Part shown: piece after piece, positions 1-64,000 of the stretch
Numbering within the stretch: the stretch's first letter is position 1
How the letters are laid out: each line of letters starts with the position of its first letter
DNA from: Streptomyces sp. PR69
Lineage (GTDB): Bacteria > Actinomycetota > Actinomycetes > Streptomycetales > Streptomycetaceae
Length of the DNA stretch: 64,000 bases
Reading direction: 5' to 3'
Assembly (NCBI RefSeq): GCF_026420845.1
Contig: NZ_JAOWCB010000006.1
Coordinates: 62,001-126,000, forward strand
Notes under the pieces: model-generated
What the model was told of the DNA's origin: nothing
The model's input: the letters and a program-made list of their open reading frames with translations, nothing else
The model's database searches: none
Program-made: the position numbers and the translations under genes

Positions 1-372
1 CTGGGCGAGCATCTGGACGCGCCGGTGATCAAGGGCGAGACGTCGAACGCACAGCGGGAGAAGCTGTTCGACGCGTTCCGGGAGGGCGAGATCTCGGTGC
101 TGGTGGTGTCGAAGGTGGCGAACTTCTCGATCGACCTGCCGGAGGCGACGGTCGCCATCCAGGTGTCGGGCACGTTCGGCTCGCGCCAGGAGGAGGCCCA
201 GCGGCTGGGCCGGGTGCTGCGCCCCAAGGCGGACGGCCACAAGGCGCACTTCTACTCGGTGGTGGCGAGGGACACGATCGACCAGGACTTCGCGGCGCAC
301 CGGCAGCGGTTCCTGGCGGAGCAGGGGTACGCGTACCGGATCGCGGACGCGGACGAGCTGCTCGCGGAGTAG
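1..372 (+). CDS. XPB/Rad25-type DNA repair helicase, C-terminal part (5' end outside window)
   Basis: The open frame enters from the left edge and ends at TAG 370-372, giving 123 residues. It carries helicase motifs V and VI of superfamily 2: VLVVSKVANFSIDLPEA, then QEEAQRLGRVLRPK with the arginine-finger QRLGR pattern. This matches the last quarter of bacterial XPB-like helicases, 3'-5' DNA translocases connected with repair and with RNA polymerase in actinobacteria. The ATP-binding half is outside the window, so intactness cannot be judged. It could be another SF2 helicase, but the QRLGRVLRPK block favours XPB. Confidence 0.85.
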   Translation: MGEHLDAPVIKGETSNAQREKLFDAFREGEISVLVVSKVANFSIDLPEATVAIQVSGTFGSRQEEAQRLGRVLRPKADGHKAHFYSVVARDTIDQDFAAHRQRFLAEQGYAYRIADADELLAE

Positions 373-376
373 CGCT

Positions 377-529
377 TCAGCGTCGCCGTACGCCCGCTTC
401 CTCGGCGTACTCGCCGAGGACGGCGACGCTGAACACGGCGGCGGCGAAGACCTTCACGGCGCGCAGGGCGGTGTCTATCGGGCGGTGGGCGGCGGGGGCC
501 GCCGGGGCGGCTGCGGTGTGTGCGTTCAT
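377..529 (-). CDS. Small conserved-looking protein, 50 aa, unknown function
   Basis: ATG at 529 is preceded by GGAG only two bases upstream, a short spacing. The product begins MNAHTAAAPAAP, has one moderately hydrophobic stretch (ALRAVKVFAAAVFSVAVLGEY, too polar at its ends for a confident membrane helix) and ends in EEAGVRRR. It converges on the helicase with four bases between stops. No function is recognised. The composition differs from random frame shadows and has the look of the short proteins common in Streptomyces, but the call depends on comparison with other genomes. Confidence 0.5.
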   Translation of the reverse strand: MNAHTAAAPAAPAAHRPIDTALRAVKVFAAAVFSVAVLGEYAEEAGVRRR

Positions 530-1113
530 GTCTCCATAATGGTTTTCGGCCGCCGCGGCCACATCGCTCTGCGGACTGAACCGCGGCGAGCGCAACGTAC
601 GACTCCAGGCATACGGCATCCCCTACGGGGAGGACGGGCCGGCCTCGGGGGTCGTACCCGGGGCCGGGACCGGCGGGCACCCGAGACCGGGACCGCGGCA
701 TCACCCGGGGCGTGGGCCGCCCTCAAGGCCCGGACCGGCGGGCATCACCGGCGTGGGCCGCCCGCCCTGAGGGCCGGGACCGCCGGGCGCGCCGCGGGTG
801 GGCGGCCGGGCATCACCCCGGGCGCGGGCCTCCCGGCATCACCCGGGCCATGCGCCACCCTGAGGGCCGCCGAGCATCACCCCGGGCGTAGGCCGCCGGA
901 AGGCCGGGGCCGCCGGGCGCGCCGCGGGCGGGCCCAGGACAGCCGGAGGCGGGGAAACTCAGTCGCCCGCGCGTCGGCCGCTGACTAGAATCGCCGCTCT
1001 TGCCCGCGCCCTGGGGCGGCGCTCGCCGCGGCCCCGAGGAGCGCTGCCGTCCGGACGGAAACCGGCGGCTTTCCGACGTGACCGCATCTCTTCCGTCCCG
1101 AAAGGCCGCCGCC
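530..1113. repeat. Intergenic region with irregular GC-rich repeats and HelD promoter
   Basis: No convincing gene lies here. From about 640 to 945 the sequence repeats, irregularly and about four times, blocks of the type GGCATCACCCGGG followed by GTGGGCCGCC and CTGAGGGCCGGGACCGCC. They may form strong hairpins between the two divergent genes. Downstream, TAGAAT at 986-991 is a good -10 match about 120 bases before the HelD start. GC-rich dyads follow at about 1013-1036; they do not obviously match the rifamycin-associated element known upstream of helR genes. Confidence 0.5.
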
Positions 1114-3174
1114 GTGTCCGCCACGCCCACAACCGACTCCCTGGCCCTCGAACGCGCCCATCTCAGCGCGTCGCGCGCTGCGTTGCGCGCGATGCGCGAG
1201 GACGTCGAGGCGCTGGACATCCGCGACGTGACCGCGAACTGGGTCAACGCGGCGGTGCTCCAGACGCAGATCGAGGCGCGCATCGCGGCGCTCGCGGATC
1301 TCGCGCACACGCCGCTGTTCTTCGGCCGTCTGGACTATCTGGAGACGGCGCAGGAGGGCCAGCGCTTCTACATCGGCCGCCGCCATGTGCACGACGCGGA
1401 CGGCGATCCGATGGTCGTCGACTGGCGTGCGCCGGTCTCCCAGCCGTTCTACCGGGCGTCGCGGAAGGACCCGATGCACATCGGGCTGCGGCGGCGGTTC
1501 GGCTACACGGGCGGCGATCTCACCGCGTACGAGGACGAGCATCTGACCGACCCGGACGAGGAGGAGCGGACGAGCCGGCTGCTCCAGGCGGAGATCGAGC
1601 GGCCGCGTGTGGGCCCCATGCGGGACATCGTGGCGACGATCCAGCCGGAGCAGGACGAGATCGTACGGTCGGGGCTCGCGGGCACGGTGTGCGTGCAGGG
1701 CGGCCCCGGCACCGGGAAGACGGCGGTGGGGCTGCACCGGGTGGCGTATCTGCTGTACGCGCACCGGGAGCGGCTGGCCCGCACCGGCACCCTGGTGATC
1801 GGCCCGAACCGCTCCTTCCTCCACTACATCGAGCAGGTGCTGCCCGCGCTCGGCGAGCTTCAGGTCCGGCAGGCGACCGTCGACGAGCTGGTCACGGCGC
1901 ATGTGGAGGTGCGCGGTACGGACACCGCGCGGGCGGCCGTGGTCAAGGGTGACGCACGGATGGCGGAGGTGCTGCGGCGGGCGGTCCGGTCGCATGTCAC
2001 GCTCCCGGAGGAGCCGGTGGTCGTGGTGCGCGGGTCCCGGCGGTGGCGGGTGCCGGCGTACGAACTCAAGGAGATCGTGAGCGAGTTGCTGGACCGCGAC
2101 ATCCGGTACGGGGCCGCCCGCGACGCCCTGCCGCAGCGCATCGCCCACGCGGTGCTGGTGCGCATGGAGCAGGCGGGCGAGGCCCCCGACGACCGGGTGC
2201 AGGACGCGGTGGCCCGCAACCCTGCGGTGAAGGCGGCGGTCAAGGCGGTGTGGCCGCAGGTCGATCCGGCGAAGCTGGTGCTGCGGCTGCTGTCGGACCC
2301 GGACTTCCTCGCCGCGCACGCTGACGGCGTGCTCACAGCCGAGGAGCAGGCGGCGGTCCTGTGGGCGAAGCCGCCGCGGAGCGTGCGGTCGGCGCGGTGG
2401 TCGGCGGCGGACGCGGTGCTGGTCGACGAGGCCGCGGACCTGGTGTCGCGTACGCCGTCGCTGGGCCATGTGGTCCTGGACGAGGCGCAGGACCTGTCCC
2501 CCATGCAGTACCGGGCGGTGGGCCGCCGCTGCGCCACGGGTTCCGCGACGGTGCTGGGCGATCTGGCGCAGGGCACCACCCCGTGGGCGACCCGCAGTTG
2601 GGCGGAGGCCCTGGCGCACCTCGGCAAGCCGGACGCGGCGGTCGAGGAGCTGACGGCCGGCTTCCGCGTGCCGCGCGAGGTGATCGCCTACGCGTCGCGG
2701 CTGCTGCCGCATATGTCGCCGGGCCTGTCCGAGGTCCGCTCGGTGCGGGAGTCGCCTGGCTCGCTGGCAGTCCGCCGTGCGGGCGGGGACGGAAACGGAG
2801 ACGGGGAGGGGGCCGGGTACGCGGACGTGGTCGCCGCATGCGCCGAGTCGCTGAGCCACGAGGGCTCGATCGGCCTGATCGCCGCGGACGCCCGCGTACC
2901 GGCCCTGACCGAGGCCCTCGCCGCCGCGGGCCTTCCGCACCTCGCCCCCGGCGACGAGACCACACCCGGCTGCCGGCTGACCCTGGTGCCCGCGTCCCTG
3001 GCGAAGGGCCTGGAGTACGACCATGTGGTCCTCGACGACCCGGCGGCCATCGTCGCCGCCGAACCGGACGAACGCACCGGGCTGCGCCGGCTGTACGTAG
3101 CGCTGACGCGGGCGGTGTCGGGGCTGACGGTGGTGCACTGCGCGCCGCTGCCATGGCAGTTGGCGGGGCGGTGA
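1114..3174 (+). CDS. HelD/HelR-type RNA polymerase-recycling ATPase (UvrD-like)
   Basis: The 686-residue product has an N-terminal coiled-coil arm, a split UvrD/SF1A ATPase with Walker A GGPGTGKTAVGLHR, Walker B VVLDEAQDLSPMQ, and a C-terminal motif-VI region ending LRRLYVALTRAVSGL. This is the HelD family, which pulls RNA polymerase off DNA or releases it from stalled and drug-bound states. Some Streptomyces members (HelR) give rifamycin tolerance; which subtype this is cannot be decided here. GTG 1114 was chosen because AAAGG lies eight bases upstream; in-frame GTG 1078 and an upstream ATG are alternatives. Length fits the family. Confidence 0.85.
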   Translation: MSATPTTDSLALERAHLSASRAALRAMREDVEALDIRDVTANWVNAAVLQTQIEARIAALADLAHTPLFFGRLDYLETAQEGQRFYIGRRHVHDADGDPMVVDWRAPVSQPFYRASRKDPMHIGLRRRFGYTGGDLTAYEDEHLTDPDEEERTSRLLQAEIERPRVGPMRDIVATIQPEQDEIVRSGLAGTVCVQGGPGTGKTAVGLHRVAYLLYAHRERLARTGTLVIGPNRSFLHYIEQVLPALGELQVRQATVDELVTAHVEVRGTDTARAAVVKGDARMAEVLRRAVRSHVTLPEEPVVVVRGSRRWRVPAYELKEIVSELLDRDIRYGAARDALPQRIAHAVLVRMEQAGEAPDDRVQDAVARNPAVKAAVKAVWPQVDPAKLVLRLLSDPDFLAAHADGVLTAEEQAAVLWAKPPRSVRSARWSAADAVLVDEAADLVSRTPSLGHVVLDEAQDLSPMQYRAVGRRCATGSATVLGDLAQGTTPWATRSWAEALAHLGKPDAAVEELTAGFRVPREVIAYASRLLPHMSPGLSEVRSVRESPGSLAVRRAGGDGNGDGEGAGYADVVAACAESLSHEGSIGLIAADARVPALTEALAAAGLPHLAPGDETTPGCRLTLVPASLAKGLEYDHVVLDDPAAIVAAEPDERTGLRRLYVALTRAVSGLTVVHCAPLPWQLAGR

Positions 3175-3867
3175 GGTGGGGCGGGCTACTCCGGCAGGCA
3201 ACCTCACGGGGGAAGGACCCGTCTCACACCCCGACTGGACCTGCTGCGCGCAGGTTCTTCCGCGGGTGTCGCGACGCGCTGCTGGCGTAGCGGGCGACGC
3301 CGGACCGAAAGGGAGCGTCAGTTGGACGAGTGTGCCTTTCCTCCCCAGATACCTGCTTACCCGATGACGGCGACCGGGGACAGGATGTGTCCCGTCGGCT
3401 CCTCACCGCAGCAGAGAGGCGGCGGCCTGCCGCCGCTGCGCCGGCTCCCGGCCCCGAGAAGCAATCAGGAAAGCATCAGCCGAAGGCTTATCTAACTCCC
3501 TCCCGCTAGTCGCCTGCGGAATGACCGGATTGCTGTGCAGAACCCATTCAACCGATGCTGGCGCTGCTATAGTTTTCTTTCCGTACAGTTCCCGGCTACC
3601 AGGCTCCAACGGTACTGGTTTTCTGTCTGGTTGTCCGGCGCTGACCATACTGGTGGCGAACGGGGGATTCGGCGAAGTTGAGCAAGTTTGCCTCCGACCG
3701 GCCGTGTACCGCTTTCCAGCGCCATGCGCCATTCCCGCTCCTGAGGGCGCGGGACTGCCGCGCTCCGACTGAGCCCGCCACCAGGGCGATCCCCGCACAT
3801 ACTGACGTCTGCCTTGGGTGACGTCGCCTGCCTTCACCGCTCCCCAGAGCTATCGGAGGAAGTGCCA
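3175..3867. other. Non-coding region upstream of the IclR gene and left edge of the biosynthetic cluster
   Basis: Nearly 700 bases hold no frame with convincing codon use or a ribosome site. Composition drops in GC between about 3470 and 3700, with TATAGTTTTCTTT around 3568-3580, so promoters for the downstream regulator probably lie here. An 83-residue frame at 3521-3772 has poor codon bias and is not called. No tRNA, integrase remnant or attachment repeat was seen that would mark an insertion boundary. Confidence 0.45.
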
Positions 3868-4596
3868 TTGTCCGATCAGAAGCGCTCTCGCTCCATGCTC
3901 GCCCGCGGCCTGAGCATTCTGCGTTGTTTTCGGCCAGGGGAACCGGAGCTCCCGCTCTCCGAAATAGCACGCAGAGCCGACATACCCAAAGCAACCGCTC
4001 ACCGGATCATCGCGGAGCTGGTCGAGGAAGGCATGCTGGAGCGGGGTGAGAAAGGGCTGAGGCTCGGCGTCCCCCTTTTCGTGCTCGGTGCACAAGTTCC
4101 CCGGCAGCTCGAACTCCGCGATCTGGCGTTCCCATACGCGGAACAGCTGCATCATCTCACGCGCGGAAGCGCGTTCGTCTTTATCTCCGACGCGTTCAGG
4201 CCAGACGCCGCGCTGGTGGACGCGGTACGCCGCGCGTACCGCGCGGGCACCGAGCGCAGCGCCGAGCAGGAGACCTGGGCCTCGGCTCAGGCCGCGACCA
4301 GGATCTTCCATGCCTTCGGCGCGAGCGCGGCTCTCCCCTCCCGGGGTGCACGGATGGCGGACCCGGAAGCGGCCCGGGTGCAGCATCAGAGATTCGTGGC
4401 CGTGCGCAGTGCGTCCGGCGCCCTCGGCATCGCGGCGCCCGTGCTGACGGCGTCGAGCACGGCCGTGGCAGCGTTGGCCATCGCTGGTCCCCAAGACCGA
4501 TTACAAGTGGTCAGGGCCACCTCACATCTGCGGGCCGCGTGCGCCGCCGTCTCGCGTGCCCTCCAGCGAACGCCTGAACTGGTGCCCGTCCCCTGA
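3868..4596 (+). CDS. IclR-family transcriptional regulator with a TTA codon
   Basis: The product is 242 residues. Residues 10-70 form the IclR winged helix (RGLSILRCF, then SEIARRADIPKATAHRIIAEL), followed by a degenerate ligand-binding domain. TTG 3868 was chosen because GGAGGA at 3855-3860 sits seven bases upstream. Codon 4501-4503 is TTA (Leu in QDRLQVV), the rare leucine codon read by the bldA tRNA in Streptomyces, so translation is probably developmentally controlled. It is the first gene of the cluster and converges on the methyltransferase arm, which makes it the likely pathway-specific regulator. The C-terminal half is shorter and less conserved than in typical 250-260-residue members, so the effector may be unusual. 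Confidence 0.85.
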   Translation: MSDQKRSRSMLARGLSILRCFRPGEPELPLSEIARRADIPKATAHRIIAELVEEGMLERGEKGLRLGVPLFVLGAQVPRQLELRDLAFPYAEQLHHLTRGSAFVFISDAFRPDAALVDAVRRAYRAGTERSAEQETWASAQAATRIFHAFGASAALPSRGARMADPEAARVQHQRFVAVRSASGALGIAAPVLTASSTAVAALAIAGPQDRLQVVRATSHLRAACAAVSRALQRTPELVPVP

Positions 4597-4683
4597 CCCT
4601 CAGGCCGCCGCCCGGCGGTCACGGCGCGGGCGGGCCGCCTCGCGGGGCCCCGGTTGCCGGGCGGTGGACGCGGACGCGCCATG

Positions 4684-5616
4684 TCAGCCCCTCCGCGCCG
4701 TGAAGAGGGCGGGCAGCAACCGCCCCGCCACATACTCCTCGCGTGCCGCCGTCAGGGTGTCCCGGATGAGGTCCGCCGATGTGGCCCCGTAGATCCCGGC
4801 GACGCTGCCGCGGAAGATCCGGACCACCTTGAGCCGGTCGGCGAGCAGCGCTGCGGCCCACTCCGTCAGGTCACGCGGCACCACGTCGACAAAGCCCGCC
4901 TGGTCGAGCTGGCGCAGGCGGTCGGCGAGGGGGGTGGTGAAGAAGACCTCTCGCGGATGGGTCGCGCGGAACGCGGTGGACGGCGCCAGGTAGCCGGGCG
5001 TCAGGCTCACCTCCTCGGTGAGGGCGAGCAGTCCGCCGGGGCGCAGCAGCCGCCCGGCCTCGCGGATGACCTCGCCCGGCTCGGGGAAATGCGGCATCGA
5101 TCCGGTCACCACCACGACGTCGAGCGAGGCGTCGGGCAGCGGTACGGCGGTGGCGGAGGCGCAGATCTCCGCTATCTCCTTACGCCCCTGCGCACGGCTG
5201 ATGCGGCGGCTGACCTCGCAGTGCTCGGCGACGAGATCGACTCCGTAGGCGCGTTGTACGGCGATTCCCAACGCGGTGAGCCGGTCCACCGTGTACCGCA
5301 GCGCGCCGCCGAAGCCGCTGCCCAGTTCGCACAGGTCCACCGTGGCCGCCCTGAGGGCGCCGCCGCCCTCGGCGACGGCCTCGGCGACCAGGTCGCAGCC
5401 CTGTGGCCCGAAGTGGCCCATCTGGTCGAGGCCGAGCAGGCCGCCGGGTCCCTCCTCGCCGGTGAATTCGACGATGGACCGCTCGGTGCGCTCCCAGTCG
5501 TGCAGCGCGGGGAACAGCTCCCGGTGGTAGTGGTGCTGGACGGCGCGCTGGCCGTCCGGGACACCGGGCCAGGGCCCGGACCGGGGGCCGGACCGGGGGC
5601 CGGGCTCCGCGGTCAC
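4684..5616 (-). CDS. SAM-dependent class I methyltransferase
   Basis: The 310-residue protein has the Rossmann methyltransferase motif I as VDLCELGSGFGGALRYTVD, an acidic strand-2 end in YGVDLVAEH, motif IV-like DVVVVTGSMPHFPEPG and the post-motif LLRPGGLLALTEE. It resembles small-molecule N- or C-methyltransferases of the UbiE/glycine-sarcosine type; the acceptor is unknown. GTG 5616 overlaps the stop of a 22-codon ORF (GTGA), so translation is probably coupled. The first 25 residues are low-complexity GP/RSGP repeats, which is odd for this family and could mean the true start lies further in. It is transcribed with the aminotransferase, and the cluster encodes its own SAM synthetase. Confidence 0.85.
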   Translation of the reverse strand: MTAEPGPRSGPRSGPWPGVPDGQRAVQHHYHRELFPALHDWERTERSIVEFTGEEGPGGLLGLDQMGHFGPQGCDLVAEAVAEGGGALRAATVDLCELGSGFGGALRYTVDRLTALGIAVQRAYGVDLVAEHCEVSRRISRAQGRKEIAEICASATAVPLPDASLDVVVVTGSMPHFPEPGEVIREAGRLLRPGGLLALTEEVSLTPGYLAPSTAFRATHPREVFFTTPLADRLRQLDQAGFVDVVPRDLTEWAAALLADRLKVVRIFRGSVAGIYGATSADLIRDTLTAAREEYVAGRLLPALFTARRG

Positions 5617-5681
5617 CGCGGGCCCTCGGGCAGGAGGAGGGCGCGGGCGGCGAGGGCCGCGGAGGTCTCGGTGTTCGGCAC
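5613..5681 (-). CDS. 22-residue peptide ORF coupled to the methyltransferase
   Basis: GTG 5681 is preceded by GAGGAG (5689-5694) seven bases upstream, one of the best ribosome sites in the cluster. The peptide begins MPNTETSAALAARALLL and ends PEGPR. Its TGA overlaps the methyltransferase GTG in a GTGA junction. It could be a leader peptide that couples translation, a very small structural peptide, or the remains of the original methyltransferase N-terminus after a frameshift. No Cys, Ser-rich core or recognised RiPP leader motif is seen, so precursor status is not supported. Confidence 0.45.
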   Translation of the reverse strand: MPNTETSAALAARALLLPEGPR

Positions 5682-5739
5682 GGCGATGCTCCTCGGTGCG
5701 TACGGCTCCGGACCGGGTGCCGGCCCGGATCGGGAGTGG

Positions 5740-7008
5740 TCAGGGCGTTGGGGCCGGCAGGCGGAATTCGTCCGGGACCGCGGCGCAGACGGCGTCCAGA
5801 GTGGCGAGCGCCTCCTCGGCCTCCTCATCCGTGGCGACCAGCGGCGGGAGCAGCCGGAGCACCTCCGGCCGCCCCAGGCAAGGAGAGACCACGAGGCCGT
5901 TGCGCCCCAGTTCCATCAGGACGTCTCCGGCCACGGCGGGGGTGGTGAACTCCACGCCCCACAGCAGTCCCCGGCCGCGTACCTCCGTGATCAGGGCGGG
6001 GTGACGCCGGACGAGGCGCGCCAGGCCGGAGGCGAACAGCTCCGCCAGCCGCTCGCCGCGTGGCGCGAGTTCCTCGACCGCCGTGAGCGCCGCGACGCCG
6101 GCCGCCGCGCCGAGGGGATGACCGGAGAAGGTCGTAGTGTGCACGAACGGGTCGGCGGTCAGCGGCGCGTACAGCTCCGGCGTGGCCACCACGGCGGACA
6201 GGGGCTGCACACCGCCGCCGAGGGCCTTGCCGAGCAGCACGGCGTCGGGCCGTACCCCGGCGTCGGCGCTGACCAGCCGGGGGCCGCATCTGCGCAGTCC
6301 GGTCTGGATCTCATCGGCTATCAGGAAGGCGCCGTGCTCGTGCGCCGCGTCCGCGAGGGCCCTCAGGAACCCGGGCTCCAGCGGCCGTACGCCGCCCTCC
6401 CCCTGGACGGGCTCCACGAGGACGGCCGCCACCTCGCCATCCGCGAACGCGCCGGGTATCGCGGACGTGTCCGCCGCGATGTGTCTCACACCGCCGAGCA
6501 ACGGTTCGAGGGAGCGGCGGTAGCGCGCGTTCCAGGTCGCCGCGAGGGCGCCGAGGGACTTGCCGTGGTAGGCGCCCTCGACGGCGAGGACGCGGGTGCG
6601 GCCCGTGGCAAGGCGCGCGAGCTTGAGCGCCGCCTCGACGGCGTCGCAGCCGTTCAGTCCCAGCCACACCTTCGTCAGCCGCTGCGGGTCGGCCCAGGCC
6701 GCCAGTGCCGCCGCGAGATCGGCGGTCGCGCGGTTGCCCAGGACGCGGGTGGACACCGGCATCGTGTCCAGTTCACGGCGCACCGCGGCGACGACGGCGG
6801 GGTGGCGCTGTCCGAGCAGGGTCACCGCATAGCTTCCGAAGTCGAGCGCGCTGCGGCCGTCGGAGAGCCGCAGGCGGGCCCCCTCGCCGCTCATCTCGAT
6901 CGCACCGGAGCCATTCATGCCGTAGACGAGGGCCAGTTGGGGCGAGAGGTGTCTGCGCGTCGCGGCGAGCGCACTGCGGGCGGCCTCGTTCCTGGCGGTC
7001 GCGGTCAT
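5740..7008 (-). CDS. Class III pyridoxal-phosphate aminotransferase
   Basis: The 422-residue length and motif order fit the ornithine/4-aminobutyrate aminotransferase family: LNGCDAVEAALKLAR near 120, AYHGKSLGALAATWN, the cofactor-stacking aspartate in FLIADEIQTGLRR, and the Schiff-base lysine in VLLGKALGGGVQPLSAV, followed by HTTTFSGHPL. ATG 7008 has GAGGAGAGGA upstream. Enzymes of this class transaminate aldehydes or ketones using amino acids as donor, and in antibiotic clusters they often install amines on cyclitols or sugars. It is the first gene of the minus-strand arm, divergent from the nucleotidyltransferase operon. Confidence 0.9.
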   Translation of the reverse strand: MTATARNEAARSALAATRRHLSPQLALVYGMNGSGAIEMSGEGARLRLSDGRSALDFGSYAVTLLGQRHPAVVAAVRRELDTMPVSTRVLGNRATADLAAALAAWADPQRLTKVWLGLNGCDAVEAALKLARLATGRTRVLAVEGAYHGKSLGALAATWNARYRRSLEPLLGGVRHIAADTSAIPGAFADGEVAAVLVEPVQGEGGVRPLEPGFLRALADAAHEHGAFLIADEIQTGLRRCGPRLVSADAGVRPDAVLLGKALGGGVQPLSAVVATPELYAPLTADPFVHTTTFSGHPLGAAAGVAALTAVEELAPRGERLAELFASGLARLVRRHPALITEVRGRGLLWGVEFTTPAVAGDVLMELGRNGLVVSPCLGRPEVLRLLPPLVATDEEAEEALATLDAVCAAVPDEFRLPAPTP

Positions 7009-7180
7009 CGGGACCGTCCTCTCCTCGTCCGGCAGTTGTGAACACGCGCCGCTCCCGCGCCGCTCCCGGGCCGCGCGCCCGCGCCGCGTGCGAACGCGCC
7101 GTGCAGCCGTGCAGCCGTGCAGCCCCGCCCCGAACCGTTCGGTCAACTTGTAGTCCTCCTTCCCCGCTGGTGAGAAGTCG

Positions 7181-7199
7181 CGTTCCGGCTGCCGGAACG
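7181..7199. promoter_or_regulatory. Palindrome TTCCG-N5-CGGAA in the divergent aminotransferase/nucleotidyltransferase promoter
   Basis: The intergenic region 7009-7298 holds a perfect 8-3-8 inverted repeat, CGTTCCGG, CTG, CCGGAACG. The inner TTCCG-N5-CGGAA form recurs at 23215-23229 in the same cluster. IclR regulators generally bind short palindromes of TTCC-N5-GGAA type, so both are candidate sites for the cluster regulator (inference). A short tandem repeat of GTGCAGCC units lies at about 7097-7122. Confidence 0.5.
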
Positions 7200-7298
7200 T
7201 TCGTTGATCCGGACCTGCGGCGCTTGAGAGGCTGCGCGAGATTGCGGGATCACCGGGCTCCCAAGACCACCGGGGAGACAGCCCGGGAAGACACCGCA

Positions 7299-8378
7299 AT
7301 GCCGCCGTCCGCATCCGAAAGGTGCACCGACCGCATGGAGACCACGTCAGCCAGTGCCGTCGCCTTCCCGGATTCCGGCACCCTGGAGAAGCGTCTCGAC
7401 CTGTTCCTGGAACAGCGCGGAATGAGCAGGGACGCGGTGCGCAAGGAAGCCGACCAGGGCATGGGGGCACCGGCGCTCGCGGTCGTCGCCGGATCGGTGC
7501 TCGCCGGTTTCGGCAACCACCGAAGCGACCTCGACCTGCTTGTGCTCGTGGAGAACGACAGGCTCACCCGCTTCCCCATCCAGTCCCACGAACACGGCAC
7601 GCTCATCGACGTCAACATCCGCCGGGCGAGCGCCGTCCGGGACACCACGGCCGAACTGGCCGCGGGTCCCTGGCCCCGGTTCAGCACGGTCACCGAGGAC
7701 GCCTGGAACCACCGGCGTCGCGCCCTCAACACCGCGAACCGGCTGGCGCTCGGACTGCCGCTGATCGCCTCGCCGCCGTGGCACGACTGGCACGCGCGGC
7801 TGCGCCGCCCGTGGCTGGCAAAGGCCGTGGAGCAGTGGTGGACGGTGGAGGCGCACCGGCTCGCTCAGGCCGCCCGCTGGCTGCTCGACGCCAAGCCCAT
7901 GGCAGCGGCGGTCCGCGCCCGGGAGGCCGTGGTCGCCGCGCTCAATGCGCGGGCCGCGGCGGCCGGGCAGCTGTACTTTGCGGCGAAGTGGGTGGGCGAG
8001 AAGCTCAAGGCGCTCGGGGATGACGAGGGCCTGGCCCTGCTCCGCGACACGCTGACGCCTCCGCTCGCGCCGCGCGAACGGGTCCCGCGGTGCCTCGCCG
8101 CCGTCGAGCGGCTGATCGGCGAGCCCGCACCCCTGCACGCGGTGCTGCGCTGGTCCACCGGCATCGGAACGACGGTGCTGGACGACCGCACGGTCGTCGA
8201 CCGCTGGCAGCTGCGCGCCCTGGAGGTCCCGCGGCGGGACCTGCCGCCCGAGGACGGCAACGCGGTCATCTGGTCGGGCCCGGCCGGCGCCGCTCTCCCG
8301 GACGACCTCCTGCCCCTGTTCGTTCACGACATGGTGTGGCTCGGTGTCGCACACCCCGACCCGGAGGTGCCCGCTTGA
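7299..8378 (+). CDS. Nucleotidyltransferase-fold protein
   Basis: The 359-residue product has the polymerase-beta nucleotidyltransferase signature at about residues 65-85: VAGSVLAGFGNHRSDLDLLV, that is GS, a spacer, then DxD. A third acidic residue is plausible in LIDVNIRRA. The rest is helical and resembles aminoglycoside or sugar nucleotidyltransferases in size, but no subfamily is recognised. ATG 7299 was preferred to ATG 7335 because GGAAG lies eight bases upstream. It overlaps the next gene by four bases, which suggests the two products act together. Likely role: transfer of a nucleotide or phosphate-nucleotide onto a pathway intermediate (inference). Confidence 0.7.
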   Translation: MPPSASERCTDRMETTSASAVAFPDSGTLEKRLDLFLEQRGMSRDAVRKEADQGMGAPALAVVAGSVLAGFGNHRSDLDLLVLVENDRLTRFPIQSHEHGTLIDVNIRRASAVRDTTAELAAGPWPRFSTVTEDAWNHRRRALNTANRLALGLPLIASPPWHDWHARLRRPWLAKAVEQWWTVEAHRLAQAARWLLDAKPMAAAVRAREAVVAALNARAAAAGQLYFAAKWVGEKLKALGDDEGLALLRDTLTPPLAPRERVPRCLAAVERLIGEPAPLHAVLRWSTGIGTTVLDDRTVVDRWQLRALEVPRRDLPPEDGNAVIWSGPAGAALPDDLLPLFVHDMVWLGVAHPDPEVPA

Positions 8379-8950
8379 CGCGCCCCAACTCGCGCGCGAC
8401 CGCCGAAGCGCCCCCCGGGAGGCCCCCGGCGCAAGCTGACGCGCCCCCGGCCGACCTGCGGCGGCTGCTCGCCTTCCGCGCTCACGGCGCGGCCCGTCTG
8501 CTGCTCGGCTGCCGGGCCCGCCTGGAGGACATCGAAGGCGCCGTCGCCGCGGGACAGACCGAGGTGGCCGTCCTCATGGCCTATGAGCTGGTGCAGTTCT
8601 CCCTGTCCGTACGCGGGCTGCGCAGCGAGGGCGAACTGAGCTACGGGCGCGACGAGGTGGGGTTTGACCCGTTCGCGGGGGTCCCGGCCGAGGAGGTCGC
8701 GGCCGGGCTGATCCTCGCCGCGGAGGGCCGGGATGCCGTGGGTGAGCGCGGCGAGGAGTGGCTGGACAGGCTCCGCGGTCATCTGCGGGACACCGAGGCG
8801 CTTCTGGGTTACGCCGAGCCGCTGCCCGATGTGCGGTCCGGGAGCGGCCTGATGAAGGGCTTCAAGCTGGCCCGCACCTGGCAGCCGCTGCTGCAGCGTG
8901 TCGGCCTGCCCGACCTGCTGCCGGACGCCTGGACGCGCCGTGCCGACTGA
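8375..8950 (+). CDS. Helical protein of unknown function, partner of the nucleotidyltransferase
   Basis: TTG 8375 overlaps the preceding stop, with GGAGG at 8363-8367 seven bases away. The 191-residue product is predicted almost all-helical (LRRLLAFRAHGAARLLLGCRA, cut here at 20; then VLMAYELVQFSLSVRGL). Position and fold type recall HEPN-like or substrate-binding proteins that accompany minimal nucleotidyltransferases, but the RxxxxH motif of HEPN is not evident and no family is claimed. Overlap with both neighbours indicates one operon. Confidence 0.6.
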   Translation: MTRPNSRATAEAPPGRPPAQADAPPADLRRLLAFRAHGAARLLLGCRARLEDIEGAVAAGQTEVAVLMAYELVQFSLSVRGLRSEGELSYGRDEVGFDPFAGVPAEEVAAGLILAAEGRDAVGERGEEWLDRLRGHLRDTEALLGYAEPLPDVRSGSGLMKGFKLARTWQPLLQRVGLPDLLPDAWTRRAD

Positions 8951-10043
8951 GCCGGGACCGCAGCGCGCCCGCGGCGACCGGACGCCGGCGCTGGCCGTTC
9001 ACTCCGTCAGCAAGCGGTACGGCGGCACGGTGGCTCTCAGGGATGTCTCTCTCGACATCGCCGAGGGCGAGATCACGGGCCTGCTCGGACACAACGGCGC
9101 GGGCAAGACGACCCTGATGTCCCTGGTGGCGGGACTTCTGCGGCCGGACGCGGGGGAGATCGAGGTACGGGGCTTGTCATCCGTCCGCGACCCGCACCGG
9201 GCGCGCCGCGAACTCGGCCTGGCCCCTCAGGAAGTGGGCGTCTATCCGCCGCTGACCGTGCGGCAGAACCTGCGGTTCTTCGCGGAGCTGGCCGGCCTGC
9301 GCGGCCGGGAGGTCCGGCTGCGGACCCAGGAGGTCGCCGAACCGCTCGGGCTGACCGCACTCCTCGACCGCAGGGTCTCCCGGCTCTCCGGAGGCGAACA
9401 GCGGCGCGTGCACACCGCGATGGCCCTGCTGCACCGGCCGAAGCTGCTCCTGCTCGACGAACCCACCGCGGGCGTGGACGTGGAGACCCGGTCCCGGCTC
9501 ATCGCGTTCGTCCGGGAGCTCGCCGCCGCCGGCACGGCCGTCTGCTACTCCACGCACTACCTCGCCGAGGTCGAGGCGCTCGACGCGAGTGTGGCCGTAC
9601 TGGACCACGGCCGCATGATCGCGCGCGGCACGCTTCGGGAGCTGGTGCGCAGCCACGGCGACAGCGCCGTGGAGCTGGTCTTCTCCGGCAGTCCGCCCTC
9701 GCTGCGGCTGCCCTGGCCGGTGACCCGCGAGGCGGGCGTGCTGCGCGTCCGGGTCGAGCAGCCGCACCTGGCGGCCCCCGAAGTGCTCGCGGCCCTGGGC
9801 GACTCGGCCCGGAGCCTGGTCAACCTGCGGGTGGTACAGCCCAGTCTGGAGACCGTCTTCCTGCGCCTGACCGGGCGTCGGTACGGGGACGGGCCGGACC
9901 CCGCCGGCGCCGCGGCGGCGGACGCCGCGGCCCCGGCGCCGGTCGCGCGGGGTGCGGGAACCTCCGGGGAGGGACGGAACGGAGCGCCGGGCGACGGACC
10001 GCCGCCCGGCGAACAGGCCATCGAGGCGGGACGCCATGGGTGA
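8940..10043 (+). CDS. ABC transporter ATP-binding protein, DrrA-type
   Basis: The 367-residue protein has Walker A GLLGHNGAGKTTLMS, Q-loop region LAPQEVGVYPPLTV, signature RLSGGEQRRVHTAM, Walker B LLLLDEPTAGVD and switch region CYSTHYLAEVEAL. A C-terminal extension of about 120 residues ending in an Ala/Pro/Gly-rich tail is typical of drug-export ATPases of the DrrA group. GTG 8940 overlaps the previous gene, and the 3' end overlaps the permease by eight bases. With that permease it should export the cluster product or an intermediate. Confidence 0.93.
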   Translation: MPTEPGPQRARGDRTPALAVHSVSKRYGGTVALRDVSLDIAEGEITGLLGHNGAGKTTLMSLVAGLLRPDAGEIEVRGLSSVRDPHRARRELGLAPQEVGVYPPLTVRQNLRFFAELAGLRGREVRLRTQEVAEPLGLTALLDRRVSRLSGGEQRRVHTAMALLHRPKLLLLDEPTAGVDVETRSRLIAFVRELAAAGTAVCYSTHYLAEVEALDASVAVLDHGRMIARGTLRELVRSHGDSAVELVFSGSPPSLRLPWPVTREAGVLRVRVEQPHLAAPEVLAALGDSARSLVNLRVVQPSLETVFLRLTGRRYGDGPDPAGAAAADAAAPAPVARGAGTSGEGRNGAPGDGPPPGEQAIEAGRHG

Positions 10044-10818
10044 CGGTTCACTGGGCCGGATCGCCGCGCTGATCCGGCAGGACGCCAGACTCCTGGTCCG
10101 CGATCCCGCTCCGCTGATCGTCCGTACGGTCATGCCGCTGCTCATCATGGGCTTTATGCAGCCGCTGTTCCGCGCGGCGCTGCGGGCCGACGACGTGCAC
10201 AACGCCACCGGAGCCGAACAGGGCGTGCCCGGCATGGCGGTGATGTTCCTGTTCTTCCTCGTGACCACCGTGGGCTTCGCGATGTTCCGTGAGCACGGCT
10301 GGAACACCTGGGACCGGCTGCGAGCCGGACCCGCGCGGCCGTTTGAGCTGGTGGCCGGCCGGCTGGCGGTGCCGCTGGCGGTCGCGGTGGTCCAGCTCGC
10401 CGTGGTCTTCGCCGCGGGCGGGCTGCTGTTCGGGCTGCGGGTGCGCGGCTCGTACCTGGCGCTGGCCGTGGTGGGCGTGCCACTCGCGCTGTGCGTGGTG
10501 ATGGTCGGCATGGCGCTGGTGGCGCTGTGCCGCACCATCTCCCAGCTCAGTGTCTTCGCCAACCTCCTCGCCCTGCTCTTCGCCGGGCTCGGCGGCGCGC
10601 TGACCCCGCAGTCCGCGCTGCCGGACTGGGCCCGCCCGCTCGCTCCCGGGGTGCCCAGCTACTGGGCGATGCGCGGGTTCTCCACCGTCATCCTCGACGG
10701 CGGCGGCGTGGGCGCGGTCCTGCTTCCGGCCGGCATGCTGTGCGCGTTCGCGGCGGGTCTCACCGCCGTGACCCTGGTCTTCTTCCGAACCGACCACCGC
10801 AAGCTCTCCTGGTCCTGA
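10036..10818 (+). CDS. ABC-2 type transporter permease
   Basis: The 260-residue protein has about six hydrophobic segments, including MAVMFLFFLVTTVGFAMF and LAVPLAVAVVQLAVVFAAGG, in the ABC-2 layout of drug and polysaccharide exporters, followed by the family's C-terminal PGVPSYWAMRGFSTVI. It overlaps the ATPase gene, so the pair forms the exporter. The next gene follows after 78 bases and may be on the same transcript. Confidence 0.9.
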   Translation: MGDGSLGRIAALIRQDARLLVRDPAPLIVRTVMPLLIMGFMQPLFRAALRADDVHNATGAEQGVPGMAVMFLFFLVTTVGFAMFREHGWNTWDRLRAGPARPFELVAGRLAVPLAVAVVQLAVVFAAGGLLFGLRVRGSYLALAVVGVPLALCVVMVGMALVALCRTISQLSVFANLLALLFAGLGGALTPQSALPDWARPLAPGVPSYWAMRGFSTVILDGGGVGAVLLPAGMLCAFAAGLTAVTLVFFRTDHRKLSWS

Positions 10819-10896
10819 AGCGCGCCATCGGCCCCGCGTCATGCCCGCGACATCGGCCCCGCGACATCGACAGTGCGCCATCAGAGAGGAACAGCC

Positions 10897-11550
10897 ATGC
10901 CCGCCGCCGTGGTCTTCGACTGCTTCGACACACTCGTCATGTCCCGGCCGCTGCCGGGCCCCGAGGAGTTCACCGCCTGCCTCGCCGATGTGCTCGCCCT
11001 GGACTCGCGGTCCGCGGGCGAGGTCGTGCACACGGTGTTCACCGCCGTGTTCGCGGCGATGTCGGATCGGTCCGCGCTCCAGCCGTCCACCATGAGCCTG
11101 CTGGACGCGACCCTGCGGGAGCGGGGCAAGCCGCGGAAGAAGGCTGACCTGGACAAGGCGTTGTGGCACGCCCTCGGCTGCGCGGACCCCGGCCAGTACG
11201 CGCTGTGCGAACCGGCGGCGGACGCGATGCGCCGGACCGCCGCCGCCGGCCACACCGTCCGGCTGCTGTCCAACTGCTATCTGCCGGGCAACCTGATGCG
11301 CAGGCTGCTCCACCAGTTGAAAGTTCCCGACGTGTACGACCGGACGCTGTTCACCGCGGACGGAGGGCCGAAGAAACCCGATCCCCGCGCGTTCCGGCTG
11401 ATCGGGGAAGGCGACTTCGAGCGGCGCGTGATGGTCGGCGACTCCGAGGAGATCGACATCGCGCCGGCCGCCGCCCTCGGCTGGAACACCGTGCGCGTCG
11501 ATCCCGGCGCTCCCGATCTGACGGAACTCCTCTCCCTGCTGGAACTGTGA
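10897..11550 (+). CDS. HAD-superfamily hydrolase, probable phosphatase
   Basis: The 217-residue protein has HAD motif I as VVFDCFDTLVM, motif II serine in RLLSNCY, motif III lysine in GPKKPDPRAF and motif IV acid in MVGDSEEIDIAPA. The motif I form FDxFDTL is common in HAD proteins with a nucleophilic first Asp. AGAGAGGAAC lies ahead of ATG 10897. It is one of three phosphatase-type enzymes in the cluster and probably removes a phosphate from a sugar or cyclitol phosphate. The next gene starts after 196 bases that probably hold a new promoter. Confidence 0.85.
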   Translation: MPAAVVFDCFDTLVMSRPLPGPEEFTACLADVLALDSRSAGEVVHTVFTAVFAAMSDRSALQPSTMSLLDATLRERGKPRKKADLDKALWHALGCADPGQYALCEPAADAMRRTAAAGHTVRLLSNCYLPGNLMRRLLHQLKVPDVYDRTLFTADGGPKKPDPRAFRLIGEGDFERRVMVGDSEEIDIAPAAALGWNTVRVDPGAPDLTELLSLLEL

Positions 11551-11746
11551 CGGCCCCCCGGTTCCTCCCCGGCCGGTCACCCCGTGGCGATCTCGTGTTC
11601 CGCACAAAGAAACACTCGCTGATTTCAACCGCCCGATCTGCCTACGGTCTTTCCGGTACCGCCCGCTGATCCCGTACGGGTCTCTGTTTCCGTTGTTCTC
11701 ACGTCGCGTCCGCAAAAGACCCGCCCCGTGCGGAAGGAGTCGATAC

Positions 11747-12922
11747 GTGCAGTCCCCCTCGCCACCGGCCGACGGAGCCGGGCGGCCCAGCGGCGCCGCG
11801 GCCCCGCACCGGGCCCTGCTGGACGCCGGCTGGAGCACGGCTTGGCGGCCCGCCCCCGCCCGCGAGGGCGCCGCGGGCGCCGAGCGCATCCGCTCCCTCG
11901 CCGCCAGCGGTTACGCGGCGCTGCCGGTCCCAAAGGAGTTAGGCGGCGCGGGCGCGAGTCTGGTCGAAGTGGCCTCCGCCCAGCGTGCGCTGGGCATGGC
12001 CGACCCCTCTGCCGCCATCGCCCTGAACATGCACGCCTTCACGGTGGGGCTGATGGCCGACTACTGGAGACGGCACCGGGACACGAGCTGGATGCTGCTG
12101 GAGGGGATCGCCCAGTCCGGCGCCCTGGTGGCGTCCGCGTTCGCCGAGCCGGGCGGCAGCCCCAACTTCATGAGCAGCCGCTCCGAGGCCGTCCAGACCG
12201 CCAAGGGCTACCGGGTGACGGGCGTGAAGTTCCCCTGCTCGCTCGCCACCGCGGCCACCCTGGTGTGCCTGACGGCCCGCGTCAGCGGGACCGGCGAGAC
12301 GATCCTCGCCCTGTGCCCCCGTTCGTCCCCCGGCCTCACCGTCGAGGGGGAATGGCCGTCGCTCGGCATGGCCGATTCCGACACGGCCCGGCTGGTCATG
12401 CGCGATGTGGAGCTGGACGACCGGCTCGTCTTCCACCGCGGCCCCGCCGATGTCATCGACGACAACGTCATCTCCGGCATGGCGTGGTTCGCGGTGCTGC
12501 TGACCGCCACATACCACGGCGTACTCAGCGGGCTGCTGGACGCGGCCTGCCGCCAGGTGACCGAGGCGGGCACGTTCGGGCCGAGGACCGCCCTGCTCGG
12601 CCGTGCCGTCCGGGAGCTGCTGACGCTCGGGGGCGCTTGTCGCCAGCTCGGCGCGGACGTCGAGTCGGGTGCGATCGGCGGGCAGATGGCGCTGGCCGCG
12701 GCGGTGGGGCTGCGCGCCTCGCTGAGCGACACCCGCGACCGGGTGCTGGCCGCCGTCACCCCGGTCATCGGCAGCCGCCTCTACGGGCGCGGGCAGCGGG
12801 CCGCCGGCCTCCTGGTCGACTCGCTCGCCGTCCACCACCACCCGCCGTCGCTGCTGACCTGCGACGAGGCAGTGGGCGCCTTCTGCACGGGGCGTGAGAT
12901 CAGCTTCGACCCGGCCGGCTGA
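11747..12922 (+). CDS. Acyl-CoA dehydrogenase-like flavoprotein with a TTA codon
   Basis: The 391-residue protein follows the acyl-CoA dehydrogenase fold: N-terminal helices (LAASGYAALPVPKELGGAG), a mid beta domain (VASAFAEPGGSPNF, then GYRVTGVKFPCSLATAA) and a helical C-terminal domain. It is closest in style to members that act as desaturases or as flavin monooxygenases; no clear catalytic glutamate was identified. GTG 11747 has GGAAGGAG upstream. Codon 11939-11941 is TTA, so expression of this gene probably also needs bldA. It leads a tightly packed operon running to about 20.7 kb. Confidence 0.8.
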   Translation: MQSPSPPADGAGRPSGAAAPHRALLDAGWSTAWRPAPAREGAAGAERIRSLAASGYAALPVPKELGGAGASLVEVASAQRALGMADPSAAIALNMHAFTVGLMADYWRRHRDTSWMLLEGIAQSGALVASAFAEPGGSPNFMSSRSEAVQTAKGYRVTGVKFPCSLATAATLVCLTARVSGTGETILALCPRSSPGLTVEGEWPSLGMADSDTARLVMRDVELDDRLVFHRGPADVIDDNVISGMAWFAVLLTATYHGVLSGLLDAACRQVTEAGTFGPRTALLGRAVRELLTLGGACRQLGADVESGAIGGQMALAAAVGLRASLSDTRDRVLAAVTPVIGSRLYGRGQRAAGLLVDSLAVHHHPPSLLTCDEAVGAFCTGREISFDPAG

Positions 12923-12965
12923 GTCGTCCGGGCCCACCCTGCGCGCTTTAAGGAGACACACAGCC

Positions 12966-13412
12966 ATGCCCCATGTCGAGGTCAATCTGCCGATCAAGGC
13001 TCCGGCGGCTGACGCCTGGCAGGCCGTCATCCGGCTGGAGGACTACGCCGCGTACATGGAGAACGTCGAGTCGGTGTCCGTGCTCGGGGAGACGGAGTCC
13101 GGCGCGCGTACCAGCGAGTGGTCGGTGCTGCTCAAGGGCTCCGTGCTGGAGTGGGTGGAGGTGGACGAACTCGACGAGGAGAACCGCGTCATGTCGTTCC
13201 ACCAGGTCTCCGGCGACCTCGACGAGTTCAACGGGTACTGGCGGGTCGAGGACGGCGGAGACGGGACCTCGGTGGTCACCTTTTCGGTCGACTTCGAGAT
13301 CGGCATCCCGCTGCTGGCCGACATGCTCAACCCTGTCGCCACCAGGGCTCTGCGCGAGAACTCCGAGCATATGCTCCGCGCCATCGAGCGGCGGATCACG
13401 GCGGCCCTGTGA
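12966..13412 (+). CDS. SRPBCC-fold (polyketide cyclase/dehydrase-like) protein
   Basis: The 148-residue protein begins MPHVEVNLPIKAPAADAW, shows the helix-grip pattern of alternating strands (RTSEWSVLLKGSVLEWVEVD) and ends with a long C-terminal helix containing ENSEHMLRAIERRI. Such proteins bind hydrophobic ligands or act as cyclases/dehydratases. AAGGAG precedes ATG 12966. It overlaps the next gene in a GTGA junction. Its substrate is unknown; there is no polyketide synthase nearby. Confidence 0.8.
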   Translation: MPHVEVNLPIKAPAADAWQAVIRLEDYAAYMENVESVSVLGETESGARTSEWSVLLKGSVLEWVEVDELDEENRVMSFHQVSGDLDEFNGYWRVEDGGDGTSVVTFSVDFEIGIPLLADMLNPVATRALRENSEHMLRAIERRITAAL

Positions 13413-14446
13413 CGGCGCCCGCCCGCCTCGCGACAGCGCCGGCCCGCGTCCTGGTGACCGGCGCCACCGGCGCCGTGGGCAGCGCCGTCCGCCGCGCGCT
13501 GCACGCGGCGGGCCACCGGGTGTACGGCGTGAGCCGCCGCGGCGGAGCGGGGCCGCGGGAGTACGCCTGGCGGGCGGGGCAGGAGGAAGCACCGCCCGAG
13601 CTGCGCGGCCCGTGGAGCGCGGTGGTCCACTGTGCCGCCGACACCCGCTGGAACCTGCCGGCCGAGCAGGCAGAGGAGGCGAACGTCGCCCCGCTGCGCG
13701 CCGTGCTGTCCCTCATCGGCCCCCAGACCCACCTGATCCACCTGTCCTCCTCCTATGTCACGGGCCTGGCGGGCGACATCACCTCGCGCTCCCAGGACGC
13801 CTACCGCAACTCCTACGAGTGGTCCAAAGCCGCGGCCGAACGCCTGGTGCATGCCGAGCGGGACAGTGCCGACATCGTGCGCTTCCCCATCGTGATGGGG
13901 GCCAGGGCCGACGGCGCGCTGGACCGCTACAGCGGCTTCTTCTGGCTGCCCTCCTCGCTGTGCAGCGGCGCCGTGCCCGCCCTGGTGGTGGAGAAGGAGG
14001 CGCTGCTGGACATCATCAGCACCGACGACGTGGCCGACCACATAGCACAGCTGATTGCCCTCGGCCCACCGGCAGGCCGAAGGCTGTCGGTCCTGGGACG
14101 CGGCGACCGGGCCCAGCGGGTGGACGAGGCGTTCGACACCGTCCTGGACGCCCTCAACTCCTGGCGCGCCGAGCACGGCGTTCCCCTGCTGGACCGCCTG
14201 CCTTATGTGACGCCCGAGCAGTGGAACCGCTTCTATCTGCCGTTCGCCGAGGAGTACCTGGACCGGGCGCAGCTGCTGCGGGTCACCGCCTTCCGCGCGT
14301 ACCAGGGCTATCTGTCGATCACGGAGCCGTTCGACGTCACCGGCCGGGTGGCGGACACCGCAGAGGTGCTGTTCCGCTCGATCCGGCGCTGGGCCGAGAC
14401 CCACGAGACCTCCGCCCGCCGGGTTCCCCGGCCGTGGCGGGCCTGA
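13409..14446 (+). CDS. NAD(P)-dependent epimerase/dehydratase-type extended SDR
   Basis: The 345-residue protein has the Rossmann glycine motif VLVTGATGAVGSAVRRAL, then VVHCAAD, LIHLSSSYVTG and the active-site Y136 and K140 in SYEWSKAAAE. The layout fits extended short-chain dehydrogenases, with a C-terminal half resembling fatty-acyl-reductase or male-sterility-type members more than sugar epimerases. Translation is coupled to the SRPBCC gene. The likely role is a redox step on a pathway carbonyl or alcohol. Confidence 0.8.
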   Translation: MTAPARLATAPARVLVTGATGAVGSAVRRALHAAGHRVYGVSRRGGAGPREYAWRAGQEEAPPELRGPWSAVVHCAADTRWNLPAEQAEEANVAPLRAVLSLIGPQTHLIHLSSSYVTGLAGDITSRSQDAYRNSYEWSKAAAERLVHAERDSADIVRFPIVMGARADGALDRYSGFFWLPSSLCSGAVPALVVEKEALLDIISTDDVADHIAQLIALGPPAGRRLSVLGRGDRAQRVDEAFDTVLDALNSWRAEHGVPLLDRLPYVTPEQWNRFYLPFAEEYLDRAQLLRVTAFRAYQGYLSITEPFDVTGRVADTAEVLFRSIRRWAETHETSARRVPRPWRA

Positions 14447-14587
14447 CGTGCCGCGTATGCCGCGGGCGCCGCGCCGCCCCGCTAGCCGTCGGCTCCCGTT
14501 CTTCCTCGCCCGCCCCGGACCGGTCCGAAAGCGGGGGCGAGGCAGCCCAGTTGGAGTTGGAGTTCGCGTGGAAAGGAACAACCTGTC

Positions 14588-15655
14588 ATGAAACCCATAC
14601 GTGTCGCGCTCGCCGGCGTCGGCAACTGCGCCTGGAGCTTCGCCCAGTTCGTCGCACTGGCCCAGGCGGACCCCGACACCCGGCTGCCGGGCCTGATGTG
14701 CCACACCGTGGGCGGCTACCGGCTCGCGGACGTGCGGGTCGTCGCGGCGTTCGACGTGGACGCGGCGAAGGTCGGGCGTCCGCTGGCCGAAGCCTTCACC
14801 GCTCCCGCCATCTCCGCGACCGCCTTCCTTGAGCTGGGCGACGACCGGAACGCCCCGGTCCTCCCGGCGCCCGTCCTCGACGGCCTCGTGGGGCCGCTCG
14901 GCTCCGTCGTGACGACCGCCGCCGCCGTTCACGACGCCACCGAGGAGGACGTCGCCAAGGCCCTCGTCGAACACGACGTGGAAGTCCTGGTCATCGCGCT
15001 GCCCACGGGCGCCTCCCGGGCCATCCGCATGTTCGCGGACGCGGCCCTCGCCGCCGGGGCGGCCGTCGTGAACTGCACCCCCGAGGAGCTGGCCAGGGAC
15101 GAGGACGTCAGCCGCCGGTTCGCGGACGCGGGCGTCGCCCTCCTCGGCGACGACCTGCGCAGCCATCTCGGCGCCACCTGCCTGCACACCGCCCTCATCG
15201 AACTGCTCCTCAGCCGCGGACTGGAGCTGAACGGCACCTACCAGCTCAACGTCGGTGGCAACACGGACTTCTTGAACCTGGCGGATACCGGCCGCTCGGC
15301 CTCCAAGTTCACCTCAAAGGCCAACGCGCTGCGCGCGGCCGGCATGACCGACGTCGACGGTGTGGCCGGCCCCACCGGCTTCATCGGGCACCTCGGCGAC
15401 AGCAAGGTGTGCTTCGCCCATGTCAAGGCGAAGTCCGTGCTCGGCTCCGAGGTGCAGATCGACGTCAAACTCACCGTGGAGGACAGCCCGAACGCCGCCG
15501 GTGTCATCGCCAACGCCGTGCGCGCCGCGAAAGCGGCTGCCGACCGCGGCCTGTCCGGCACGGTGGACGCCCCGTCCCCCCTGCTCTTCAAGAGCCCGCC
15601 GCGCGGTCTGCCCGAATCCGAGGCGAGGGCGGCGTTCCTGGACTTCGCCTCCTGA
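14588..15655 (+). CDS. myo-Inositol-1-phosphate synthase family protein
   Basis: The 355-residue protein matches the short bacterial form of inositol-3-phosphate synthase: RVALAGVGNCAWSF at the N-terminus (NAD site), NCTPEELARD, GDDLRSHLGATCLH, the catalytic-core stretch YQLNVGGNTDFLNL, and lysine-rich KFTSKANALRAAGM and FIGHLGDSKVCFAHV. Family members convert glucose 6-phosphate to inositol phosphate with internal NAD redox; homologues in carbocyclic nucleoside clusters use fructose 6-phosphate to make five-membered cyclitols. GAAAGGAACA lies upstream. Its position inside the operon marks a cyclitol or carbocycle as the likely starting unit. Confidence 0.92.
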   Translation: MKPIRVALAGVGNCAWSFAQFVALAQADPDTRLPGLMCHTVGGYRLADVRVVAAFDVDAAKVGRPLAEAFTAPAISATAFLELGDDRNAPVLPAPVLDGLVGPLGSVVTTAAAVHDATEEDVAKALVEHDVEVLVIALPTGASRAIRMFADAALAAGAAVVNCTPEELARDEDVSRRFADAGVALLGDDLRSHLGATCLHTALIELLLSRGLELNGTYQLNVGGNTDFLNLADTGRSASKFTSKANALRAAGMTDVDGVAGPTGFIGHLGDSKVCFAHVKAKSVLGSEVQIDVKLTVEDSPNAAGVIANAVRAAKAAADRGLSGTVDAPSPLLFKSPPRGLPESEARAAFLDFAS

Positions 15656-15687
15656 CACCCGCCGGTCATCGAGAAGAGAGACGGTCA

Positions 15688-16878
15688 ATGCTGTCGATAC
15701 AACGGGATTCCCGATCGGTCGAGGACCTGCCCTACGAGCTCGTCGAGCGCAAGGGAGTGGGACATCCGGACACCATGTGCGACGCCATGGCGGAGCGCAT
15801 GTCCCGCTACTACTCCCTGCACTGCCTCAAGGAGTTCGGCGGGGTCGCCCACCACTGGTTCGACAAGGTGACGCTGTACGGCGGCGGGGCGGAAACCGAC
15901 TACGGGCGGGGCGAACTCACCTCTCCGTACCGGGTGAAGGTCTTCGGCAAGGCGGCCTTCCGGGTCGGCCCCGCCGAGATCCCGGTGCAGGACCTGATGT
16001 TCCGCGCCGCCGCCGATGTGCTGGCGGAAGTCACCACCGGTTTTGACGCCGCCCGCCACCTTGTCGTCGAACTGGGCGTGGTGGACCACCAGGGATCGGG
16101 CCGCGGCCTGTCCCGGTACCAGCCCGCGTCCCCGGCGGACCTGGTCCCGCTGCGGTCCGGCGGACTGGTCTCCAACGACACCAACCTGCTGCACGGCTAC
16201 GCCCCGCTGTCCCGCCTGGAGAACGTGGTGCTGGGGCTGGAGCACCTCATCAACGGTTCCGCTTTCAAGCAGAGGCACACGGACACCGGCTGGGACGTCA
16301 AAGTGTTCGGCAGCAGGCGGCGGGACGCGTTCAGCCTGGTCGTCAACATGCCCTTCCTCGCGTCCCGCATCGAGTCGATGGACCACTACCTGGCGCGCAA
16401 GGCCGTGACCCAGGAGGAGGTGGCGGAGTTCGTCCGCTCGCTGGGCATCCGGGACTTCCAGCTGCTGATGAACGCCACCGACCGCAACGGCCGCCCCTAT
16501 CTCACCGCGCTCGGCTCCGTGGCGGACACCGGTGACGTGGGCGTCGTCGGCCGGGGAAACCGGGTCAACGGACTCATCACCCCCATGCGCCCGATGAGCA
16601 TCGAGGCGCCCGCGGGCAAGAACCCGCTGGACCACACCGGCAAGATCTACAACGTGATGGCCATGCGGCTCGCCCGGCAGGTGCACGAGAAGTTCGGCGG
16701 ACCGGCGCAGGTGCATATCTTCACCTCCAAGGAGGCGCCGCTGGAGCGCCCGGACGAGGTCGTCGTGACGACGCCCGACGCGGCTGAGCCGGCCCTGACG
16801 TCGCTGGCGGAGACCGCGGTCGCAGGCTCGGGCGACCTGACGGTCGAGCTGATCGAGACGGGCATCACCCTGTGGTGA
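15688..16878 (+). CDS. S-adenosylmethionine synthetase, archaeal type
   Basis: The 396-residue protein carries the archaeal AdoMet synthase signature [21 protein letters not shown], quoted here only to its first 20 residues: [20 protein letters not shown]. Further blocks are [45 protein letters not shown] and [20 protein letters not shown]. These are unlike the bacterial MetK family, which lacks these blocks; length fits the archaeal family of about 400. Streptomyces have a housekeeping MetK, so this is a dedicated copy. It may boost SAM supply, resist product inhibition, or use a methionine or ATP analogue. It overlaps the NDK-like gene by four bases. Confidence 0.9.
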
Positions 16879-17882
16879 CCGGTGCGGAGGCGCGAGCCCT
16901 CGTCGCCCGGACGCGGGCCACGGGTGTGCGCTCGGACACCGGTCCCCCGCGGACGCCGCCGCCTGAGACCGGCAGCCACTTCGCGGTCCTGGTCAAGCCC
17001 GAGGTCATGACCTCCGCCGCCGCGGCCGACGCGCTGCCGGAGGCGGTACGGGTGCTCGGCCAGGCAGACGTGAGCGTGCTGCGCTGCGCCGTGCTGCCGG
17101 CCGGGGACTTCGCCGGGCGCGGGTACCTGCTCCTGCACTATCCGCGCCTGCACCGGGTCGCCGCGGACGGGGCCGGGGCCCTCTCCTCCAGCGCCCGCAG
17201 GGAACTCGACTCGCTCATGGCCGCGTCGCGGATCGCCGACGCCCCCGGGGCGTACGAGGCGATGACGCGCGAGGCGGACCTGTCTCCGGCGGCCCTGGAG
17301 GAACGCTGCCGGGGGGCGGGCATCCACAAGCTGGGCTCCGGCTCGTACGCCTCGGTGACGGAGCTGAACGGACGCCCGGTCACGGTGCTGAACGGTTTCC
17401 TGCCGGCCCTGGCCGCGGGCTACACCGGTCCCGGGGCCCTGGTCGGCCTCCTCGAATGCCACAGCAATCACGAGATCGACAGGCTGCGCGGCGAACTCCT
17501 GGGGGCGCTTGACCCGGCCGACGCGACCCCGGCGTCGCTGCGTGGGACGCTGGGCGTCCTGGCCCGCGAGCACGGGATCGCCCTTACCGAGGGCCGGAAC
17601 GCCGTCCACCTGTCGGCGGGCCATCTGGAGGGGATGTTCCAGGTCTGGCGCTACTTCGCCGCCCTCGACGGACGGGGCGTCGAGACCACCGCGTTCGGCC
17701 GCTCACTGGCCGGACACGGGGTGCCCCCGGCGGCGGTGGCGGCGCTGGCCGCCGACCGCAACCTCGCCGGGGACTCAGGGGAGACGGCATCTCCGCACGG
17801 CGACACCGAGAACCTCCACCGCGACAGGGTCCTCGATCGGGTACGGCAATGGGCTGCCGCTGGGAAGGGGTTGGGAACATGA
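16875..17882 (+). CDS. Nucleoside-diphosphate-kinase-like protein with a large insertion
   Basis: The 335-residue protein has the N-terminal NDK strand HFAVLVKPEVM (cf. FAMIKPD), then GPGALVGLLECHSNHEIDRL, ATPASLRGTLG and the nucleotide-binding/catalytic motif EGRNAVHLSAG with His245 in the position of the phosphohistidine. Ordinary NDKs are about 140-150 residues; here roughly 100 extra residues sit between the first strand and the motif region, plus an extension. Catalytic residues Lys, Arg, Asn and His are retained. It could phosphorylate a nucleotide-like pathway intermediate. GTG 16875 (or 16872) overlaps the SAM synthetase stop, and its own stop overlaps the next ATG, so it is translationally embedded in the operon. 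Confidence 0.75.
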   Translation: MTGAEARALVARTRATGVRSDTGPPRTPPPETGSHFAVLVKPEVMTSAAAADALPEAVRVLGQADVSVLRCAVLPAGDFAGRGYLLLHYPRLHRVAADGAGALSSSARRELDSLMAASRIADAPGAYEAMTREADLSPAALEERCRGAGIHKLGSGSYASVTELNGRPVTVLNGFLPALAAGYTGPGALVGLLECHSNHEIDRLRGELLGALDPADATPASLRGTLGVLAREHGIALTEGRNAVHLSAGHLEGMFQVWRYFAALDGRGVETTAFGRSLAGHGVPPAAVAALAADRNLAGDSGETASPHGDTENLHRDRVLDRVRQWAAAGKGLGT

Positions 17883-18667
17883 CCGGTCTCGCGCGCGGAC
17901 TCGCCGGACGCACCGCGGTGGTGACCGGCGGCGCCCAGGGGATCGGCGCGGCGGTTGCCGAACGGCTGTGCGCTGAGGGCTGCCGTGTCCTGATCTACGA
18001 CAAGGACGCCGAGCACGGCCGGGCCGCGGTGGACGCATGGCTGGAGCGGGGCCACGAGGTTCGGCTGGCCGTGGGCGATGTCACGGACCGGGCGGCGGTG
18101 GCGGCGGCCTTCACGGGGCTCCCGGCCGGCTGGCCGAGGCCGACGCTGCTGGTGAATCTCGCCGCGGGCTTCGTCTTCAGGGGTCTGGAGGCGACCGCGG
18201 AGGAATGGCACGCCGCGCTCGATCCCACCATCGTCGGACTCTCCCTGGTCATTCGGGAGTTCGTCGCCGGGCTGCCGAACCGCGACGCCGACGCCGCGAT
18301 CGTGAACATGGCGTCTATTTCGGCACATATCGCCCAGAGCGGCTATCTGACATACAACACCAGCAAGTCCGCCGTGCTCGGCTTTACCCGGTGCACCGCC
18401 GAGGAGCTGGCCCCCCGGGGCGTTCGGGTCAACTCGGTGAGCCCCGGAACCGTGTGGAACGCCAACAACGAGCGTTACCACCGCGAGGCGCTCGGACTCG
18501 ACCGGGCGGCCGCCGAGGCCGCTCCGGAACACGGCGGAAAGTTCCTGCTCAAACGGTTCGCGGACCCGTCCGAGGTCGCCGCGCCGATCGCGTTCCTGCT
18601 GTCGTCCGACGCCAGTTTCATCACCGGCGCCGATCTGCCGGTAGACGGAGGGTACTTGGCGGTATGA
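17879..18667 (+). CDS. Short-chain dehydrogenase/reductase
   Basis: The 262-residue protein has TGGAQGIGAAVAERL for cofactor binding, NLAAG for the fold, and Y159 and K163 in YLTYNTSKSAVLGFTR with the serine in VNMASISAH. The ending FLLSSDASFITGADLPVDGG is classical for this family. It should oxidise or reduce a hydroxyl or keto group, plausibly preparing a ketone for the class III aminotransferase. ATG 17879 overlaps the NDK-like stop (ATGA), with GGAAGGGG upstream. Confidence 0.92.
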   Translation: MTGLARGLAGRTAVVTGGAQGIGAAVAERLCAEGCRVLIYDKDAEHGRAAVDAWLERGHEVRLAVGDVTDRAAVAAAFTGLPAGWPRPTLLVNLAAGFVFRGLEATAEEWHAALDPTIVGLSLVIREFVAGLPNRDADAAIVNMASISAHIAQSGYLTYNTSKSAVLGFTRCTAEELAPRGVRVNSVSPGTVWNANNERYHREALGLDRAAAEAAPEHGGKFLLKRFADPSEVAAPIAFLLSSDASFITGADLPVDGGYLAV

Positions 18668-18671
18668 GGCC

Positions 18672-19481
18672 ATGATCGATCTGCATACTCACCACAACCG
18701 CTGCGGGCACGCCACCGGCTCGCTGCGGGACTACGTCACGGCGGCACTGGACAAGGGCGTCAGGGTGCTGGGGCTCTCCGACCACACCCCGATGTTCGCG
18801 GCGGAGGAGGACCACGCGCTGCCGCGGGTGGCGATGCCGAAGTCGGAGTTTCCCTCCTATATCGCGGAAGCCCTGGCGCTGAAAGAGGAGTTCGCGAACA
18901 GCATCGAGATCCTCGTCTCCACCGAGGCCGACTTCTTCAGCGGCCGCATGGACGCGTACACCAAGGCGCTGAGCCGCTACCCGCTGGACTACGTCATCGG
19001 GTCGGTCCATATGTTCGAGGGCCGGGACATCTTCGACGTCACCCGCTGGCAGACCGTGGAGGAGCGGGATCTCGCCGCCGTCAAGGCGCGGTACTTCCGG
19101 GCGATGGCCGAATGCGCCCGTTCCGGTCTCTTCCACGTCATGGGGCACGTGGACGCGCTGAAGGGCAACTACCCGAAGCTGGGCGCCGTCCCGGCGCCCG
19201 CCGCGGCCGACGAAATGCTGCGCGCGATCCGGGACTCCGGCGCCGTGATGGAGATCAACACCTCGGGCGGCACCAAGCTGTGCGGCGGCTGGTATCCCGA
19301 GTTCGACCTCCTCGAACGCGCCCACCACTTCCAGGTCCCGATCACCTTCGCCTCCGACGCGCACGTCCCCGAACGCGTCTGCGACCAGTACCCCGAAGTG
19401 GTCAAGGTGCTCAGCGACATCGGGTTCCGCACCTGGACGGTGTTCCGCCGCGGCACCGCCCGGACATGTCCTCTGATCTGA
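18672..19481 (+). CDS. PHP-domain phosphatase (histidinol-phosphatase-like)
   Basis: The 269-residue protein has the metal-binding PHP blocks in order: MIDLHTHHNRCGHATG, LGLSDHTPM, LVSTEADFFSG, VIGSVHMFEGRDIF, FHVMGHVDALKGN, MEINTSGG and ITFASDAHVPERV. This is the HisK histidinol-phosphatase arrangement. No other histidine-biosynthesis gene is near, so it probably hydrolyses a pathway phosphate ester. It starts four bases after the SDR stop. Confidence 0.9.
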   Translation: MIDLHTHHNRCGHATGSLRDYVTAALDKGVRVLGLSDHTPMFAAEEDHALPRVAMPKSEFPSYIAEALALKEEFANSIEILVSTEADFFSGRMDAYTKALSRYPLDYVIGSVHMFEGRDIFDVTRWQTVEERDLAAVKARYFRAMAECARSGLFHVMGHVDALKGNYPKLGAVPAPAAADEMLRAIRDSGAVMEINTSGGTKLCGGWYPEFDLLERAHHFQVPITFASDAHVPERVCDQYPEVVKVLSDIGFRTWTVFRRGTARTCPLI

Positions 19482-19545
19482 CCGATGCCAAGCCGACTCC
19501 GCCGGTGTTCCGAGACCGGCCGGACCGTTTCCCTCTGGAGACCGC

Positions 19546-20703
19546 ATGCGTGTGAGCGAACTTGCCGCCGGTGACCCCGCCGGTGCGACCACCCGGTATC
19601 TGCTGGTCCGGGACCAGCCTCTCCGGATCGTCACTGCCTCGGCCGAGGCGGACGGGCTGGTGTCGGAGACCTTCTGGCCGCCGGGAATGCTGGGCGTGAC
19701 CGAGACTTCCCACGCATCCGAACCCGAACTCACCGTGGTCGATCTGACCCGCGATCCCGCCGAGATCCGCGAGCTGCTCGACGAGGCGGCCGCGACCGCC
19801 GTGCGGGGCGAGTACGAACTCACCCGGCACTACCGGCTGCCCCGTTACGACGGCGACACCTGCACCGTCTTCACGCTCCAGGACGTGAACTCCGAGGAGG
19901 TGGCCGCCCTGATACGCACTGAGCGGCGCATCACCCTGGTACGCACCCGGTCGGTTCTGGGCGACCGGTGGCTGACCAGGATCATCCGCGACGTGGCCAC
20001 CCGGATCGCCAAGGCGGAGGGCTCCCTGGTCCTGCACTCCTCGGCGTTCGTCCAGGACGACGGCGCCTACCTGGTGATCGGGGACTCCGGGGCGGGCAAG
20101 TCCACCACGGCCATCGCACTGGCCCGGCTGCTGCCCTCCGCCGGCTGGATGGGCAACGACCGCATGCACCTGGAAGAGCAGGCGCGGGGAGACCAGACGC
20201 AGGGCTATCAGGTGACGGCCTGTCCGCTGCCGCTCGCCGTCAACAAGGGGTCGCTCGACGTCATGGGCGTCACCGACTTCGGGTCCTGGTCCGTGCGGGC
20301 GGGCTTCCCGCCGCCGGAGTCGGACTGGGACCGGTTCCACGGCGAGGACAAGCTGAAGCTGAGTTCCCAGGAGGTCAGCCGCTATCTCGGCGTCCGCGTC
20401 GTGCCGAACGCCACGCTCGCCGGTGTGATCCTGCCACGGGTCGATCTCACGGCGGGGTACTCCCTCGAACCGGCGACGCCCGGCTACACCGCCGAAGTGA
20501 TCAAGAGGAACTGCTTCTCCCTCGATGACAACCTGTACGGCGAGGACTGGCTGAACGTTCCCACCCGACGGCGTGCCGCTCCCCCGCCGATCGACGCCTT
20601 CCTGGACCACCTGACGAAACTTCCCGTGCTGCGCTGCTCCGTGGGCAGCGCCGCCGACGTGGCGAAGCTGGCGGACGGGTTCCTGGACGCCGTGCGCACG
20701 TGA
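19546..20703 (+). CDS. HPr-kinase-like P-loop protein (first of two)
   Basis: The 385-residue protein has an N-terminal domain of about 150 residues without recognised motifs, then LHSSAFVQDDGAYLVIGDSG (cut at 20) leading to Walker A GDSGAGKST at residues 179-187, and a following acidic GNDRMHLEE. The P-loop preceded by a strand pair that includes LHSSAF is the HprK/coaE-like fold, which phosphorylates serine hydroxyls in proteins or small molecules. A GGAG site precedes ATG 19546. No PTS HPr-type partner is near, so the substrate is probably a pathway intermediate or the product, for example for self-protection (inference). Confidence 0.65.
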   Translation: MRVSELAAGDPAGATTRYLLVRDQPLRIVTASAEADGLVSETFWPPGMLGVTETSHASEPELTVVDLTRDPAEIRELLDEAAATAVRGEYELTRHYRLPRYDGDTCTVFTLQDVNSEEVAALIRTERRITLVRTRSVLGDRWLTRIIRDVATRIAKAEGSLVLHSSAFVQDDGAYLVIGDSGAGKSTTAIALARLLPSAGWMGNDRMHLEEQARGDQTQGYQVTACPLPLAVNKGSLDVMGVTDFGSWSVRAGFPPPESDWDRFHGEDKLKLSSQEVSRYLGVRVVPNATLAGVILPRVDLTAGYSLEPATPGYTAEVIKRNCFSLDDNLYGEDWLNVPTRRRAAPPPIDAFLDHLTKLPVLRCSVGSAADVAKLADGFLDAVRT

Positions 20704-20744
20704 CGGGGTCTCGGGGCGCTCGGGGCGCGGTGCGGACGTGACGG

Positions 20745-21755
20745 TCAGCGGCCGCGGTCCGCATCGGCGTCAAGCTCCGCCGCCGTTCCGGCAATCAGAT
20801 CCAGATTCCGCGGGTACCGCGCCCAGAAGCGCCCGACCCAGCCGAGGTACCACGGTCCCAGGCTTGCGTCGCGCTGCCCGAGCAGCGTCACATGGCCATG
20901 CCGCGGCAGGAACCACAGGGCGCCGAGCCGCGCCAGGTCGCCCGCGCTCGCATACGGCATGCGCAGGCGCGTGTGCAGGTGCGTGAGAAAGCGGCGGAGC
21001 GCCTGTGGGTCCAGTGCGAAATCACCGCGGCCGAGACGGCAGGAGAGCCACAGCGCCTTGCCCGCGTCGGCCGGCCGGCGGGAGAAACCGGCCTCGTCCC
21101 AGTCGATGACGGTCAGCGGCCGGGAGTCGCTGGAGATCAGGTTCCGGCCGTGCAGGTCGCCGTGGTGGATCACCAGGGCGTCCGGACGCGTCAGCCGTAC
21201 GGCGCTGTCCCGCAGTTCACCGAGATGGTCGTTCATGGCCCTCGCGAGACCCCGCCACTCGCCGGTCAAGAGCGGCTCCGCGAGCTCGCGCTCCCGCTCC
21301 GCGCTGGACACCCACGGCGAGGCGTAGTCCCCGACCAGGTCCTCCTCGGCCGCCACCCCGCCGGCCCGGGCCGCCAGATCCGCCAGATCCGCCAGATCCG
21401 CCAGATCCGCGAGAACGCCGACGACCTGGACGATGTGCTGCCGCGCGTCGTGCGAGGGCGCTCCCGGAGCGTACGGCCGGATCACCACCAGCCGCGGGCG
21501 ATCCGCGGTGTGGAGCCCCATGTCGAGCACCGGCGGGTACCAGGCCGTGCCGCGCAGCGCCGCGTCCACGCGCAGGATGCGCCGGAACTCGGCGCCGGAG
21601 GAGCGGTCCGCACAGTGCACCTTCACGGAGAGCGCCTGGCCGCCCTCGGTGACCCGGTAGGACGAGTTGAGTCCGCGGCCCTCAAGGGCCTCGGCGTCAC
21701 CGGCCGCGACGAGCTCCATGGCGTGCCGTACCGTGAGCCGTGCGGGGCCGGTCAT
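20745..21755 (-). CDS. Aminoglycoside phosphotransferase (APH) family kinase
   Basis: The 336-residue protein has the APH catalytic loop ALVIHHGDLHGRNLIS and metal-binding TVIDWDEAGFSRRP; the ATP lysine is in ALSVKVHC. It lacks a signal peptide. Four tandem LAD units (VLADLADLADLADLAA), encoded by repeats of CGCCAGATC at about 21380-21415, sit in the variable inter-lobe region and look like a repeat-slippage expansion. Its start overlaps the stop of the upstream kinase gene (ATGA), so the two are coupled. It may phosphorylate a pathway alcohol or inactivate the product for self-resistance. Confidence 0.85.
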   Translation of the reverse strand: MTGPARLTVRHAMELVAAGDAEALEGRGLNSSYRVTEGGQALSVKVHCADRSSGAEFRRILRVDAALRGTAWYPPVLDMGLHTADRPRLVVIRPYAPGAPSHDARQHIVQVVGVLADLADLADLADLAARAGGVAAEEDLVGDYASPWVSSAERERELAEPLLTGEWRGLARAMNDHLGELRDSAVRLTRPDALVIHHGDLHGRNLISSDSRPLTVIDWDEAGFSRRPADAGKALWLSCRLGRGDFALDPQALRRFLTHLHTRLRMPYASAGDLARLGALWFLPRHGHVTLLGQRDASLGPWYLGWVGRFWARYPRNLDLIAGTAAELDADADRGR

Positions 21756-22321
21756 GGACGGCGGTCGCCCGTGGCCACCTCGCTGCCGAGCCAGTCGGTC
21801 ACCGCGGTGACCAGTCGGTCCAGCGGCTGGGCGCTGTCAAGCCGCTGGACCGGACAGCGCAGCCGCGCCAGCCAGCGTTCGTCCTTGGACCGGCGGCCCG
21901 GGACCACCGTGTCCTCGTAGCCCCGCGCCCATTCCATGAAGTCGTGGTGGGCCGCCTCGTTGGCGCCGCCGTTCTCGATGGTGTCGCCGTAGCGGACGGT
22001 CTCGCGGCGCAACAGCCGGTCCATGCGGGTGTCCGCGTCGACGGTCAGGAACACGACGGCGTCCACCTGAGCGACGACGCTGTCGCCCCAGCTGCGCAGC
22101 GATCCGGACAACACCCAGGCGGGGCGCGGCACGAACAGCGCGTTCATCAGGGCGAGGCGTTCCTCGACGGGACGCTTGTGGGTGTAGGGCGGAGAGGTCG
22201 GCAGCCAGAGGTAGTCGTCCACGTCCGCGTGCGGCACCGCCCACAGGGTCGCCAGCGCACGGCCCAGTGTCGTGCTGCCCGCTCCGCTCGGCCCCGTGAC
22301 GAGCAGCCGGTACCCGCGCAT
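21752..22321 (-). CDS. Adenylate-kinase-like P-loop protein with altered Walker A
   Basis: The 189-residue protein begins MRGYRLLVTGPSGAGSTTLG. The P-loop is GPSGAGSTT, so the usual Walker lysine is replaced by Ser. The same replacement occurs in a known subgroup of small adenylate-kinase-like ATPases with GxSGxGTTT, so this is not necessarily inactivating. The lid arginines are in MDRLLRRETVRYGD. GGAAGGAAGG lies ahead of ATG 22321. It is the first gene of a two-gene minus-strand unit with the APH kinase. Substrate unknown. Confidence 0.75.
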   Translation of the reverse strand: MRGYRLLVTGPSGAGSTTLGRALATLWAVPHADVDDYLWLPTSPPYTHKRPVEERLALMNALFVPRPAWVLSGSLRSWGDSVVAQVDAVVFLTVDADTRMDRLLRRETVRYGDTIENGGANEAAHHDFMEWARGYEDTVVPGRRSKDERWLARLRCPVQRLDSAQPLDRLVTAVTDWLGSEVATGDRRP

Positions 22322-22484
22322 CCGCCGCCTTCCTTCCGCTGCTGCTCCAGTTCGGCCCGATCAGCTCAACCAGCCTATACCGCCGCCATGTTGGTGCGGG
22401 TGCGACGCACACCTGAAGTCCCCCGCCCCGCTCCGCCCCGCTCGGTGCGAGCATTTCACCACAGACAGATCCCGGCGAACCGGC

Positions 22485-22490
22485 TACGCT
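22485..22490 (+). promoter_or_regulatory. Candidate -10 box of a leaderless transcript
   Basis: TACGCT ends seven bases before ATG 22498 and no ribosome site precedes that ATG. This spacing is typical of leaderless mRNAs in actinobacteria, where transcription starts at the start codon. The -35 region is not clear. The same 176-base gap must also carry the promoter of the divergent kinase. Confidence 0.35.
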
Positions 22491-22497
22491 CGCCGAC

Positions 22498-23202
22498 ATG
22501 CCGAGTGCGTTGGTAACCGGTGTCTCCCGCGGTCTGGGGGCGCACCTCTGCCGCGCGCTCAAGGCGGCCGGCTACCGCGTGCTGGGGGCGGGGCTGGCCA
22601 CCTCGCCGCAGAACGACGCACTTGACGACTACCAGGTGGTCGACCTGCGCGAGCCGCTCGCGGACGGCCTGTTCGCCGCCGAGGACATCGATGTGCTCGT
22701 CAACAACGCCGGGGTCTACCTGGACGACCCTCGCCGCGGATACGGCGACCTCTTCTCACTCTCCCCGCACGATCTGCGGGACACCTTCGAGGTCAACCTC
22801 TTCGGCACGGCGCAGCTGGTCCTGAAGTGCGCGCCGCGCATGCTCGCGCGCGGCTCGGGCCGGATCGTCTGCGTCTCCTCGGGGATGGGCAGGCTCCAGG
22901 ACGCCGACGGGGCGTCGTTCGCCTACCGTTCGTCCAAGCTCGCGGTCAACTCCCTGGTCCTCGCGGTGGCCCGGCACTTCTCCGCAGGCTCCAAAGACCT
23001 GTCCGCCTTCTCCTACTGCCCGGGCTGGGTGCGGACCGACATGGGCATGGAATCCGCGCCGCATGATCCCGCGCCCGCGGCGGACGATCTGGTGCGGCTG
23101 CTGAGCATTCCCGCCGCGCGGTCCAACGGCAGGTTTTTCCGCGGTCTCAGCGAACTGGGGTGGGACACCCGTGGCCCGCTCGTGGCGGACCAGGAACCCT
23201 GA
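22498..23202 (+). CDS. Short-chain dehydrogenase/reductase
   Basis: The 234-residue protein has ALVTGVSRGLGAHLCRAL, the fold motif VLVNNAG, RIVCVSSGMGRL, and Y143 and K147 in FAYRSSKLAVNSL. The ending is FFRGLSELGWD. It is a classical SDR whose substrate cannot be told. It stands alone between the divergent kinase pair and a 209-base gap that contains a palindrome shared with the other promoter region of the cluster. Confidence 0.9.
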   Translation: MPSALVTGVSRGLGAHLCRALKAAGYRVLGAGLATSPQNDALDDYQVVDLREPLADGLFAAEDIDVLVNNAGVYLDDPRRGYGDLFSLSPHDLRDTFEVNLFGTAQLVLKCAPRMLARGSGRIVCVSSGMGRLQDADGASFAYRSSKLAVNSLVLAVARHFSAGSKDLSAFSYCPGWVRTDMGMESAPHDPAPAADDLVRLLSIPAARSNGRFFRGLSELGWDTRGPLVADQEP

Positions 23203-23214
23203 ATCCCATGTCCG

Positions 23215-23229
23215 TTCCGCTCAGCGGAA
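23215..23229. promoter_or_regulatory. Second TTCCG-N5-CGGAA palindrome
   Basis: TTCCG CTCAG CGGAA lies 13 bases after the SDR stop and about 185 bases before the second HPr-kinase-like gene. Its half-sites equal those of the palindrome at 7181-7199, while the five central bases differ, as expected for a protein-binding site rather than a copied repeat. It could serve the 23.4-28.2 kb operon. Confidence 0.45.
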
Positions 23230-23411
23230 TCGATCCGGACAAGGCGCGGAAACCTTGTCATGATCGACCGAGCGGCCCAGGTTCCGGCGTCCTCGCCGGC
23301 TCCGTCACCTGACCGGCCCGGCAGCCGAGGGACTTCGCCCGACAGGTGCCTCGCTGCGGAGAACTGGGGCCCGTTCCCGGGCCGTACTCAGACGCGGCGG
23401 TGAGACACGGA

Positions 23412-24512
23412 ATGGAATCGAGCAGCGCGACGCACCGGTACACGGTTGGTTCACGTTTCGCGAGCACCGGCCTGACGTGCACGCGGTCCGCGGCGGAGCG
23501 TATCCGCCGTCTCGCGAGTCCTTATCTGGCCGTCGAGCCGGGCCCGTCCGAGCCGGGCACGTGGCAGGTGATCGCGGGCGCCGCGCCCCCGGACGGCGCC
23601 GTGCGGGAATCGGTCGCCGCACTGGGCGAAGTGGCCGTGGACTACGCCGTCGATCACGTCGGCAAAGCCCTCTTCCACCTCGCGCCCCAGGGCGAGGCGT
23701 GGGTCACCCAGTCCCTGCTGCGGGCCACCCGAGCGGTGCACCGCTCGGCTGCGAGCCGGCAGGGCGTGCTCTTCCTCCACGCCGGGCTCGTCGAACTGAA
23801 CGGCCTCGGGGTCGCCCTGGTCGGCGGCAGCCGGGCGGGCAAGACCTCCTTCATCATGGCCAGCGTGCTGCACGGTTCGGGCGTCATGGTGTGCAACGAC
23901 GATGTGAGCCTGACCGCGGAGCGGGACGGGGACGGCGTGCTGGGCGCCGGGTGGCCCCGGTCCATATCCGTCCGGCTGGACACCCTTGATCTGCTGTTCG
24001 GGCGCGACCGGGCGCAGTCCCTCCGGTCCTCGCTGACCCACCCCGCCAACCAGACGCTGCTGAGCCTGCGGGAGTCGGGGGTCGAGGAGCACGGGACCGC
24101 TCTGATCTACCCGTGGGAGTACGCGGACCTGCTGCACACCAAGATCGGGCCGTCCGCCAGGGTCGACGCACTCGTCCACCTGAGTCTCGCCGATGACCCG
24201 TCGGAGTCCGAGCTGGCCTCCGTACCGCCGTCCGAGCGTGCCGGACTTCTGGAGAGACACGTCCTGGGCCTGCCGAACAAGCACCTCAACATGTTCGGCC
24301 ACGAGCCCGCCGGCGGAAGCCTCCAGCGCACCCGTGAGGCCCTGACGGCGCTGCCGGCCTTCCGTTTCCGCTACGAGTTCCGCGATGTGCGGCGGCAGGT
24401 CGAACGGCTCGCCGACGAACTCCGCGCCCGGGTGCCCAAGCCGGACCGCGCTCGGCCGCTCGGCCGCACAGACCAAGCCTCAACGGCGGCCGTTCACCCC
24501 CAAGCCGGCTGA
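23412..24512 (+). CDS. HPr-kinase-like P-loop protein (second of two)
   Basis: The 366-residue protein has an N-terminal beta-rich domain, then GVLFLHAGLVELNGLGVALV leading to Walker A GGSRAGKT at residues 138-145 and VMVCNDDVSLTAE, the acidic motif expected after the P-loop in HprK-like proteins. A GTG 66 bases upstream is in frame; ATG 23412 was preferred, though its ribosome site is weak. It shares the plan of the 19.5-kb paralogue but differs in sequence and length, so the two probably act on different substrates or successive steps. Confidence 0.65.
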   Translation: MESSSATHRYTVGSRFASTGLTCTRSAAERIRRLASPYLAVEPGPSEPGTWQVIAGAAPPDGAVRESVAALGEVAVDYAVDHVGKALFHLAPQGEAWVTQSLLRATRAVHRSAASRQGVLFLHAGLVELNGLGVALVGGSRAGKTSFIMASVLHGSGVMVCNDDVSLTAERDGDGVLGAGWPRSISVRLDTLDLLFGRDRAQSLRSSLTHPANQTLLSLRESGVEEHGTALIYPWEYADLLHTKIGPSARVDALVHLSLADDPSESELASVPPSERAGLLERHVLGLPNKHLNMFGHEPAGGSLQRTREALTALPAFRFRYEFRDVRRQVERLADELRARVPKPDRARPLGRTDQASTAAVHPQAG

Positions 24513-24575
24513 AACCACAAACCCGCCCGGCCGCGCCGGCCATACGTCACACAGGCAGAGAGGGGCAGAGCAGCC

Positions 24576-25679
24576 GTGCTCTCCTTCCGTGCACACCTTT
24601 CCCCGGTCAACGGCATGGACGACTTCGACGAGGAGGCTGTGCTGGCGAAGATCCATCTCGTCGACGGCGACATTCTGATGCTGTCCGGCTCGCTCGTGGA
24701 CGGCTCGGGCACCCCGTCGTCGGACTTCGATTTCTGCGTCATGGCGCAGTCGAAGGACGAGAGGTTCCACCGCGACACCTTCCCCCGCGAGAGTCACATG
24801 AGGTACTACACGAGCGGCGACCGGGTGAGGGCCAGCTTCGACTACCTGCCCCACAGCCTGCTCGGGGTGGACGTCGAGTACTGGACGGTCCAGGAGATCT
24901 CCGACATGCTCGCCTCGCACGCGCAGCTGTACGCGCACATGAAGAGCCGCGCCCGCAAGTCCTCCAGCTTCGCGGCCTCGGCCGTGGACTTCCGCCTCCT
25001 CTCCCGGCTCACGTACGGCGTCCCGCTGACCGATGCCGCCGGGTTCGAGAAGATCGCGAATGAGGTGCGCCCGGGCGAGATCGCGTACACGGCGTTCCGC
25101 ACCGCGGTCGGCAGCTACCCGGACTTCCGCGACCTGGCCGGAATGTGGGCACAGGGGGACTACGAGTCCGCGCTGATCGCGGCCCGCAAGCTCGGAGTCG
25201 ACACCTTCCGGGGCCTGACCCACGTGTACGGCAACACCAACCGCAACCCGAAGTATCTGGCCCGTTTCCTGGCCCGGCTCCCCGAGCCGCTGTCCGGACT
25301 GACCGCACGGTTCCGCCATCTGAACGCCTACGGTGTGGCGGACCCGGCCGACGCGGCCGACGCCGTCCTGGAGTGGCTCGACCTCATCGACCTGGCCTTT
25401 GCCGAGATCCGCCAAGCACGCGACAAGGCCGCAGCCTTCGTCGGCCGGAGCGATTTCCTCGGCCTGCTGAAGAGCGAACTGCATCAGTCGATGAGCTGGA
25501 ACGCCGAGATTTCGAACGAGTACTGCTTCCGCGCCCGCGAGGCCGAGCCCGGCGTTCCCTCGCTGCGCGAGCTGCTGACCGCGATGACGGCGCGGGGGTC
25601 GGCCGAGCACCGGCTGCCTCTCCAGGAGTGGGCCGCCGGCCGGACCGCGCCCGCCGGGGAGAACAACCAGTTCTCCTGA
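24576..25679 (+). CDS. Nucleotidyltransferase-fold protein (second of two)
   Basis: The 367-residue product shows the nucleotidyltransferase signature as LMLSGSLVDGSGTPSSDFDF with a further acid in LGVDVEYWTVQE. The remainder is helical. GTG 24576 has GAGAGGGG upstream. It resembles the 7.3-kb protein in layout (GS, then DxD, then a long helical C-terminus). It sits 41 bases before the AsnB homologue, which suggests successive steps, such as nucleotidylation and amide formation. No closer family could be named. Confidence 0.65.
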   Translation: MLSFRAHLSPVNGMDDFDEEAVLAKIHLVDGDILMLSGSLVDGSGTPSSDFDFCVMAQSKDERFHRDTFPRESHMRYYTSGDRVRASFDYLPHSLLGVDVEYWTVQEISDMLASHAQLYAHMKSRARKSSSFAASAVDFRLLSRLTYGVPLTDAAGFEKIANEVRPGEIAYTAFRTAVGSYPDFRDLAGMWAQGDYESALIAARKLGVDTFRGLTHVYGNTNRNPKYLARFLARLPEPLSGLTARFRHLNAYGVADPADAADAVLEWLDLIDLAFAEIRQARDKAAAFVGRSDFLGLLKSELHQSMSWNAEISNEYCFRAREAEPGVPSLRELLTAMTARGSAEHRLPLQEWAAGRTAPAGENNQFS

Positions 25680-25720
25680 GAAGCCAGTCAGCCTTTGTCG
25701 ATCGCCAGGGGGAGACGCTC

Positions 25721-27460
25721 TTGTGCCGGATCTACGGCTGCTTCGGACCCGGTCTCGATGTGACCGCTCTGGACGCCGCTCGGGACGCCCAGCTGTCGGG
25801 CGGCCCGGACCAGCAGCACTGTGCCCGGGGGGAGAACTGGGGTCTGGGGTGCAACCGCCTCTCGATCCAGGACCCGTCCCACGGCCGCCAGCCGTTCACC
25901 AACGCCGACGGCACGGTGTGCGCGGTGTTCAACGGCGAGATCTACAACTTCCGCGCCATCAGGGAGGAACTCGCCCGGCACGGCGTGCACATCGACGGAG
26001 ACTCGGACGGCTCCGTCCTGGTGCCGTACTACGAGCTCCACGGCGACCGGTTCGTGGACCGGCTCGACGGAATGTACGCCATCGCCCTGGTGGACCTGCG
26101 CTTCGGGCGGCGGCTGAAGCTGTGGTGCGACCCTCTCGCCGTCAAGAGCCTGTACTACGCGGCCACCGAGGACGGCATCGTCTTCTCGTCCGAGCTGAGC
26201 GGTCTCACCGCCCTGCTGACGAAGCCCCTCGACGTGGACCCGCTCGCCGTCGACCACTACATGAACTGGCAATGCCTGCCCAACGGTTCGTCCTGGTACA
26301 CCGGGGTGTCGTCCCTGCACCCGGGTGAGCAGCTGATCCATGACGGCAGGACCGTCACCCGGCGGGGACCGCAGGACACCGGTTCGCCGCCGACGGATGA
26401 CGCGTGCACACCGGAGGGCCTCGGCGACCTGCTGACCCGGGAAGTGGCGCGGATGTCCCTTCAGTCCTCGCCGGTGGCCGTCCAGGTCTCGGGCGGGCTC
26501 GACTCCGCCATCCTGGCCACGCTGCTGCGCCGGCGGCGCGCCGATGTGACCGGCTTCCATGTGACCCACGAGGGCAGCCACACCTCGGACGAGGAGAGTT
26601 ACGCGCGCGAGGCCGCGGCGCACGCCGGCATCCCCCTCGAAGTGGTGGAGCTCCGGGAGGCGGAGCTGCCCGAACTGATCCCGGCCATGGTGACGGCGCT
26701 GGGCACCCCGAACGCGACGCCACACGCCCTGAGCGCGTACGTCCTGTTCCGGGAGATCTCGGACAGCTCCTTCCGGGTCTGCTTCGTGGGCGACGGAGCC
26801 GATGAGCAGTTCGGCGGCTACCGCCGCTACAGCACCGCCCTCGCGGCGGACGAGAAAAGCTGGCGGACCCGCTACCTCGACCGGCTGTCGCTGGTCCCGC
26901 AGGCGCAGTACCGGCGGCTCTACACCCCCGAGTACCGCGCTCTGCTCGACTCCGGCGCCAGCAGCCGACAGCGGTCCCTGCGACTGCTGGGCCGGCCGGC
27001 TCCCTCGCGCCTGGAGCAGCTTCTGACCTTCGACCGGCTGCACAAGCTGCCCAGCCTCAATCTGCGCAAACTGGATCACCTCTCCATGGCGCACGCGGTC
27101 GAAGGCCGCGTGCCCTACTGCCAGCCGTCCGTCACCAGCTTCGCGCGACGCACTCCCGACGCGCTGAAGGTCACGGAGTCCCGGCGCAAGCGGATCCTGT
27201 GGGACGCCGGAGCGGGACTGATTCCGCGGGCTGTCCAGACGCGGCAGAAACAGCCCTTCACCTTCCCGGTCGGCGCCTTTATGACACCCGGCGCCAAACT
27301 CTGGGACTTCACCACCGACATTCTGGCCAGACCCCGGCTCTGCAGTTCCGGCTTTCTGAGCCAAGCCGCAGTAAGGCAAATCCTCACAGAACACGCGGAG
27401 GGCCGGGACCACGCCCGGCTGCTGTGGGGCCTGATGATTCTGGAACTCTCCCTTCCGTGA
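25721..27460 (+). CDS. Asparagine-synthetase-like glutamine-dependent amidotransferase
   Basis: The 579-residue protein has both halves of AsnB. The glutaminase half starts at Cys2 after TTG 25721 (MCRIYGCFG; GGGGAGAC upstream) and includes AVFNGEIYNFRAIRE. The synthetase half has the PP-loop VQVSGGLDSAI (S257-S262) and FVGDGADEQFGGYRRY. Cys2 is the required N-terminal nucleophile, which decides the start. In clusters such enzymes make amides, beta-lactams or macrolactams by adenylating a carboxylate. Residues needed for ammonia release and ATP use look intact. Whether it makes Asn or a pathway amide is open, but the operon context favours the latter. Confidence 0.88.
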   Translation: MCRIYGCFGPGLDVTALDAARDAQLSGGPDQQHCARGENWGLGCNRLSIQDPSHGRQPFTNADGTVCAVFNGEIYNFRAIREELARHGVHIDGDSDGSVLVPYYELHGDRFVDRLDGMYAIALVDLRFGRRLKLWCDPLAVKSLYYAATEDGIVFSSELSGLTALLTKPLDVDPLAVDHYMNWQCLPNGSSWYTGVSSLHPGEQLIHDGRTVTRRGPQDTGSPPTDDACTPEGLGDLLTREVARMSLQSSPVAVQVSGGLDSAILATLLRRRRADVTGFHVTHEGSHTSDEESYAREAAAHAGIPLEVVELREAELPELIPAMVTALGTPNATPHALSAYVLFREISDSSFRVCFVGDGADEQFGGYRRYSTALAADEKSWRTRYLDRLSLVPQAQYRRLYTPEYRALLDSGASSRQRSLRLLGRPAPSRLEQLLTFDRLHKLPSLNLRKLDHLSMAHAVEGRVPYCQPSVTSFARRTPDALKVTESRRKRILWDAGAGLIPRAVQTRQKQPFTFPVGAFMTPGAKLWDFTTDILARPRLCSSGFLSQAAVRQILTEHAEGRDHARLLWGLMILELSLP

Positions 27461-27552
27461 ATCCCCCGACTCCCCTGTTCCTCCATGCGATACGGTCCGG
27501 CGTCAGACAGGACCTCCCCCTACCGGACCTCCTTACAGAAAGGCACGCCCTG

Positions 27553-28182
27553 GTGCGCAGCATCCATGTCGTCACTCACCCGGAGGCGGATCACCATGTC
27601 GAGGGCGTGGTCGGCGGGTGGCACGACTCGCGCCTCACGCCCGCCGGCGTGCGCGAGGCGGCCTCCATTGCCCGCGCGCTCCGGACCGAGATCCCCGAAG
27701 ACGCCGAGGTCGAGCTGATCTCCTCGGACCTGCTGCGGACCCAGCGCACGGCCGAAGAAATCGCCGGTCTTTTCGGCGTGGAACCGGTCCTCGACCGCCG
27801 ACTGCGGGAAAAGTCCTACGGAGAGGCGGAGGGAAAGCCCCAGGAGTGGCTGGACAAGCGCTTCGTCCCGCCGCCCGCCACCGGGGACCGGATGGGACAT
27901 GACGAGGGCGTTCTGGGAGCCGAGACCAAGGCGGCGTTCGCCCGGCGCGTCTACGCGGCCATGGACGAAATCCTGCAACACCCCTACGAGCACCAGATCA
28001 TCGTGACCCACGGTTTCGCCCTGACCTTCGTCGTGGCGTCCTGGATCAGAATGCCGATCGACTCTCTCGGCTACGTCAATCTCCAGGCGCCCTCGGGCAG
28101 CATCACCCACCTGCGGGAGGACGACTTCTTCCACAACCGCCAGCTCACCCGCCTCGGCGACACCCGCCACCTGAAAGGCTGA
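27553..28182 (+). CDS. Histidine-phosphatase-superfamily protein
   Basis: The 209-residue protein starts VRSIHVVTHPEADHHVEGVV, followed by the second catalytic region LISSDLLRTQRTAEEIAG, YGEAEGKPQEW and a C-terminal IIVTHGFALTFVV. The usual RHG at the N-terminus is THP here, so the first Arg is missing while the catalytic His stays. This variant may be a known subgroup. GTG 27553 has AAAGG upstream. It is the last gene of the cluster as judged by spacing and by the repeat block that follows. Confidence 0.75.
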   Translation: MRSIHVVTHPEADHHVEGVVGGWHDSRLTPAGVREAASIARALRTEIPEDAEVELISSDLLRTQRTAEEIAGLFGVEPVLDRRLREKSYGEAEGKPQEWLDKRFVPPPATGDRMGHDEGVLGAETKAAFARRVYAAMDEILQHPYEHQIIVTHGFALTFVVASWIRMPIDSLGYVNLQAPSGSITHLREDDFFHNRQLTRLGDTRHLKG

Positions 28183-28203
28183 CGCCACCCGAACCCAGGC
28201 CCG

Positions 28204-28378
28204 GCCAGCGTTTGAGGCAGGCGCAGGAACGCCCGCACCCATCCCCGCCGCCGTTTGAGGCGCAGGAACCCCACCTTCCATCCCCGCCGGCGTTTGAGGA
28301 GCGGGGGCTCGGGGGCAGAGCCCCCGAAACCAAGCCCCGCCGGCGATTGAGGCGCGGGGGCCCGGGGGCAGAGCCCCC
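28204..28378. repeat. Four-copy intergenic repeat with terminator hairpins
   Basis: Four copies of the core GCCGGCGTTTGAGG (with one or two changes) start at 28204, 28247, 28286 and 28339. The last two are followed by hairpins: GGGGGCTC (28303-28310) with GAGCCCCC (28318-28325), and a similar one at about 28357-28378. Such CCCCGCCGGCGTTTGAGG units with GGGGCAGAGCCCC hairpins are widespread between convergent Streptomyces genes. Here they separate the histidine phosphatase from cutC and mark the right edge of the cluster. Confidence 0.75.
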
Positions 28379-28387
28379 AGGTGCGGG

Positions 28388-29086
28388 CTAGGCGTCGAGC
28401 GTGCGGCGCCAGTCCGCGACCGCCGCCGGGGCGACGCCGGACGCCCAGCCGCCCGGGCGCGCCGCACCGCCGATGTGGAAGGCGTCGACGCCCGCGGCGC
28501 GCAGCGCGGGAACATGCTCCAGCCGGAGGCCGCCGCCCACGAGGATCTGGGGCTCGTACCCCGGCTCGCCCCGCCGCGCGGCCTCCGCGAGCAGCGTCGG
28601 AAGCCCCGCGTCGACGCCTTCCGGCGCGCCCGCGGTCAGATAGGTGTCAAGGCCCGGCGCGTCGGCGAGCCGCTTGCGCAGGGCGTCCCGGTCCGCCGCG
28701 TGGTCGATCGCGCGGTGGAAGGTCCACCGGCAGCCCTCGACCGCCGCGGCCAGGCGCTCCACCGCCGCGAGATCCGGCTGGCCGTCGTCCTCCAGGAAGC
28801 CGAGGACGAACTCCTCCGCCCCTTCCGCCCGGAGTTCCTCGGCGGCCAAGACCAGCGCGTCCAGCCCCCGCGGGCCGCCCGCAGCGAAACCGTCGTGCAG
28901 CCGGAGCATCACGCGCAGCGGGATGTCGACGGCCGCGCGGACGCGCGAGAACGTCTCCCGGGTCGGCGTCAGCCCGTCCGCCGCCATGTCGGTGACCAGT
29001 TCCAGCCGGTCCGCCCCTCCCGCCTGCGCGGCGACCGCGTCCTCCGCGTCGAGGGCGATCACCTCCAGGACCGCACGGTTGCTCAT
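28388..29086 (-). CDS. cutC: CutC-family protein
   Basis: The 232-residue TIM-barrel protein begins MSNRAVLEVIALDAEDAVAA and contains GGADRLELVTDMAADGLTP, LRVMLRLHDGFA, FVLGFLEDDGQPD, WTFHRAID, TYLTAGAPEGVDAGLP and ILVGGGLRLEHVPAL, all typical of CutC. The family was linked to copper homeostasis, but its enzymatic role is disputed. ATG 29086 was chosen for GGAGGA upstream. It is divergent from a copper ATPase, and the copper operators between them could also affect it. Confidence 0.9.
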   Translation of the reverse strand: MSNRAVLEVIALDAEDAVAAQAGGADRLELVTDMAADGLTPTRETFSRVRAAVDIPLRVMLRLHDGFAAGGPRGLDALVLAAEELRAEGAEEFVLGFLEDDGQPDLAAVERLAAAVEGCRWTFHRAIDHAADRDALRKRLADAPGLDTYLTAGAPEGVDAGLPTLLAEAARRGEPGYEPQILVGGGLRLEHVPALRAAGVDAFHIGGAARPGGWASGVAPAAVADWRRTLDA

Positions 29087-29180
29087 GGCACCCCATTCCT
29101 CCAGAAGACCCAACAGGTCTAGTCCAATACATCAGCCTAATGCGCCCACGGCCCGGCGGCAGCCACATGACTTGCTTCTC

Positions 29181-29232
29181 ATACCACCCGGGGGTATACC
29201 TGAGACCAGAAGTTCATACCCCCTGGGGGTAC
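29181..29232. promoter_or_regulatory. Two CsoR-type copper operators
   Basis: ATACCACCCGGGGGTATA (29181-29198) and ATACCCCCTGGGGGTAC (29216-29232) are near-palindromes of the consensus TACCCC-N-GGGGTA bound by the copper sensor CsoR. Their centres are about 34 bases apart, roughly three helical turns. They lie 19-70 bases upstream of the copper ATPase start and between it and cutC. No csoR gene is in the window, so the repressor must act in trans. Confidence 0.85.
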
Positions 29233-29250
29233 CAATGCGGGAGGAAGAGC

Positions 29251-31509
29251 ATGTCTCGTACCGAACTCGCCATCGGCGGCATGACCTGCGCCTCCTGCGC
29301 CGCCCGCATAGAGAGGAAGCTGAACCGCATCGACGGCGTGGAGGCGACCGTCAACTACGCCACCGAGAAAGCGCAGGTGCGCTTCCACGACGGCGCGGAC
29401 GTCTCCGTGGACGACCTGATCGCAGCGGTCGAGGCGACCGGATACACGGCCCGGCCGCCCCGCGCCACAGCGGCCGCCGCCGGAGAGACCAGCGAGACCG
29501 GACAGGCCGGACAGACCGGGGAGACCGGGGAGACCGGACAGGCCGGACACGCAGGGGAGACCGCAGAGGCAGACGACCGGCTCGCCGCCCTCCGCCGCCG
29601 GCTGCTCCTCGCCGTCGCGCTCTCCGTCCCCGTGATCGCGCTGGCGATGGTCCCCGCCCTCCAGTTCCCGTACTGGGAATGGGTCTCACTCGTCCTCGCC
29701 ACACCGGTCGTCGGCTACGCGGGCGCGCCCTTCCACCGCGCCGCCTGGACCAACCTCCGCCATCGCGCCGCGACGATGGACACACTGATCTCGCTCGGCA
29801 CCTCGGCCGCGTACGCATGGTCCGTATGGAGCCTGCTGACCGAGGGGCACATCTATCTGGAGGCCGCGGCCGGAGTCACCGCGTTCGTCCTCGCCGGGCG
29901 CTATGCCGAGGCCCGCTCCAAGCGGAAGGCGGGCGCGGCGCTGCGGGCGCTGATGGAGCTCGGGGCCAAGGAAGTCACGGTGCTGCGCGGCAGCGGCAGC
30001 GGGGAACGGCGGGAGCAGACCGTTCCCGCCGCCGAGGTGCGGGTCGGCGACCTCTTCCTGGTACGCCCCGGCGAGAAGGTCGCCACCGACGGCACGGTCG
30101 TCGAGGGGGCGTCCGCGCTCGACGCCTCAATGCTCACCGGCGAGTCCGTCCCCGTGGAGGTCGCGGCCGGCGACCCGGTCACCGGGGCGACCCTCAACGC
30201 CGGAGGCCGGCTCATCGTCCGCGCCACCCGCGTCGGGGCGGACACCCAGCTCGCCCGGATGGCACAGCTCGTCGAGGACGCGCAGAACGGCAAGGCCGCG
30301 GCCCAGCGCCTCGCCGACCGGATCTCCGCCGTCTTCGTCCCCGCCGTGCTGCTGCTCTCGCTCGCCACGCTCACCGGCTGGCTGCTGGCAACCGGCGACG
30401 CCACGGCAGCGTTCACCGCGGCCGTGGCCGTACTGATCATCGCCTGCCCGTGCGCACTGGGCCTGGCCACGCCCACCGCCCTGATGGTCGGCACGGGCCG
30501 CGGCGCGCAGCTCGGCATCCTCATCAAGGGCCCGGAGGTCCTGGAGAACACCCGCAGGGCCGACACGATCGTCCTCGACAAGACCGGCACCGTCACCACC
30601 GGCTCGATGACGCTGCTCGCCGTCCACACGGCCGACGGCGTCGACGAGGACGAAGCCCTGCGGCTGGCGGGCGCTCTGGAGCACGCCTCCGAGCACCCCG
30701 TCGCCCGAGCGATCGCGGCCGCCGCGGCACGGCGCACACGCACGCTGCACGCGGCAGAGGACTTCGCGAACATCCCCGGCCGCGGCGTCCAGGGCGTCGT
30801 CGACGGCCACGCCGTCCTCGCCGGCCGCGAGAGCCTGCTCGCCGACTGGGCGATCCGGCTGCCGGAGGAGCTCGTACGGGCCGCCTCGGCGGCGGAGGCT
30901 GCCGGGAGCACGGCGATCTGCGTGGCCTGGGACGGCGAGGCGCGCGCCGTGCTGGAGGTGGCGGACGCGGTCAAGGACACCAGCGCGGACGCGGTCGCCC
31001 GGCTGCGCGCCCTGGGGCTCCGGCCGATCCTGCTGACCGGCGACAACAAGGCGGTCGCCGAGACCGTCGCAGCCGCTGTCGGCATCGACACGGAGGATGT
31101 GATCGCCGGGGTCCTGCCCGAGGACAAGGCGGCCGTCGTCCGGCGGCTGCAGAGCGAGGGCCGTACGGTCGCGATGGCCGGGGACGGCGTCAACGACGCG
31201 GCGGCGCTGGCGACCGCGGACCTGGGCCTGGCCATGGGCACCGGCACGGACGCGGCGATGGAGGCGGGCGATCTCACCCTCGTCCGCGGCGACCTCCGGG
31301 CCGCCGCCGACGCCATCCGCCTCTCCCGCCGCACCCTGGCCATCATCAAGGGCAACCTCTTCTGGGCCTTCGCCTACAACGTCGCCGCCCTCCCCCTCGC
31401 GGCGGCGGGCCTGCTCACCCCGATGGTCGCGGGCGCGGCGATGGCGTTCTCCTCGGTCTTCGTCGTCGCCAACTCCCTCCGCCTGCGCGGCTTCGCCCCC
31501 ACGGCCTGA
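29251..31509 (+). CDS. copA: Copper-exporting P1B-type ATPase
   Basis: The 752-residue protein has one N-terminal HMA domain with GGMTCASCAARIE (Cys at about 13 and 16), then a GETGQAG-type repeat linker (residues about 75-110), eight membrane helices, TGES phosphatase motif in MLTGESVPVEVA, the copper-specific CPC near residue 399 (IIACPCALGLAT), phosphorylation site DKTGTVTTG from D443, SEHPVARAI and GDGVNDAAAL. GGGAGGAAG precedes ATG 29251. It exports Cu(I) to the outside with ATP and should be copper-induced through CsoR. Confidence 0.95.
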   Translation: MSRTELAIGGMTCASCAARIERKLNRIDGVEATVNYATEKAQVRFHDGADVSVDDLIAAVEATGYTARPPRATAAAAGETSETGQAGQTGETGETGQAGHAGETAEADDRLAALRRRLLLAVALSVPVIALAMVPALQFPYWEWVSLVLATPVVGYAGAPFHRAAWTNLRHRAATMDTLISLGTSAAYAWSVWSLLTEGHIYLEAAAGVTAFVLAGRYAEARSKRKAGAALRALMELGAKEVTVLRGSGSGERREQTVPAAEVRVGDLFLVRPGEKVATDGTVVEGASALDASMLTGESVPVEVAAGDPVTGATLNAGGRLIVRATRVGADTQLARMAQLVEDAQNGKAAAQRLADRISAVFVPAVLLLSLATLTGWLLATGDATAAFTAAVAVLIIACPCALGLATPTALMVGTGRGAQLGILIKGPEVLENTRRADTIVLDKTGTVTTGSMTLLAVHTADGVDEDEALRLAGALEHASEHPVARAIAAAAARRTRTLHAAEDFANIPGRGVQGVVDGHAVLAGRESLLADWAIRLPEELVRAASAAEAAGSTAICVAWDGEARAVLEVADAVKDTSADAVARLRALGLRPILLTGDNKAVAETVAAAVGIDTEDVIAGVLPEDKAAVVRRLQSEGRTVAMAGDGVNDAAALATADLGLAMGTGTDAAMEAGDLTLVRGDLRAAADAIRLSRRTLAIIKGNLFWAFAYNVAALPLAAAGLLTPMVAGAAMAFSSVFVVANSLRLRGFAPTA

Positions 31510-31553
31510 CCGCCCTCGCATGCGACGCCGCCGCTGTCGCTACAGTCGCTCCC

Positions 31554-32249
31554 ATGACCGCCACCGCCGACCCGCGCGGCAACCTCCAGGACCTCCGGCG
31601 CCGCTGGGCGCAGGCTCTCGTCGCCGCGCGCGGCGGGGCGGCGGAGCCCGATCCGACGCCGTACGCGGACAAGCTGCTGGCCCGCTGGGGGGAGCCGCAG
31701 CGCAGGTACCACACGGTCGAGCATCTCGTCGCCGTGCTGGACCGCGTCGACACCCTCGCCGGGCATGCCGAGGACGCCGAACTGGTGCGGCTGGCCGCGT
31801 GGTTCCACGACGCCGTGTACCACCCCGAGCGCTCGGAGAACGAGGAGCGCTCCGCCCGGCTGGCCGAACGCGCCCTGCCGGAGGCGGGGGTGAGCCCGGA
31901 GGCAGCCGCCGAGGTCGCCCGGCTGGTACGGCTCACCGTCACCCACGCCGCCGCCGAGGACGACGCCAACGGCGCGGTGCTGTGCGACGCCGACCTCGCG
32001 GTCCTCGCCTCCGGGCCGGAGGAGTACGCCGCCTACGCCGCCGCCGTACGCGAGGAGTACGGCTTTGTCCCGGACGACGCCTTCCGCGCCGGCCGCGCCG
32101 CCGTGCTGCGGCAGCTGCTCGACCTGCCGCAGCTGTTCCGTACGCCGTACGGCAGAAGCTGCTGGGAACGGCCCGCCCGCGCCAACCTCACCGCCGAGCT
32201 GGCGGAACTCACGAAGTCCGGCGAAGGGAATCCACCCCGGGGGGAATGA
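31554..32249 (+). CDS. HD-domain metal-dependent hydrolase-like protein
   Basis: The 231-residue protein has YHTVEHLVAVLDRVD near residue 50, the HD pair in LAAWFHDAVYHPERSENEE, and the distal acid in LCDADLAVLAS, which fits the HD superfamily of metal-dependent phosphohydrolases. TACAGT at 31541-31546 ends seven bases before ATG 31554 with no ribosome site, so the mRNA is probably leaderless. Substrate unknown; similar small HD proteins are often annotated as predicted metal-dependent HD superfamily phosphohydrolases. Confidence 0.8.
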   Translation: MTATADPRGNLQDLRRRWAQALVAARGGAAEPDPTPYADKLLARWGEPQRRYHTVEHLVAVLDRVDTLAGHAEDAELVRLAAWFHDAVYHPERSENEERSARLAERALPEAGVSPEAAAEVARLVRLTVTHAAAEDDANGAVLCDADLAVLASGPEEYAAYAAAVREEYGFVPDDAFRAGRAAVLRQLLDLPQLFRTPYGRSCWERPARANLTAELAELTKSGEGNPPRGE

Positions 32250-32255
32250 TCGATA

Positions 32256-32275
32256 AGTCAGGTGTGTTCCTGACT
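32256..32275. promoter_or_regulatory. Inverted repeat just upstream of the MFS gene
   Basis: AGTCAGG, six bases, CCTGACT forms a perfect 7-bp inverted repeat ending three bases before ATG 32279. It could be an operator or an RNA hairpin hiding the start region. Inducible, attenuation-like control has been described for actinobacterial chloramphenicol-efflux genes, so an RNA role is possible, but no separate leader peptide with a stop is seen. Confidence 0.45.
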
Positions 32276-32278
32276 GTC

Positions 32279-33553
32279 ATGCCTGACGCCATCATCGACC
32301 CGTCCCAGCCCAAGCAGCCGCAGCAAGACCCGCACCGCCCGCACCGCATGCCTCTCGCCGTCTATGTGCTGGGCCTCTCCGTCTTCGCCCTCGGCACCAG
32401 CGAGTTCATGCTCTCCGGGCTCCTCCCGCCGATCGCCGACGACATGGGCGTCTCGATCCCCCGCGCCGGGCTGCTTATCTCCGCGTTCGCGATCGGCATG
32501 GTCGTCGGCGCCCCGCTCCTGGCCGTCGCCACGCTCCGGCTGCCGCGCCGCACCACGCTCATCACGCTGATCAGCGTCTTCGGCGTCGGCCAGGCGGTGG
32601 GCGCGCTCGCGCCCACATACGAGGTGCTCTTCGCCTCCCGCGTGGTGAGCGCGCTGGCCTGCGCCGGGTTCTGGGCCGTCGGCGCGGCGGTCGCGATCGC
32701 GATGGTGCCCTTCGACGCCCGCGCCCGCGCCATGGCGGTGATGATCGGCGGCCTGTCGATCGCCAATGTCCTCGGTGTGCCCGCCGGGGCGTTCCTGGGC
32801 GAACACCTGGGCTGGCGCGCCGCGTTCTGGGCCGTGGGCGCGGCCTCCGCCGTCGCCCTGGTCGGCGTGGCGACGCTCATCCCCCGTATCCCGCTGCCCG
32901 CGGAGCGGCCCCGGCTCGCCCGCGAGCTGCGGATCTACCGTGACCGCCAGGTCTGGCTCTCGGTCGCGGTGACCGCGCTGGCCGCGGGCGGGGTCTTCTG
33001 CGCCTTCTCCTATCTCGCGCCGCTGCTCACGGATGTCTCCGGCCTGGGCTCCGGCTGGGTGCCGGGGGTTCTCGCGCTGTTCGGCGTCGGCGCGCTGATC
33101 GGCACGGCCATCGGCGGCCGGGTGGCGGACGCGCATCTGTTCGGAGTGCTGCTCAGCGGGACAGCCGCCTCCACGGTGTTCCTCGTCGCCCTGTCCTTCC
33201 TCGCGCACAGCGCCGCCGCGGCCATCGCGCTCGCCTTCCTGCTCGGCGTCTCCGGCTTCTACACGGCCCCCGCCCTCAACGCCCGGATGTTCAATGTCGC
33301 GGGCGCGGCCCCGACGCTCGCGGGCGCGACGACGACCGCCGCGTTCAACCTGGGCAACACGGGAGGTCCGTGGCTCGGCGGCACGGTGATCGACGCGGGC
33401 CTGGGCTTCGCGTCTCCGGCCTGGGCGGGCGCGGCGATGACCGCGGTCGCGATCGTCCTGGCAGCGGTGTCGCTGCGGCTGCACGGCCGGTCGTCACGGG
33501 TGGTGGCGTCCGGGGCCCCGGCGGTCGCCTCGCGTACGCCCGAACAGGTCTGA
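32279..33553 (+). CDS. MFS exporter of the chloramphenicol-resistance (Cml/Cmx) type
   Basis: The 424-residue protein has 12 predicted membrane segments and the family N-terminus LAVYVLGLSVFALGTSEFML, followed by AGLLISAFAIGMVVGAPLLA and FASRVVSALACAGFWAVGAA. These blocks match the Streptomyces chloramphenicol-efflux proteins (CmlR-like) and the wider Bcr/Ara-type drug-H+ antiporters. ATG 32279 is preferred; ATG 32246, which overlaps the preceding stop in ATGA, would add 11 residues. Actual substrate range is unknown. Confidence 0.8.
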   Translation: MPDAIIDPSQPKQPQQDPHRPHRMPLAVYVLGLSVFALGTSEFMLSGLLPPIADDMGVSIPRAGLLISAFAIGMVVGAPLLAVATLRLPRRTTLITLISVFGVGQAVGALAPTYEVLFASRVVSALACAGFWAVGAAVAIAMVPFDARARAMAVMIGGLSIANVLGVPAGAFLGEHLGWRAAFWAVGAASAVALVGVATLIPRIPLPAERPRLARELRIYRDRQVWLSVAVTALAAGGVFCAFSYLAPLLTDVSGLGSGWVPGVLALFGVGALIGTAIGGRVADAHLFGVLLSGTAASTVFLVALSFLAHSAAAAIALAFLLGVSGFYTAPALNARMFNVAGAAPTLAGATTTAAFNLGNTGGPWLGGTVIDAGLGFASPAWAGAAMTAVAIVLAAVSLRLHGRSSRVVASGAPAVASRTPEQV

Positions 33554-33574
33554 CACCCGAACAGGTCTGACGGC

Positions 33575-33668
33575 CCGCCCGGGTACGCGGGTGCCCGGGT
33601 GCGCGGGTGCCCGGGTGCCCGGGTGCGCAGACGCGCGGGTGCCCGGGTGCGCGGTCGGGTCGCGCGGA
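33575..33668. repeat. GC-rich tandem repeat of GGGTGCCC/GGGTGCGC units
   Basis: About 90 bases consist of repeated octamer-like units GGGTGCCC and GGGTGCGC between convergent genes. All frames are open in this low-complexity stretch, which is why spurious reading frames appear. It may fold into hairpins and end transcription from both sides. Confidence 0.6.
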
Positions 33669-33678
33669 GTCACCCCGG

Positions 33679-33951
33679 TCACATCGTTCCCCCGCGGCCC
33701 TTCCGCCTCCGCAGCCCCGCCTTCGTCAGCAGCCGCACCACATCGCGGCTGGACACCTCCACCGCCCCGGCCGCCACCGCGGCCGGGTAGCGGTCCACGG
33801 GCACGTCGTAGTGGTCGCGCTCAAAGGCCCTGGGCGGGCAGCCGATGGACGCGGCGAAGGCGTGCAGCTCCTCGAACGACACATCGCTGATCAGATGGGA
33901 CCACATCCGCCCGTGGCCCGGCCAGGTCGGCGGATCGATATAGACCGTCAC
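33679..33951 (-). CDS. DUF4031 family protein
   Basis: The 90-residue protein begins MTVYIDPPTWPGHGRMWSHL and continues SDVSFEELHAFAASIGCPPR and FERDHYDVPVDRYPAAVAAG, a pattern well conserved in actinobacterial DUF4031 proteins of unknown function. GTG 33951 starts eight bases after the neighbouring gene's stop, so the two genes probably share a transcript. Confidence 0.85.
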   Translation of the reverse strand: MTVYIDPPTWPGHGRMWSHLISDVSFEELHAFAASIGCPPRAFERDHYDVPVDRYPAAVAAGAVEVSSRDVVRLLTKAGLRRRKGRGGTM

Positions 33952-33958
33952 CGGGCGG

Positions 33959-34324
33959 TCACCTCAGGCCGCCCACCGGCGCCACGACGACCCCCGCCTT
34001 CCCGCACACCCAGTGCGGATCGGGCCCCAGCTCCGGCTCCACGTCCAGCGCGTGGGGGTCGCCCGCGTCGCACACGGGACACAGCGGCCAGCGGCCGTAC
34101 CGCTCCAGCAGCGCGTCCTGGACGTCCTGGGCGACGAGACCGGCGACGTACGGCGCGCCCTCCGGCCACTGCCGCACCCACCAGCGGCGATGGGTGACCG
34201 CGTCCTCCACCAGCGAGACGACGTCGGAGTCGGCCACGTCGCGTGCGGCCAGATCGGCCAGGACCAGGGCGCGCGCTGAGTGAAGTGTCTGCTCCAGGGG
34301 CGCCGGGAGGCTCGCGTCGTCCAT
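33959..34324 (-). CDS. Conserved hypothetical protein, 121 aa, with a possible CxxC knuckle
   Basis: ATG 34324 gives a product beginning MDDASLPAPLEQTLHSARAL, with VSLVEDAVTHRRWWVRQWPE and a C-terminal LCPVCDAGDPHALDVEPEL followed by HWVCGKAGVV. The CPVC pair and a later Cys/His could bind a metal. Proteins with this layout occur next to DUF4031 genes in Streptomyces. Function unknown. Other minus-strand frames over the same bases lack this pattern. Confidence 0.65.
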   Translation of the reverse strand: MDDASLPAPLEQTLHSARALVLADLAARDVADSDVVSLVEDAVTHRRWWVRQWPEGAPYVAGLVAQDVQDALLERYGRWPLCPVCDAGDPHALDVEPELGPDPHWVCGKAGVVVAPVGGLR

Positions 34325-34476
34325 GCGGCCATTGTCGCCGAGCGCCTGCGGGAACGCCGACCGCAGGGTGGCGAGAGGCTGACGGGAGCGCCAGGGAGAA
34401 GGCCGGCGGGAGGGTTGCGGATGGGTTGGCGCAAGGCTTGACGGCCCCGGAGCGCCGAAAATACCTTTCAAAGGTG

Positions 34477-35418
34477 ATGCATGACGTGAAGGAAACTTTC
34501 ACGACCCCCGCCCCCGCCCCCGCCGCCCTCGCGGCCAGGGTCCGCACCCTCGCCCCGTCCATGACCCGCTCCATGCAGCGCGTCGCCGAAGCCGTGGCCG
34601 ACGACCCGGCCGGCTGCGCGGCGCTCACGGTCACCGGCCTCGCCGAGCTGACCGGCACCAGCGAGGCCACCGTGGTGCGCACCGCCCGCCTCCTGGGCTA
34701 TCCGGGCTACCGCGATCTGCGCCTCGCCCTCGCCGGGCTCGCCGCCCACCAGCAGTCGGGCGGCGCCCCCTCGGTCACCGCCGGCATCAGCGTGGACGAC
34801 CCGATCGCGGACGTGGTCGCCAAGCTGGCGTACGACGAGCAGCAGACCCTCGCGGACACGGCGGCCGGGCTCGACACCGTACAGCTGAGCGCGGCCGTCA
34901 CCGCCGCCGCGACCGCGCGCCGCATCGACATCTACGGCGTCGGCGCGTCGGCGCTCGTCGGCGCGGACCTGGCGCAGAAGCTGCTGCGCATCGGGCTGGT
35001 CGCGCACGCGCACGCCGACCCGCATCTCGCCGTCACGGGCGCGGTGCAGCTGCGCTCCGGGGACGTCGCCGTGGCGATCACCCACTCGGGCTCGACGGGC
35101 GATGTGATCGAGCCGCTGCGCGTGGCGTTCGAGCGCGGCGCGACGACGGTCGCGATCACGGGGCGTCCGGACGGCCCGGTGGCGCAGTACGCCGACCATG
35201 TGCTGACCACGTCCACCGCGCGGGAGACCGAGCTGCGGCCCGCCGCGATGTCGTCGCGCACCGGTCAGTTGCTCGTCGTCGACTGTCTGTTCATCGGGGT
35301 GGCGCAGCGTACGTATGAGTCGGCGGCGCCCGCGCTGGCGGCGTCGTACGAGGCGCTGGCCCACCGGCACAGCCCGCGTACGGCCGCGGCCGCGCGCGAC
35401 CGGGCCGAGCCGCGCTGA
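34477..35418 (+). CDS. RpiR/MurR-type transcriptional regulator with SIS domain
   Basis: The 313-residue protein has an N-terminal RpiR helix-turn-helix (LTVTGLAELTGTSEATVVRT, then ARLLGYPGYRDLRLAL) and a C-terminal sugar-isomerase (SIS) domain with IDIYGVGASALVGADLAQKL and VAVAITHSGSTGDVIEPLR. It lies 120 bases ahead of murQ, the known partner gene of MurR, so it probably senses N-acetylmuramic acid 6-phosphate. GTG 34474, ATG 34477 and GTG 34486 are possible starts. A palindrome covers this region. Confidence 0.9.
   Translation: MHDVKETFTTPAPAPAALAARVRTLAPSMTRSMQRVAEAVADDPAGCAALTVTGLAELTGTSEATVVRTARLLGYPGYRDLRLALAGLAAHQQSGGAPSVTAGISVDDPIADVVAKLAYDEQQTLADTAAGLDTVQLSAAVTAAATARRIDIYGVGASALVGADLAQKLLRIGLVAHAHADPHLAVTGAVQLRSGDVAVAITHSGSTGDVIEPLRVAFERGATTVAITGRPDGPVAQYADHVLTTSTARETELRPAAMSSRTGQLLVVDCLFIGVAQRTYESAAPALAASYEALAHRHSPRTAAAARDRAEPR
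34486..34502. promoter_or_regulatory. Inverted repeat at the RpiR start, candidate self-operator
   Basis: GTGAA, seven bases, TTTCAC forms an inverted repeat that overlaps the first codons of the regulator gene; another short dyad CCTTTCAAAGG lies just upstream at about 34465-34475. RpiR-family sites often contain GAAA and TTTC half-sites, so autoregulation is plausible. Confidence 0.4.
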
Positions 35419-35503
35419 CGGCCTGATCCGCCGACGCGCCGCCGGAAACCATCCGAGGCGTCGGCCGTACGAGCACCCGGCCCGCGCCACCCCGCCCTCG
35501 CCG

Positions 35504-35539
35504 CCAGAAAGTCCCACACCACCAGAAAGTCCCACACCA
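35504..35539 (+). repeat. Perfect 18-bp tandem duplication in the murQ leader
   Basis: CCAGAAAGTCCCACACCA occurs twice in direct succession, ending at the A of the murQ start codon. Each copy contains an AGAAAG that could act as a weak ribosome site, so the duplication may alter or double the initiation region. Confidence 0.7.
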
Positions 35540-36489
35540 TGACCCCGACGCCCGCCCACGGAGAACTGCGCGCCGAGCTGGCGATGCTCACCACCGAGGC
35601 GTTCCGCCCCGAGCTGGCGGAGATCGACCGGCTCCCCACCCTCGACATCGCACGGGTCATGAACGGTGAGGACCGCTCCGTCCCGGCCGCCGTCGCCGCC
35701 GAACTGCCGCGCATCGCCGCCGCGATCGACGCGATCGCGGAGCGGATGGCCCGCGGGGGACGGCTGGTCTACGCGGGCGCGGGCACGCCGGGACGGCTCG
35801 GGGTGCTGGACGCCAGCGAGTGCCCGCCGACCTTCAACACCGGCCCCGGCCAGGTCGTCGGACTGGTCGCGGGCGGCCGCGAGGCGCTGGTCACGGCGGT
35901 GGAGGGCGCGGAGGACAGCAAGGAGCTGGCGGCCGGCGACCTCGACGCCCTCGATCTGACCGCCGACGACACGGTGGTCGGCGTCTCCGCCTCCGGCCGC
36001 ACCCCGTACGCCGTCGGCGCGGTCGAACACGCCCGCGGGCGCGGGGCGCTGACCGTCGGCCTGTCGTGCAACGCGAACAGCGCGCTGGGCGCGGCCGCAG
36101 AGCACGCGATCGAGGTGGTGACAGGTCCCGAACTGCTCACCGGCTCCACCCGGTTGAAGGCGGGCACCGCGCAGAAGCTGGTGCTCAACATGCTGTCGAC
36201 CATCACCATGATCCGCCTCGGCAAGACCTATGGAAACCTCATGGTCGACGTCCGCGCCTCCAATGAGAAGCTGCGCGCGCGGTCGCACCGTATCGTCGCG
36301 CTGGCCACCGGCGCGCCGGACGACGAGATCGAGGCGGCGCTCTCGGCTGCGGACGGCGAGGTGAAGCAGGCGATCCTCACGATCCTCGCGGAGGTGGACG
36401 CGGCGACGGCGGGCGAGCTGCTGGCGCGGTACGGGGGACACCTGCGGGCGGCGCTGAGGGCGGCGGGCGCTGAAGGCCGCGGGCGCTGA
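35539..36489 (+). CDS. murQ: N-acetylmuramic acid 6-phosphate etherase
   Basis: The 316-residue SIS-domain protein has LPTLDIARVMNGEDRSVPAA, RLVYAGAGTPGRLGVLDASE, the MurQ signature CPPTFNTGPGQVVGLVAGG with VEGAEDS, VGVSASGRTPYAVGAV and STRLKAGTAQKLVLNMLSTI. It cleaves the lactyl ether of MurNAc 6-phosphate in peptidoglycan recycling. The upstream RpiR regulator supports the assignment. In MurQ the second SIS serine patch and the glutamate of DASECPPT are the catalytic region, and both are present. Confidence 0.95.
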   Translation: MTPTPAHGELRAELAMLTTEAFRPELAEIDRLPTLDIARVMNGEDRSVPAAVAAELPRIAAAIDAIAERMARGGRLVYAGAGTPGRLGVLDASECPPTFNTGPGQVVGLVAGGREALVTAVEGAEDSKELAAGDLDALDLTADDTVVGVSASGRTPYAVGAVEHARGRGALTVGLSCNANSALGAAAEHAIEVVTGPELLTGSTRLKAGTAQKLVLNMLSTITMIRLGKTYGNLMVDVRASNEKLRARSHRIVALATGAPDDEIEAALSAADGEVKQAILTILAEVDAATAGELLARYGGHLRAALRAAGAEGRGR

Positions 36490-36630
36490 AGGGCCGCGGG
36501 CGCTGAGGGGCCGCGGATACGTAAGACACCCTCAGATGGGCGCTCCGCCCTGCACCGTGCGGGTGATTCATATGACCGCGGGCTCCCTCCAGCGCGCGCA
36601 AGGCCGAAAAGCCATGCTTGCGTAAGGCAT

Positions 36631-38196
36631 ATGACCAGATCACGTACCGTCAGAAAGGCGGGTGCGCTGGCCGCCTTCGCCGCCTGCGCTCTCGCCCTCC
36701 CCCTGACCCTCACGGCCGCCCCCGCCGGGGCCGCCGCCTCCCAGCCCGAGCCTCCCTCCGAAGTGCTGCGCAGCAGAAACGTCCCGCTGGACATCGCCAC
36801 CTACCGGTGGCTATGCCGCTCCGACTCCTTCGGCACCCCGCAGAAGCACACCTTCCGCCTCTTCCACGATGTCAAGGTCCACGCCGTCGCGGACCGCGTC
36901 GAACGCGACGACGCCCAGTCCACCGTCACTTGGCTGGGCCATGTCGCACACCAGCCCGCCCAGCAGGTCGTCGTCTCCACCCAGGGCATGTGCGCCGAGG
37001 ACGCCGACCCCGCCGCCGTCGGACTCGACGCCCAGTTCGACCTCGGCGAGCGCGTCTACCGCATCTCCCTGCTGCGCAATGAACCAGGGCGCGTCCTGAT
37101 CACCGAAGAGGACCCCGACCTGCGCGAGAAGCCGACCGGAGACGACGCCGACCCGGACTTCAACAGCGGCAGCCTGGACGAGATCCGCGAGGCCCGCGAG
37201 AAGCTGATGAAGCGCGCGGACTCCGCCGAGCCGGTCGTCATCGACATGGTCGTCGGCTACACGCCGTCAGCCGAATGGCATATGGGCGGCAAGCAGGGAA
37301 TCCTCTCCCGCATCCAGTTCGCCGAGTCCGCCATCAACCGCGCCTTCGCCGACAGCGGCGTGCGCGCGAGCGTCGACATCGTGGCGACGTACCGCGCGCC
37401 GTACTACGGCGACGAGACCGCCTCCACGGTCCACAAGCGGTTGTCCAACCCATACGACGCCCAGCTCGGCGCGGACGCGGCCCGGCTGCGCGAGCAGTAC
37501 GCGGCCGACCTCGTCGGCATGATCGTCAAGGTCCCGTCGGGCACCAGCACCGGGCAGGGCAGCCTGCCGATGCCGCCCAGCGAGAAAAGCGACAGCGAGG
37601 CGTACAACGTCACCGACGTCCGCTCCATCGTCGACTGGTACAACTTCGGCCACGAGGTGGGCCACAACCTCGGCCTGTGGCACGACCGCACCACCCTCGA
37701 CGAGCAGACCGGCGGCCAGGACTACCGCCCGTGGCTGACCACCCCGTACAGCACCGGCTATGTCACCCTCAACCGCCAGCATCACACGCTCATGGCCTAC
37801 TCCTCGGCGTGCGGCCAGCCCTGCTCCGCCGTCAACCAGTACTCCAGCCCGCTGAACACATGGAACGGCCAGGCCCTCGGCGACGCCCACAACGACAACG
37901 CGGAGGTGGCCCGCAAGACCACCCCGATCATCGCCGAGTACCGCACCCCCGCCCAGCCCCGCACCCGCTACGCCCTGACCCTCACCCCCTCCCCCTCCGA
38001 CGGCGGCTCAGCCCGCCCCGACACCTGGGGCCCCTACCGCCCCAACACCACGGTCAGCGTCACGGCCACCCCGGCCCAGGGCTACCGTCTGATCGCCTGG
38101 GAACTCAACGGCCAGCGCCACAACATCACCGCCACCCAGGTCTCGGTCACCATGGACCAGCCCTACACCCTGAAGCCGATCTTCACCCGTGGCTGA
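36631..38196 (+). CDS. Secreted zinc metalloprotease (metzincin) with C-terminal repeat domain
   Basis: The 521-residue protein starts with a signal peptide (RTVRKAGALAAFAACALALP, cut by AGAAA-SQ), then a propeptide of about 150 residues. The catalytic domain has the metzincin motif HEVGHNLGLWHD from residue 341 and a downstream Met-turn candidate LMAYSSACG. The last 75 residues (YALTLTPSPSDGG, NTTVSVTATPAQGYRLIAWE) resemble InlB B-repeat/Flg_new modules that may bind surfaces. TAAGG precedes ATG 36631. It is probably an extracellular protease related to reprolysin-like peptidases. Confidence 0.88.
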   Translation: MTRSRTVRKAGALAAFAACALALPLTLTAAPAGAAASQPEPPSEVLRSRNVPLDIATYRWLCRSDSFGTPQKHTFRLFHDVKVHAVADRVERDDAQSTVTWLGHVAHQPAQQVVVSTQGMCAEDADPAAVGLDAQFDLGERVYRISLLRNEPGRVLITEEDPDLREKPTGDDADPDFNSGSLDEIREAREKLMKRADSAEPVVIDMVVGYTPSAEWHMGGKQGILSRIQFAESAINRAFADSGVRASVDIVATYRAPYYGDETASTVHKRLSNPYDAQLGADAARLREQYAADLVGMIVKVPSGTSTGQGSLPMPPSEKSDSEAYNVTDVRSIVDWYNFGHEVGHNLGLWHDRTTLDEQTGGQDYRPWLTTPYSTGYVTLNRQHHTLMAYSSACGQPCSAVNQYSSPLNTWNGQALGDAHNDNAEVARKTTPIIAEYRTPAQPRTRYALTLTPSPSDGGSARPDTWGPYRPNTTVSVTATPAQGYRLIAWELNGQRHNITATQVSVTMDQPYTLKPIFTRG

Positions 38197-38223
38197 AGCA
38201 GCCGACCCCCAACGGACAACGTG

Positions 38224-38273
38224 AGGTCGGGAGCCAACACAGCGCCTGACGCACCGCCTCGGGCTCCCGACCT
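38224..38273. terminator. Bidirectional hairpin between convergent genes
   Basis: AGGTCGGGAGCC (38224-38235) pairs perfectly with GGCTCCCGACCT (38262-38273) around a 26-base loop. It sits between the protease stop and the stop of the large helicase, so it can end both transcripts. Confidence 0.65.
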
Positions 38274-38316
38274 GCTTGGTTCTCAACGGCCGGAACATGA
38301 ACCGGATCGCCGTCCT

Positions 38317-41300
38317 TCACCCAGCTCTCAAGCTGCTCCGGGCGTGAAGGATGTTTGCAGGCTCTCCGGCGAGAATCCCTTGAGCCACAAGTCCAGCGAT
38401 GTCGCTGGCCAGCGCGTGCCGAATCTCGTCACCCACCCGAGCCCAGCCGAAGAAGCGGGCGGTGTGCCGGATCAGCTCCTCCTCCGTCATTCCAGGTGAT
38501 TCAGCCGCCAGTTCGGCGATGGCAACGCAACGTTCGGCGCTGGGTACGTAGCCGACTGCACGGACCGGAGCATCGGGAGCGGGCATCCGCGGCAGCAGCT
38601 GGGAGCGTCCGCTGATATCCAGGAAGGCTCCATCGCGGCTGCGGTGGATTCGCCCAGAGGACGTCAGCGTGGTCACAGCAAGGTCGAAGTTGGCCTTGAT
38701 CCGGGATCCTGCACGGCCCACCCCCCATGCGTTACGCACTCTCTGCAACACCAGGTCCACGTGCACCGGGCCTTCAACTGCGACCACGGCGATGATGGCG
38801 CGAGCCAATGCGGGGCGTGCCTCAGCGGTGTGTGGTTCGACCCTGACGTCAGCCAGGTGGCTGACATCGGCCATCTGGTAGTGCGTACTCCAGCGCGGAC
38901 GGGCTCCGGACTCAACCGCGGTGAGGGTCACACGCTGTCGACCGTCATTGCTCGAGGTGAGGCTCGGTGCTTCAGGCTGCTTCCGTGCCGTAAACGGCTC
39001 AGCGGCGACTGCGCGTTCAACAGCTTGCTTGAGCCTGCGCTCAGCCTCTGGCCGATTGCGGTACCAGTCAGTTCCCCAGATTCGGTGGAGAGTCCATCCC
39101 AGGCCCTCCAAGACCTGTTGACGCAGCCGGTCACGATCCCTGGCAGCCCGTGAAGAATGGTACATCGCCCCGTCGCATTCAATGCCGATTGCGAAGCTGC
39201 CGACGGCCCGGGGATGCCTGACACCGAAGTCGATGCGGTATCCGGCAACACCGACCTGAGGCCGTACGTCGTAGCCAGCATCCTGCAGTACGCTCAGTAC
39301 TGCATCCTCGAAGGGGCTTTCGGGCACGGCAGATAGCTCAGGAGTTTCAGTCGACAGTGCGACCGGGCCACGCTCAGCATATTCGAGATAGCGTTTGAGC
39401 TCCTGAACTCCTCGATTATCACTGTCCCTCAGCTCGCCGCCCCGGAAGGAAGCAACCACCTCCATCCGGCTGCGGGCACGGGTAATAGCGACGTTGAGGC
39501 GTCTCCAGCCTCCTTCTTTGTTCACGGGACCGAAGTTCAAGCTGAGTTTACCGTGGGCATCCGGACCGTATCCAACGGATAGGATCACCACGTCACGCTC
39601 GTCGCCCTGCACCGCTTCGAGGTTCTTGACAAAGAAGCCGTCAAGACGGTCCTCAGTGAAGAGGGCATCCAGGTCGGGGCGGGCCAAGCGGGCCTGCTGA
39701 ACCTCCTCGTCGATGGTGTCCGCCTGAGCCTTCGACAAGGCCACAACCCCCAGGCTCATTCCCGGCCGGGTGTCGAAGTGGTGCAGCACCCGGCGGGCAA
39801 CGAACTCTGCCTCAGCGCGGTTGTCGCGCCGACCGGCGCGGGCATACACCCCGTCTGCCTTGAAGAAGGCGACGCCAGTGTCCTCGCCATGCTCGCTGGC
39901 ACCGGGAAAGGTAACCATACCGCCCCCATAGAAGCGGTGATTGCTGAAGGCGATGAGATCCTCATGACGACTTCGATAGTGCCAGCGCAACGGGAGACAC
40001 TGAAATACACCGCTGCCCTTGCACATTTCCAGCAGAGAGGGGAAGGAATCCAGTGCGTCTTCCGTCCACTCCTCCTCGTCATCGCCGCTGTCAGCGGAGA
40101 AGAATGCGGTGGGGGGCAGTTGCCTAGTGTCACCAGCAACGATCAAGGAGTTCGCCCGGTAGATACAACCCATCGCATCTTCTGGCCGCACCTGTGACGC
40201 CTCATCAAAGATGACGACATCGAAGCGGAAATCAGGCGGCAAGTAGGAGCTGACGGTGAGCGGGCTCATCATCAGGCACGGCTTAAGCCTGCGCACCACG
40301 TCTCGTGCACGGGAGAGCAGTTCTCGCACCGGCATATGACGTGACTTCTTTTCTGCTTCCTTGCGGATGGTCGCAGCCTGCCCCGCGGCACCGACCGGGC
40401 GGCGGGCATCACAAGCCTCGAGCACTGCCCATCGCGCGCACTCGACCAGTCGCTGGTCTGCCTCGCGGAACCGTTCGACCAGAGCGTTGCGGTCCTCGGC
40501 CCTGACTGCTGCATGAAGACGAGTATCAGCGGCCATCTGGGCATCCGCCCAGGCTCGGAGCACGGCGCGCTCGACAGCCGGACGCAACAGCTCGGCCGGC
40601 ACGCCGTATTCGCCGAACCGATTCACCATGCCATCGATATGATGACGCCTCAGCACAGCGAGTCCGGCTTGGTGGGCGCGCCACTCGTCGGGACCGGAGC
40701 GGTCCTGGCACAACTGCTCCAGAATTGACCGCGCGTGGTCGAGGCTTTCGTGGCCTCCCTCTCCGTTGAACTCCGCGCTCAGCCGGGCCCTGCGGCTCGT
40801 ATGGAAGAGCGCAAGGAGATCTTCGGTGGTGCGCTGCCATTCCTCCAGATGCGCGGCCAGGTCGGTGCGCCAGATGTTGAGTGCAGCGTGCAGTCGAGTA
40901 GCATCCGTACGCAGCACCGTGTCAGTAGGAGCGCCGTCTGCCAGGTGATGGGCCAGGCGCTCGCGCCGGATCGGGTCGGCTACGGCGTCGGGTGCGAGTT
41001 GGGCGATCCGGCCGGCGGTTGCGAGCGCGGCTTTCAGCGCCGCGAAATCCGTTGCCTCGCCTTGCGAGTGCCGCCCGAGCAGCGCGGCGAAATCTGCCGT
41101 AAGGCGCGCCACGGCATGATGCGCGGACTGCCACGCAAGGGCCTGTGGCAGTCGCTTGGCATAGGTTCTGTTCCACACCCCCGTGGTGGTGAGTGCGGCA
41201 GCCGCGGCGCGATCAGCCCGGCAGCGGCTGGAGAAGCCTCTCAGGAGACCTCGGTGCTTCTCGCGGAACCGGCGTTCCAGCTCTGCCAGATCTTCATAGC

Positions 41301-43287
41301 TGAGCACTCGGGCGTCGAAGGCTTCTTCGGCTGCGGCCTTGGCTTCGCGAAGCAAGGCGACCGCTTCCTGGAGTGTCTGGGCGGCAGCACGGGCCTGACG
41401 GAGGACAGTCGGATCCAGCCAGTCTGCCAAGGGGCGATGCTCCGCGTCGGCAATGCCCGCCAAGAGACAGACATTGACGGCCTCAGCGACATCCTGCGGA
41501 TCGGGCAGCCCATATGCTCGGGCCACACGGTGCAATGCCCCGGACACATCAGCGCGTCCGGACATGGCCGAGCCAAATGCAAGTGCGTCATCATCGCGTT
41601 CGAGGTTCTCAAGTTCGGTGATAGCCCGCCGGATACCGATGAGGCGATTCATGCTCACGCCGTCGGCGACCATGAGTGCCGAGTGCCTGGCAGCCGTGCG
41701 GTGCAAGTCGTCGAGAGCCGCCATAGCGGCCTCAGCCAACCGCCGCGGGTCGGCCACGCTGTCTGTCTCGCGCAGCCCGTACCAGGGAAATTGCTCTCCT
41801 TCGAGGGTTGGACGCCAGGCACCAGCCACCTGCCGGGCCGCCTCGCCAAGCTCGTCGAGAGCTGTGGCGTCCAATCCTGCCGCCCAATCCGAGTCAGCTG
41901 GCGGGCCCGGCAGGGCGGGCAGCCCGGCGGAGGCGAGCCGGTCGTCCAGCAACGAGATCATGCCGATGACCTGGTGCAGTGAGTGTCCCAACGGCGCGCG
42001 GGGCTCGTTCATCGCAGCGGCGTAAGCGGACAACTCCTCCCGCAAGCGGCGGGCCTGCTCAGGGTCCTGACGGACCGACAACGGTGCCTGGGCACGGTAC
42101 GCAAGGGATCTGCCAAGCTCGACAGCCACCGCCTTCTTGCTGGTGTCGTGGCTGTGTAGAGCGAGGACGAAGGAGTCCAACCCGACTTCACACAGACGGT
42201 TCCGCACAACGTCGAGCGCCGCAGCCTTCTCGCTGACGAACAGGACGCTGCGACCCGCCTGCATCAGGGCCGCGATCATGTTGGTGATGGTCTGGCTCTT
42301 CCCAGTACCAGGTGGGCCTTCCAGGACAAAGGACCGGCCCTCAAGAGCAGCTGCGACAGACTTTCGCTGCGAAGCATCGGCATCCAGGACAAGGGGAGCG
42401 GTTTCGGGAATCTGGAGCTCGTCGATGCGTTGTTCGTCGTACGGCTCAAACCACAGGCCGTCGCCCGGAAGGGCAGCGTCGGCACCCAGCCCGACCGCCT
42501 GGATCAGGTCGCTGGCAAGGATCTGCTCCTCGTTGTCGAGGAGGTCGCGGTACATGGCCTCCTTATAGGAGGCAAACGGGGACAGCACCATGCGGTCGGC
42601 GACACGCCAGCCGTCAAGACCTGCGACGGCTGCTCGGGCCGCCGCACTCACGGCGGCAGGATCGGCGGGATCGGCCATAGAGACGGAACTCCAGTCGATG
42701 TCCAGTTGGTCCAGCTTCACAGCAAGAGCCGGATTGTGGACAGGCTCCTGGCCTTGCGCGGGGACCAGCCGAAAGCCTCCGTAAGGAGTGCGTTCAAGAG
42801 CGACGGGAAGCAGCGCCAGCGGTGCCTCGTTCGTCTCCTGCGCGTCAGGACTTTCCCTCCACTCAAGGAAGCCGACACCAAGCCACAGCACCCACAGACC
42901 GAAGTCGTTATACGCCTGAATCGAAGCTCGGTGAAGGGCACGCAATGCCACATCAAGGCTGCTCTGAGTGGTCTTCTGTGTTACGACCCCCGGCGGGCCG
43001 GAAGCCGTGTCGAGCCCCCCTGCGCCATTCTCAATCGCCTCGCCCTCGTCCGCATCCATTACCGGAGCGAATTCCCAGCCCTGCTCCAGCCGGGCAAGTA
43101 GCGTCCCCGCATCTGGAGCAGTGATCTCCAAGGTTGCAGCCTTGGTATGTCTGAAGTGCAACAGCCGGTTCCGGCCGCCGAGGTCGATCAGCGAAGAGCG
43201 CCAACCGGCAAGCACCGTCTGTAGCCGCTGCAGCCGAGGTGCTGCTCCAGGGCCATGCGCGCCATTGAGGATTTCCTGCCGATCCAC
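38317..43287 (-). CDS. Giant DUF4011-helicase-nuclease protein, probable defence factor
   Basis: The 1656-residue protein starts at GTG 43287. An N-terminal DUF4011-like part (WRSSLIDLGGRNRLLHFRHT) precedes an SF1 helicase with Walker A EGPPGTGKSQTITNM near residue 325, Walker B VVIFDEASQVRPEDAM near 1027, and NVAITRARSRMEVVASFRGG (motif VI). Residues about 1310-1420 form a Vsr/DUF559-like nuclease (YRIDFGVRH, IGIECDGAMYHSSRAARDRD, RIWGTDWYRN); a DUF3320-like C-terminus follows. The same single-protein architecture has been proposed for antiphage DUF4011-helicase-Vsr proteins. Codon use and GC are visibly lower than in the neighbours, which suggests horizontal gain. It adjoins a toxin-antitoxin pair. 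Confidence 0.85.
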   Translation of the reverse strand: MDRQEILNGAHGPGAAPRLQRLQTVLAGWRSSLIDLGGRNRLLHFRHTKAATLEITAPDAGTLLARLEQGWEFAPVMDADEGEAIENGAGGLDTASGPPGVVTQKTTQSSLDVALRALHRASIQAYNDFGLWVLWLGVGFLEWRESPDAQETNEAPLALLPVALERTPYGGFRLVPAQGQEPVHNPALAVKLDQLDIDWSSVSMADPADPAAVSAAARAAVAGLDGWRVADRMVLSPFASYKEAMYRDLLDNEEQILASDLIQAVGLGADAALPGDGLWFEPYDEQRIDELQIPETAPLVLDADASQRKSVAAALEGRSFVLEGPPGTGKSQTITNMIAALMQAGRSVLFVSEKAAALDVVRNRLCEVGLDSFVLALHSHDTSKKAVAVELGRSLAYRAQAPLSVRQDPEQARRLREELSAYAAAMNEPRAPLGHSLHQVIGMISLLDDRLASAGLPALPGPPADSDWAAGLDATALDELGEAARQVAGAWRPTLEGEQFPWYGLRETDSVADPRRLAEAAMAALDDLHRTAARHSALMVADGVSMNRLIGIRRAITELENLERDDDALAFGSAMSGRADVSGALHRVARAYGLPDPQDVAEAVNVCLLAGIADAEHRPLADWLDPTVLRQARAAAQTLQEAVALLREAKAAAEEAFDARVLSYEDLAELERRFREKHRGLLRGFSSRCRADRAAAAALTTTGVWNRTYAKRLPQALAWQSAHHAVARLTADFAALLGRHSQGEATDFAALKAALATAGRIAQLAPDAVADPIRRERLAHHLADGAPTDTVLRTDATRLHAALNIWRTDLAAHLEEWQRTTEDLLALFHTSRRARLSAEFNGEGGHESLDHARSILEQLCQDRSGPDEWRAHQAGLAVLRRHHIDGMVNRFGEYGVPAELLRPAVERAVLRAWADAQMAADTRLHAAVRAEDRNALVERFREADQRLVECARWAVLEACDARRPVGAAGQAATIRKEAEKKSRHMPVRELLSRARDVVRRLKPCLMMSPLTVSSYLPPDFRFDVVIFDEASQVRPEDAMGCIYRANSLIVAGDTRQLPPTAFFSADSGDDEEEWTEDALDSFPSLLEMCKGSGVFQCLPLRWHYRSRHEDLIAFSNHRFYGGGMVTFPGASEHGEDTGVAFFKADGVYARAGRRDNRAEAEFVARRVLHHFDTRPGMSLGVVALSKAQADTIDEEVQQARLARPDLDALFTEDRLDGFFVKNLEAVQGDERDVVILSVGYGPDAHGKLSLNFGPVNKEGGWRRLNVAITRARSRMEVVASFRGGELRDSDNRGVQELKRYLEYAERGPVALSTETPELSAVPESPFEDAVLSVLQDAGYDVRPQVGVAGYRIDFGVRHPRAVGSFAIGIECDGAMYHSSRAARDRDRLRQQVLEGLGWTLHRIWGTDWYRNRPEAERRLKQAVERAVAAEPFTARKQPEAPSLTSSNDGRQRVTLTAVESGARPRWSTHYQMADVSHLADVRVEPHTAEARPALARAIIAVVAVEGPVHVDLVLQRVRNAWGVGRAGSRIKANFDLAVTTLTSSGRIHRSRDGAFLDISGRSQLLPRMPAPDAPVRAVGYVPSAERCVAIAELAAESPGMTEEELIRHTARFFGWARVGDEIRHALASDIAGLVAQGILAGEPANILHARSSLRAG

Positions 43288-43439
43288 AGCAGGCGCCTCC
43301 GCTCATGATCGACGGGCACGCGTGCTTACCACCGTCCTGAGGTCCAGAATAGGCACCCCTTTCCGCCTTCGACCAGAGACCTTCGGCCTCGCTGAGCACC
43401 CGCCTGGCACCAACGGCAGACCAGGACGGTCCGGCAGCG

Positions 43440-43853
43440 TCACACGGCGACGAGCCGGACCAGATCGCCGCACAGCTTGGTCATGTCATCGACGTCAGAG
43501 GTCAGCATGACGACAGGGCGCTGCTGCCGCAGAGCGGCCTCGGCCACCGCCGCGTCGATGGCGTACTTGTGGCCATGGAGCCCGGCCCCCATCAACAGCG
43601 CGGAAGCCGCCTTCGCCTCCTCGTCGCCGACCGCGACCGCCCGGAGCCCGGAGAGCACCCATCCCAGCCGTGCCTTGTCGGTCCGGGCGTGGACAGCCTC
43701 GATGATGGTGAGCGAAGAGATCACCACCTCCATGCCACGCCGCCGTGCCTCGGCAACCAGAGCAACCACCCGCTCATCGTCGCCCAACAGCTTGGACAGC
43801 CCCTCGCAGTCCAGGACCAGCGTCCCCTCACTGCTCAGCTTGCGGCGGGCCAC
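43440..43853 (-). CDS. PIN-domain toxin (VapC-like)
   Basis: The 137-residue protein has the PIN acids in TLVLDCEGLSKLLGD (first Asp), SSLTIIEAVHARTDK (Glu), GHKYAIDAAVAEAAL (Asp) and MLTSDVDDMTKL (Asp), consistent with an Mg-dependent ribonuclease. Its GTG 43853 overlaps the antitoxin gene by 19 bases, the usual order with antitoxin first. Together they form a type II toxin-antitoxin pair. Confidence 0.88.
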   Translation of the reverse strand: MARRKLSSEGTLVLDCEGLSKLLGDDERVVALVAEARRRGMEVVISSLTIIEAVHARTDKARLGWVLSGLRAVAVGDEEAKAASALLMGAGLHGHKYAIDAAVAEAALRQQRPVVMLTSDVDDMTKLCGDLVRLVAV

Positions 43854-44119
43854 TGCTCCTCCTCGGCGAACACCTCGTCGAACACCTGCCGCGCCCGCTC
43901 CTGCGCCTCGAGTGACACGGGCCCCTTACGACGCCCATAGTCGGCCAGGTACTCGTCCAGGATCTGCCCGCGCAGCTCACGCTCCACCGCGGCAGTGATA
44001 AACGCCGAGAACTCCCGTTTACCCACCCGAGCGCGGATCGCCTCCGCCGTCCCCTCAGGCAGCGACAGACTCACCCTCGTCGCCGGACCCTCGCCGATGC
44101 CATACGTCGCCTCACCCAT
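43835..44119 (-). CDS. Antitoxin of the PIN toxin (CopG/RHH-like)
   Basis: The 94-residue protein has an N-terminal ribbon-helix-helix-like segment (ATRVSLSLPEGTAEAIRARV, then GKREFSAFITAAVERELR) for DNA binding and an acidic C-terminus (ARQVFDEVFAEEEQW) expected to wrap the toxin. The ATG 44119 lies inside a perfect palindrome, and a TAAAGT -10-like hexamer is about six bases upstream on the minus strand, so the transcript may be leaderless. Confidence 0.82.
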   Translation of the reverse strand: MGEATYGIGEGPATRVSLSLPEGTAEAIRARVGKREFSAFITAAVERELRGQILDEYLADYGRRKGPVSLEAQERARQVFDEVFAEEEQWPAAS

Positions 44120-44127
44120 GAGGCGAC
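44106..44127. promoter_or_regulatory. 22-bp operator palindrome over the antitoxin start codon
   Basis: GTCGCCTCA, CCCA, TGAGGCGAC is a perfect 9-4-9 inverted repeat centred on the antitoxin ATG. Type II antitoxins commonly repress their own operon through such sites. Because it overlaps the start codon, it could also act as an RNA hairpin in the minus-strand mRNA. Confidence 0.7.
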
Positions 44128-44546
44128 TTTATCAAATGAGTAGGAAAGTTGCTCCGGCATGCCGCATCGCGAAGCCCAACATCCCGGTCGGCGCCACAGC
44201 ACCCGCCCCGGGGCTGCCGCCTGACCGCCTGAGAGCTCCCGCGGCTGGCCCCTGACGACCGCCTGATGGACGCGCGCGGCGGGCATGCAGGGCGCTCGAC
44301 CCTCTCTATGAAGCCGGGGCCAGCCCACCAAGCCCATCCTCCCCGCGCCGTGAAGCCGGCGCACCCGCGCGGGCCCGCCCCGCGCCGTGAAGCCGGCGCG
44401 CAGGGATGCGGGGCGCAGCCCCATGTCGCTCCTCTCGGGGGTTCGGGGGCTTGCCCCTCCGGTTTCAGGACGTGGGGATCCCCACGCCGCAGTGCGCAGG
44501 GGAGAGGTCGGGGAAAGTACACCGCCTCAGGCCACCCGGGCCCGAG
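44128..44546. repeat. Intergenic region with duplicated 22-mer and hairpins
   Basis: No gene is seen. CCCCGCGCCGTGAAGCCGGC followed by GC occurs at 44341-44362 and again at 44378-44399; a related TATGAAGCCGGGGCC is at about 44307. Hairpins such as GGGGCGCAGCCCC (about 44410-44422) and GGGGGTTCGGGGGCTTGCCCC (44447 onward, cut here) follow. The region probably terminates the ABC transcript and isolates the toxin-antitoxin promoter. Confidence 0.6.
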
Positions 44547-45227
44547 TCAGCCCGTCCGCTGCGACACCTCCATCCGCCCGCCCCGAAGCGTCGCCACCCG
44601 CCCCGCCCGCCGCGCCAGCGCAGAGTCATGGGTCACCAGCACCAGCGTGAACTGGCGTTCCTCCCAGAGGCGTTCCAGCAGCTCCATCACCTCGTCCCGC
44701 GTCGACTCGTCGAGATTCCCGGTCGGCTCGTCGGCGAGCAGCACACCGGGCCGCTTCACCAGCGCCCGCGCGATGGCGACGCGCTGCTGCTGTCCGCCGG
44801 ACAGCTCTCCGGGCAGATGCCCGCGCCGCTCCCCGAGGCCCACGGACGCAAGCGCCTCCGCCGCCCGTTCGCGGCGCTCCGCGGTCTTCAGCCGCAGCGG
44901 CACGAGCGCGCTCTCGACGTTCTCCTGCGCGGTCAGCGTGGGAATCAGGTTGAAGCCCTGGAAGACGAAGCCGATCTTCTCGGCCCGCACCCGCGTCAGC
45001 CGCGCTTCGGGGAGGGTCGCCAGGTCGACCCCGTCGAGCAGCACACTGCCCCCGGTCGGCCGGTCCAGCCCGCCGAGCATCTGCAGCAGCGTGGACTTGC
45101 CGCCGCCCGTGGGCCCCTGGATCACCAGCCGCCCGCCGTCCTCGATGGTCAGATCCACCGCGTCGAGCGCGGTGACGCCGCCCTTGCCGCGCCGGTAGCG
45201 CTTGGTCACGCCCTTGAGTTCGTACAT
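44547..45227 (-). CDS. ABC transporter ATP-binding protein, MacB/LolD type
   Basis: The 226-residue protein has Walker A IQGPTGGGKSTLLQML, LTAQENVESALVPLRL, signature HLPGELSGGQQQRVAIARAL and Walker B LLADEPTGNLDESTRDEV with TLVLVTHDSALARRAG. This is the MacB/LolD/FtsE-like subgroup that works with FtsX-type permeases on envelope substrates or signals rather than bulk export. The permease gene lies 40 bases upstream. Confidence 0.93.
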   Translation of the reverse strand: MYELKGVTKRYRRGKGGVTALDAVDLTIEDGGRLVIQGPTGGGKSTLLQMLGGLDRPTGGSVLLDGVDLATLPEARLTRVRAEKIGFVFQGFNLIPTLTAQENVESALVPLRLKTAERRERAAEALASVGLGERRGHLPGELSGGQQQRVAIARALVKRPGVLLADEPTGNLDESTRDEVMELLERLWEERQFTLVLVTHDSALARRAGRVATLRGGRMEVSQRTG

Positions 45228-45267
45228 GGTCCGTCAACTCCAGCCGTACGTATGTGAAGAGGGAGGC

Positions 45268-46722
45268 TCACCCGACGCGCCGCAGCGCATCCGCAGGCCG
45301 CAGCCGGGCCGCGCGCCACCCGCCGAAGGCGCCCGCGACCAGCCCGCCGGCGACGGCGAGGGCGACGGCGAGCGCGAGGGTGGTCAGCGACACGGGCGCG
45401 GTGAGCGCGATGTCGAGGGGGCGGGACGCCGCCTCACGCCCGGGCCCGCCGACGCCGAGCCGCGGCCCGCCGCCACCGGCCCCGCCGCCCCCCGCACCGG
45501 CTCCCAGCTCCGCCGTCAGCGTCGGGCCGAAGGCGGTGATCAGCCACGCGCCCGCCAGCCCGAGCCCGATCCCCAGCGCCCCGCCGATCAGCCCGTTGAC
45601 CAGCGCCTCCCCCGCCACCTGACGGGTCACCCGCCCGCTGCGCCACCCCAGTGCCTTGAGCGTGCCGAACTCCCGCACCCTGCGGCTCACAGCGGCCGAC
45701 GTCAGCAGCCCGGCGACGAGGAAGGCCGCGCCCAGCACCACGTACGACAGCCACTTGCCGACCCCCGACGCGAGGTCGGACGCCGTCGACAGCGAACCGG
45801 ACACGGTGTCCGCCAGATCGGCGGACGTCGTCACGGTCGCACCGGAGACGTTCTGCTGAATCCCGGCCTTGACCGCGTCGATCCGCTGTGAGTCCGCAGC
45901 CCGGACATACACGGTGGTGACCTTGTTCTCGGCGTCGGCCAGCCGCTGCGCCTGCGCGAGCGGCAGATAGACGCTGGCCGCCGCGCCCGCGCTGTCGGCG
46001 GTCGCGATGCCGACGACCTCGAACGCCGTCCCGGAGACGGTGAGCGTGTCGCCCACCTCCAGGCTCTGCTCCTTGGCGTACGCACTGTCGACGACGGCGA
46101 CCTCGCCATCCGTCTCGTCCGCGTGGAAGCCCCGCCCGGACGTGATCTTCGAGGAGGTCAGCGGCCCGAGCCCGGGCTTGCCGACATCGGTGCCGTACAC
46201 GGTGTACGCGTCGACGTCGAAGGCGGCCCCGCCGCCCCGCACGGCCCCTCCGCCGCCGCCTCCGCCGCCCGGCCGCTCCCCCGGCTCGACCTGCCCGCGC
46301 CGGAACTCCCCGTTCACCTTCATCACGCGCACATTCAGCCCGCCGACGGCGTCGGCGACCCCGTCCTGTGCACGCACCGTGCCGACGGTGGCAGCGTCGA
46401 GCGTCGCAAAGCCCTGCACCATCACGATGTCCTGGCTCTGCTGCTCCCCTTCACCGCCCGCGCCCCCGTCCGTGGCGTCGAACTCGAAGCGCGGCCGCCG
46501 TACGGTCTCCCCCTCCCCCGGCGGCGACGCGGCCTTGGTGACGGTCATATCCGTGCCGAGCCCGTACAGCGACTCCAGGACCTTGTCCTGGGCCCGGCTC
46601 ATCCCGGCGGACACCGAGCTGACGACGATGACCAGCGCGATCCCGAGGGCCAGCCCGGAGGCGACGACCAGCGCCGCCTTCCTGCGACGGCGCAGCTCAC
46701 GCCGTAGGTAGGTGAAGAACAT
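45268..46722 (-). CDS. FtsX/MacB-type ABC permease
   Basis: The 484-residue protein has an N-terminal helix (KAALVVASGLALGIALVIVV), a large extracellular MacB-like domain (residues about 45-300) rich in Gly repeats (GGGGGGGGAVRGGGAAFD), then three C-terminal helices such as LSYVVLGAAFLVAGLLTSAA with the family block REFGTLKALGWRSGRVTRQV. It pairs with the downstream ATPase. No peptide or lipoprotein substrate is evident nearby. Confidence 0.9.
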   Translation of the reverse strand: MFFTYLRRELRRRRKAALVVASGLALGIALVIVVSSVSAGMSRAQDKVLESLYGLGTDMTVTKAASPPGEGETVRRPRFEFDATDGGAGGEGEQQSQDIVMVQGFATLDAATVGTVRAQDGVADAVGGLNVRVMKVNGEFRRGQVEPGERPGGGGGGGGAVRGGGAAFDVDAYTVYGTDVGKPGLGPLTSSKITSGRGFHADETDGEVAVVDSAYAKEQSLEVGDTLTVSGTAFEVVGIATADSAGAAASVYLPLAQAQRLADAENKVTTVYVRAADSQRIDAVKAGIQQNVSGATVTTSADLADTVSGSLSTASDLASGVGKWLSYVVLGAAFLVAGLLTSAAVSRRVREFGTLKALGWRSGRVTRQVAGEALVNGLIGGALGIGLGLAGAWLITAFGPTLTAELGAGAGGGGAGGGGPRLGVGGPGREAASRPLDIALTAPVSLTTLALAVALAVAGGLVAGAFGGWRAARLRPADALRRVG

Positions 46723-46856
46723 GCCGCAGAAGTTAGGGGCGGCAGGTGATGGCGGCGTAAGGCCGGGATGAGAGCCGCATGAGAAGCCCTGTCACTGCCC
46801 TCCGCCAGCAGCGGCACGCACAATCGCAGCAGGCCGTCCGGGCCGCACCACAGCCC

Positions 46857-47096
46857 TCACGGCAGCCGCCCCTCCGCGTTGATCTCGCGGACCCGCGCGC
46901 GGAGCACCTCGCCCAGCGGGGCGGCCCGGGCCGCGTTCAGCGGGCAGTCCCACTCGCGGCCGCCGCCCGGCGGGCGGAGCTGGAGGCAGGGGCCGACGCG
47001 GCCCATGATCCGGCCCACCCGGCCGTCGCGGACGTCCACGGCGTACGTACCGATGGCGAGCACCGGCTCCAGACGCTGCTCGCGCGGCACGCTCAT
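46857..47096 (-). CDS. Small hypothetical protein, 79 aa
   Basis: The product begins MSVPREQRLEPVLAIGTYAV and has DVRDGRVGRIMGRVGPCLQL and REWDCPLNAARAAPLGEVL. Its ATG 47096 overlaps the stop of the neighbouring small gene (ATGA), and both are divergent from the XRE regulator. Such small pairs beside XRE/DUF397 genes are common in Streptomyces; function unknown. Confidence 0.7.
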   Translation of the reverse strand: MSVPREQRLEPVLAIGTYAVDVRDGRVGRIMGRVGPCLQLRPPGGGREWDCPLNAARAAPLGEVLRARVREINAEGRLP

Positions 47097-47332
47097 CGCT
47101 CGCCCCCATCGTCGTCCCGCCCGCGCTCGCGCAGTACGGCGGCGAGCCGCAGCGCCACGTCCAGCCGGCAGCGGCCCAGGTCCACCAGGAGGTACGGGGT
47201 GTCGCCGGCCAGCGAGACCAGATCCACGCGCAGGGACGGCAGGGTCACCGCCACCCCGTCGAGCCCGTCCCGAAGCTGGGCCACCGCGTCCTCCGCCGCC
47301 CGCAGCCGGTCGGGGGTCTGCCGCACGCTCAC
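47093..47332 (-). CDS. Small hypothetical protein, 79 aa, first of a coupled pair
   Basis: The product begins MSVRQTPDRLRAAEDAVAQL and contains LPSLRVDLVSLAGDTPYLLV and a C-terminal RLAAVLRERGRDDDGGER. It is probably helical at both ends. It lies 114 bases from the divergent XRE gene, so the two directions share a promoter region. Function unknown. Confidence 0.7.
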   Translation of the reverse strand: MSVRQTPDRLRAAEDAVAQLRDGLDGVAVTLPSLRVDLVSLAGDTPYLLVDLGRCRLDVALRLAAVLRERGRDDDGGER

Positions 47333-47446
47333 GAACCGTCACCTCCACGCTGAGTATCTTGATTCCCTACACAGCGTGTCCGGCGCATGGTTAGCCTGGA
47401 AGAGACGGCGCCCCAACAACCCCACGTGTGAGACAGGGAGTTGCCA

Positions 47447-48289
47447 ATGCCCGGCCCGAAGGATCTCGACCCGTCCGCCTCACCACGCGCCCTCCTGGGC
47501 GCGGAACTGCGCCACGCCCGCGAAAAGGCGGGCCTCACGCAGGAGGAGCTCGGCGCGCCGCTCTTCGTGAGCGGCTCGTTCATCGGCCAGCTGGAGGCCG
47601 GTACGCGACGGATGATGCCGGAGTACGCCGTCCAGATAGACGAAATCCTGGGGACGAACGGCTTCTTCACCCGCAACTGCAAGGCGGCGAGCAAGTCCCG
47701 CTATCCGGACCACTTCGCGGCGGCGGCCGAGGCGGAGGCGCTGGCCACGGCGATCAAGGAGTACGCTCCGCTGCTGGTTCCGGGGCTGTTGCAGACGGAG
47801 GCGTATGCGCGGGCGGTGTTCCGCGCGTATCAGCCGACGGCGACGGAGGACGTCATCGACGAGCTGGTCGAGGCGAGGCTGGACCGCGCGCAGATCCTGG
47901 ACGATCCAACTCAGCCATTGTTGTGGACGGTTCTGGATGAAGCGGTGCTGCGGCGCAAGGTCGGGGACGCGGGGGTGATGGCGGAGGCGCTGCGGAAGGT
48001 GGCGGACCTCGTGCGTCGCCACCGCATCATTGTGCAGGTGCTGCCGTTCGATGCGGGCGCGCACGCGGCACTGAACGGCTCCCTCAAGCTGATGTCCTTC
48101 TCTGATGCACCGCCACTGGCCTATCTCCAAGCACTGGGAACGGGCCAGTTGCAGGACGATCCGGCTACCGTCACCCGCTACGAACTGTCGTACGATTTGG
48201 TCGCGGCCACGGCACTCTCGCCGCAGGAATCCCTGGCCTTGATCGAGTCAGTGGCGGAGGATTACGCCCATGAAGATCGACATCCTTGA
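47447..48289 (+). CDS. XRE-family regulator with DUF5753 domain
   Basis: The 280-residue protein has an N-terminal helix-turn-helix (LLGAELRHAREKAGLTQEEL, then SGSFIGQLEAGTRR) and a C-terminal DUF5753 domain (EYAPLLVPGLLQTEAYARAV, and IIVQVLPFDAGAHAALNGSL). ACAGGGAG precedes ATG 47447. Pairs of such regulators with DUF397 proteins (Scr1/WhiJ-like) control development or secondary metabolism in Streptomyces. The partner gene overlaps its 3' end by 20 bases. Confidence 0.92.
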   Translation: MPGPKDLDPSASPRALLGAELRHAREKAGLTQEELGAPLFVSGSFIGQLEAGTRRMMPEYAVQIDEILGTNGFFTRNCKAASKSRYPDHFAAAAEAEALATAIKEYAPLLVPGLLQTEAYARAVFRAYQPTATEDVIDELVEARLDRAQILDDPTQPLLWTVLDEAVLRRKVGDAGVMAEALRKVADLVRRHRIIVQVLPFDAGAHAALNGSLKLMSFSDAPPLAYLQALGTGQLQDDPATVTRYELSYDLVAATALSPQESLALIESVAEDYAHEDRHP

Positions 48290-48515
48290 GTGGCGCAAGT
48301 CCAGCTACAGCGGGGGCGAGGGCGGCAACTGCCTGGAAGTGGCCACCTGGCGTAAGTCCACGTACAGCGGCGGCGACGGCGGCGACTGCCTCGAAGTCGC
48401 CGACGGCTGCCCCGACCTCGTCCCCGTCCGCGACTCCAAGAACCCGGGCGGCCCGGTCCTCGCGTTCCGGGCCGCCGCTTGGTCGTCCTTCATCGCGGAC
48501 GTGAAGACCGGCTGA
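48270..48515 (+). CDS. DUF397 protein with an internally duplicated N-terminal motif
   Basis: The 81-residue protein contains the DUF397 motif twice: WRKSSYSGGEGGNCLEVA (residues 8-25) and WRKSTYSGGDGGDCLEVA (27-44), followed by the single remainder VPVRDSKNPGGPVLAF and a C-terminal helix. Usual members have one copy and about 60-65 residues. The DNA units 48291-48344 and 48348-48401 are similar but not identical, so the duplication is not very recent. It overlaps the XRE gene and is its presumed antagonist. Confidence 0.93.
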   Translation: MKIDILEWRKSSYSGGEGGNCLEVATWRKSTYSGGDGGDCLEVADGCPDLVPVRDSKNPGGPVLAFRAAAWSSFIADVKTG

Positions 48516-48525
48516 GCACGTCGGC

Positions 48526-48852
48526 TCAGGCGCTTTCGGTCGGCAGCCCCGCCTCCACCCAGTCCTGGATGCCCTCGCGGTACTTGCGGACGTTCGTGTA
48601 GCCGAGCGCCGTGAGCCGGTCGGCGACCTGGCCGCTGTTAGGGCAGGCGGGGTTGGAGCAGTACGTGACGATCGCGGCGTCGCGGTCGGGCAGCAGCGCG
48701 GCCGCCTGCCCGTCCACGTCACCCGGAACGATCGGCACGGCTCCGGGCAGGTGCTGCTTCGCGTAGTACTCGCCGCCCAGGGCGTCGACGACGGTCACGG
48801 TCCCGGCCTTTACCGCCGCGGCCAGCTCGTCTCGGGTGATCAGTGCGGTCAT
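48526..48852 (-). CDS. Rhodanese-domain protein
   Basis: The 108-residue single-domain protein has VVDALGGEYYAKQHLPGAVP and the active-site cysteine loop IVTYCSNPACPNSGQVADRL with the persulfide-carrying Cys in YCSNPACPNS. It could transfer sulfur or act as a sulfur-stress or arsenate-like enzyme. It is divergent from a TetR regulator, with a perfect palindrome between them that probably controls both. Confidence 0.9.
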   Translation of the reverse strand: MTALITRDELAAAVKAGTVTVVDALGGEYYAKQHLPGAVPIVPGDVDGQAAALLPDRDAAIVTYCSNPACPNSGQVADRLTALGYTNVRKYREGIQDWVEAGLPTESA

Positions 48853-48873
48853 GTCACTGCCTCCAAGGTAAAC

Positions 48874-48919
48874 GGACTATAGTCCTCTTGTGGCCCAGAA
48901 CAGTAACGGACCGCAGTCC
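48874..48919. promoter_or_regulatory. Two GGAC-N4-GTCC palindromes, candidate TetR operators
   Basis: GGACTATAGTCC (48874-48885) lies between the divergent rhodanese and TetR starts; GGACCGCAGTCC (48908-48919) lies within the first TetR codons. Both share GGAC-N4-GTCC and are 34 bases apart centre to centre. The first overlaps the expected promoter, with TATAGT as a possible -10. Confidence 0.7.
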
Positions 48920-49513
48920 GATTCCGCAATGCCCCTGGAACTGCTGCGCACCCCGCCCCCCAAGGAGCGCGCCGACGCCGCCCGCAACCGGGCCGCCGTA
49001 CTCGAAGCCGCCGCACGGCTCTTCGCCGAGCACGGCGTGGAGGCGGTGTCCATGGACCAGATCGCGGCGGCGGCGGGCGTCGGCAAGGGCACGCTGTTCC
49101 GTCGCTTCGGCGACAAGTCGGGGCTCGCCGTCGCCCTGCTGGACGCCCGCGAGCGGGCGCTCCAGGAGGCGGTTCTGCACGGACCGCCCCCGCTGGGCCC
49201 GGGAGCCGCGGCCGAGGCCCGGCTGACCGCGTTTCTCGACGCCTACCTCGACTATCTGCTTGAGCATCTGCCGCTGGTCCGGATGTCCGAGACCGCGAGC
49301 CCCGGCGCGCGCTACCGCATCGGCGCGTACCGCTTCTGGCACCGCCATCTGGCGATCCTGCTGGCGGGCGCCCCCGACCCCGACGCCGCCGCGCACACCC
49401 TGCTCGCCCCCCTCGCGGCCGAACACATCACCGCGCTCCTCCCCGAAGTGGGCGAGCCCCGCCTCCGCGCCGCCGCCCTCCGCCTCGCCCGCGCCGCGCT
49501 CGCCACTCCCTAA
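48890..49513 (+). CDS. TetR-family regulator
   Basis: The 207-residue protein has the TetR helix-turn-helix at about residues 35-80: RAAVLEAAARLFAEHGVEAV then MDQIAAAAGVGKGTLFRRFG. GTG 48890 is five bases downstream of the palindrome; no ribosome site is present, so it may be leaderless. It probably represses itself and the rhodanese. Its stop overlaps the convergent SRPBCC gene by four bases. Confidence 0.92.
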   Translation: MAQNSNGPQSDSAMPLELLRTPPPKERADAARNRAAVLEAAARLFAEHGVEAVSMDQIAAAAGVGKGTLFRRFGDKSGLAVALLDARERALQEAVLHGPPPLGPGAAAEARLTAFLDAYLDYLLEHLPLVRMSETASPGARYRIGAYRFWHRHLAILLAGAPDPDAAAHTLLAPLAAEHITALLPEVGEPRLRAAALRLARAALATP

Positions 49514-49953
49514 GCCGGACCGCCGCCGCCCGCGCCCCGCCGCTCCAGCAGCTCCTTCAGCGCGGCCAGGTCCTTGCGGTTCGCCCGCCGCATCGCCACG
49601 CCGGTCAGCCTGTTCCCGCGGCCGCGGTTCCGCAGCGTCATACGCGTACGGCCCTTGCCCACCGGCTCCCAGGTGTACGTCGTCTCCATCGGGAAGGGCC
49701 CCTCGGCCGTCCGCATGACCAGCCGCCGGCCGGGCTCGTACTCGACGATCTCGTACGTGTACGCCAGCCGCCGCCCCAGGAACCGCGCCACGAACGCGAC
49801 CCGCGCACCGACCTCCACAGCCGACGCAGACTGCCACTCCACGGAACGGATGTTGACATACCACTCGGGCGCGTTCGACGGATCGGCCGCGTACGCGGCG
49901 ACCTCCGCACACGGCACGTCGATCAGCACCTCGGTCCGCACATCCACGGCCAT
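49510..49953 (-). CDS. SRPBCC-fold protein
   Basis: The 147-residue protein begins MAVDVRTEVLIDVPCAEVAA and continues DPSNAPEWYVNIRSVEW, RLAYTYEIVEYEPGRRLVM and TTYTWEPVGKGRTRMTLRNR, the helix-grip layout of polyketide-cyclase-like/AHSA1-like proteins. Ligand unknown. The C-terminus is Gly-rich. Confidence 0.85.
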   Translation of the reverse strand: MAVDVRTEVLIDVPCAEVAAYAADPSNAPEWYVNIRSVEWQSASAVEVGARVAFVARFLGRRLAYTYEIVEYEPGRRLVMRTAEGPFPMETTYTWEPVGKGRTRMTLRNRGRGNRLTGVAMRRANRKDLAALKELLERRGAGGGGPA

Positions 49954-50008
49954 ACTCCGAGGCTAGCCCCGACGCTCAAGCCCCGCGCCCCAAGCGAAAT
50001 CGGCCGTG

Positions 50009-50327
50009 CTACGCAACGCCGATGACAGCAGCGAGCTCACGCACACCGCATGCCCGCGGATGCCTGGACCGCAGATCGGCCACGATGGACCGGATGGCAG
50101 GGCGGTCACGAACCTCCGCCGGAGACACACATGCCGCCGACAGCAGCTCAGCCGCGGTTTGCTCAGGATTGCCGCGCTGCCACCACGCGCGGGCTAGACC
50201 GTTCGGCGATGACGAGTTCGTTGCGCTCGGCCCGCACCTCCGCCAGCTGCTGGGCCAGATGCTCTTCGAGTTCGTCCAGTTACGCGCGCCGCGCGGTGAT
50301 CCGTTCCAGCAACTCGGGATCCAGCAT
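50009..50327 (-). pseudogene. Decayed helical protein gene
   Basis: ATG 50327 opens MLDPELLERITARRA, then an in-frame TAA, then LDELEEHLAQQLAEVRAERN with coiled-coil character; the homologous-looking continuation LARAWWQRGNPEQTAAELLS sits in another frame, so a single-base frameshift follows. The coiled-coil start resembles small proteins often found beside transposases in Streptomyces. It is probably a remnant, next to the MerR gene on the other strand. Confidence 0.55.
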
Positions 50328-50376
50328 GGGCCCGATCGCAGAAGCTGTCCGGCGAGCGCGAACAGGAACCAGCGAC

Positions 50377-50407
50377 TTGTCCCTCCCCCAAGGGCAGAGG
50401 GCACAGT
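50377..50407 (+). promoter_or_regulatory. MerR-type promoter with 19-bp spacer
   Basis: TTGTCC (50377-50382) and CACAGT (50402-50407) are separated by 19 bases, the long spacing that MerR regulators correct by twisting DNA. The spacer holds a dyad CCCT...AGGG (about 50381-50401). The start GTG 50414 is only six bases after the -10, so the transcript is leaderless and probably autoregulated. Confidence 0.6.
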
Positions 50408-50413
50408 GGTCCC

Positions 50414-51268
50414 GTGCAAGAGGACTTGATCACCATTGGCGAGCTCGCCACCAGGACCAGGCTCAGCCTCAAGGCCCTGCGGCTCTACGGGGACCGAGGG
50501 CTGCTGCCTCCGGCCCGGGTCGATCCGCGGACCGGCTTCCGCCGCTACGGTCTCGCCCAGGTTGAACGGGCCCGCCGTATCGCGCTGCTGCGTGCCACCG
50601 GCATGTCCCTGACGCGGATCGCGGAGGTGCTCGATTCGAGCGGTGAGAAGCCGGTGCGGCTGCTCACCTCGTACTGGCGAGAACAGGAGTCTGTGCACGT
50701 GGCTCGCCGGGCCGCGGTGGGCTATGCCCGAGAGGTCCTGACCGGAAGAAGCCCGACCATGTACGAGGTTGCCGAGCGCGACGTGCCAGAGCAGAAAGTC
50801 CTGTTCATCCAGCGCCACGTGACCGCCGCAGACCTGCCCGGCTTCCTCGCGGACTCGAGCGAGCTGCTCTTCTCCCACCTGCGGCAGGCGGGAGCGGGCT
50901 TGTCCGGACCGCTCTTCGCCGTCTACCACGGCCTGGTGAGCGAGGACTCCGACGGCCCGGTCGAGATCTGCGTTCCAACCCAGAGCGCAGATGTCGAACC
51001 GGCCGGCCGGATCGGGCTACGCATCGAGCCCGCGCACCGCGAGGCGTACACCGCCTTGACGAAGCGGCACGAGGGCTACTCGGCGATGGCTGCCGCCCAT
51101 GACGCCGTCGGCGCATGGCTCGCCGAGCACGGATACGCCGTCAGCGCCTCCAATCGAGAGGTGTACTACCCGAACTGGGCGACCGCCGAGCCGGGCGAGC
51201 ACGTGGCCGACGTCGCAATACCCTTCCGCCCGGGCTCGATTTCCGACCTCGAAGAAGTCAGCCGCTGA
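50414..51268 (+). CDS. MerR-family regulator with GyrI-like ligand domain
   Basis: The 284-residue protein has the MerR winged helix at residues 5-75 (ITIGELATRTRLSLKALRLY, DPRTGFRRYGLAQVERARRI), a coiled-coil hinge and a C-terminal effector domain resembling GyrI/BltR multidrug-binding modules (PIRLxx-like blocks: PVEICVPTQSADVEPAGRI and EVYYPNW). It probably activates an efflux or detoxification gene on drug binding. No obvious target gene remains next to it, only a truncated coding fragment. Confidence 0.88.
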   Translation: MQEDLITIGELATRTRLSLKALRLYGDRGLLPPARVDPRTGFRRYGLAQVERARRIALLRATGMSLTRIAEVLDSSGEKPVRLLTSYWREQESVHVARRAAVGYAREVLTGRSPTMYEVAERDVPEQKVLFIQRHVTAADLPGFLADSSELLFSHLRQAGAGLSGPLFAVYHGLVSEDSDGPVEICVPTQSADVEPAGRIGLRIEPAHREAYTALTKRHEGYSAMAAAHDAVGAWLAEHGYAVSASNREVYYPNWATAEPGEHVADVAIPFRPGSISDLEEVSR

Positions 51269-51302
51269 CAGACGATCTACTCCGCAGACTGCCACCACTG
51301 AC

Positions 51303-51527
51303 CTGCGTGAGCACCTCGGAAGACCGTCATACCAGCCCCTTGACCTGCGTCTTCAAGTTGGCGGAGGCTCCCTGGAGCACATCCCGGAGGTCGAGTTCAA
51401 GTACGACGGCTCGGTCGAGCGGACGGCACGGATCATCGCAGACAACGGCTTCGCGGTGGACTGGAAGCTGTGGGAGCGCGACTATGCCCAGTGCGGCCCG
51501 TGCCGCCCGGGCGAGAACTGCCACTGA
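51303..51527 (+). pseudogene. 3' fragment of an unidentified gene
   Basis: An open frame without ATG, GTG or TTG start encodes LREHLGRPSYQPLDLRLQVG, PEVEFKYDGSVERTARIIAD and ends DYAQCGPCRPGENCH, with good codon bias. A strong terminator follows 11 bases after the stop, so this was once the end of a real gene. The 5' part appears lost at the junction behind the MerR gene. The parent family is not recognised. Confidence 0.5.
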
Positions 51528-51537
51528 GCAACCCCTC

Positions 51538-51576
51538 CTGCGGGCCGATGGCACGAGCTGTCCCATCGGCCCGCAG
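51538..51576 (+). terminator. Strong hairpin terminator
   Basis: CTGCGGGCCGATGG (51538-51551) pairs perfectly with CCATCGGCCCGCAG (51563-51576) around an 11-base loop. It follows the gene fragment ending at 51527. There is no U-run, as usual for Streptomyces terminators. Confidence 0.8.
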
Positions 51577-51690
51577 GCCACACGGGTGAAACGGCCCAAT
51601 CCCGCCGTGGCCTGTGCGACGCATGAGTACGGTGTCCAGTCCGATGGCCGGACCCGGAGGACGTGGGCACTCTGCTGGTGCGCGCCCGCA

Positions 51691-51746
51691 CCCCCGATCG
51701 CGTGTGAGGGAGCCGTCCGGGGCTCAAGTTTCGGGCTTCGAGCGGC
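51691..51746. repeat. Left copy of a perfect 56-bp direct repeat
   Basis: These 56 bases, starting CCCCCGATCGCGTGTGAGGG and ending GGGCTTCGAGCGGC, recur without a change at 56252-56307. The two copies enclose exactly four complete genes. Reading GAT CGC GTG TGA inside the copy closes an upstream frame with no good start, which suggests it was once the 3' end of a gene. A run of ten C residues lies shortly after, at about 51758-51770. Confidence 0.9.
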
Positions 51747-51849
51747 GCTGGCGGGCACCCCCCCCCCAGCCCGACGCCGCCGCGAGCCCGCCCGCCGCGC
51801 ATGGGTCTCCTCGTAATGGACGGCGTGCTCTGATCGACGCGGAGACTGG

Positions 51850-53220
51850 CTACGCGAGGGCGCCGACTCGGTGAGCGAGCGCCCGTACGCCAGGGAGGGT
51901 GCGGTCATGCCGCATCAGGTTCGCGGCCATGGTCTGGACCGAGCCGCGGCGGACCTCCTGTGGCGCTGCTTGCTCGGCGGCCAGAAGTGCCCGGTAGCAG
52001 CGGTCGGGTTTGCCCCATCGGTCGAAGGCTCGGGCGACGTCGATCCAGTATCGGGCTTGGCGTTCGGTGGTGGGCAGGGCGGCGGGATCGACGCGGCGTG
52101 CGTGCTCGATGGCTTGGCCCGCGTCGCCAAGCAGGTGGCTGATCGAGACCTGGTGGAGGAGCACCTGGCTGGGGCCGAAGACGGTGCCGCGTCGCAATGC
52201 GTCGTGGCCGAGTTGCCCGGCGGTGGCTTCGGCTTCGGCGATGAGGGTGTGTGCGGTGTGCCGGTCGCCTTGCTTCGCCGCGGTGTAGGCGGCGGTGGCG
52301 TACAGGTTGCCCTGGACGGAGAGCCGTTCGGTTGCGTCGGTGGTTCGGTCGGCGGTCAGCTGCTGGGCGGCGGTGACGGCGACGTCGGTGGCGCGGGCGT
52401 AGTGGCCTTGGCGGCGCCACGCGGAGGAGACCATGCGGTGGGCTTCGGCGACAGTGAGGGCGTCCGCGCCGCCAAGTGCCGCGGTGAGGGCCCGGTCGGC
52501 GGTGACAGCGGCCAGGCCATCTTCGCCGAGCTTGATGAACAGGCGGGTTGCGGTGGTGTACAGCTCGGCGACTGCGGTCGCCGCCTGCGCCGAGTGCCCG
52601 TGGGTGCCGAGGGCCTGGGCGAGGGCGATCCGGGCCGGGAGTGCGCGGGCGAGGGTGTCGTAACGGCAGGCGCTGAAGTCGGCTCGGGAGGCGTTCACCG
52701 CTGCGGTGACAGCTGACGAGGTGGGGTCCGGGGTGAGGAGATGGACGTGCTGCCGGTGCAGCAGGAGGTCTTCCAGACCGGACAGGCTCGGCTGTGCCGG
52801 TGCGTGGGCGGCGGCCGGCGGTCCGAGGACCGCGCTGGTGGTGGCTCCGGCCAGTCCTGCCAGGAGCTTTCGGCGTCGCACCGGGTCGTCTCCCTCTTCG
52901 CCGAACTGAGTCTGTGTACCCACCCTAGTGGCGTCGGTTCGGTCCGAGGCGGCTCGCTGCTGTGGTGGCGCGAGGCCGAGCAAGTGCCGAGGGATGTCGA
53001 GGCAGGCGGCGAGGTTCTGGAGCAGCAGCACGTCGCGCATGGGCTGCTTGCCGCGTTCCATCCGGGACAGCGAGGCAGCGGTATAGCCAACCTGCTTGCC
53101 CAGTTCGGCGAGCGTGACGTCGGCCGCGCGGCGGGCTAACCGGACGATCGCGCCGGCATCGCGGCGGGCGAGCGCGTCACGCATAGCCGTGGAACGCCAG
53201 AGCGGATGGGTGTTGTCCAC
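51850..53220 (-). CDS. XRE-family regulator with TPR-like C-terminal domain
   Basis: The 456-residue protein has a helix-turn-helix at about residues 25-80 (ADVTLAELGKQVGYTAASLS, RMERGKQPMRDVLLLQNLAA), an RRRKLLAGLAGATTSA stretch that resembles a Tat motif though internal, then about 300 residues of helical TPR-like repeats (AEAHRMVSSAWRRQGHYARA, YTAAKQGDRHTAHTLIAEAE). GTG 53220 has GGAGGTGA at good distance. Streptomyces have many such regulators; their ligands are mostly peptides or unknown. Divergent from the epimerase, it probably controls this four-gene cassette. Confidence 0.88.
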   Translation of the reverse strand: MDNTHPLWRSTAMRDALARRDAGAIVRLARRAADVTLAELGKQVGYTAASLSRMERGKQPMRDVLLLQNLAACLDIPRHLLGLAPPQQRAASDRTDATRVGTQTQFGEEGDDPVRRRKLLAGLAGATTSAVLGPPAAAHAPAQPSLSGLEDLLLHRQHVHLLTPDPTSSAVTAAVNASRADFSACRYDTLARALPARIALAQALGTHGHSAQAATAVAELYTTATRLFIKLGEDGLAAVTADRALTAALGGADALTVAEAHRMVSSAWRRQGHYARATDVAVTAAQQLTADRTTDATERLSVQGNLYATAAYTAAKQGDRHTAHTLIAEAEATAGQLGHDALRRGTVFGPSQVLLHQVSISHLLGDAGQAIEHARRVDPAALPTTERQARYWIDVARAFDRWGKPDRCYRALLAAEQAAPQEVRRGSVQTMAANLMRHDRTLPGVRALAHRVGALA

Positions 53221-53430
53221 GACTCACCTCCTGCGGGGCTCATTGTCCGGCCAAACCGCCTTGCAGCACGAGAAGTTGCAAGCCGTTTACGCCCCGTGCA
53301 AACCGTGTGCGCGCCGAGAGGCTGCCCCTCCCTTCGCCTGGCGGGCTGCGGTGTCCTCGTGACCGCGACGGCGCGCACCAAAGCGGGCCGCGCCGGTGAC
53401 ACTGCACACTCACCACGGCATGGAGGCAGC

Positions 53431-54534
53431 GTGCACGACATCCAGTTGAACGAACTCGCCGACCGGACTGTGCTGGTCACCGGCGGAGCCGGGCTGATCG
53501 GCAGCCGTATCGCCGCCTGCCTGCGCCAGGCGGGAGCCCGGCCGATCCTGCTGTGCACGCTGGAGGCGTACTCCCGCAACACCTACCGCGACCTCTTCGG
53601 GATTGACGCCACCGACCCGGCTGTCATCGTCGGCAACGTCCAGAACCCGGACGTGGTCAGGAAGGCGGTGGCCGAATCCGATTACGTGATCCACGCCGCC
53701 GCGCTCGCCGATGTCGCCGCCTGCACCCGCAAGCCCATGGCGGCGATCCACACCAACATCACCGGCACCCAGGTACTGCTCGACGCGGTGGCCGCCTGCG
53801 AGCGGACCCGTCGGCTCGTCTTCGTCTCCTCCGCCAGCGTCTACGGCAACGGCAACCCGGAGGACTGGGCACGCCCGTGCGAGGAGTACCGGACAGTGCG
53901 CGAGCTGCTGAAAGCCGTCTATGGGCGGGTCCCGCCGCGGTTCCATGAGCACGCGCAACTGCGGCCGATGTCGGTGTACGCCAACACCAAGGCGTGGGGC
54001 GAGACGCAGACCGCTCTTACCCTGAGCGCCGTGGGCGCCTCGTACACGGTCGTGCGGTACTTCTCCGTCTACGGAGAGCCGCAGGTCATCAAGGAGGACA
54101 GCCACTCGTGGGTGGTCGCCTGGTTCGCCACCCGCGCCGCCCTGGGGCTGCCCCTGCACCTCAACGGCGGCGGCCACCAGATCCGGGACCTGGTCCACGT
54201 CGAGGATATCGCCGCTGCCACTGTCCGGGCCCTTGTCGCCCCGCAGGCCCACAACGAGACGGTCAACATCGGCACCGGCACCCCCACCAGCATCCGCACC
54301 GTGGCCGAGCTGGTCGCCAAGCAGTACCCGGGCACGCGTTTCGTGGAGACGCCGATGCCGCCCGGTGACCCGCTCGGCGGCTACGCGGCCACCCACCGCA
54401 TGGAAGCGGTGCTCGGCTGGCGGCCGACGATCACCGTCAAGGAGGGGGTGGCTCGCTACGCGGACTGGCTGGACAAGACGCCCGGGGCGATTCCCTCGTG
54501 GCTGCGGGCCGAGTCCGGGGCCGCGACTGCCTGA
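53431..54534 (+). CDS. NAD-dependent nucleotide-sugar epimerase/dehydratase
   Basis: The 367-residue extended SDR has TVLVTGGAGLIGSRIAACL, YVIHAAALADVAAC, RLVFVSSASVYGNG, Y183 and K187 in SVYANTKAWGETQ, and RYFSVYGEPQVIKED. The blocks fit NDP-sugar 4-epimerases or 4,6-dehydratase-like enzymes. GGAGG precedes GTG 53431. Its TGA abuts the TGA of the convergent glycosyltransferase in the palindrome TGATCA, so the two genes end with no gap. Confidence 0.9.
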   Translation: MHDIQLNELADRTVLVTGGAGLIGSRIAACLRQAGARPILLCTLEAYSRNTYRDLFGIDATDPAVIVGNVQNPDVVRKAVAESDYVIHAAALADVAACTRKPMAAIHTNITGTQVLLDAVAACERTRRLVFVSSASVYGNGNPEDWARPCEEYRTVRELLKAVYGRVPPRFHEHAQLRPMSVYANTKAWGETQTALTLSAVGASYTVVRYFSVYGEPQVIKEDSHSWVVAWFATRAALGLPLHLNGGGHQIRDLVHVEDIAAATVRALVAPQAHNETVNIGTGTPTSIRTVAELVAKQYPGTRFVETPMPPGDPLGGYAATHRMEAVLGWRPTITVKEGVARYADWLDKTPGAIPSWLRAESGAATA

Positions 54535-55410
54535 TCAGACGACCGGTGGGCGGCCCAGGCAGGTCATCCGCCACACCGTTGACCAGCGCATCGGCCGACG
54601 GGGCGGGCACGGCGTGCGCAGGCCCTCGGCGAACCCACCGAACCAGGCCCTCAGTCCCGCCCCAGATCGGGTGCGGGCCATGGCCATCACCGTCCAGACA
54701 GCTAGGTAGACAGGGACGAGGAGGGCGGGAAGGTGCCGCTTGGCCAGCCAGACCCGGTTACGGGCGACCATGCGGTGGAAGACCGCGTGCCGGGTCGGCG
54801 ACGTCCACGGATGCTGGAGCACCAGCTCCGGCTCGTAGAGCACCTTCCAGCCCGCGTCCAGTGCCCGCCAGGCCAGGTCGGTCTCCTCGTGCGCGTAGAA
54901 GAACGGCTCGGGCCACCCACCGATCTGGTCCAGCATCCGCATGGACAGCCCGTGCCCGCCGCCGAGGAACGTCGTCACCAGCCCGCCCCGCATCGGATCC
55001 GCCGCCCGCAGGCGCGGTACGTGACGCCGCTGGGTGCGGCCTTGCTCGTCGGCGATGCGGAAACCGACCACGCCAAGCTGCTGGTCCGCCGCGTACAGCT
55101 CAGCGAGCCGGGTGAACACCTCCGGGCTGATCAGCAGGCCGTCATCGTCCAGGTCCACCACGACATCGACATCCCCGAACTCCCGCAGCCGGGCCAGCGC
55201 AGCGTTTCTGCCTCCGGCCACCCCCAGGTTCTCCGGCAGTTCGACACGGGCCACCCACTCCGGCAGGGACGGCAGCGGCGAGCCGTTGCCCACGACCACG
55301 ACCCGCGTCGCAGGCGTGTTCTGCCCGGCGACCGACGCAAGAAGGTCGGCCAGCTCGGCGGGCCGCGTTCCCATGGTCAAGATGGCGACGCCTACGCGCG
55401 GGTGACGCAC
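54535..55410 (-). CDS. Family 2-like glycosyltransferase
   Basis: The 291-residue protein has VAILTMGTRPAELADLLASV, VVVVGNGSPLPSLPE, the metal-binding acidic stretch VDVVVDLDDDGLLISPEVF, FLGGGHGLSMRMLDQIGG and the catalytic-base region FFYAHEETDLAWRALDAG. A single hydrophobic helix near the C-terminus (LPALLVPVYLAVWTVMAMAR) may anchor it at the membrane. It likely transfers a sugar made with help of the epimerase. GTG 55410 was taken from the open frame; the ribosome site is weak. Confidence 0.88.
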   Translation of the reverse strand: MRHPRVGVAILTMGTRPAELADLLASVAGQNTPATRVVVVGNGSPLPSLPEWVARVELPENLGVAGGRNAALARLREFGDVDVVVDLDDDGLLISPEVFTRLAELYAADQQLGVVGFRIADEQGRTQRRHVPRLRAADPMRGGLVTTFLGGGHGLSMRMLDQIGGWPEPFFYAHEETDLAWRALDAGWKVLYEPELVLQHPWTSPTRHAVFHRMVARNRVWLAKRHLPALLVPVYLAVWTVMAMARTRSGAGLRAWFGGFAEGLRTPCPPRRPMRWSTVWRMTCLGRPPVV

Positions 55411-55497
55411 GGATGAACACTCCGTTCCTCGGCTCCGGTGCCGGTGATGCTAGCCGCCCGGGGAACGGCCACCCGACCACCCAACGGAAGGCCACCG

Positions 55498-56268
55498 ATG
55501 CCCACCATCCGCCTCGGCGACTACCTCACCGCCCCCACCAGCGGATTGCTGGACGGCACCCCCTACGAGCACCTGGAGAAGGCCGAGCTGGCCGACTTCC
55601 TCGCAGGCTGGGACGACTGGCACCGCCAAGCCCTCGCCCGGCTTACGCACCGCATCCACCCCACCGCACAGATCCACCCGACTGCCATCATCGGCGACGA
55701 CGTGATCACCGGCCCCCGCGTACGCGTGTGGGAGTTCTCCACCGTCCGCGCCGGCTCCGTGCTCTGCGCCGGCGTCTCGGTCGGCTTCAACTGCGAGGTC
55801 ACCCGCTCCTTCCTCGGCGAGTGCGCCGTACTCGGCCACCGCGTCGGTATTAACCGCACCCTCGTCGGCGCCGACGCCCACCTGTCCGCCAACCTGACCG
55901 TCGCGGCCATCAGCATGTGGAGCCTCCACATGAGCAACCCTGAACGGGAGATCATGCTGCGTACCTCCGACGGCCTCTACCGCTGTGTCACACCGCAGTT
56001 CGGCGCCCTGATCGGCGACCGGGTCCAAACCGGCAACAGCATCAGCCTCGGCCCCGGCCTCGCCCTCGGCCGCGACTGCCGGATAGCCAGCGGCGTCACC
56101 CTCGCCGCACGCACCATCCCTGACCACAGTGTCATCACCGCCCCTCACACTTCTGATGTCCACGTCCGACAGCGGCCCGCACAGCGCGGGAGGACCAACG
56201 CGGGGCATGCCGCCACGGGCTCTCCACCCCACCAGCCGCGGCCATTGGCAGCCCCCGATCGCGTGTGA
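55498..56268 (+). CDS. Left-handed beta-helix acyltransferase-like protein
   Basis: The 256-residue protein has hexapeptide repeats from about residue 55: IHPTAQIHPTAIIGDDVITG, then VRVWEFSTVRAGSVLCAGVS, and later LALGRDCRIASGVTLAARTI. This is the LbH fold of acyl- and acetyltransferases. GGAAGG precedes ATG 55498. The last 30 residues (AQRGRTNAGHAATG onward) do not look like the family, and the last codons and stop lie inside the right 56-bp repeat, so the natural end was probably replaced at the repeat junction. Confidence 0.85.
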   Translation: MPTIRLGDYLTAPTSGLLDGTPYEHLEKAELADFLAGWDDWHRQALARLTHRIHPTAQIHPTAIIGDDVITGPRVRVWEFSTVRAGSVLCAGVSVGFNCEVTRSFLGECAVLGHRVGINRTLVGADAHLSANLTVAAISMWSLHMSNPEREIMLRTSDGLYRCVTPQFGALIGDRVQTGNSISLGPGLALGRDCRIASGVTLAARTIPDHSVITAPHTSDVHVRQRPAQRGRTNAGHAATGSPPHQPRPLAAPDRV

Positions 56269-56307
56269 GGGAGCCGTCCGGGGCTCAAGTTTCGGGCTTC
56301 GAGCGGC
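56252..56307. repeat. Right copy of the perfect 56-bp direct repeat
   Basis: Identical to 51691-51746. It supplies the terminal codons and TGA of the beta-helix protein gene. The copies are 4561 bases apart start to start and in the same orientation. No integrase, transposase or inverted repeats accompany them, so the unit could be lost or gained by homologous or site-specific recombination between the copies. Confidence 0.9.
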
Positions 56308-56424
56308 TTCTTCAAGGAATGGGCGGAGGGCCCCAACCCGCCCTCCCACCCTGCCGAGTTGGCTTTCCGCGTTCGAGTTGCGACGGAGAGTGAAGAAGCT
56401 CTAGCGTGCCCGATATACGAAACA

Positions 56425-56457
56425 ACCCCCGCCCGGTGCGGTAACACCTGCGGGGGT
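56425..56457. terminator. Hairpin between cassette and next gene
   Basis: ACCCCCGC (56425-56432) pairs with GCGGGGGT (56450-56457) around a 17-base loop. It lies 31 bases before the next start codon, so it may terminate upstream transcription or act as a leader structure of the downstream gene. Confidence 0.55.
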
Positions 56458-56488
56458 CTGACCTACGAGATCGTCAGGACCCGATCCC

Positions 56489-57376
56489 ATGGCTGACAGC
56501 CAGCTTAGTGCCACGTTCCTGCCCTCGCATCCCGCCCCGCACCCGATGGCCAGTCCGGGTTACGGAAAGCGGTCCGCGCCTGACCAACGGCCCCGCAGCG
56601 GGAACGACTTCGCGCATCTGCGACCGCGTGACGCGGCGATCGCGGATCACATCGACCGGGCCCCGGACGGGGCCGACATCTCGGTGAAGACGCTGGCCAA
56701 AGTGCTGCCGTACGGGCAGTGCGCGCTGCGGACCTCGCTCAACAGACTCCAGCAGGCCGGGCACTTGAGGCGCGGCATCGAACATCTCACCGGTGGCGGA
56801 GGGCGGTTGTGGGTCACCCGAACGTGGTTCTCCCGCACCGCACGCGACGATGACTGGTGGGCCGCCTTCCAGCGCGGCGACATCCCGGACGCGCGGCCCC
56901 GGCCCACCCGCTCACGGGCCTTCATCCTGCTGGCGGCCCTCGGGCGGGAGAACCCGATGATGTCGCTGTCGAAGGCCGACTGCGAGGCGCTCGCACCGCT
57001 GGCGGGCGAGTGGCTGGCGCGGGGCGCGAGCGAGGCGGATGTGCGGCGGGCGCTGACCGCCGGGCTGCCGCCGGTGGTGCACTGCCCGGCGGCGCTCGCC
57101 CGCACCCGCCTCATCGGCAAGCTGCCGCCGGAGCCCGCGGAGATCCGCCCGCCCCTGCGCATCCTCGAATGCGGCACCTGCGGGGCCCCGGCGCGCCCGG
57201 AGGCCCTCGCGGGCGGCGACTGCGCCGGCTGCCGCGGCGAGCCCGCCACCGCCCCCGTACGGCCCGCGTCGCCTCTCCCGGCCGCGCAGGTCCGCGCCCA
57301 CGCGGCGGAAGCCCGCGCCGCAGCCGCCCGGGCTCCCCGAGCGGACTTCGCCGAAGGCGGCGGGCAGACAGGCTGA
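56489..57376 (+). CDS. Winged-helix-like protein with C-terminal zinc-ribbon motif
   Basis: The 295-residue protein has a central helix-turn-helix-like part (RDAAIADHIDRAPDGADISV, KTLAKVLPYGQCALRTSLNR, RLWVTRTWF) similar to replication- or MarR-like winged helices common in Streptomyces, then a helical part and a CGTCGAPARPEALAGGDCAGC (first 20: CGTCGAPARPEALAGGDCAG) four-cysteine knuckle. The C-terminal tail is Ala-rich. Function unknown, DNA binding likely. Confidence 0.75.
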   Translation: MADSQLSATFLPSHPAPHPMASPGYGKRSAPDQRPRSGNDFAHLRPRDAAIADHIDRAPDGADISVKTLAKVLPYGQCALRTSLNRLQQAGHLRRGIEHLTGGGGRLWVTRTWFSRTARDDDWWAAFQRGDIPDARPRPTRSRAFILLAALGRENPMMSLSKADCEALAPLAGEWLARGASEADVRRALTAGLPPVVHCPAALARTRLIGKLPPEPAEIRPPLRILECGTCGAPARPEALAGGDCAGCRGEPATAPVRPASPLPAAQVRAHAAEARAAAARAPRADFAEGGGQTG

Positions 57377-57484
57377 CGACCGTCTCGTCGGCCAGGCCGC
57401 ACCCCACCCCGTGACCCCGGCGCTCCGCGCTGCCCGACTCCGTGTCCGGGTGCGGACGTTATGCGGGGTTATGCGGGGTTGTGT

Positions 57485-57498
57485 TCAACTCGGGTTGA
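57485..57498. promoter_or_regulatory. TCAAC-N4-GTTGA dyad upstream of the amidase remnant
   Basis: TCAAC TCGG GTTGA resembles the dyads in MerR/SoxR-type spacers. It is preceded by a tandem TTATGCGGGG repeat at about 57462-57481. It may once have served the MerR gene that survives only as a pseudogene nearby. Confidence 0.35.
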
Positions 57499-57559
57499 GT
57501 GTGGAGGCTTGCGTTCTGCCCGCCGCTGCCGAGCGGACGGGTGTGGACGGAGGTGGCAC

Positions 57560-57767
57560 ATGAGCGAAGTGTGGACCGCGACCGAGGCCGCGCATGCCTT
57601 GCGGGAAGGGAGGGTGACCAGCCTCGGGCTCACCCGGGCGGCCATTGCCGCGGCCGACCGGTCCGACCGGTCACTCGGGGTGTATCTGGCACGTTTTGAC
57701 GAGCAGGCGCTGGCGGCGGCGGAGCGGGCGGACGAGGAACTGGCGCGCGGGATCGACCGCGCGCCGC
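57560..57767 (+). pseudogene. Amidase / GatA-like gene, 5' fragment
   Basis: ATG 57560 has a GGAGG site and opens MSEVWTATEAAHALREGRVT, then SLGLTRAAIAAADRSDRSLG and RFDEQALAAAERADEELARG, the N-terminal helices of the amidase-signature family. The next element (PLHGIPxxxKD and the Ser-cisSer-Lys triad) is missing. Homology ends at about 57767, where antisense MerR sequence begins. The enzyme cannot be active. Confidence 0.8.
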
Positions 57768-58070
57768 GGCCAGCCGGGCGATGTGCGCCTCCAGCTCCGC
57801 GATGCGGCCGTGCACGGTCTCCTGCCAACCGGGGCCCGCTCCGTCGCGGTGCAGCAGGGAGTCGATCTCCTCGATGGACATCATCCCGGTCTCCCGCCAT
57901 AGCTTGATCAGCGCCACCCGGTAGACCTGCTCCGGGTCGAAGAACCGCCGCCCGGACCGCCGATGCGGCTCCAGCAGCCCGCGGCGCTCCCACTAGTGCA
58001 ACGTCGAAAGAGGCAGCCCGAACCGGTCGGCCACCTCCCGTATCGGAGTCGGATCGCCCATATCCGCCAT
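57768..58070 (-). pseudogene. MerR-family regulator, truncated and with an amber codon
   Basis: ATG 58070 opens MADMGDPTPIREVADRFGLP, LSTLH, then TAG at 57995-57993 in place of the usual Tyr, then WERRGLLEPHRRSGRRFFDP and LWRETGMMSIEEIDSLLHRD. The typical MerR wording is TLHYWERRGLL, so a TAC/TAT to TAG change is likely. The 3' end is lost at the junction with the amidase fragment. Both convergent genes thus lost their 3' ends, most simply by one internal deletion. Confidence 0.85.
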
Positions 58071-58304
58071 CGTGCCGCAGACCGGCGCCTTGAGGCGCGG
58101 CATCGCGTTACTTCCCGTGACCGCGGCACAGACCTCCCCGACCCCGTCGCCGTCCTCTCGACACCGGAAAACTCAACGACTACGCCGCTGAGTAGCCCAC
58201 GACAATACGTTTCGACCTGTTTGCGAGTTCTCGCCACTCTGTTTGAATGACTACCTTGAGTGACGATGATGGCAGTTGTTGTCATCGACTCTGGAGGGGA
58301 CGTC

Positions 58305-59708
58305 ATGACAGGACAGCCAGGACGAACAGGGACAGCCACACGAACCGAGCCGAGCCAATCCACGCAACCGACCCGACCAGCCGAACCGATCGCCCCGGCC
58401 GAACCGATCGAACCAATCGTTCCTGCCGAACGAGCCGAGCCGATCGAACCGATCACCCCGGTCGAACGAGCCGAGCCGGCCGAGCCGACCGAGCGGCAGA
58501 TCGCCAAGGCCCTGCAGGACGCGCCGCCCATCGTGCTCGCGCCCGGGCCCAAGGAGGCGTCGAGTCAGATCCCGCTGCCGCCCGACGACATGTGGGATCT
58601 GCCAGGGGGGACCGCATGGGTGTACTACGGAGAAGGGCACGACCGGCTGACCAGGCCCGTGATCGTGGCCGATGGGTTTCACGTCGGGCCGAGCGACCTG
58701 GAATTCGCCTGGGAGGTGCTGGAGTTCGGAGCGTATCCGTTCCTCGGCGAGCTGCGCCGCCGCGGGCGGGATGTGGTGATCGTCGGGTTCCATGAGCGCA
58801 GCGCGTCGGTTCTGGACAACTCCCGCGCCGCGCAGGCGGCGATCCTGCAGGCCGTCGAGGAGCGTGACGGCTGCGCTCAGCTCGCGGTCGGCGGGATCAG
58901 CATGGGCGGGCTGATCACCCGGCATGCGCTGGCCAAGCTGGAGAGCCTGCGCATCGATCATCAGACGGCGCTCTACTGGTCGTACGACAGTCCCCACCGC
59001 GGGGCGTGGATTCCCCTCTCCCTCCAGGCCTTCGCGCACTACACCAGGCGGCTGGACCGCCGGTTCTCCGACCAGATCAACAGCCCGGCCTCCCGTGAGC
59101 TGCTGTGGCGGCATATCGACGAGTGGGACGCCCCGCCGGGCCAGTCCGAGGACCGCAAGGCGTTCCTCGCGGAGATGCGGGAGATCGGCGAGTGGCCGAG
59201 CATCCCCCGGCTGATCGGCGTGGCCAACGGCGTGTCGTCCGGCCGGGGCGAGCCGGTGGAGCCGGGCGCCGTGGCGTTCCAGGGGCGGGGCCTTTCGGTG
59301 GTCGGCACCCGGCTGTACGCACAGCGGGGCGGTCACTGCCCGCCGGCCGCCCAGCTGCGCGTGGTGAGCATGGACAAGCCGGAGGTGCGGACCTGCGGGC
59401 TGCCCGAGATCGACGGCGCGCCCGGCGGGACGCTCGACGGCTTCGGGATTCTGGCCGACGAGCTGAACAAGCTGCCCGCGTTCTTCGGGTTCCGCTCCGA
59501 CGCCCGGATCCGCGCGCACTGCTTCGTTCCCGCGGTCAGCGCCGTCGCCGTACGGGATCTGGACCGTACGGAGGATCTGTATGTGGACATCGGAGCGCTG
59601 GACCCGAGCGAGAGCGAGCTCGACGAGTTCAAGCTCGCCTCGCAGAACGAGGAGCACACGCTGATGACCGAGGAGCTGGGCTCCTGGATCATCGAGCGGA
59701 TGCCCTGA
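58305..59708 (+). CDS. Alpha/beta hydrolase-like protein with Pro/Glu-rich N-terminus
   Basis: The 467-residue protein has a low-complexity N-terminus of about 60 residues made of PAEPIEPI/ERAEPIEPI repeats, then a hydrolase core with VIVADGFHVGPSDLEFAWEV, the nucleophile elbow VGGISMGGLITRHAL (Ser199), and a lid region. A Ser-Asp-His triad is plausible (late His in RAHCFVP or NEEHTLM) but not proved. GGAGGGG precedes ATG 58305. There is no signal peptide, so it is cytosolic or surface attached by the repeat. Direct CTGTTTG repeats lie upstream at about 58217 and 58239. Substrate unknown. Confidence 0.75.
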   Translation: MTGQPGRTGTATRTEPSQSTQPTRPAEPIAPAEPIEPIVPAERAEPIEPITPVERAEPAEPTERQIAKALQDAPPIVLAPGPKEASSQIPLPPDDMWDLPGGTAWVYYGEGHDRLTRPVIVADGFHVGPSDLEFAWEVLEFGAYPFLGELRRRGRDVVIVGFHERSASVLDNSRAAQAAILQAVEERDGCAQLAVGGISMGGLITRHALAKLESLRIDHQTALYWSYDSPHRGAWIPLSLQAFAHYTRRLDRRFSDQINSPASRELLWRHIDEWDAPPGQSEDRKAFLAEMREIGEWPSIPRLIGVANGVSSGRGEPVEPGAVAFQGRGLSVVGTRLYAQRGGHCPPAAQLRVVSMDKPEVRTCGLPEIDGAPGGTLDGFGILADELNKLPAFFGFRSDARIRAHCFVPAVSAVAVRDLDRTEDLYVDIGALDPSESELDEFKLASQNEEHTLMTEELGSWIIERMP

Positions 59709-59740
59709 CCGGCTGCCGCTGCCCCTGACCGGCGGTACCG

Positions 59741-61201
59741 CTACCGCCCGGTGGACGTCTCCACCGGCTGTCCGGCCTTCCCCGGAGCGCTCTGCCAGCA
59801 CTCCACGCCCGTCAGGCCGGGCAGCCGGTCCGCGGTGAAGACCGGGTCGACGCCCGTGCGCCGCTGCGCCTGGTAGTCGCTGAGCAGCCGGAAGGCGATG
59901 GCGGACAGCGGCAGGATGGCCAGCAGGTTGATCAGCGCCATGACGCCCATGAAGACGTCGGCGAGGTTCCATACGACGCTCACGGAGCCCAGCGCGCCGA
60001 GGACGACCGTCACCAGCACCAGCACCCGGTAGGAGGGCAGCACCCAACGCTTGCGGGTCATGAACTCGATATTGGACTCGCCGTAGTAGTAGTTCCCGAT
60101 CAGGGTCGAGAAGCAGAGCATGAAGACGACGGCGGTCAGGACGTGTCCGGCCCAGTCGCCCAGGGTGGTCTGCAGGGCGGACTGGGTGAGGTCCGCGCCC
60201 TGGCGGCCGGAGAGCGACGGGTTGCTGGTCAGGATGATGAACGCGGTCATCGAGCAGATCAGCAGCGTGTCGAAGAAGACGCCGAGCGACTGCACCAGAC
60301 CCTGCTTGACCGGGTGGGAGACATTGGCGGTGGCGCTGGCGTTGGGCGCGGAGCCGAGGCCGGCCTCGTTGGAGAACATGCCGCGCCGGATGCCGTTCTG
60401 GATCGCCGCGCCGATTGCTCCGCCCGCGACCTCCCGGACGCCGAAGGCGCCGCCGACGATGTCGGCGAGGACCCGCGGCACATCCGCGATGTTGAGGACG
60501 ACCACGACCAGGCCGAGCACCAGGTAGATGACGGCCATAAAGGGCACCAGCAGCTGGGTGACCGAGGCGATGCGGCGAACGCCGCCGAAGATCACCAGGC
60601 CGAGCAGCACGGCGACGGCCACACCGGTCACCGGGGCGAACCAGTTCTCCTCGCCGCTCCCGAAGGAGGTCCCGGCGACGGAGACGATGGTGTTGGACTG
60701 CACGGCGTTGAAGACGAAGCCGAAGGTCAGCGTGATGACGACGGCGAAGAGGAGGCCGAGCCAGCGCTTCCCGAGGGCGCGCTGCATGTAGTACGCGGGG
60801 CCGCCGCGGAAGGTGCCGCCCTCGCCGCGGACCTTGTAGAGCTGCGCGAGCGCCGACTCGACGAACGCGGAGGCCGCGCCGATGAGGGCCATGACCCACA
60901 TCCAGAACACCGCGCCCGCGCCGCCGAGCGTGATGGCGGTGGCGACGCCCGCGATGTTTCCGGTGCCGACGCGGGCGGCGGCGGAGATGGTGAACGCGCC
61001 GAAGGAGGAGACGGGCTTCTTGCCGTCGGCTCCCAGGGCGGGCCGGTCCTTCAGCACCCGGAACATCTCCGGCAGCAGCCGGATCTGCACGCCCTTGGAG
61101 CGGAGCGTGAAGTACAGCCCCGCGCCCACGACGAGCGGGATCAGAAGGTAGGTCCAGAAGACGTCATTGACGTCGACAATCACGGAGTCAAGCGTGTCCA
61201 T
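59741..61201 (-). CDS. Sodium:alanine symporter, AGCS family
   Basis: The 486-residue protein has about 11 membrane segments and the AGCS signature in SSFGAFTISAAARVGTGNIA, GVATAITLGGAGAVFWMWVM and FRGGPAYYMQRALGKRWLG, with GIRRGMFSNEAGLGSAPNA. It imports Ala or Gly with sodium. ATG 61201 starts it; the upstream 300 bases contain the groEL terminator and its own promoter. A small-residue tail of about 40 residues follows the last helix. Confidence 0.93.
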   Translation of the reverse strand: MDTLDSVIVDVNDVFWTYLLIPLVVGAGLYFTLRSKGVQIRLLPEMFRVLKDRPALGADGKKPVSSFGAFTISAAARVGTGNIAGVATAITLGGAGAVFWMWVMALIGAASAFVESALAQLYKVRGEGGTFRGGPAYYMQRALGKRWLGLLFAVVITLTFGFVFNAVQSNTIVSVAGTSFGSGEENWFAPVTGVAVAVLLGLVIFGGVRRIASVTQLLVPFMAVIYLVLGLVVVVLNIADVPRVLADIVGGAFGVREVAGGAIGAAIQNGIRRGMFSNEAGLGSAPNASATANVSHPVKQGLVQSLGVFFDTLLICSMTAFIILTSNPSLSGRQGADLTQSALQTTLGDWAGHVLTAVVFMLCFSTLIGNYYYGESNIEFMTRKRWVLPSYRVLVLVTVVLGALGSVSVVWNLADVFMGVMALINLLAILPLSAIAFRLLSDYQAQRRTGVDPVFTADRLPGLTGVECWQSAPGKAGQPVETSTGR

Positions 61202-61404
61202 TGCGTGCTGCGTCCTCGTACAGGCCCGGATTCGGGGGAGTTAACGGCAGGCCTACAAGAGGCTCACAGCAGGCTACCCGCGCCCATTGACCTTCAAAAC
61301 AGAGGAAAGCGGTGCGCAATATCACAGCAACGAAGGCCGAAAGACCCGCGTCCGGTGGGCGCGCAGCATGCATCGGTTTGCGCCGAGTGCCGTGCGGACA
61401 CGCG

Positions 61405-61446
61405 CCGAGGGCGGCACCCCTCCCGCAGGAGGAGTGCCGCCCTCGG
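61405..61446 (-). terminator. groEL terminator
   Basis: CCGAGGGCGGCAC (61405-61417) pairs perfectly with GTGCCGCCCTCGG (61434-61446), loop 16 bases, about 55 bases after the groEL stop. The rest of the 61202-61501 gap shows no gene; it should also carry the symporter promoter. Confidence 0.85.
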
Positions 61447-61501
61447 TCAGCTGCAGCGTCCGGACTTGCGTCCGAGCCGTACGCCGTCAGGCGTGGTCGG
61501 C

Positions 61502-63314
<1,813 letters not shown>

Positions 63315-63360
63315 CGGCTTCCACGGATCGGGGCACGGGCGGGGTGGATCCGGACGCGCG

Positions 63361-63398
63361 CGAGGGGCCCGCCTCCCTCCTCGGATGCGGGCCCCTCG
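63361..63398. terminator. Hairpin terminator of the cold-shock gene
   Basis: CGAGGGGCCCGC (63361-63372) pairs perfectly with GCGGGCCCCTCG (63387-63398), loop 14 bases, 50 bases after the cold-shock gene stop. It separates that gene from the groEL regulatory region. Confidence 0.85.
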
Positions 63399-63448
63399 TA
63401 CGTCGTACGTCAGTCAGTGCGTGCGTAAGCGGTCGATCGCGCCTGGAT

Positions 63449-63652
63449 TCAGGCGGTCACCTTGACCATGTCCGCCTGCGGCCCCTTCTGGCCCTGCGAG
63501 ATCTCGAATTCGACCCGCTGACCCTCCTCAAGGGTGCGGTACCCATCCATCTGGATCGCGCTGTAGTGGACGAAAACATCCGCACCACCGTCGACCGCGA
63601 TGAAGCCGTACCCCTTCTCCGCGTTGAACCACTTGACGGTGCCCTGAGCCAT
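63449..63652 (-). CDS. Cold-shock protein, CspA family
   Basis: The 67-residue protein begins [20 protein letters not shown] with RNP1 (KGYGFI) and RNP2 (VFVHYSAI), and ends [15 protein letters not shown]. It binds single-stranded RNA and DNA as an RNA chaperone. GGGGAG lies six bases ahead of ATG 63652. Streptomyces carry several such genes; this one next to groEL is typical of the core chromosome. Confidence 0.97.
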
Positions 63653-64000
63653 GCCTAACTCCCCTATTACTGGCCCTTGCACGGGACCGCACTTCGCGAC
63701 CCCGGGTCAGACCTCGTCCCCGACAGGAGGGACGTGCGCCGGAACGCGTCGACCGCGGCTGAATGTATCTGTCCAACTGCCGTCTGCAACAGGTCAAACG
63801 GACGAGAAATCTGAGCACACCCGAACGGAAAACCCATGCGAATTATGTGAATTCCGGGGCAAGTCGGGCCCGACAAAACGCTCCTAGCGGGACAATTCGA
63901 TCGAACACTTTGGCTGTTTCTTGTCGCGCCCGGGCGCAATCTCATATGCGAGCGGCACAAGCGGAGGAGCGGGCTACCCCAACTCTATCGCGCTCAACCA
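63653..64000. other. Upstream region of the cold-shock gene
   Basis: About 350 bases without a convincing gene. Between 63800 and 63960 the sequence is richer in A and T than the rest, which suits the promoter and long 5' leader usual for cold-shock genes read to the left. No tRNA or repeat is seen. Confidence 0.5.

Follow-up and report, generated by a model that had tools for sequence, protein, structure and literature searches.

How does a small block of sugar-modification genes come to lie between two identical stretches of chromosomal DNA when it carries no recognisable enzyme for moving itself? How bacterial chromosomes acquire gene blocks that have neither a recombinase nor flanking homology is largely an open question, and it is raised here by a locus in the window, a 64,000-nucleotide stretch of the Streptomyces sp. 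PR69 genome (Table 1). The cargo is ordinary; the insertion route is unusual and little studied. The 56-bp repeats that flank the block are probably local target DNA that was duplicated when the block inserted, a pattern known as insertion with long target duplication.

Table 1. Features of the block and of its target locus (window positions)
Feature	Position	Strand	Remarks
Left copy of 56-bp direct repeat	51691..51746	+	Read as duplicated target copy
Unassigned DNA, 62 bp, with C10 run	51747..51808		Between left repeat and edge of homology with the G272 sister block
TPR regulator with N-terminal XRE-type HTH	51850..53220	-	PF13560
Scar of ~257-bp deletion, GCGGGCC microhomology	53380..53400		Fifth small gene removed
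NAD-dependent sugar epimerase/dehydratase	53434..54534	+	PF01370, 3.3e-45
Family-2 glycosyltransferase	54535..55410	-	PF00535, 1.3e-7
Left-handed beta-helix (hexapeptide) transferase, LbH	55498..56268	+	PF00132; natural stop lost, readthrough into repeat
Unassigned DNA, 14 bp	56238..56251		Between edge of G272 homology and right repeat
Right copy of 56-bp direct repeat	56252..56307	+	Continues into native leader
Conserved leader of right-hand HTH gene	56276..56488	+	Target locus
Chromosomal HTH gene	56489..57376	+	

The repeats are real, as the initial annotation had held, and far above chance. Both copies agree at 56 of 56 bases with a start-to-start offset of 4561 bp, and no other exact direct repeat in the window is as long; the longest repeat in 20 first-order Markov simulations is 16–20 bp. 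The annotation had further taken the 56-mer for the element's own site, to be sought around other cassettes. It is present twice in the 6.57-Mb genome, and a search of 295 genomes of the genus with up to 3 mismatches recovers the source genome as its sole carrier, with none in the 294 others. Plasmids give no real match (24 nt at the longest), nor do phages, nor do viral contigs searched with a 30-mer taken from the repeat, and no other cassette bracketed by the 56-mer is found in the genomes, plasmids, and phages searched. The absence elsewhere, named beforehand as counting against an own site, thus came true, and the repeats at other insertions differ in sequence. Because tRNA and Rfam scans of the window return no match, the repeat is not the end of a known RNA gene, and its single-strand fold is not better than that of shuffled sequences. 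The window block is not bounded by inverted repeats and a short target duplication; the one inverted pair there (23 nt) lies inside the block.

The right part of the left repeat (~30–36 bp) is identical to the first bases of the leader that precedes the gene at 56489. This match to the native leader is confined to the right part of the 56-mer, and the left ~20 bp are without assignment. Leader homology in 19 relatives begins no earlier than 56272, and in 16 of them no later than 56307. The HTH gene itself follows a DUF5753 regulator gene (window 47441) in most of the relatives fetched, and a DUF397 gene (window 48270) also precedes it in those examined for it. The aligned relatives, which belong to other species, have one leader copy each. 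A natural allele with a single 56-mer and joined flanks has no bridging match among the matches listed for 392 genomes of the genus, and the same holds among those listed for 120 genomes for a joined P450/cation-efflux site, the empty site expected for S. pinistramenti (G373).

The block had been described as four complete genes. Their order and strands stand, and the TPR regulator, epimerase, and glycosyltransferase genes look complete, but LbH has lost its stop and a fifth gene is deleted. This small gene lies between the TPR regulator and epimerase genes, codes for 80 amino acids in G272, and is kept in five of the six other loci of the same clade (clade A), the sixth being decayed; in the window copy it is deleted at about 53389–53391. 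The LbH stop is present in G272, S. albus B-1811 (G392), and S. benahoarensis, and the window copy has a 1-base deletion as well as a changed stop triplet. The LbH tail is readthrough, because the stop is lost by the 1-base deletion. By ancestry the block has five genes, of which the window copy has lost the small one, together with the LbH stop codon. The tail is not mostly foreign, as had been suggested: as far as position 56237 its sequence matches the 3′ DNA of the G272 block itself. The right repeat does end the LbH gene, as annotated, by contributing only its last four codons and stop (56254–56268). The lack of an integrase or transposase is likewise upheld: the window element has no integrase gene, and profile searches recognise no recombinase family in the block. 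As to function, the TPR regulator is 87–92% identical in three clade-A relatives and matches the NsdA family NF053720 weakly (45.6 bits, under the cut-off of 75). Judged from their families only, the genes probably make or attach an acylated sugar under control of the TPR regulator. PADLOC returns nothing beyond weak HTH matches and a single weak E1-E2 match, so no defence system is claimed.

Six other Streptomyces genomes hold close copies of the block, with proteins 83–92% identical, in other neighbourhoods. Together with the window copy they make up clade A: G272, G392, G373, G266 (S. sp. CC53, decayed), S. sp. TRM49041, and S. benahoarensis. Two weak partial matches, L126 and L127, are left out. 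From window position 51809 on, the sequence is homologous to the G272 sister block (L101). Across 27 distinct block loci (window excluded), flanks are common only to two sister plasmids at the level tested, and the window's flanks are common to none of the clade-A loci compared. Identity at fourfold sites is higher in the block genes than in gyrB in 9/9 genome pairs; for G000 and G272 it is 81.5–86.9% versus 60.2%. The silent sites indicate horizontal transfer between species, and the block is regarded as mobile because its neighbourhoods differ and its silent-site identity exceeds that of core genes. Gene order, had it been fixed in distant species, was to count against mobility; it is fixed only in part, with the glycosyltransferase gene between epimerase and LbH in 20 of the 27 loci and elsewhere in 6, and one locus decayed. 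The block ends differ by tens of bp. Related blocks are found on plasmids, in some of which IS genes lie near the block. The G272 block sits inside a Tn3-like unit of 7.16 kb; this unit has inverted ends of 534 bp, a resolvase domain, and the 5-bp target duplication GAGGA.

The block is flanked by direct repeats at five unrelated places, and their sequence and length differ each time (41, 56, 68, and about 330 bp, besides a decayed pair of at least 1.1 kb). Pairs 35 bp or longer, with a copy no more than 700 bp from each block end, occur at 4/28 block loci versus 0/1435 displaced control intervals (3/1804 in an earlier control), and 24/28 loci have no adjacent pair. The four are the window, G272 (68 bp, 98.5%), G373 (several pieces), and a plasmid of S. 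sp. NBC_00536 (41 bp, 100%). With a limit of 3 kb instead, a pair is found at 5/28 loci versus 15/836 control intervals. A first scan that included the CRISPR plasmids, with 36/1054 control intervals, is superseded by these scans. A 57-bp pair at locus L114, 0.1 kb to the left and 2.8 kb to the right of the block, is not counted. Counted apart are the sister CRISPR plasmids pSMg1-2 and that of S. goshikiensis, where a 327–330-bp pair (95–97%) contains the array leader and the cas2 3′ end; the left cas2 end is truncated and adjoins the block, and the right copy lies 1.7–2.5 kb from the block, past a second array.

In four of the five places, the repeated DNA is recognisable as the adjoining host gene or its leader. 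Both copies in G373 contain P450 5′ DNA, a spacer, and cation-efflux 5′ DNA. The NBC_00536 plasmid has its right copy internal to a hydrolase gene, whose 3′ end is 127 bp away, so that a simple duplication model has to assume that the left copy later underwent a deletion. In G272, 113 and 68 bp separate the repeats from the homology edges; these repeats are inside the Tn3-like unit, which is mobile in its own right, and the ORF repeated there has no Pfam match. Within clade A, repeats are seen at three of seven loci. None are found in TRM49041 or in the 683 bp of right flank of G392, and none are visible in about 270 bp of one flank in S. benahoarensis or at the decayed G266 locus. The contig end that is duplicated in G392 proves to be a gene that has a near copy on a different contig, and no repeat surrounds the block; a similar search for S. 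benahoarensis returns itself and weak matches only. Of the proposed mobile unit marked by repeats, it holds that the block moves and is repeat-flanked at several places, but a common recognition site is not supported.

In integrative elements that have attachment cores (pSAM2 is an example), direct repeats about as long as the 56-mer stand at both ends. Integration of a circle, site-specific or homologous (Campbell-type), with the 56-mer as attachment core or short common homology and a recombinase acting in trans, leaves identical repeats of such length and fits the window site taken alone. It is nevertheless unlikely, as the 56-mer is unmatched in the other genomes, plasmids, and phages searched and is partly the leader of a host gene, no recombinase family is recognised in the block, and the repeats at other insertions are unrelated and of different lengths. 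The window block differs from pSAM2-type elements by having neither an integrase nor a constant core. A tandem duplication that already existed at the target, with the block entering between the copies, would likewise yield locus-specific repeats of variable length and is proposed in PMC2869330. It would have to be present at five unrelated loci, however, and the relatives of the window's target locus, though of other species, have single leader copies, which makes it quite improbable.

A transposon that brought the block and then lost its ends, with the 56-bp repeat as by-product, finds a parallel in the inverted-ended G272 unit and in the IS genes on some plasmids. It is very improbable, given that the window block lacks inverted ends and that self-comparison finds no long ones around the block in G373, TRM49041, and S. 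benahoarensis. An accident or an assembly fault is hardly credible. The genome is a draft of 104 contigs and the C10 run adjoins the left copy, yet 56 exact bases are far above chance, both copies lie within one long contig with different flanks, and the arrangement recurs at other insertions.

Duplication of target DNA on insertion is left as the preferred reading. The first description of this kind of insertion, in the restriction-modification genes of Helicobacter pylori, is reportedly that of Nobusato et al. (2000). Insertion with long target duplications of variable length is known for restriction-modification genes (PMC1643837, PMC3031569, and PMC3154945). The block resembles the cases described there: it occurs at variable places between long repeats of target DNA, tens to hundreds of bp, whose length and sequence vary between insertions. 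The window copy also lacks a recombinase and terminal inverted repeats, as long target duplication expects, whereas the G272 copy is in a Tn3-like unit. It differs from those cases in its sugar-modification cargo and its Streptomyces hosts, with Ku where tested. Variable direct repeats make such insertions recognisable outside restriction-modification genes. Transposed genes of Arabidopsis have a like signature: the direct repeats on either side of them show homology to the target site and are enriched over unmoved controls. These genes are eukaryotic, and recombination of circles with tandem repeats is preferred for them in PMC2869330. The amplifiable units (AUDs) of Streptomyces also lie between direct repeats, so that recombination could delete or amplify them; those in PMC5869714 measure 14.2–32.8 kb, and the window block resembles them in its repeat layout.

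By analogy, the likeliest but unproven route is the repair of a break, through either end joining or template switching. A donor fragment, perhaps from a plasmid with a related block, would be joined by end joining between offset breaks on two chromosome copies. Alternatively, the block would be copied in by replication template switching that resumes upstream of its departure point. Either way, whatever separates the two points would become a direct repeat, and later homologous recombination between the repeats could precisely delete or amplify the unit. It is quite improbable that the block promotes its own insertion. In that case one of its products, perhaps the TPR regulator or the protein of the small fifth gene, would bring about or attract breaks in the chromosome or stalled forks, and the block would be a recombinase-free mobile element with a long arbitrary target duplication as its signature.

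Several independent insertions of one block in Streptomyces would make long target duplication testable in hosts with Ku where tested and an experimental break-repair system (PMC5869714). According to passages of the same source, repaired double-strand breaks of S. ambofaciens carry inserts of 30 bp to 18.8 kb, so that, as for the block, DNA from elsewhere is joined into a Streptomyces chromosome; these inserts are endogenous, and those passages describe deletions and inserts but not target duplications. Ku is found in all four genomes tested.

The initial annotation described identical direct repeats on either side of a sugar-gene block in the window, and this stands, as the two copies agree at 56 of 56 bases. 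No exact direct repeat in the window is longer; simulated windows reach 16–20 bp. The 56-mer occurs twice in the genome (6.57 Mb, 104 contigs), both times in the window. With up to three mismatches allowed, it is present among 295 genus genomes in the window's genome only. Searches of plasmids and phages for the 56-mer and of viral contigs for an exact 30-mer of it gave no real match.

Direct repeats and the genes they enclose (window positions)
Feature	Position	Strand
Left 56-bp repeat	51691-51746	
TPR regulator with XRE-type HTH	between repeats	-
Sugar epimerase	between repeats	+
Family-2 glycosyltransferase	between repeats	-
Left-handed beta-helix (LbH) hexapeptide transferase	between repeats	+
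Right 56-bp repeat	56252-56307	

Judging by its protein families, the cargo may make or transfer an acylated sugar, with the TPR regulator in control. Its relatives of solved structure, assigned by sequence, are mostly nucleotide-sugar epimerases/dehydratases and sugar acyltransferases; for the glycosyltransferase, none was found by sequence at E <= 0.01. Related blocks are harbored by both plasmids and chromosomes of Streptomyces, and 22 of the 392 genus genomes encode the LbH protein (E <= 1e-30), the window's genome among them. The glycosyltransferase lies between the epimerase and LbH genes, as in the window, in 20 of 27 distinct loci, and elsewhere in six; one further locus is decayed. 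A TPR-alignment search of genome contigs returned seven loci, five of them near full-length at 85–91% identity; the other two were discarded as weak matches. The five strong loci, the window, and the genome G272 make up the seven loci of clade A, the close relatives of the window's block: the window, G272, S. albus B-1811, S. pinistramenti, S. sp. CC53, S. sp. TRM49041, and S. benahoarensis. The CC53 locus is decayed, with the epimerase, the glycosyltransferase, and most of LbH deleted and a full-length TPR gene and the LbH end left. Five of the six other clade-A loci have a further small gene, 80 aa long in G272, that separates the TPR gene from the epimerase gene; the window has lost it through a ~257-bp deletion at a GCGGGCC microhomology, and the clade-A block is therefore a five-gene unit by descent. 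The LbH stop of G272, S. albus B-1811, and S. benahoarensis is also gone in the window, through a 1-base deletion; the stop triplet itself has changed as well, and the frame reads on through G272-alignable DNA (to 56237) and terminates inside the right repeat.

Sequence comparison indicates that the block moves between neighborhoods and species. At fourfold-degenerate sites the block genes are more alike than gyrB in nine of nine genome pairs (71.1–90.8% versus 57.5–71.4%), which indicates horizontal transfer. The block lies in a DUF5753-DUF397...HTH locus in the window, in a resolvase-bearing unit in G272, beside P450 and cation-efflux genes in S. pinistramenti, and beside GNAT and LacI genes in TRM49041. 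No common flanks beyond short matches were found among the clade-A locus pairs compared. Of 30 loci compared, three repeat an already counted genome; among the remaining 27 (window left out), just two sister plasmids have flanking DNA in common, at the nucleotide level, 2.6–7 kb outward, with pieces <300 bp omitted. The G272 block sits inside a 7.16-kb Tn3-like unit (locus L101, reverse-complement 3976-11131) that includes a resolvase domain. The inverted ends of this unit measure 534 bp (99.6%), and its outer ends bear a perfect 5-bp duplication, GAGGA.

Direct repeats also surround other copies. In G272, a 68-bp pair (98.5%) encloses the block, and in S. pinistramenti five collinear pieces (87–98%) cover ~1.1 kb to the left of it and ~0.7 kb to the right, the pattern expected if one long duplication later lost pieces. 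A first common test (pair of at least 40 bp, E <= 1e-8, at most 700 bp from both block ends) was passed by three of five clade-A loci, namely the window, G272, and S. pinistramenti, while S. albus B-1811 and TRM49041 had no qualifying pair; 3 of 1804 sliding control intervals passed, all within one locus. Of the other two clade-A loci, S. benahoarensis has only ~270 bp of one flank and CC53 is decayed, which leaves repeats at three of seven. A second test (at least 35 bp, E <= 1e-6, at most 700 bp) covered 30 loci, or 28 with two CRISPR plasmids set apart, and was passed by four: the same three and the S. sp. NBC_00536 plasmid, whose pair is identical at 41 of 41 bases. None of 1435 block-length control intervals, moved 1.5 kb or more within these loci, passed; at a 3-kb limit, the figures are 5 of 28 loci versus 15 of 836 intervals. 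Control intervals overlap one another and cannot count as independent. The block interrupts a CRISPR region in pSMg1-2 and the S. goshikiensis plasmid, two sister plasmids counted as one insertion; the order is left array, leader with truncated cas2 3′ end, block, second array, leader, and complete cas2, where leader and cas2 end form a 327–330-bp pair (95–97% identical). This brings the insertions with flanking repeats to five. The split region (6494-15966 in L026, pSMg1-2; 4177-12800 in L027, S. goshikiensis) is of type I-E, and the block in it carries an extra glycosyltransferase. In an S. melanogenes plasmid (L025, 3337-6373), 105-bp (97%) and 73-bp (96%) direct repeats left of the block enclose a MerR gene, not the block.

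Judged by sequence, the flanking repeats consist of DNA from the target. Among 19 relatives that carry the right-hand HTH gene, homology to the leader of this gene begins at 56272-56378, in 16 of them at or before the right repeat's last base. In locus L072, this leader follows the DUF397 gene after 12 bp, so that 48516 to ~56275 would most simply be wholly added in the window's lineage, and in several steps, since in genome G006 the HTH gene adjoins a gene related to that at 49510 (PF10604), with the block absent. In S. pinistramenti, both copies hold the 5′ DNA of the P450 gene, the spacer, and the initial codons of the cation-efflux gene, and the two genes were therefore adjacent before the block arrived; a search of 120 other genomes did not show them so joined among the matches listed. 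The repeated DNA is leader and cas2 in the CRISPR plasmids and lies within an ORF without Pfam match in G272. The NBC_00536 plasmid has its right copy inside a hydrolase gene and its left copy directly next to the block, consistent with an originally longer duplication that was trimmed in the left copy.

Block ends differ by tens of bp from locus to locus, and a shared attachment core for the insertions is not supported. The window's block has no inverted ends, and the claim that it lacks an integrase or transposase holds insofar as no recognized recombinase is encoded in this copy. A donor fragment joined in between two copies of the chromosome whose breaks are offset would create a direct repeat of arbitrary length, as would replication that switches to the donor and resumes upstream; the choice between end joining and template switching for the block is a matter of inference. 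Ku is present in all four genomes tested. In S. ambofaciens, PMC5869714 describes five insertions of endogenous DNA (30 bp to 18.8 kb) at repaired breaks, and its authors speculate that end joining could also take in exogenous DNA. A single route for all blocks is counted against by the Tn3-like unit of G272 and by the many loci, the majority, that have no repeat.

The term “insertion with long target duplication” for H. pylori restriction-modification genes reportedly stems from Nobusato et al. in 2000. This kind of insertion is described in PMC1643837 and PMC3031569. The block would be a further case of the pattern, with a new cargo and host group, a sugar block in Streptomyces. In the open-licence literature, neither a paper pairing “long target duplication” with Streptomyces nor a description of the sugar block was found.

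Relatives differ in the length of the gap between the DUF397 and HTH genes (48516-56275), and this gap resembles a hot spot for insertions. Within it, 51371-51527 is what is left, at the C-terminal end, of a small protein conserved in Streptomyces (..EHIPEVEFKYDGSVERTA..CGPC..CH); a full-length relative has ~150 aa and no Pfam match. Two short stretches flanking the MerR gene, 50199-50375 and 51254-51376, match many places in Streptomyces genomes, and the latter forms inverted pairs ~2 kb apart in several of them.
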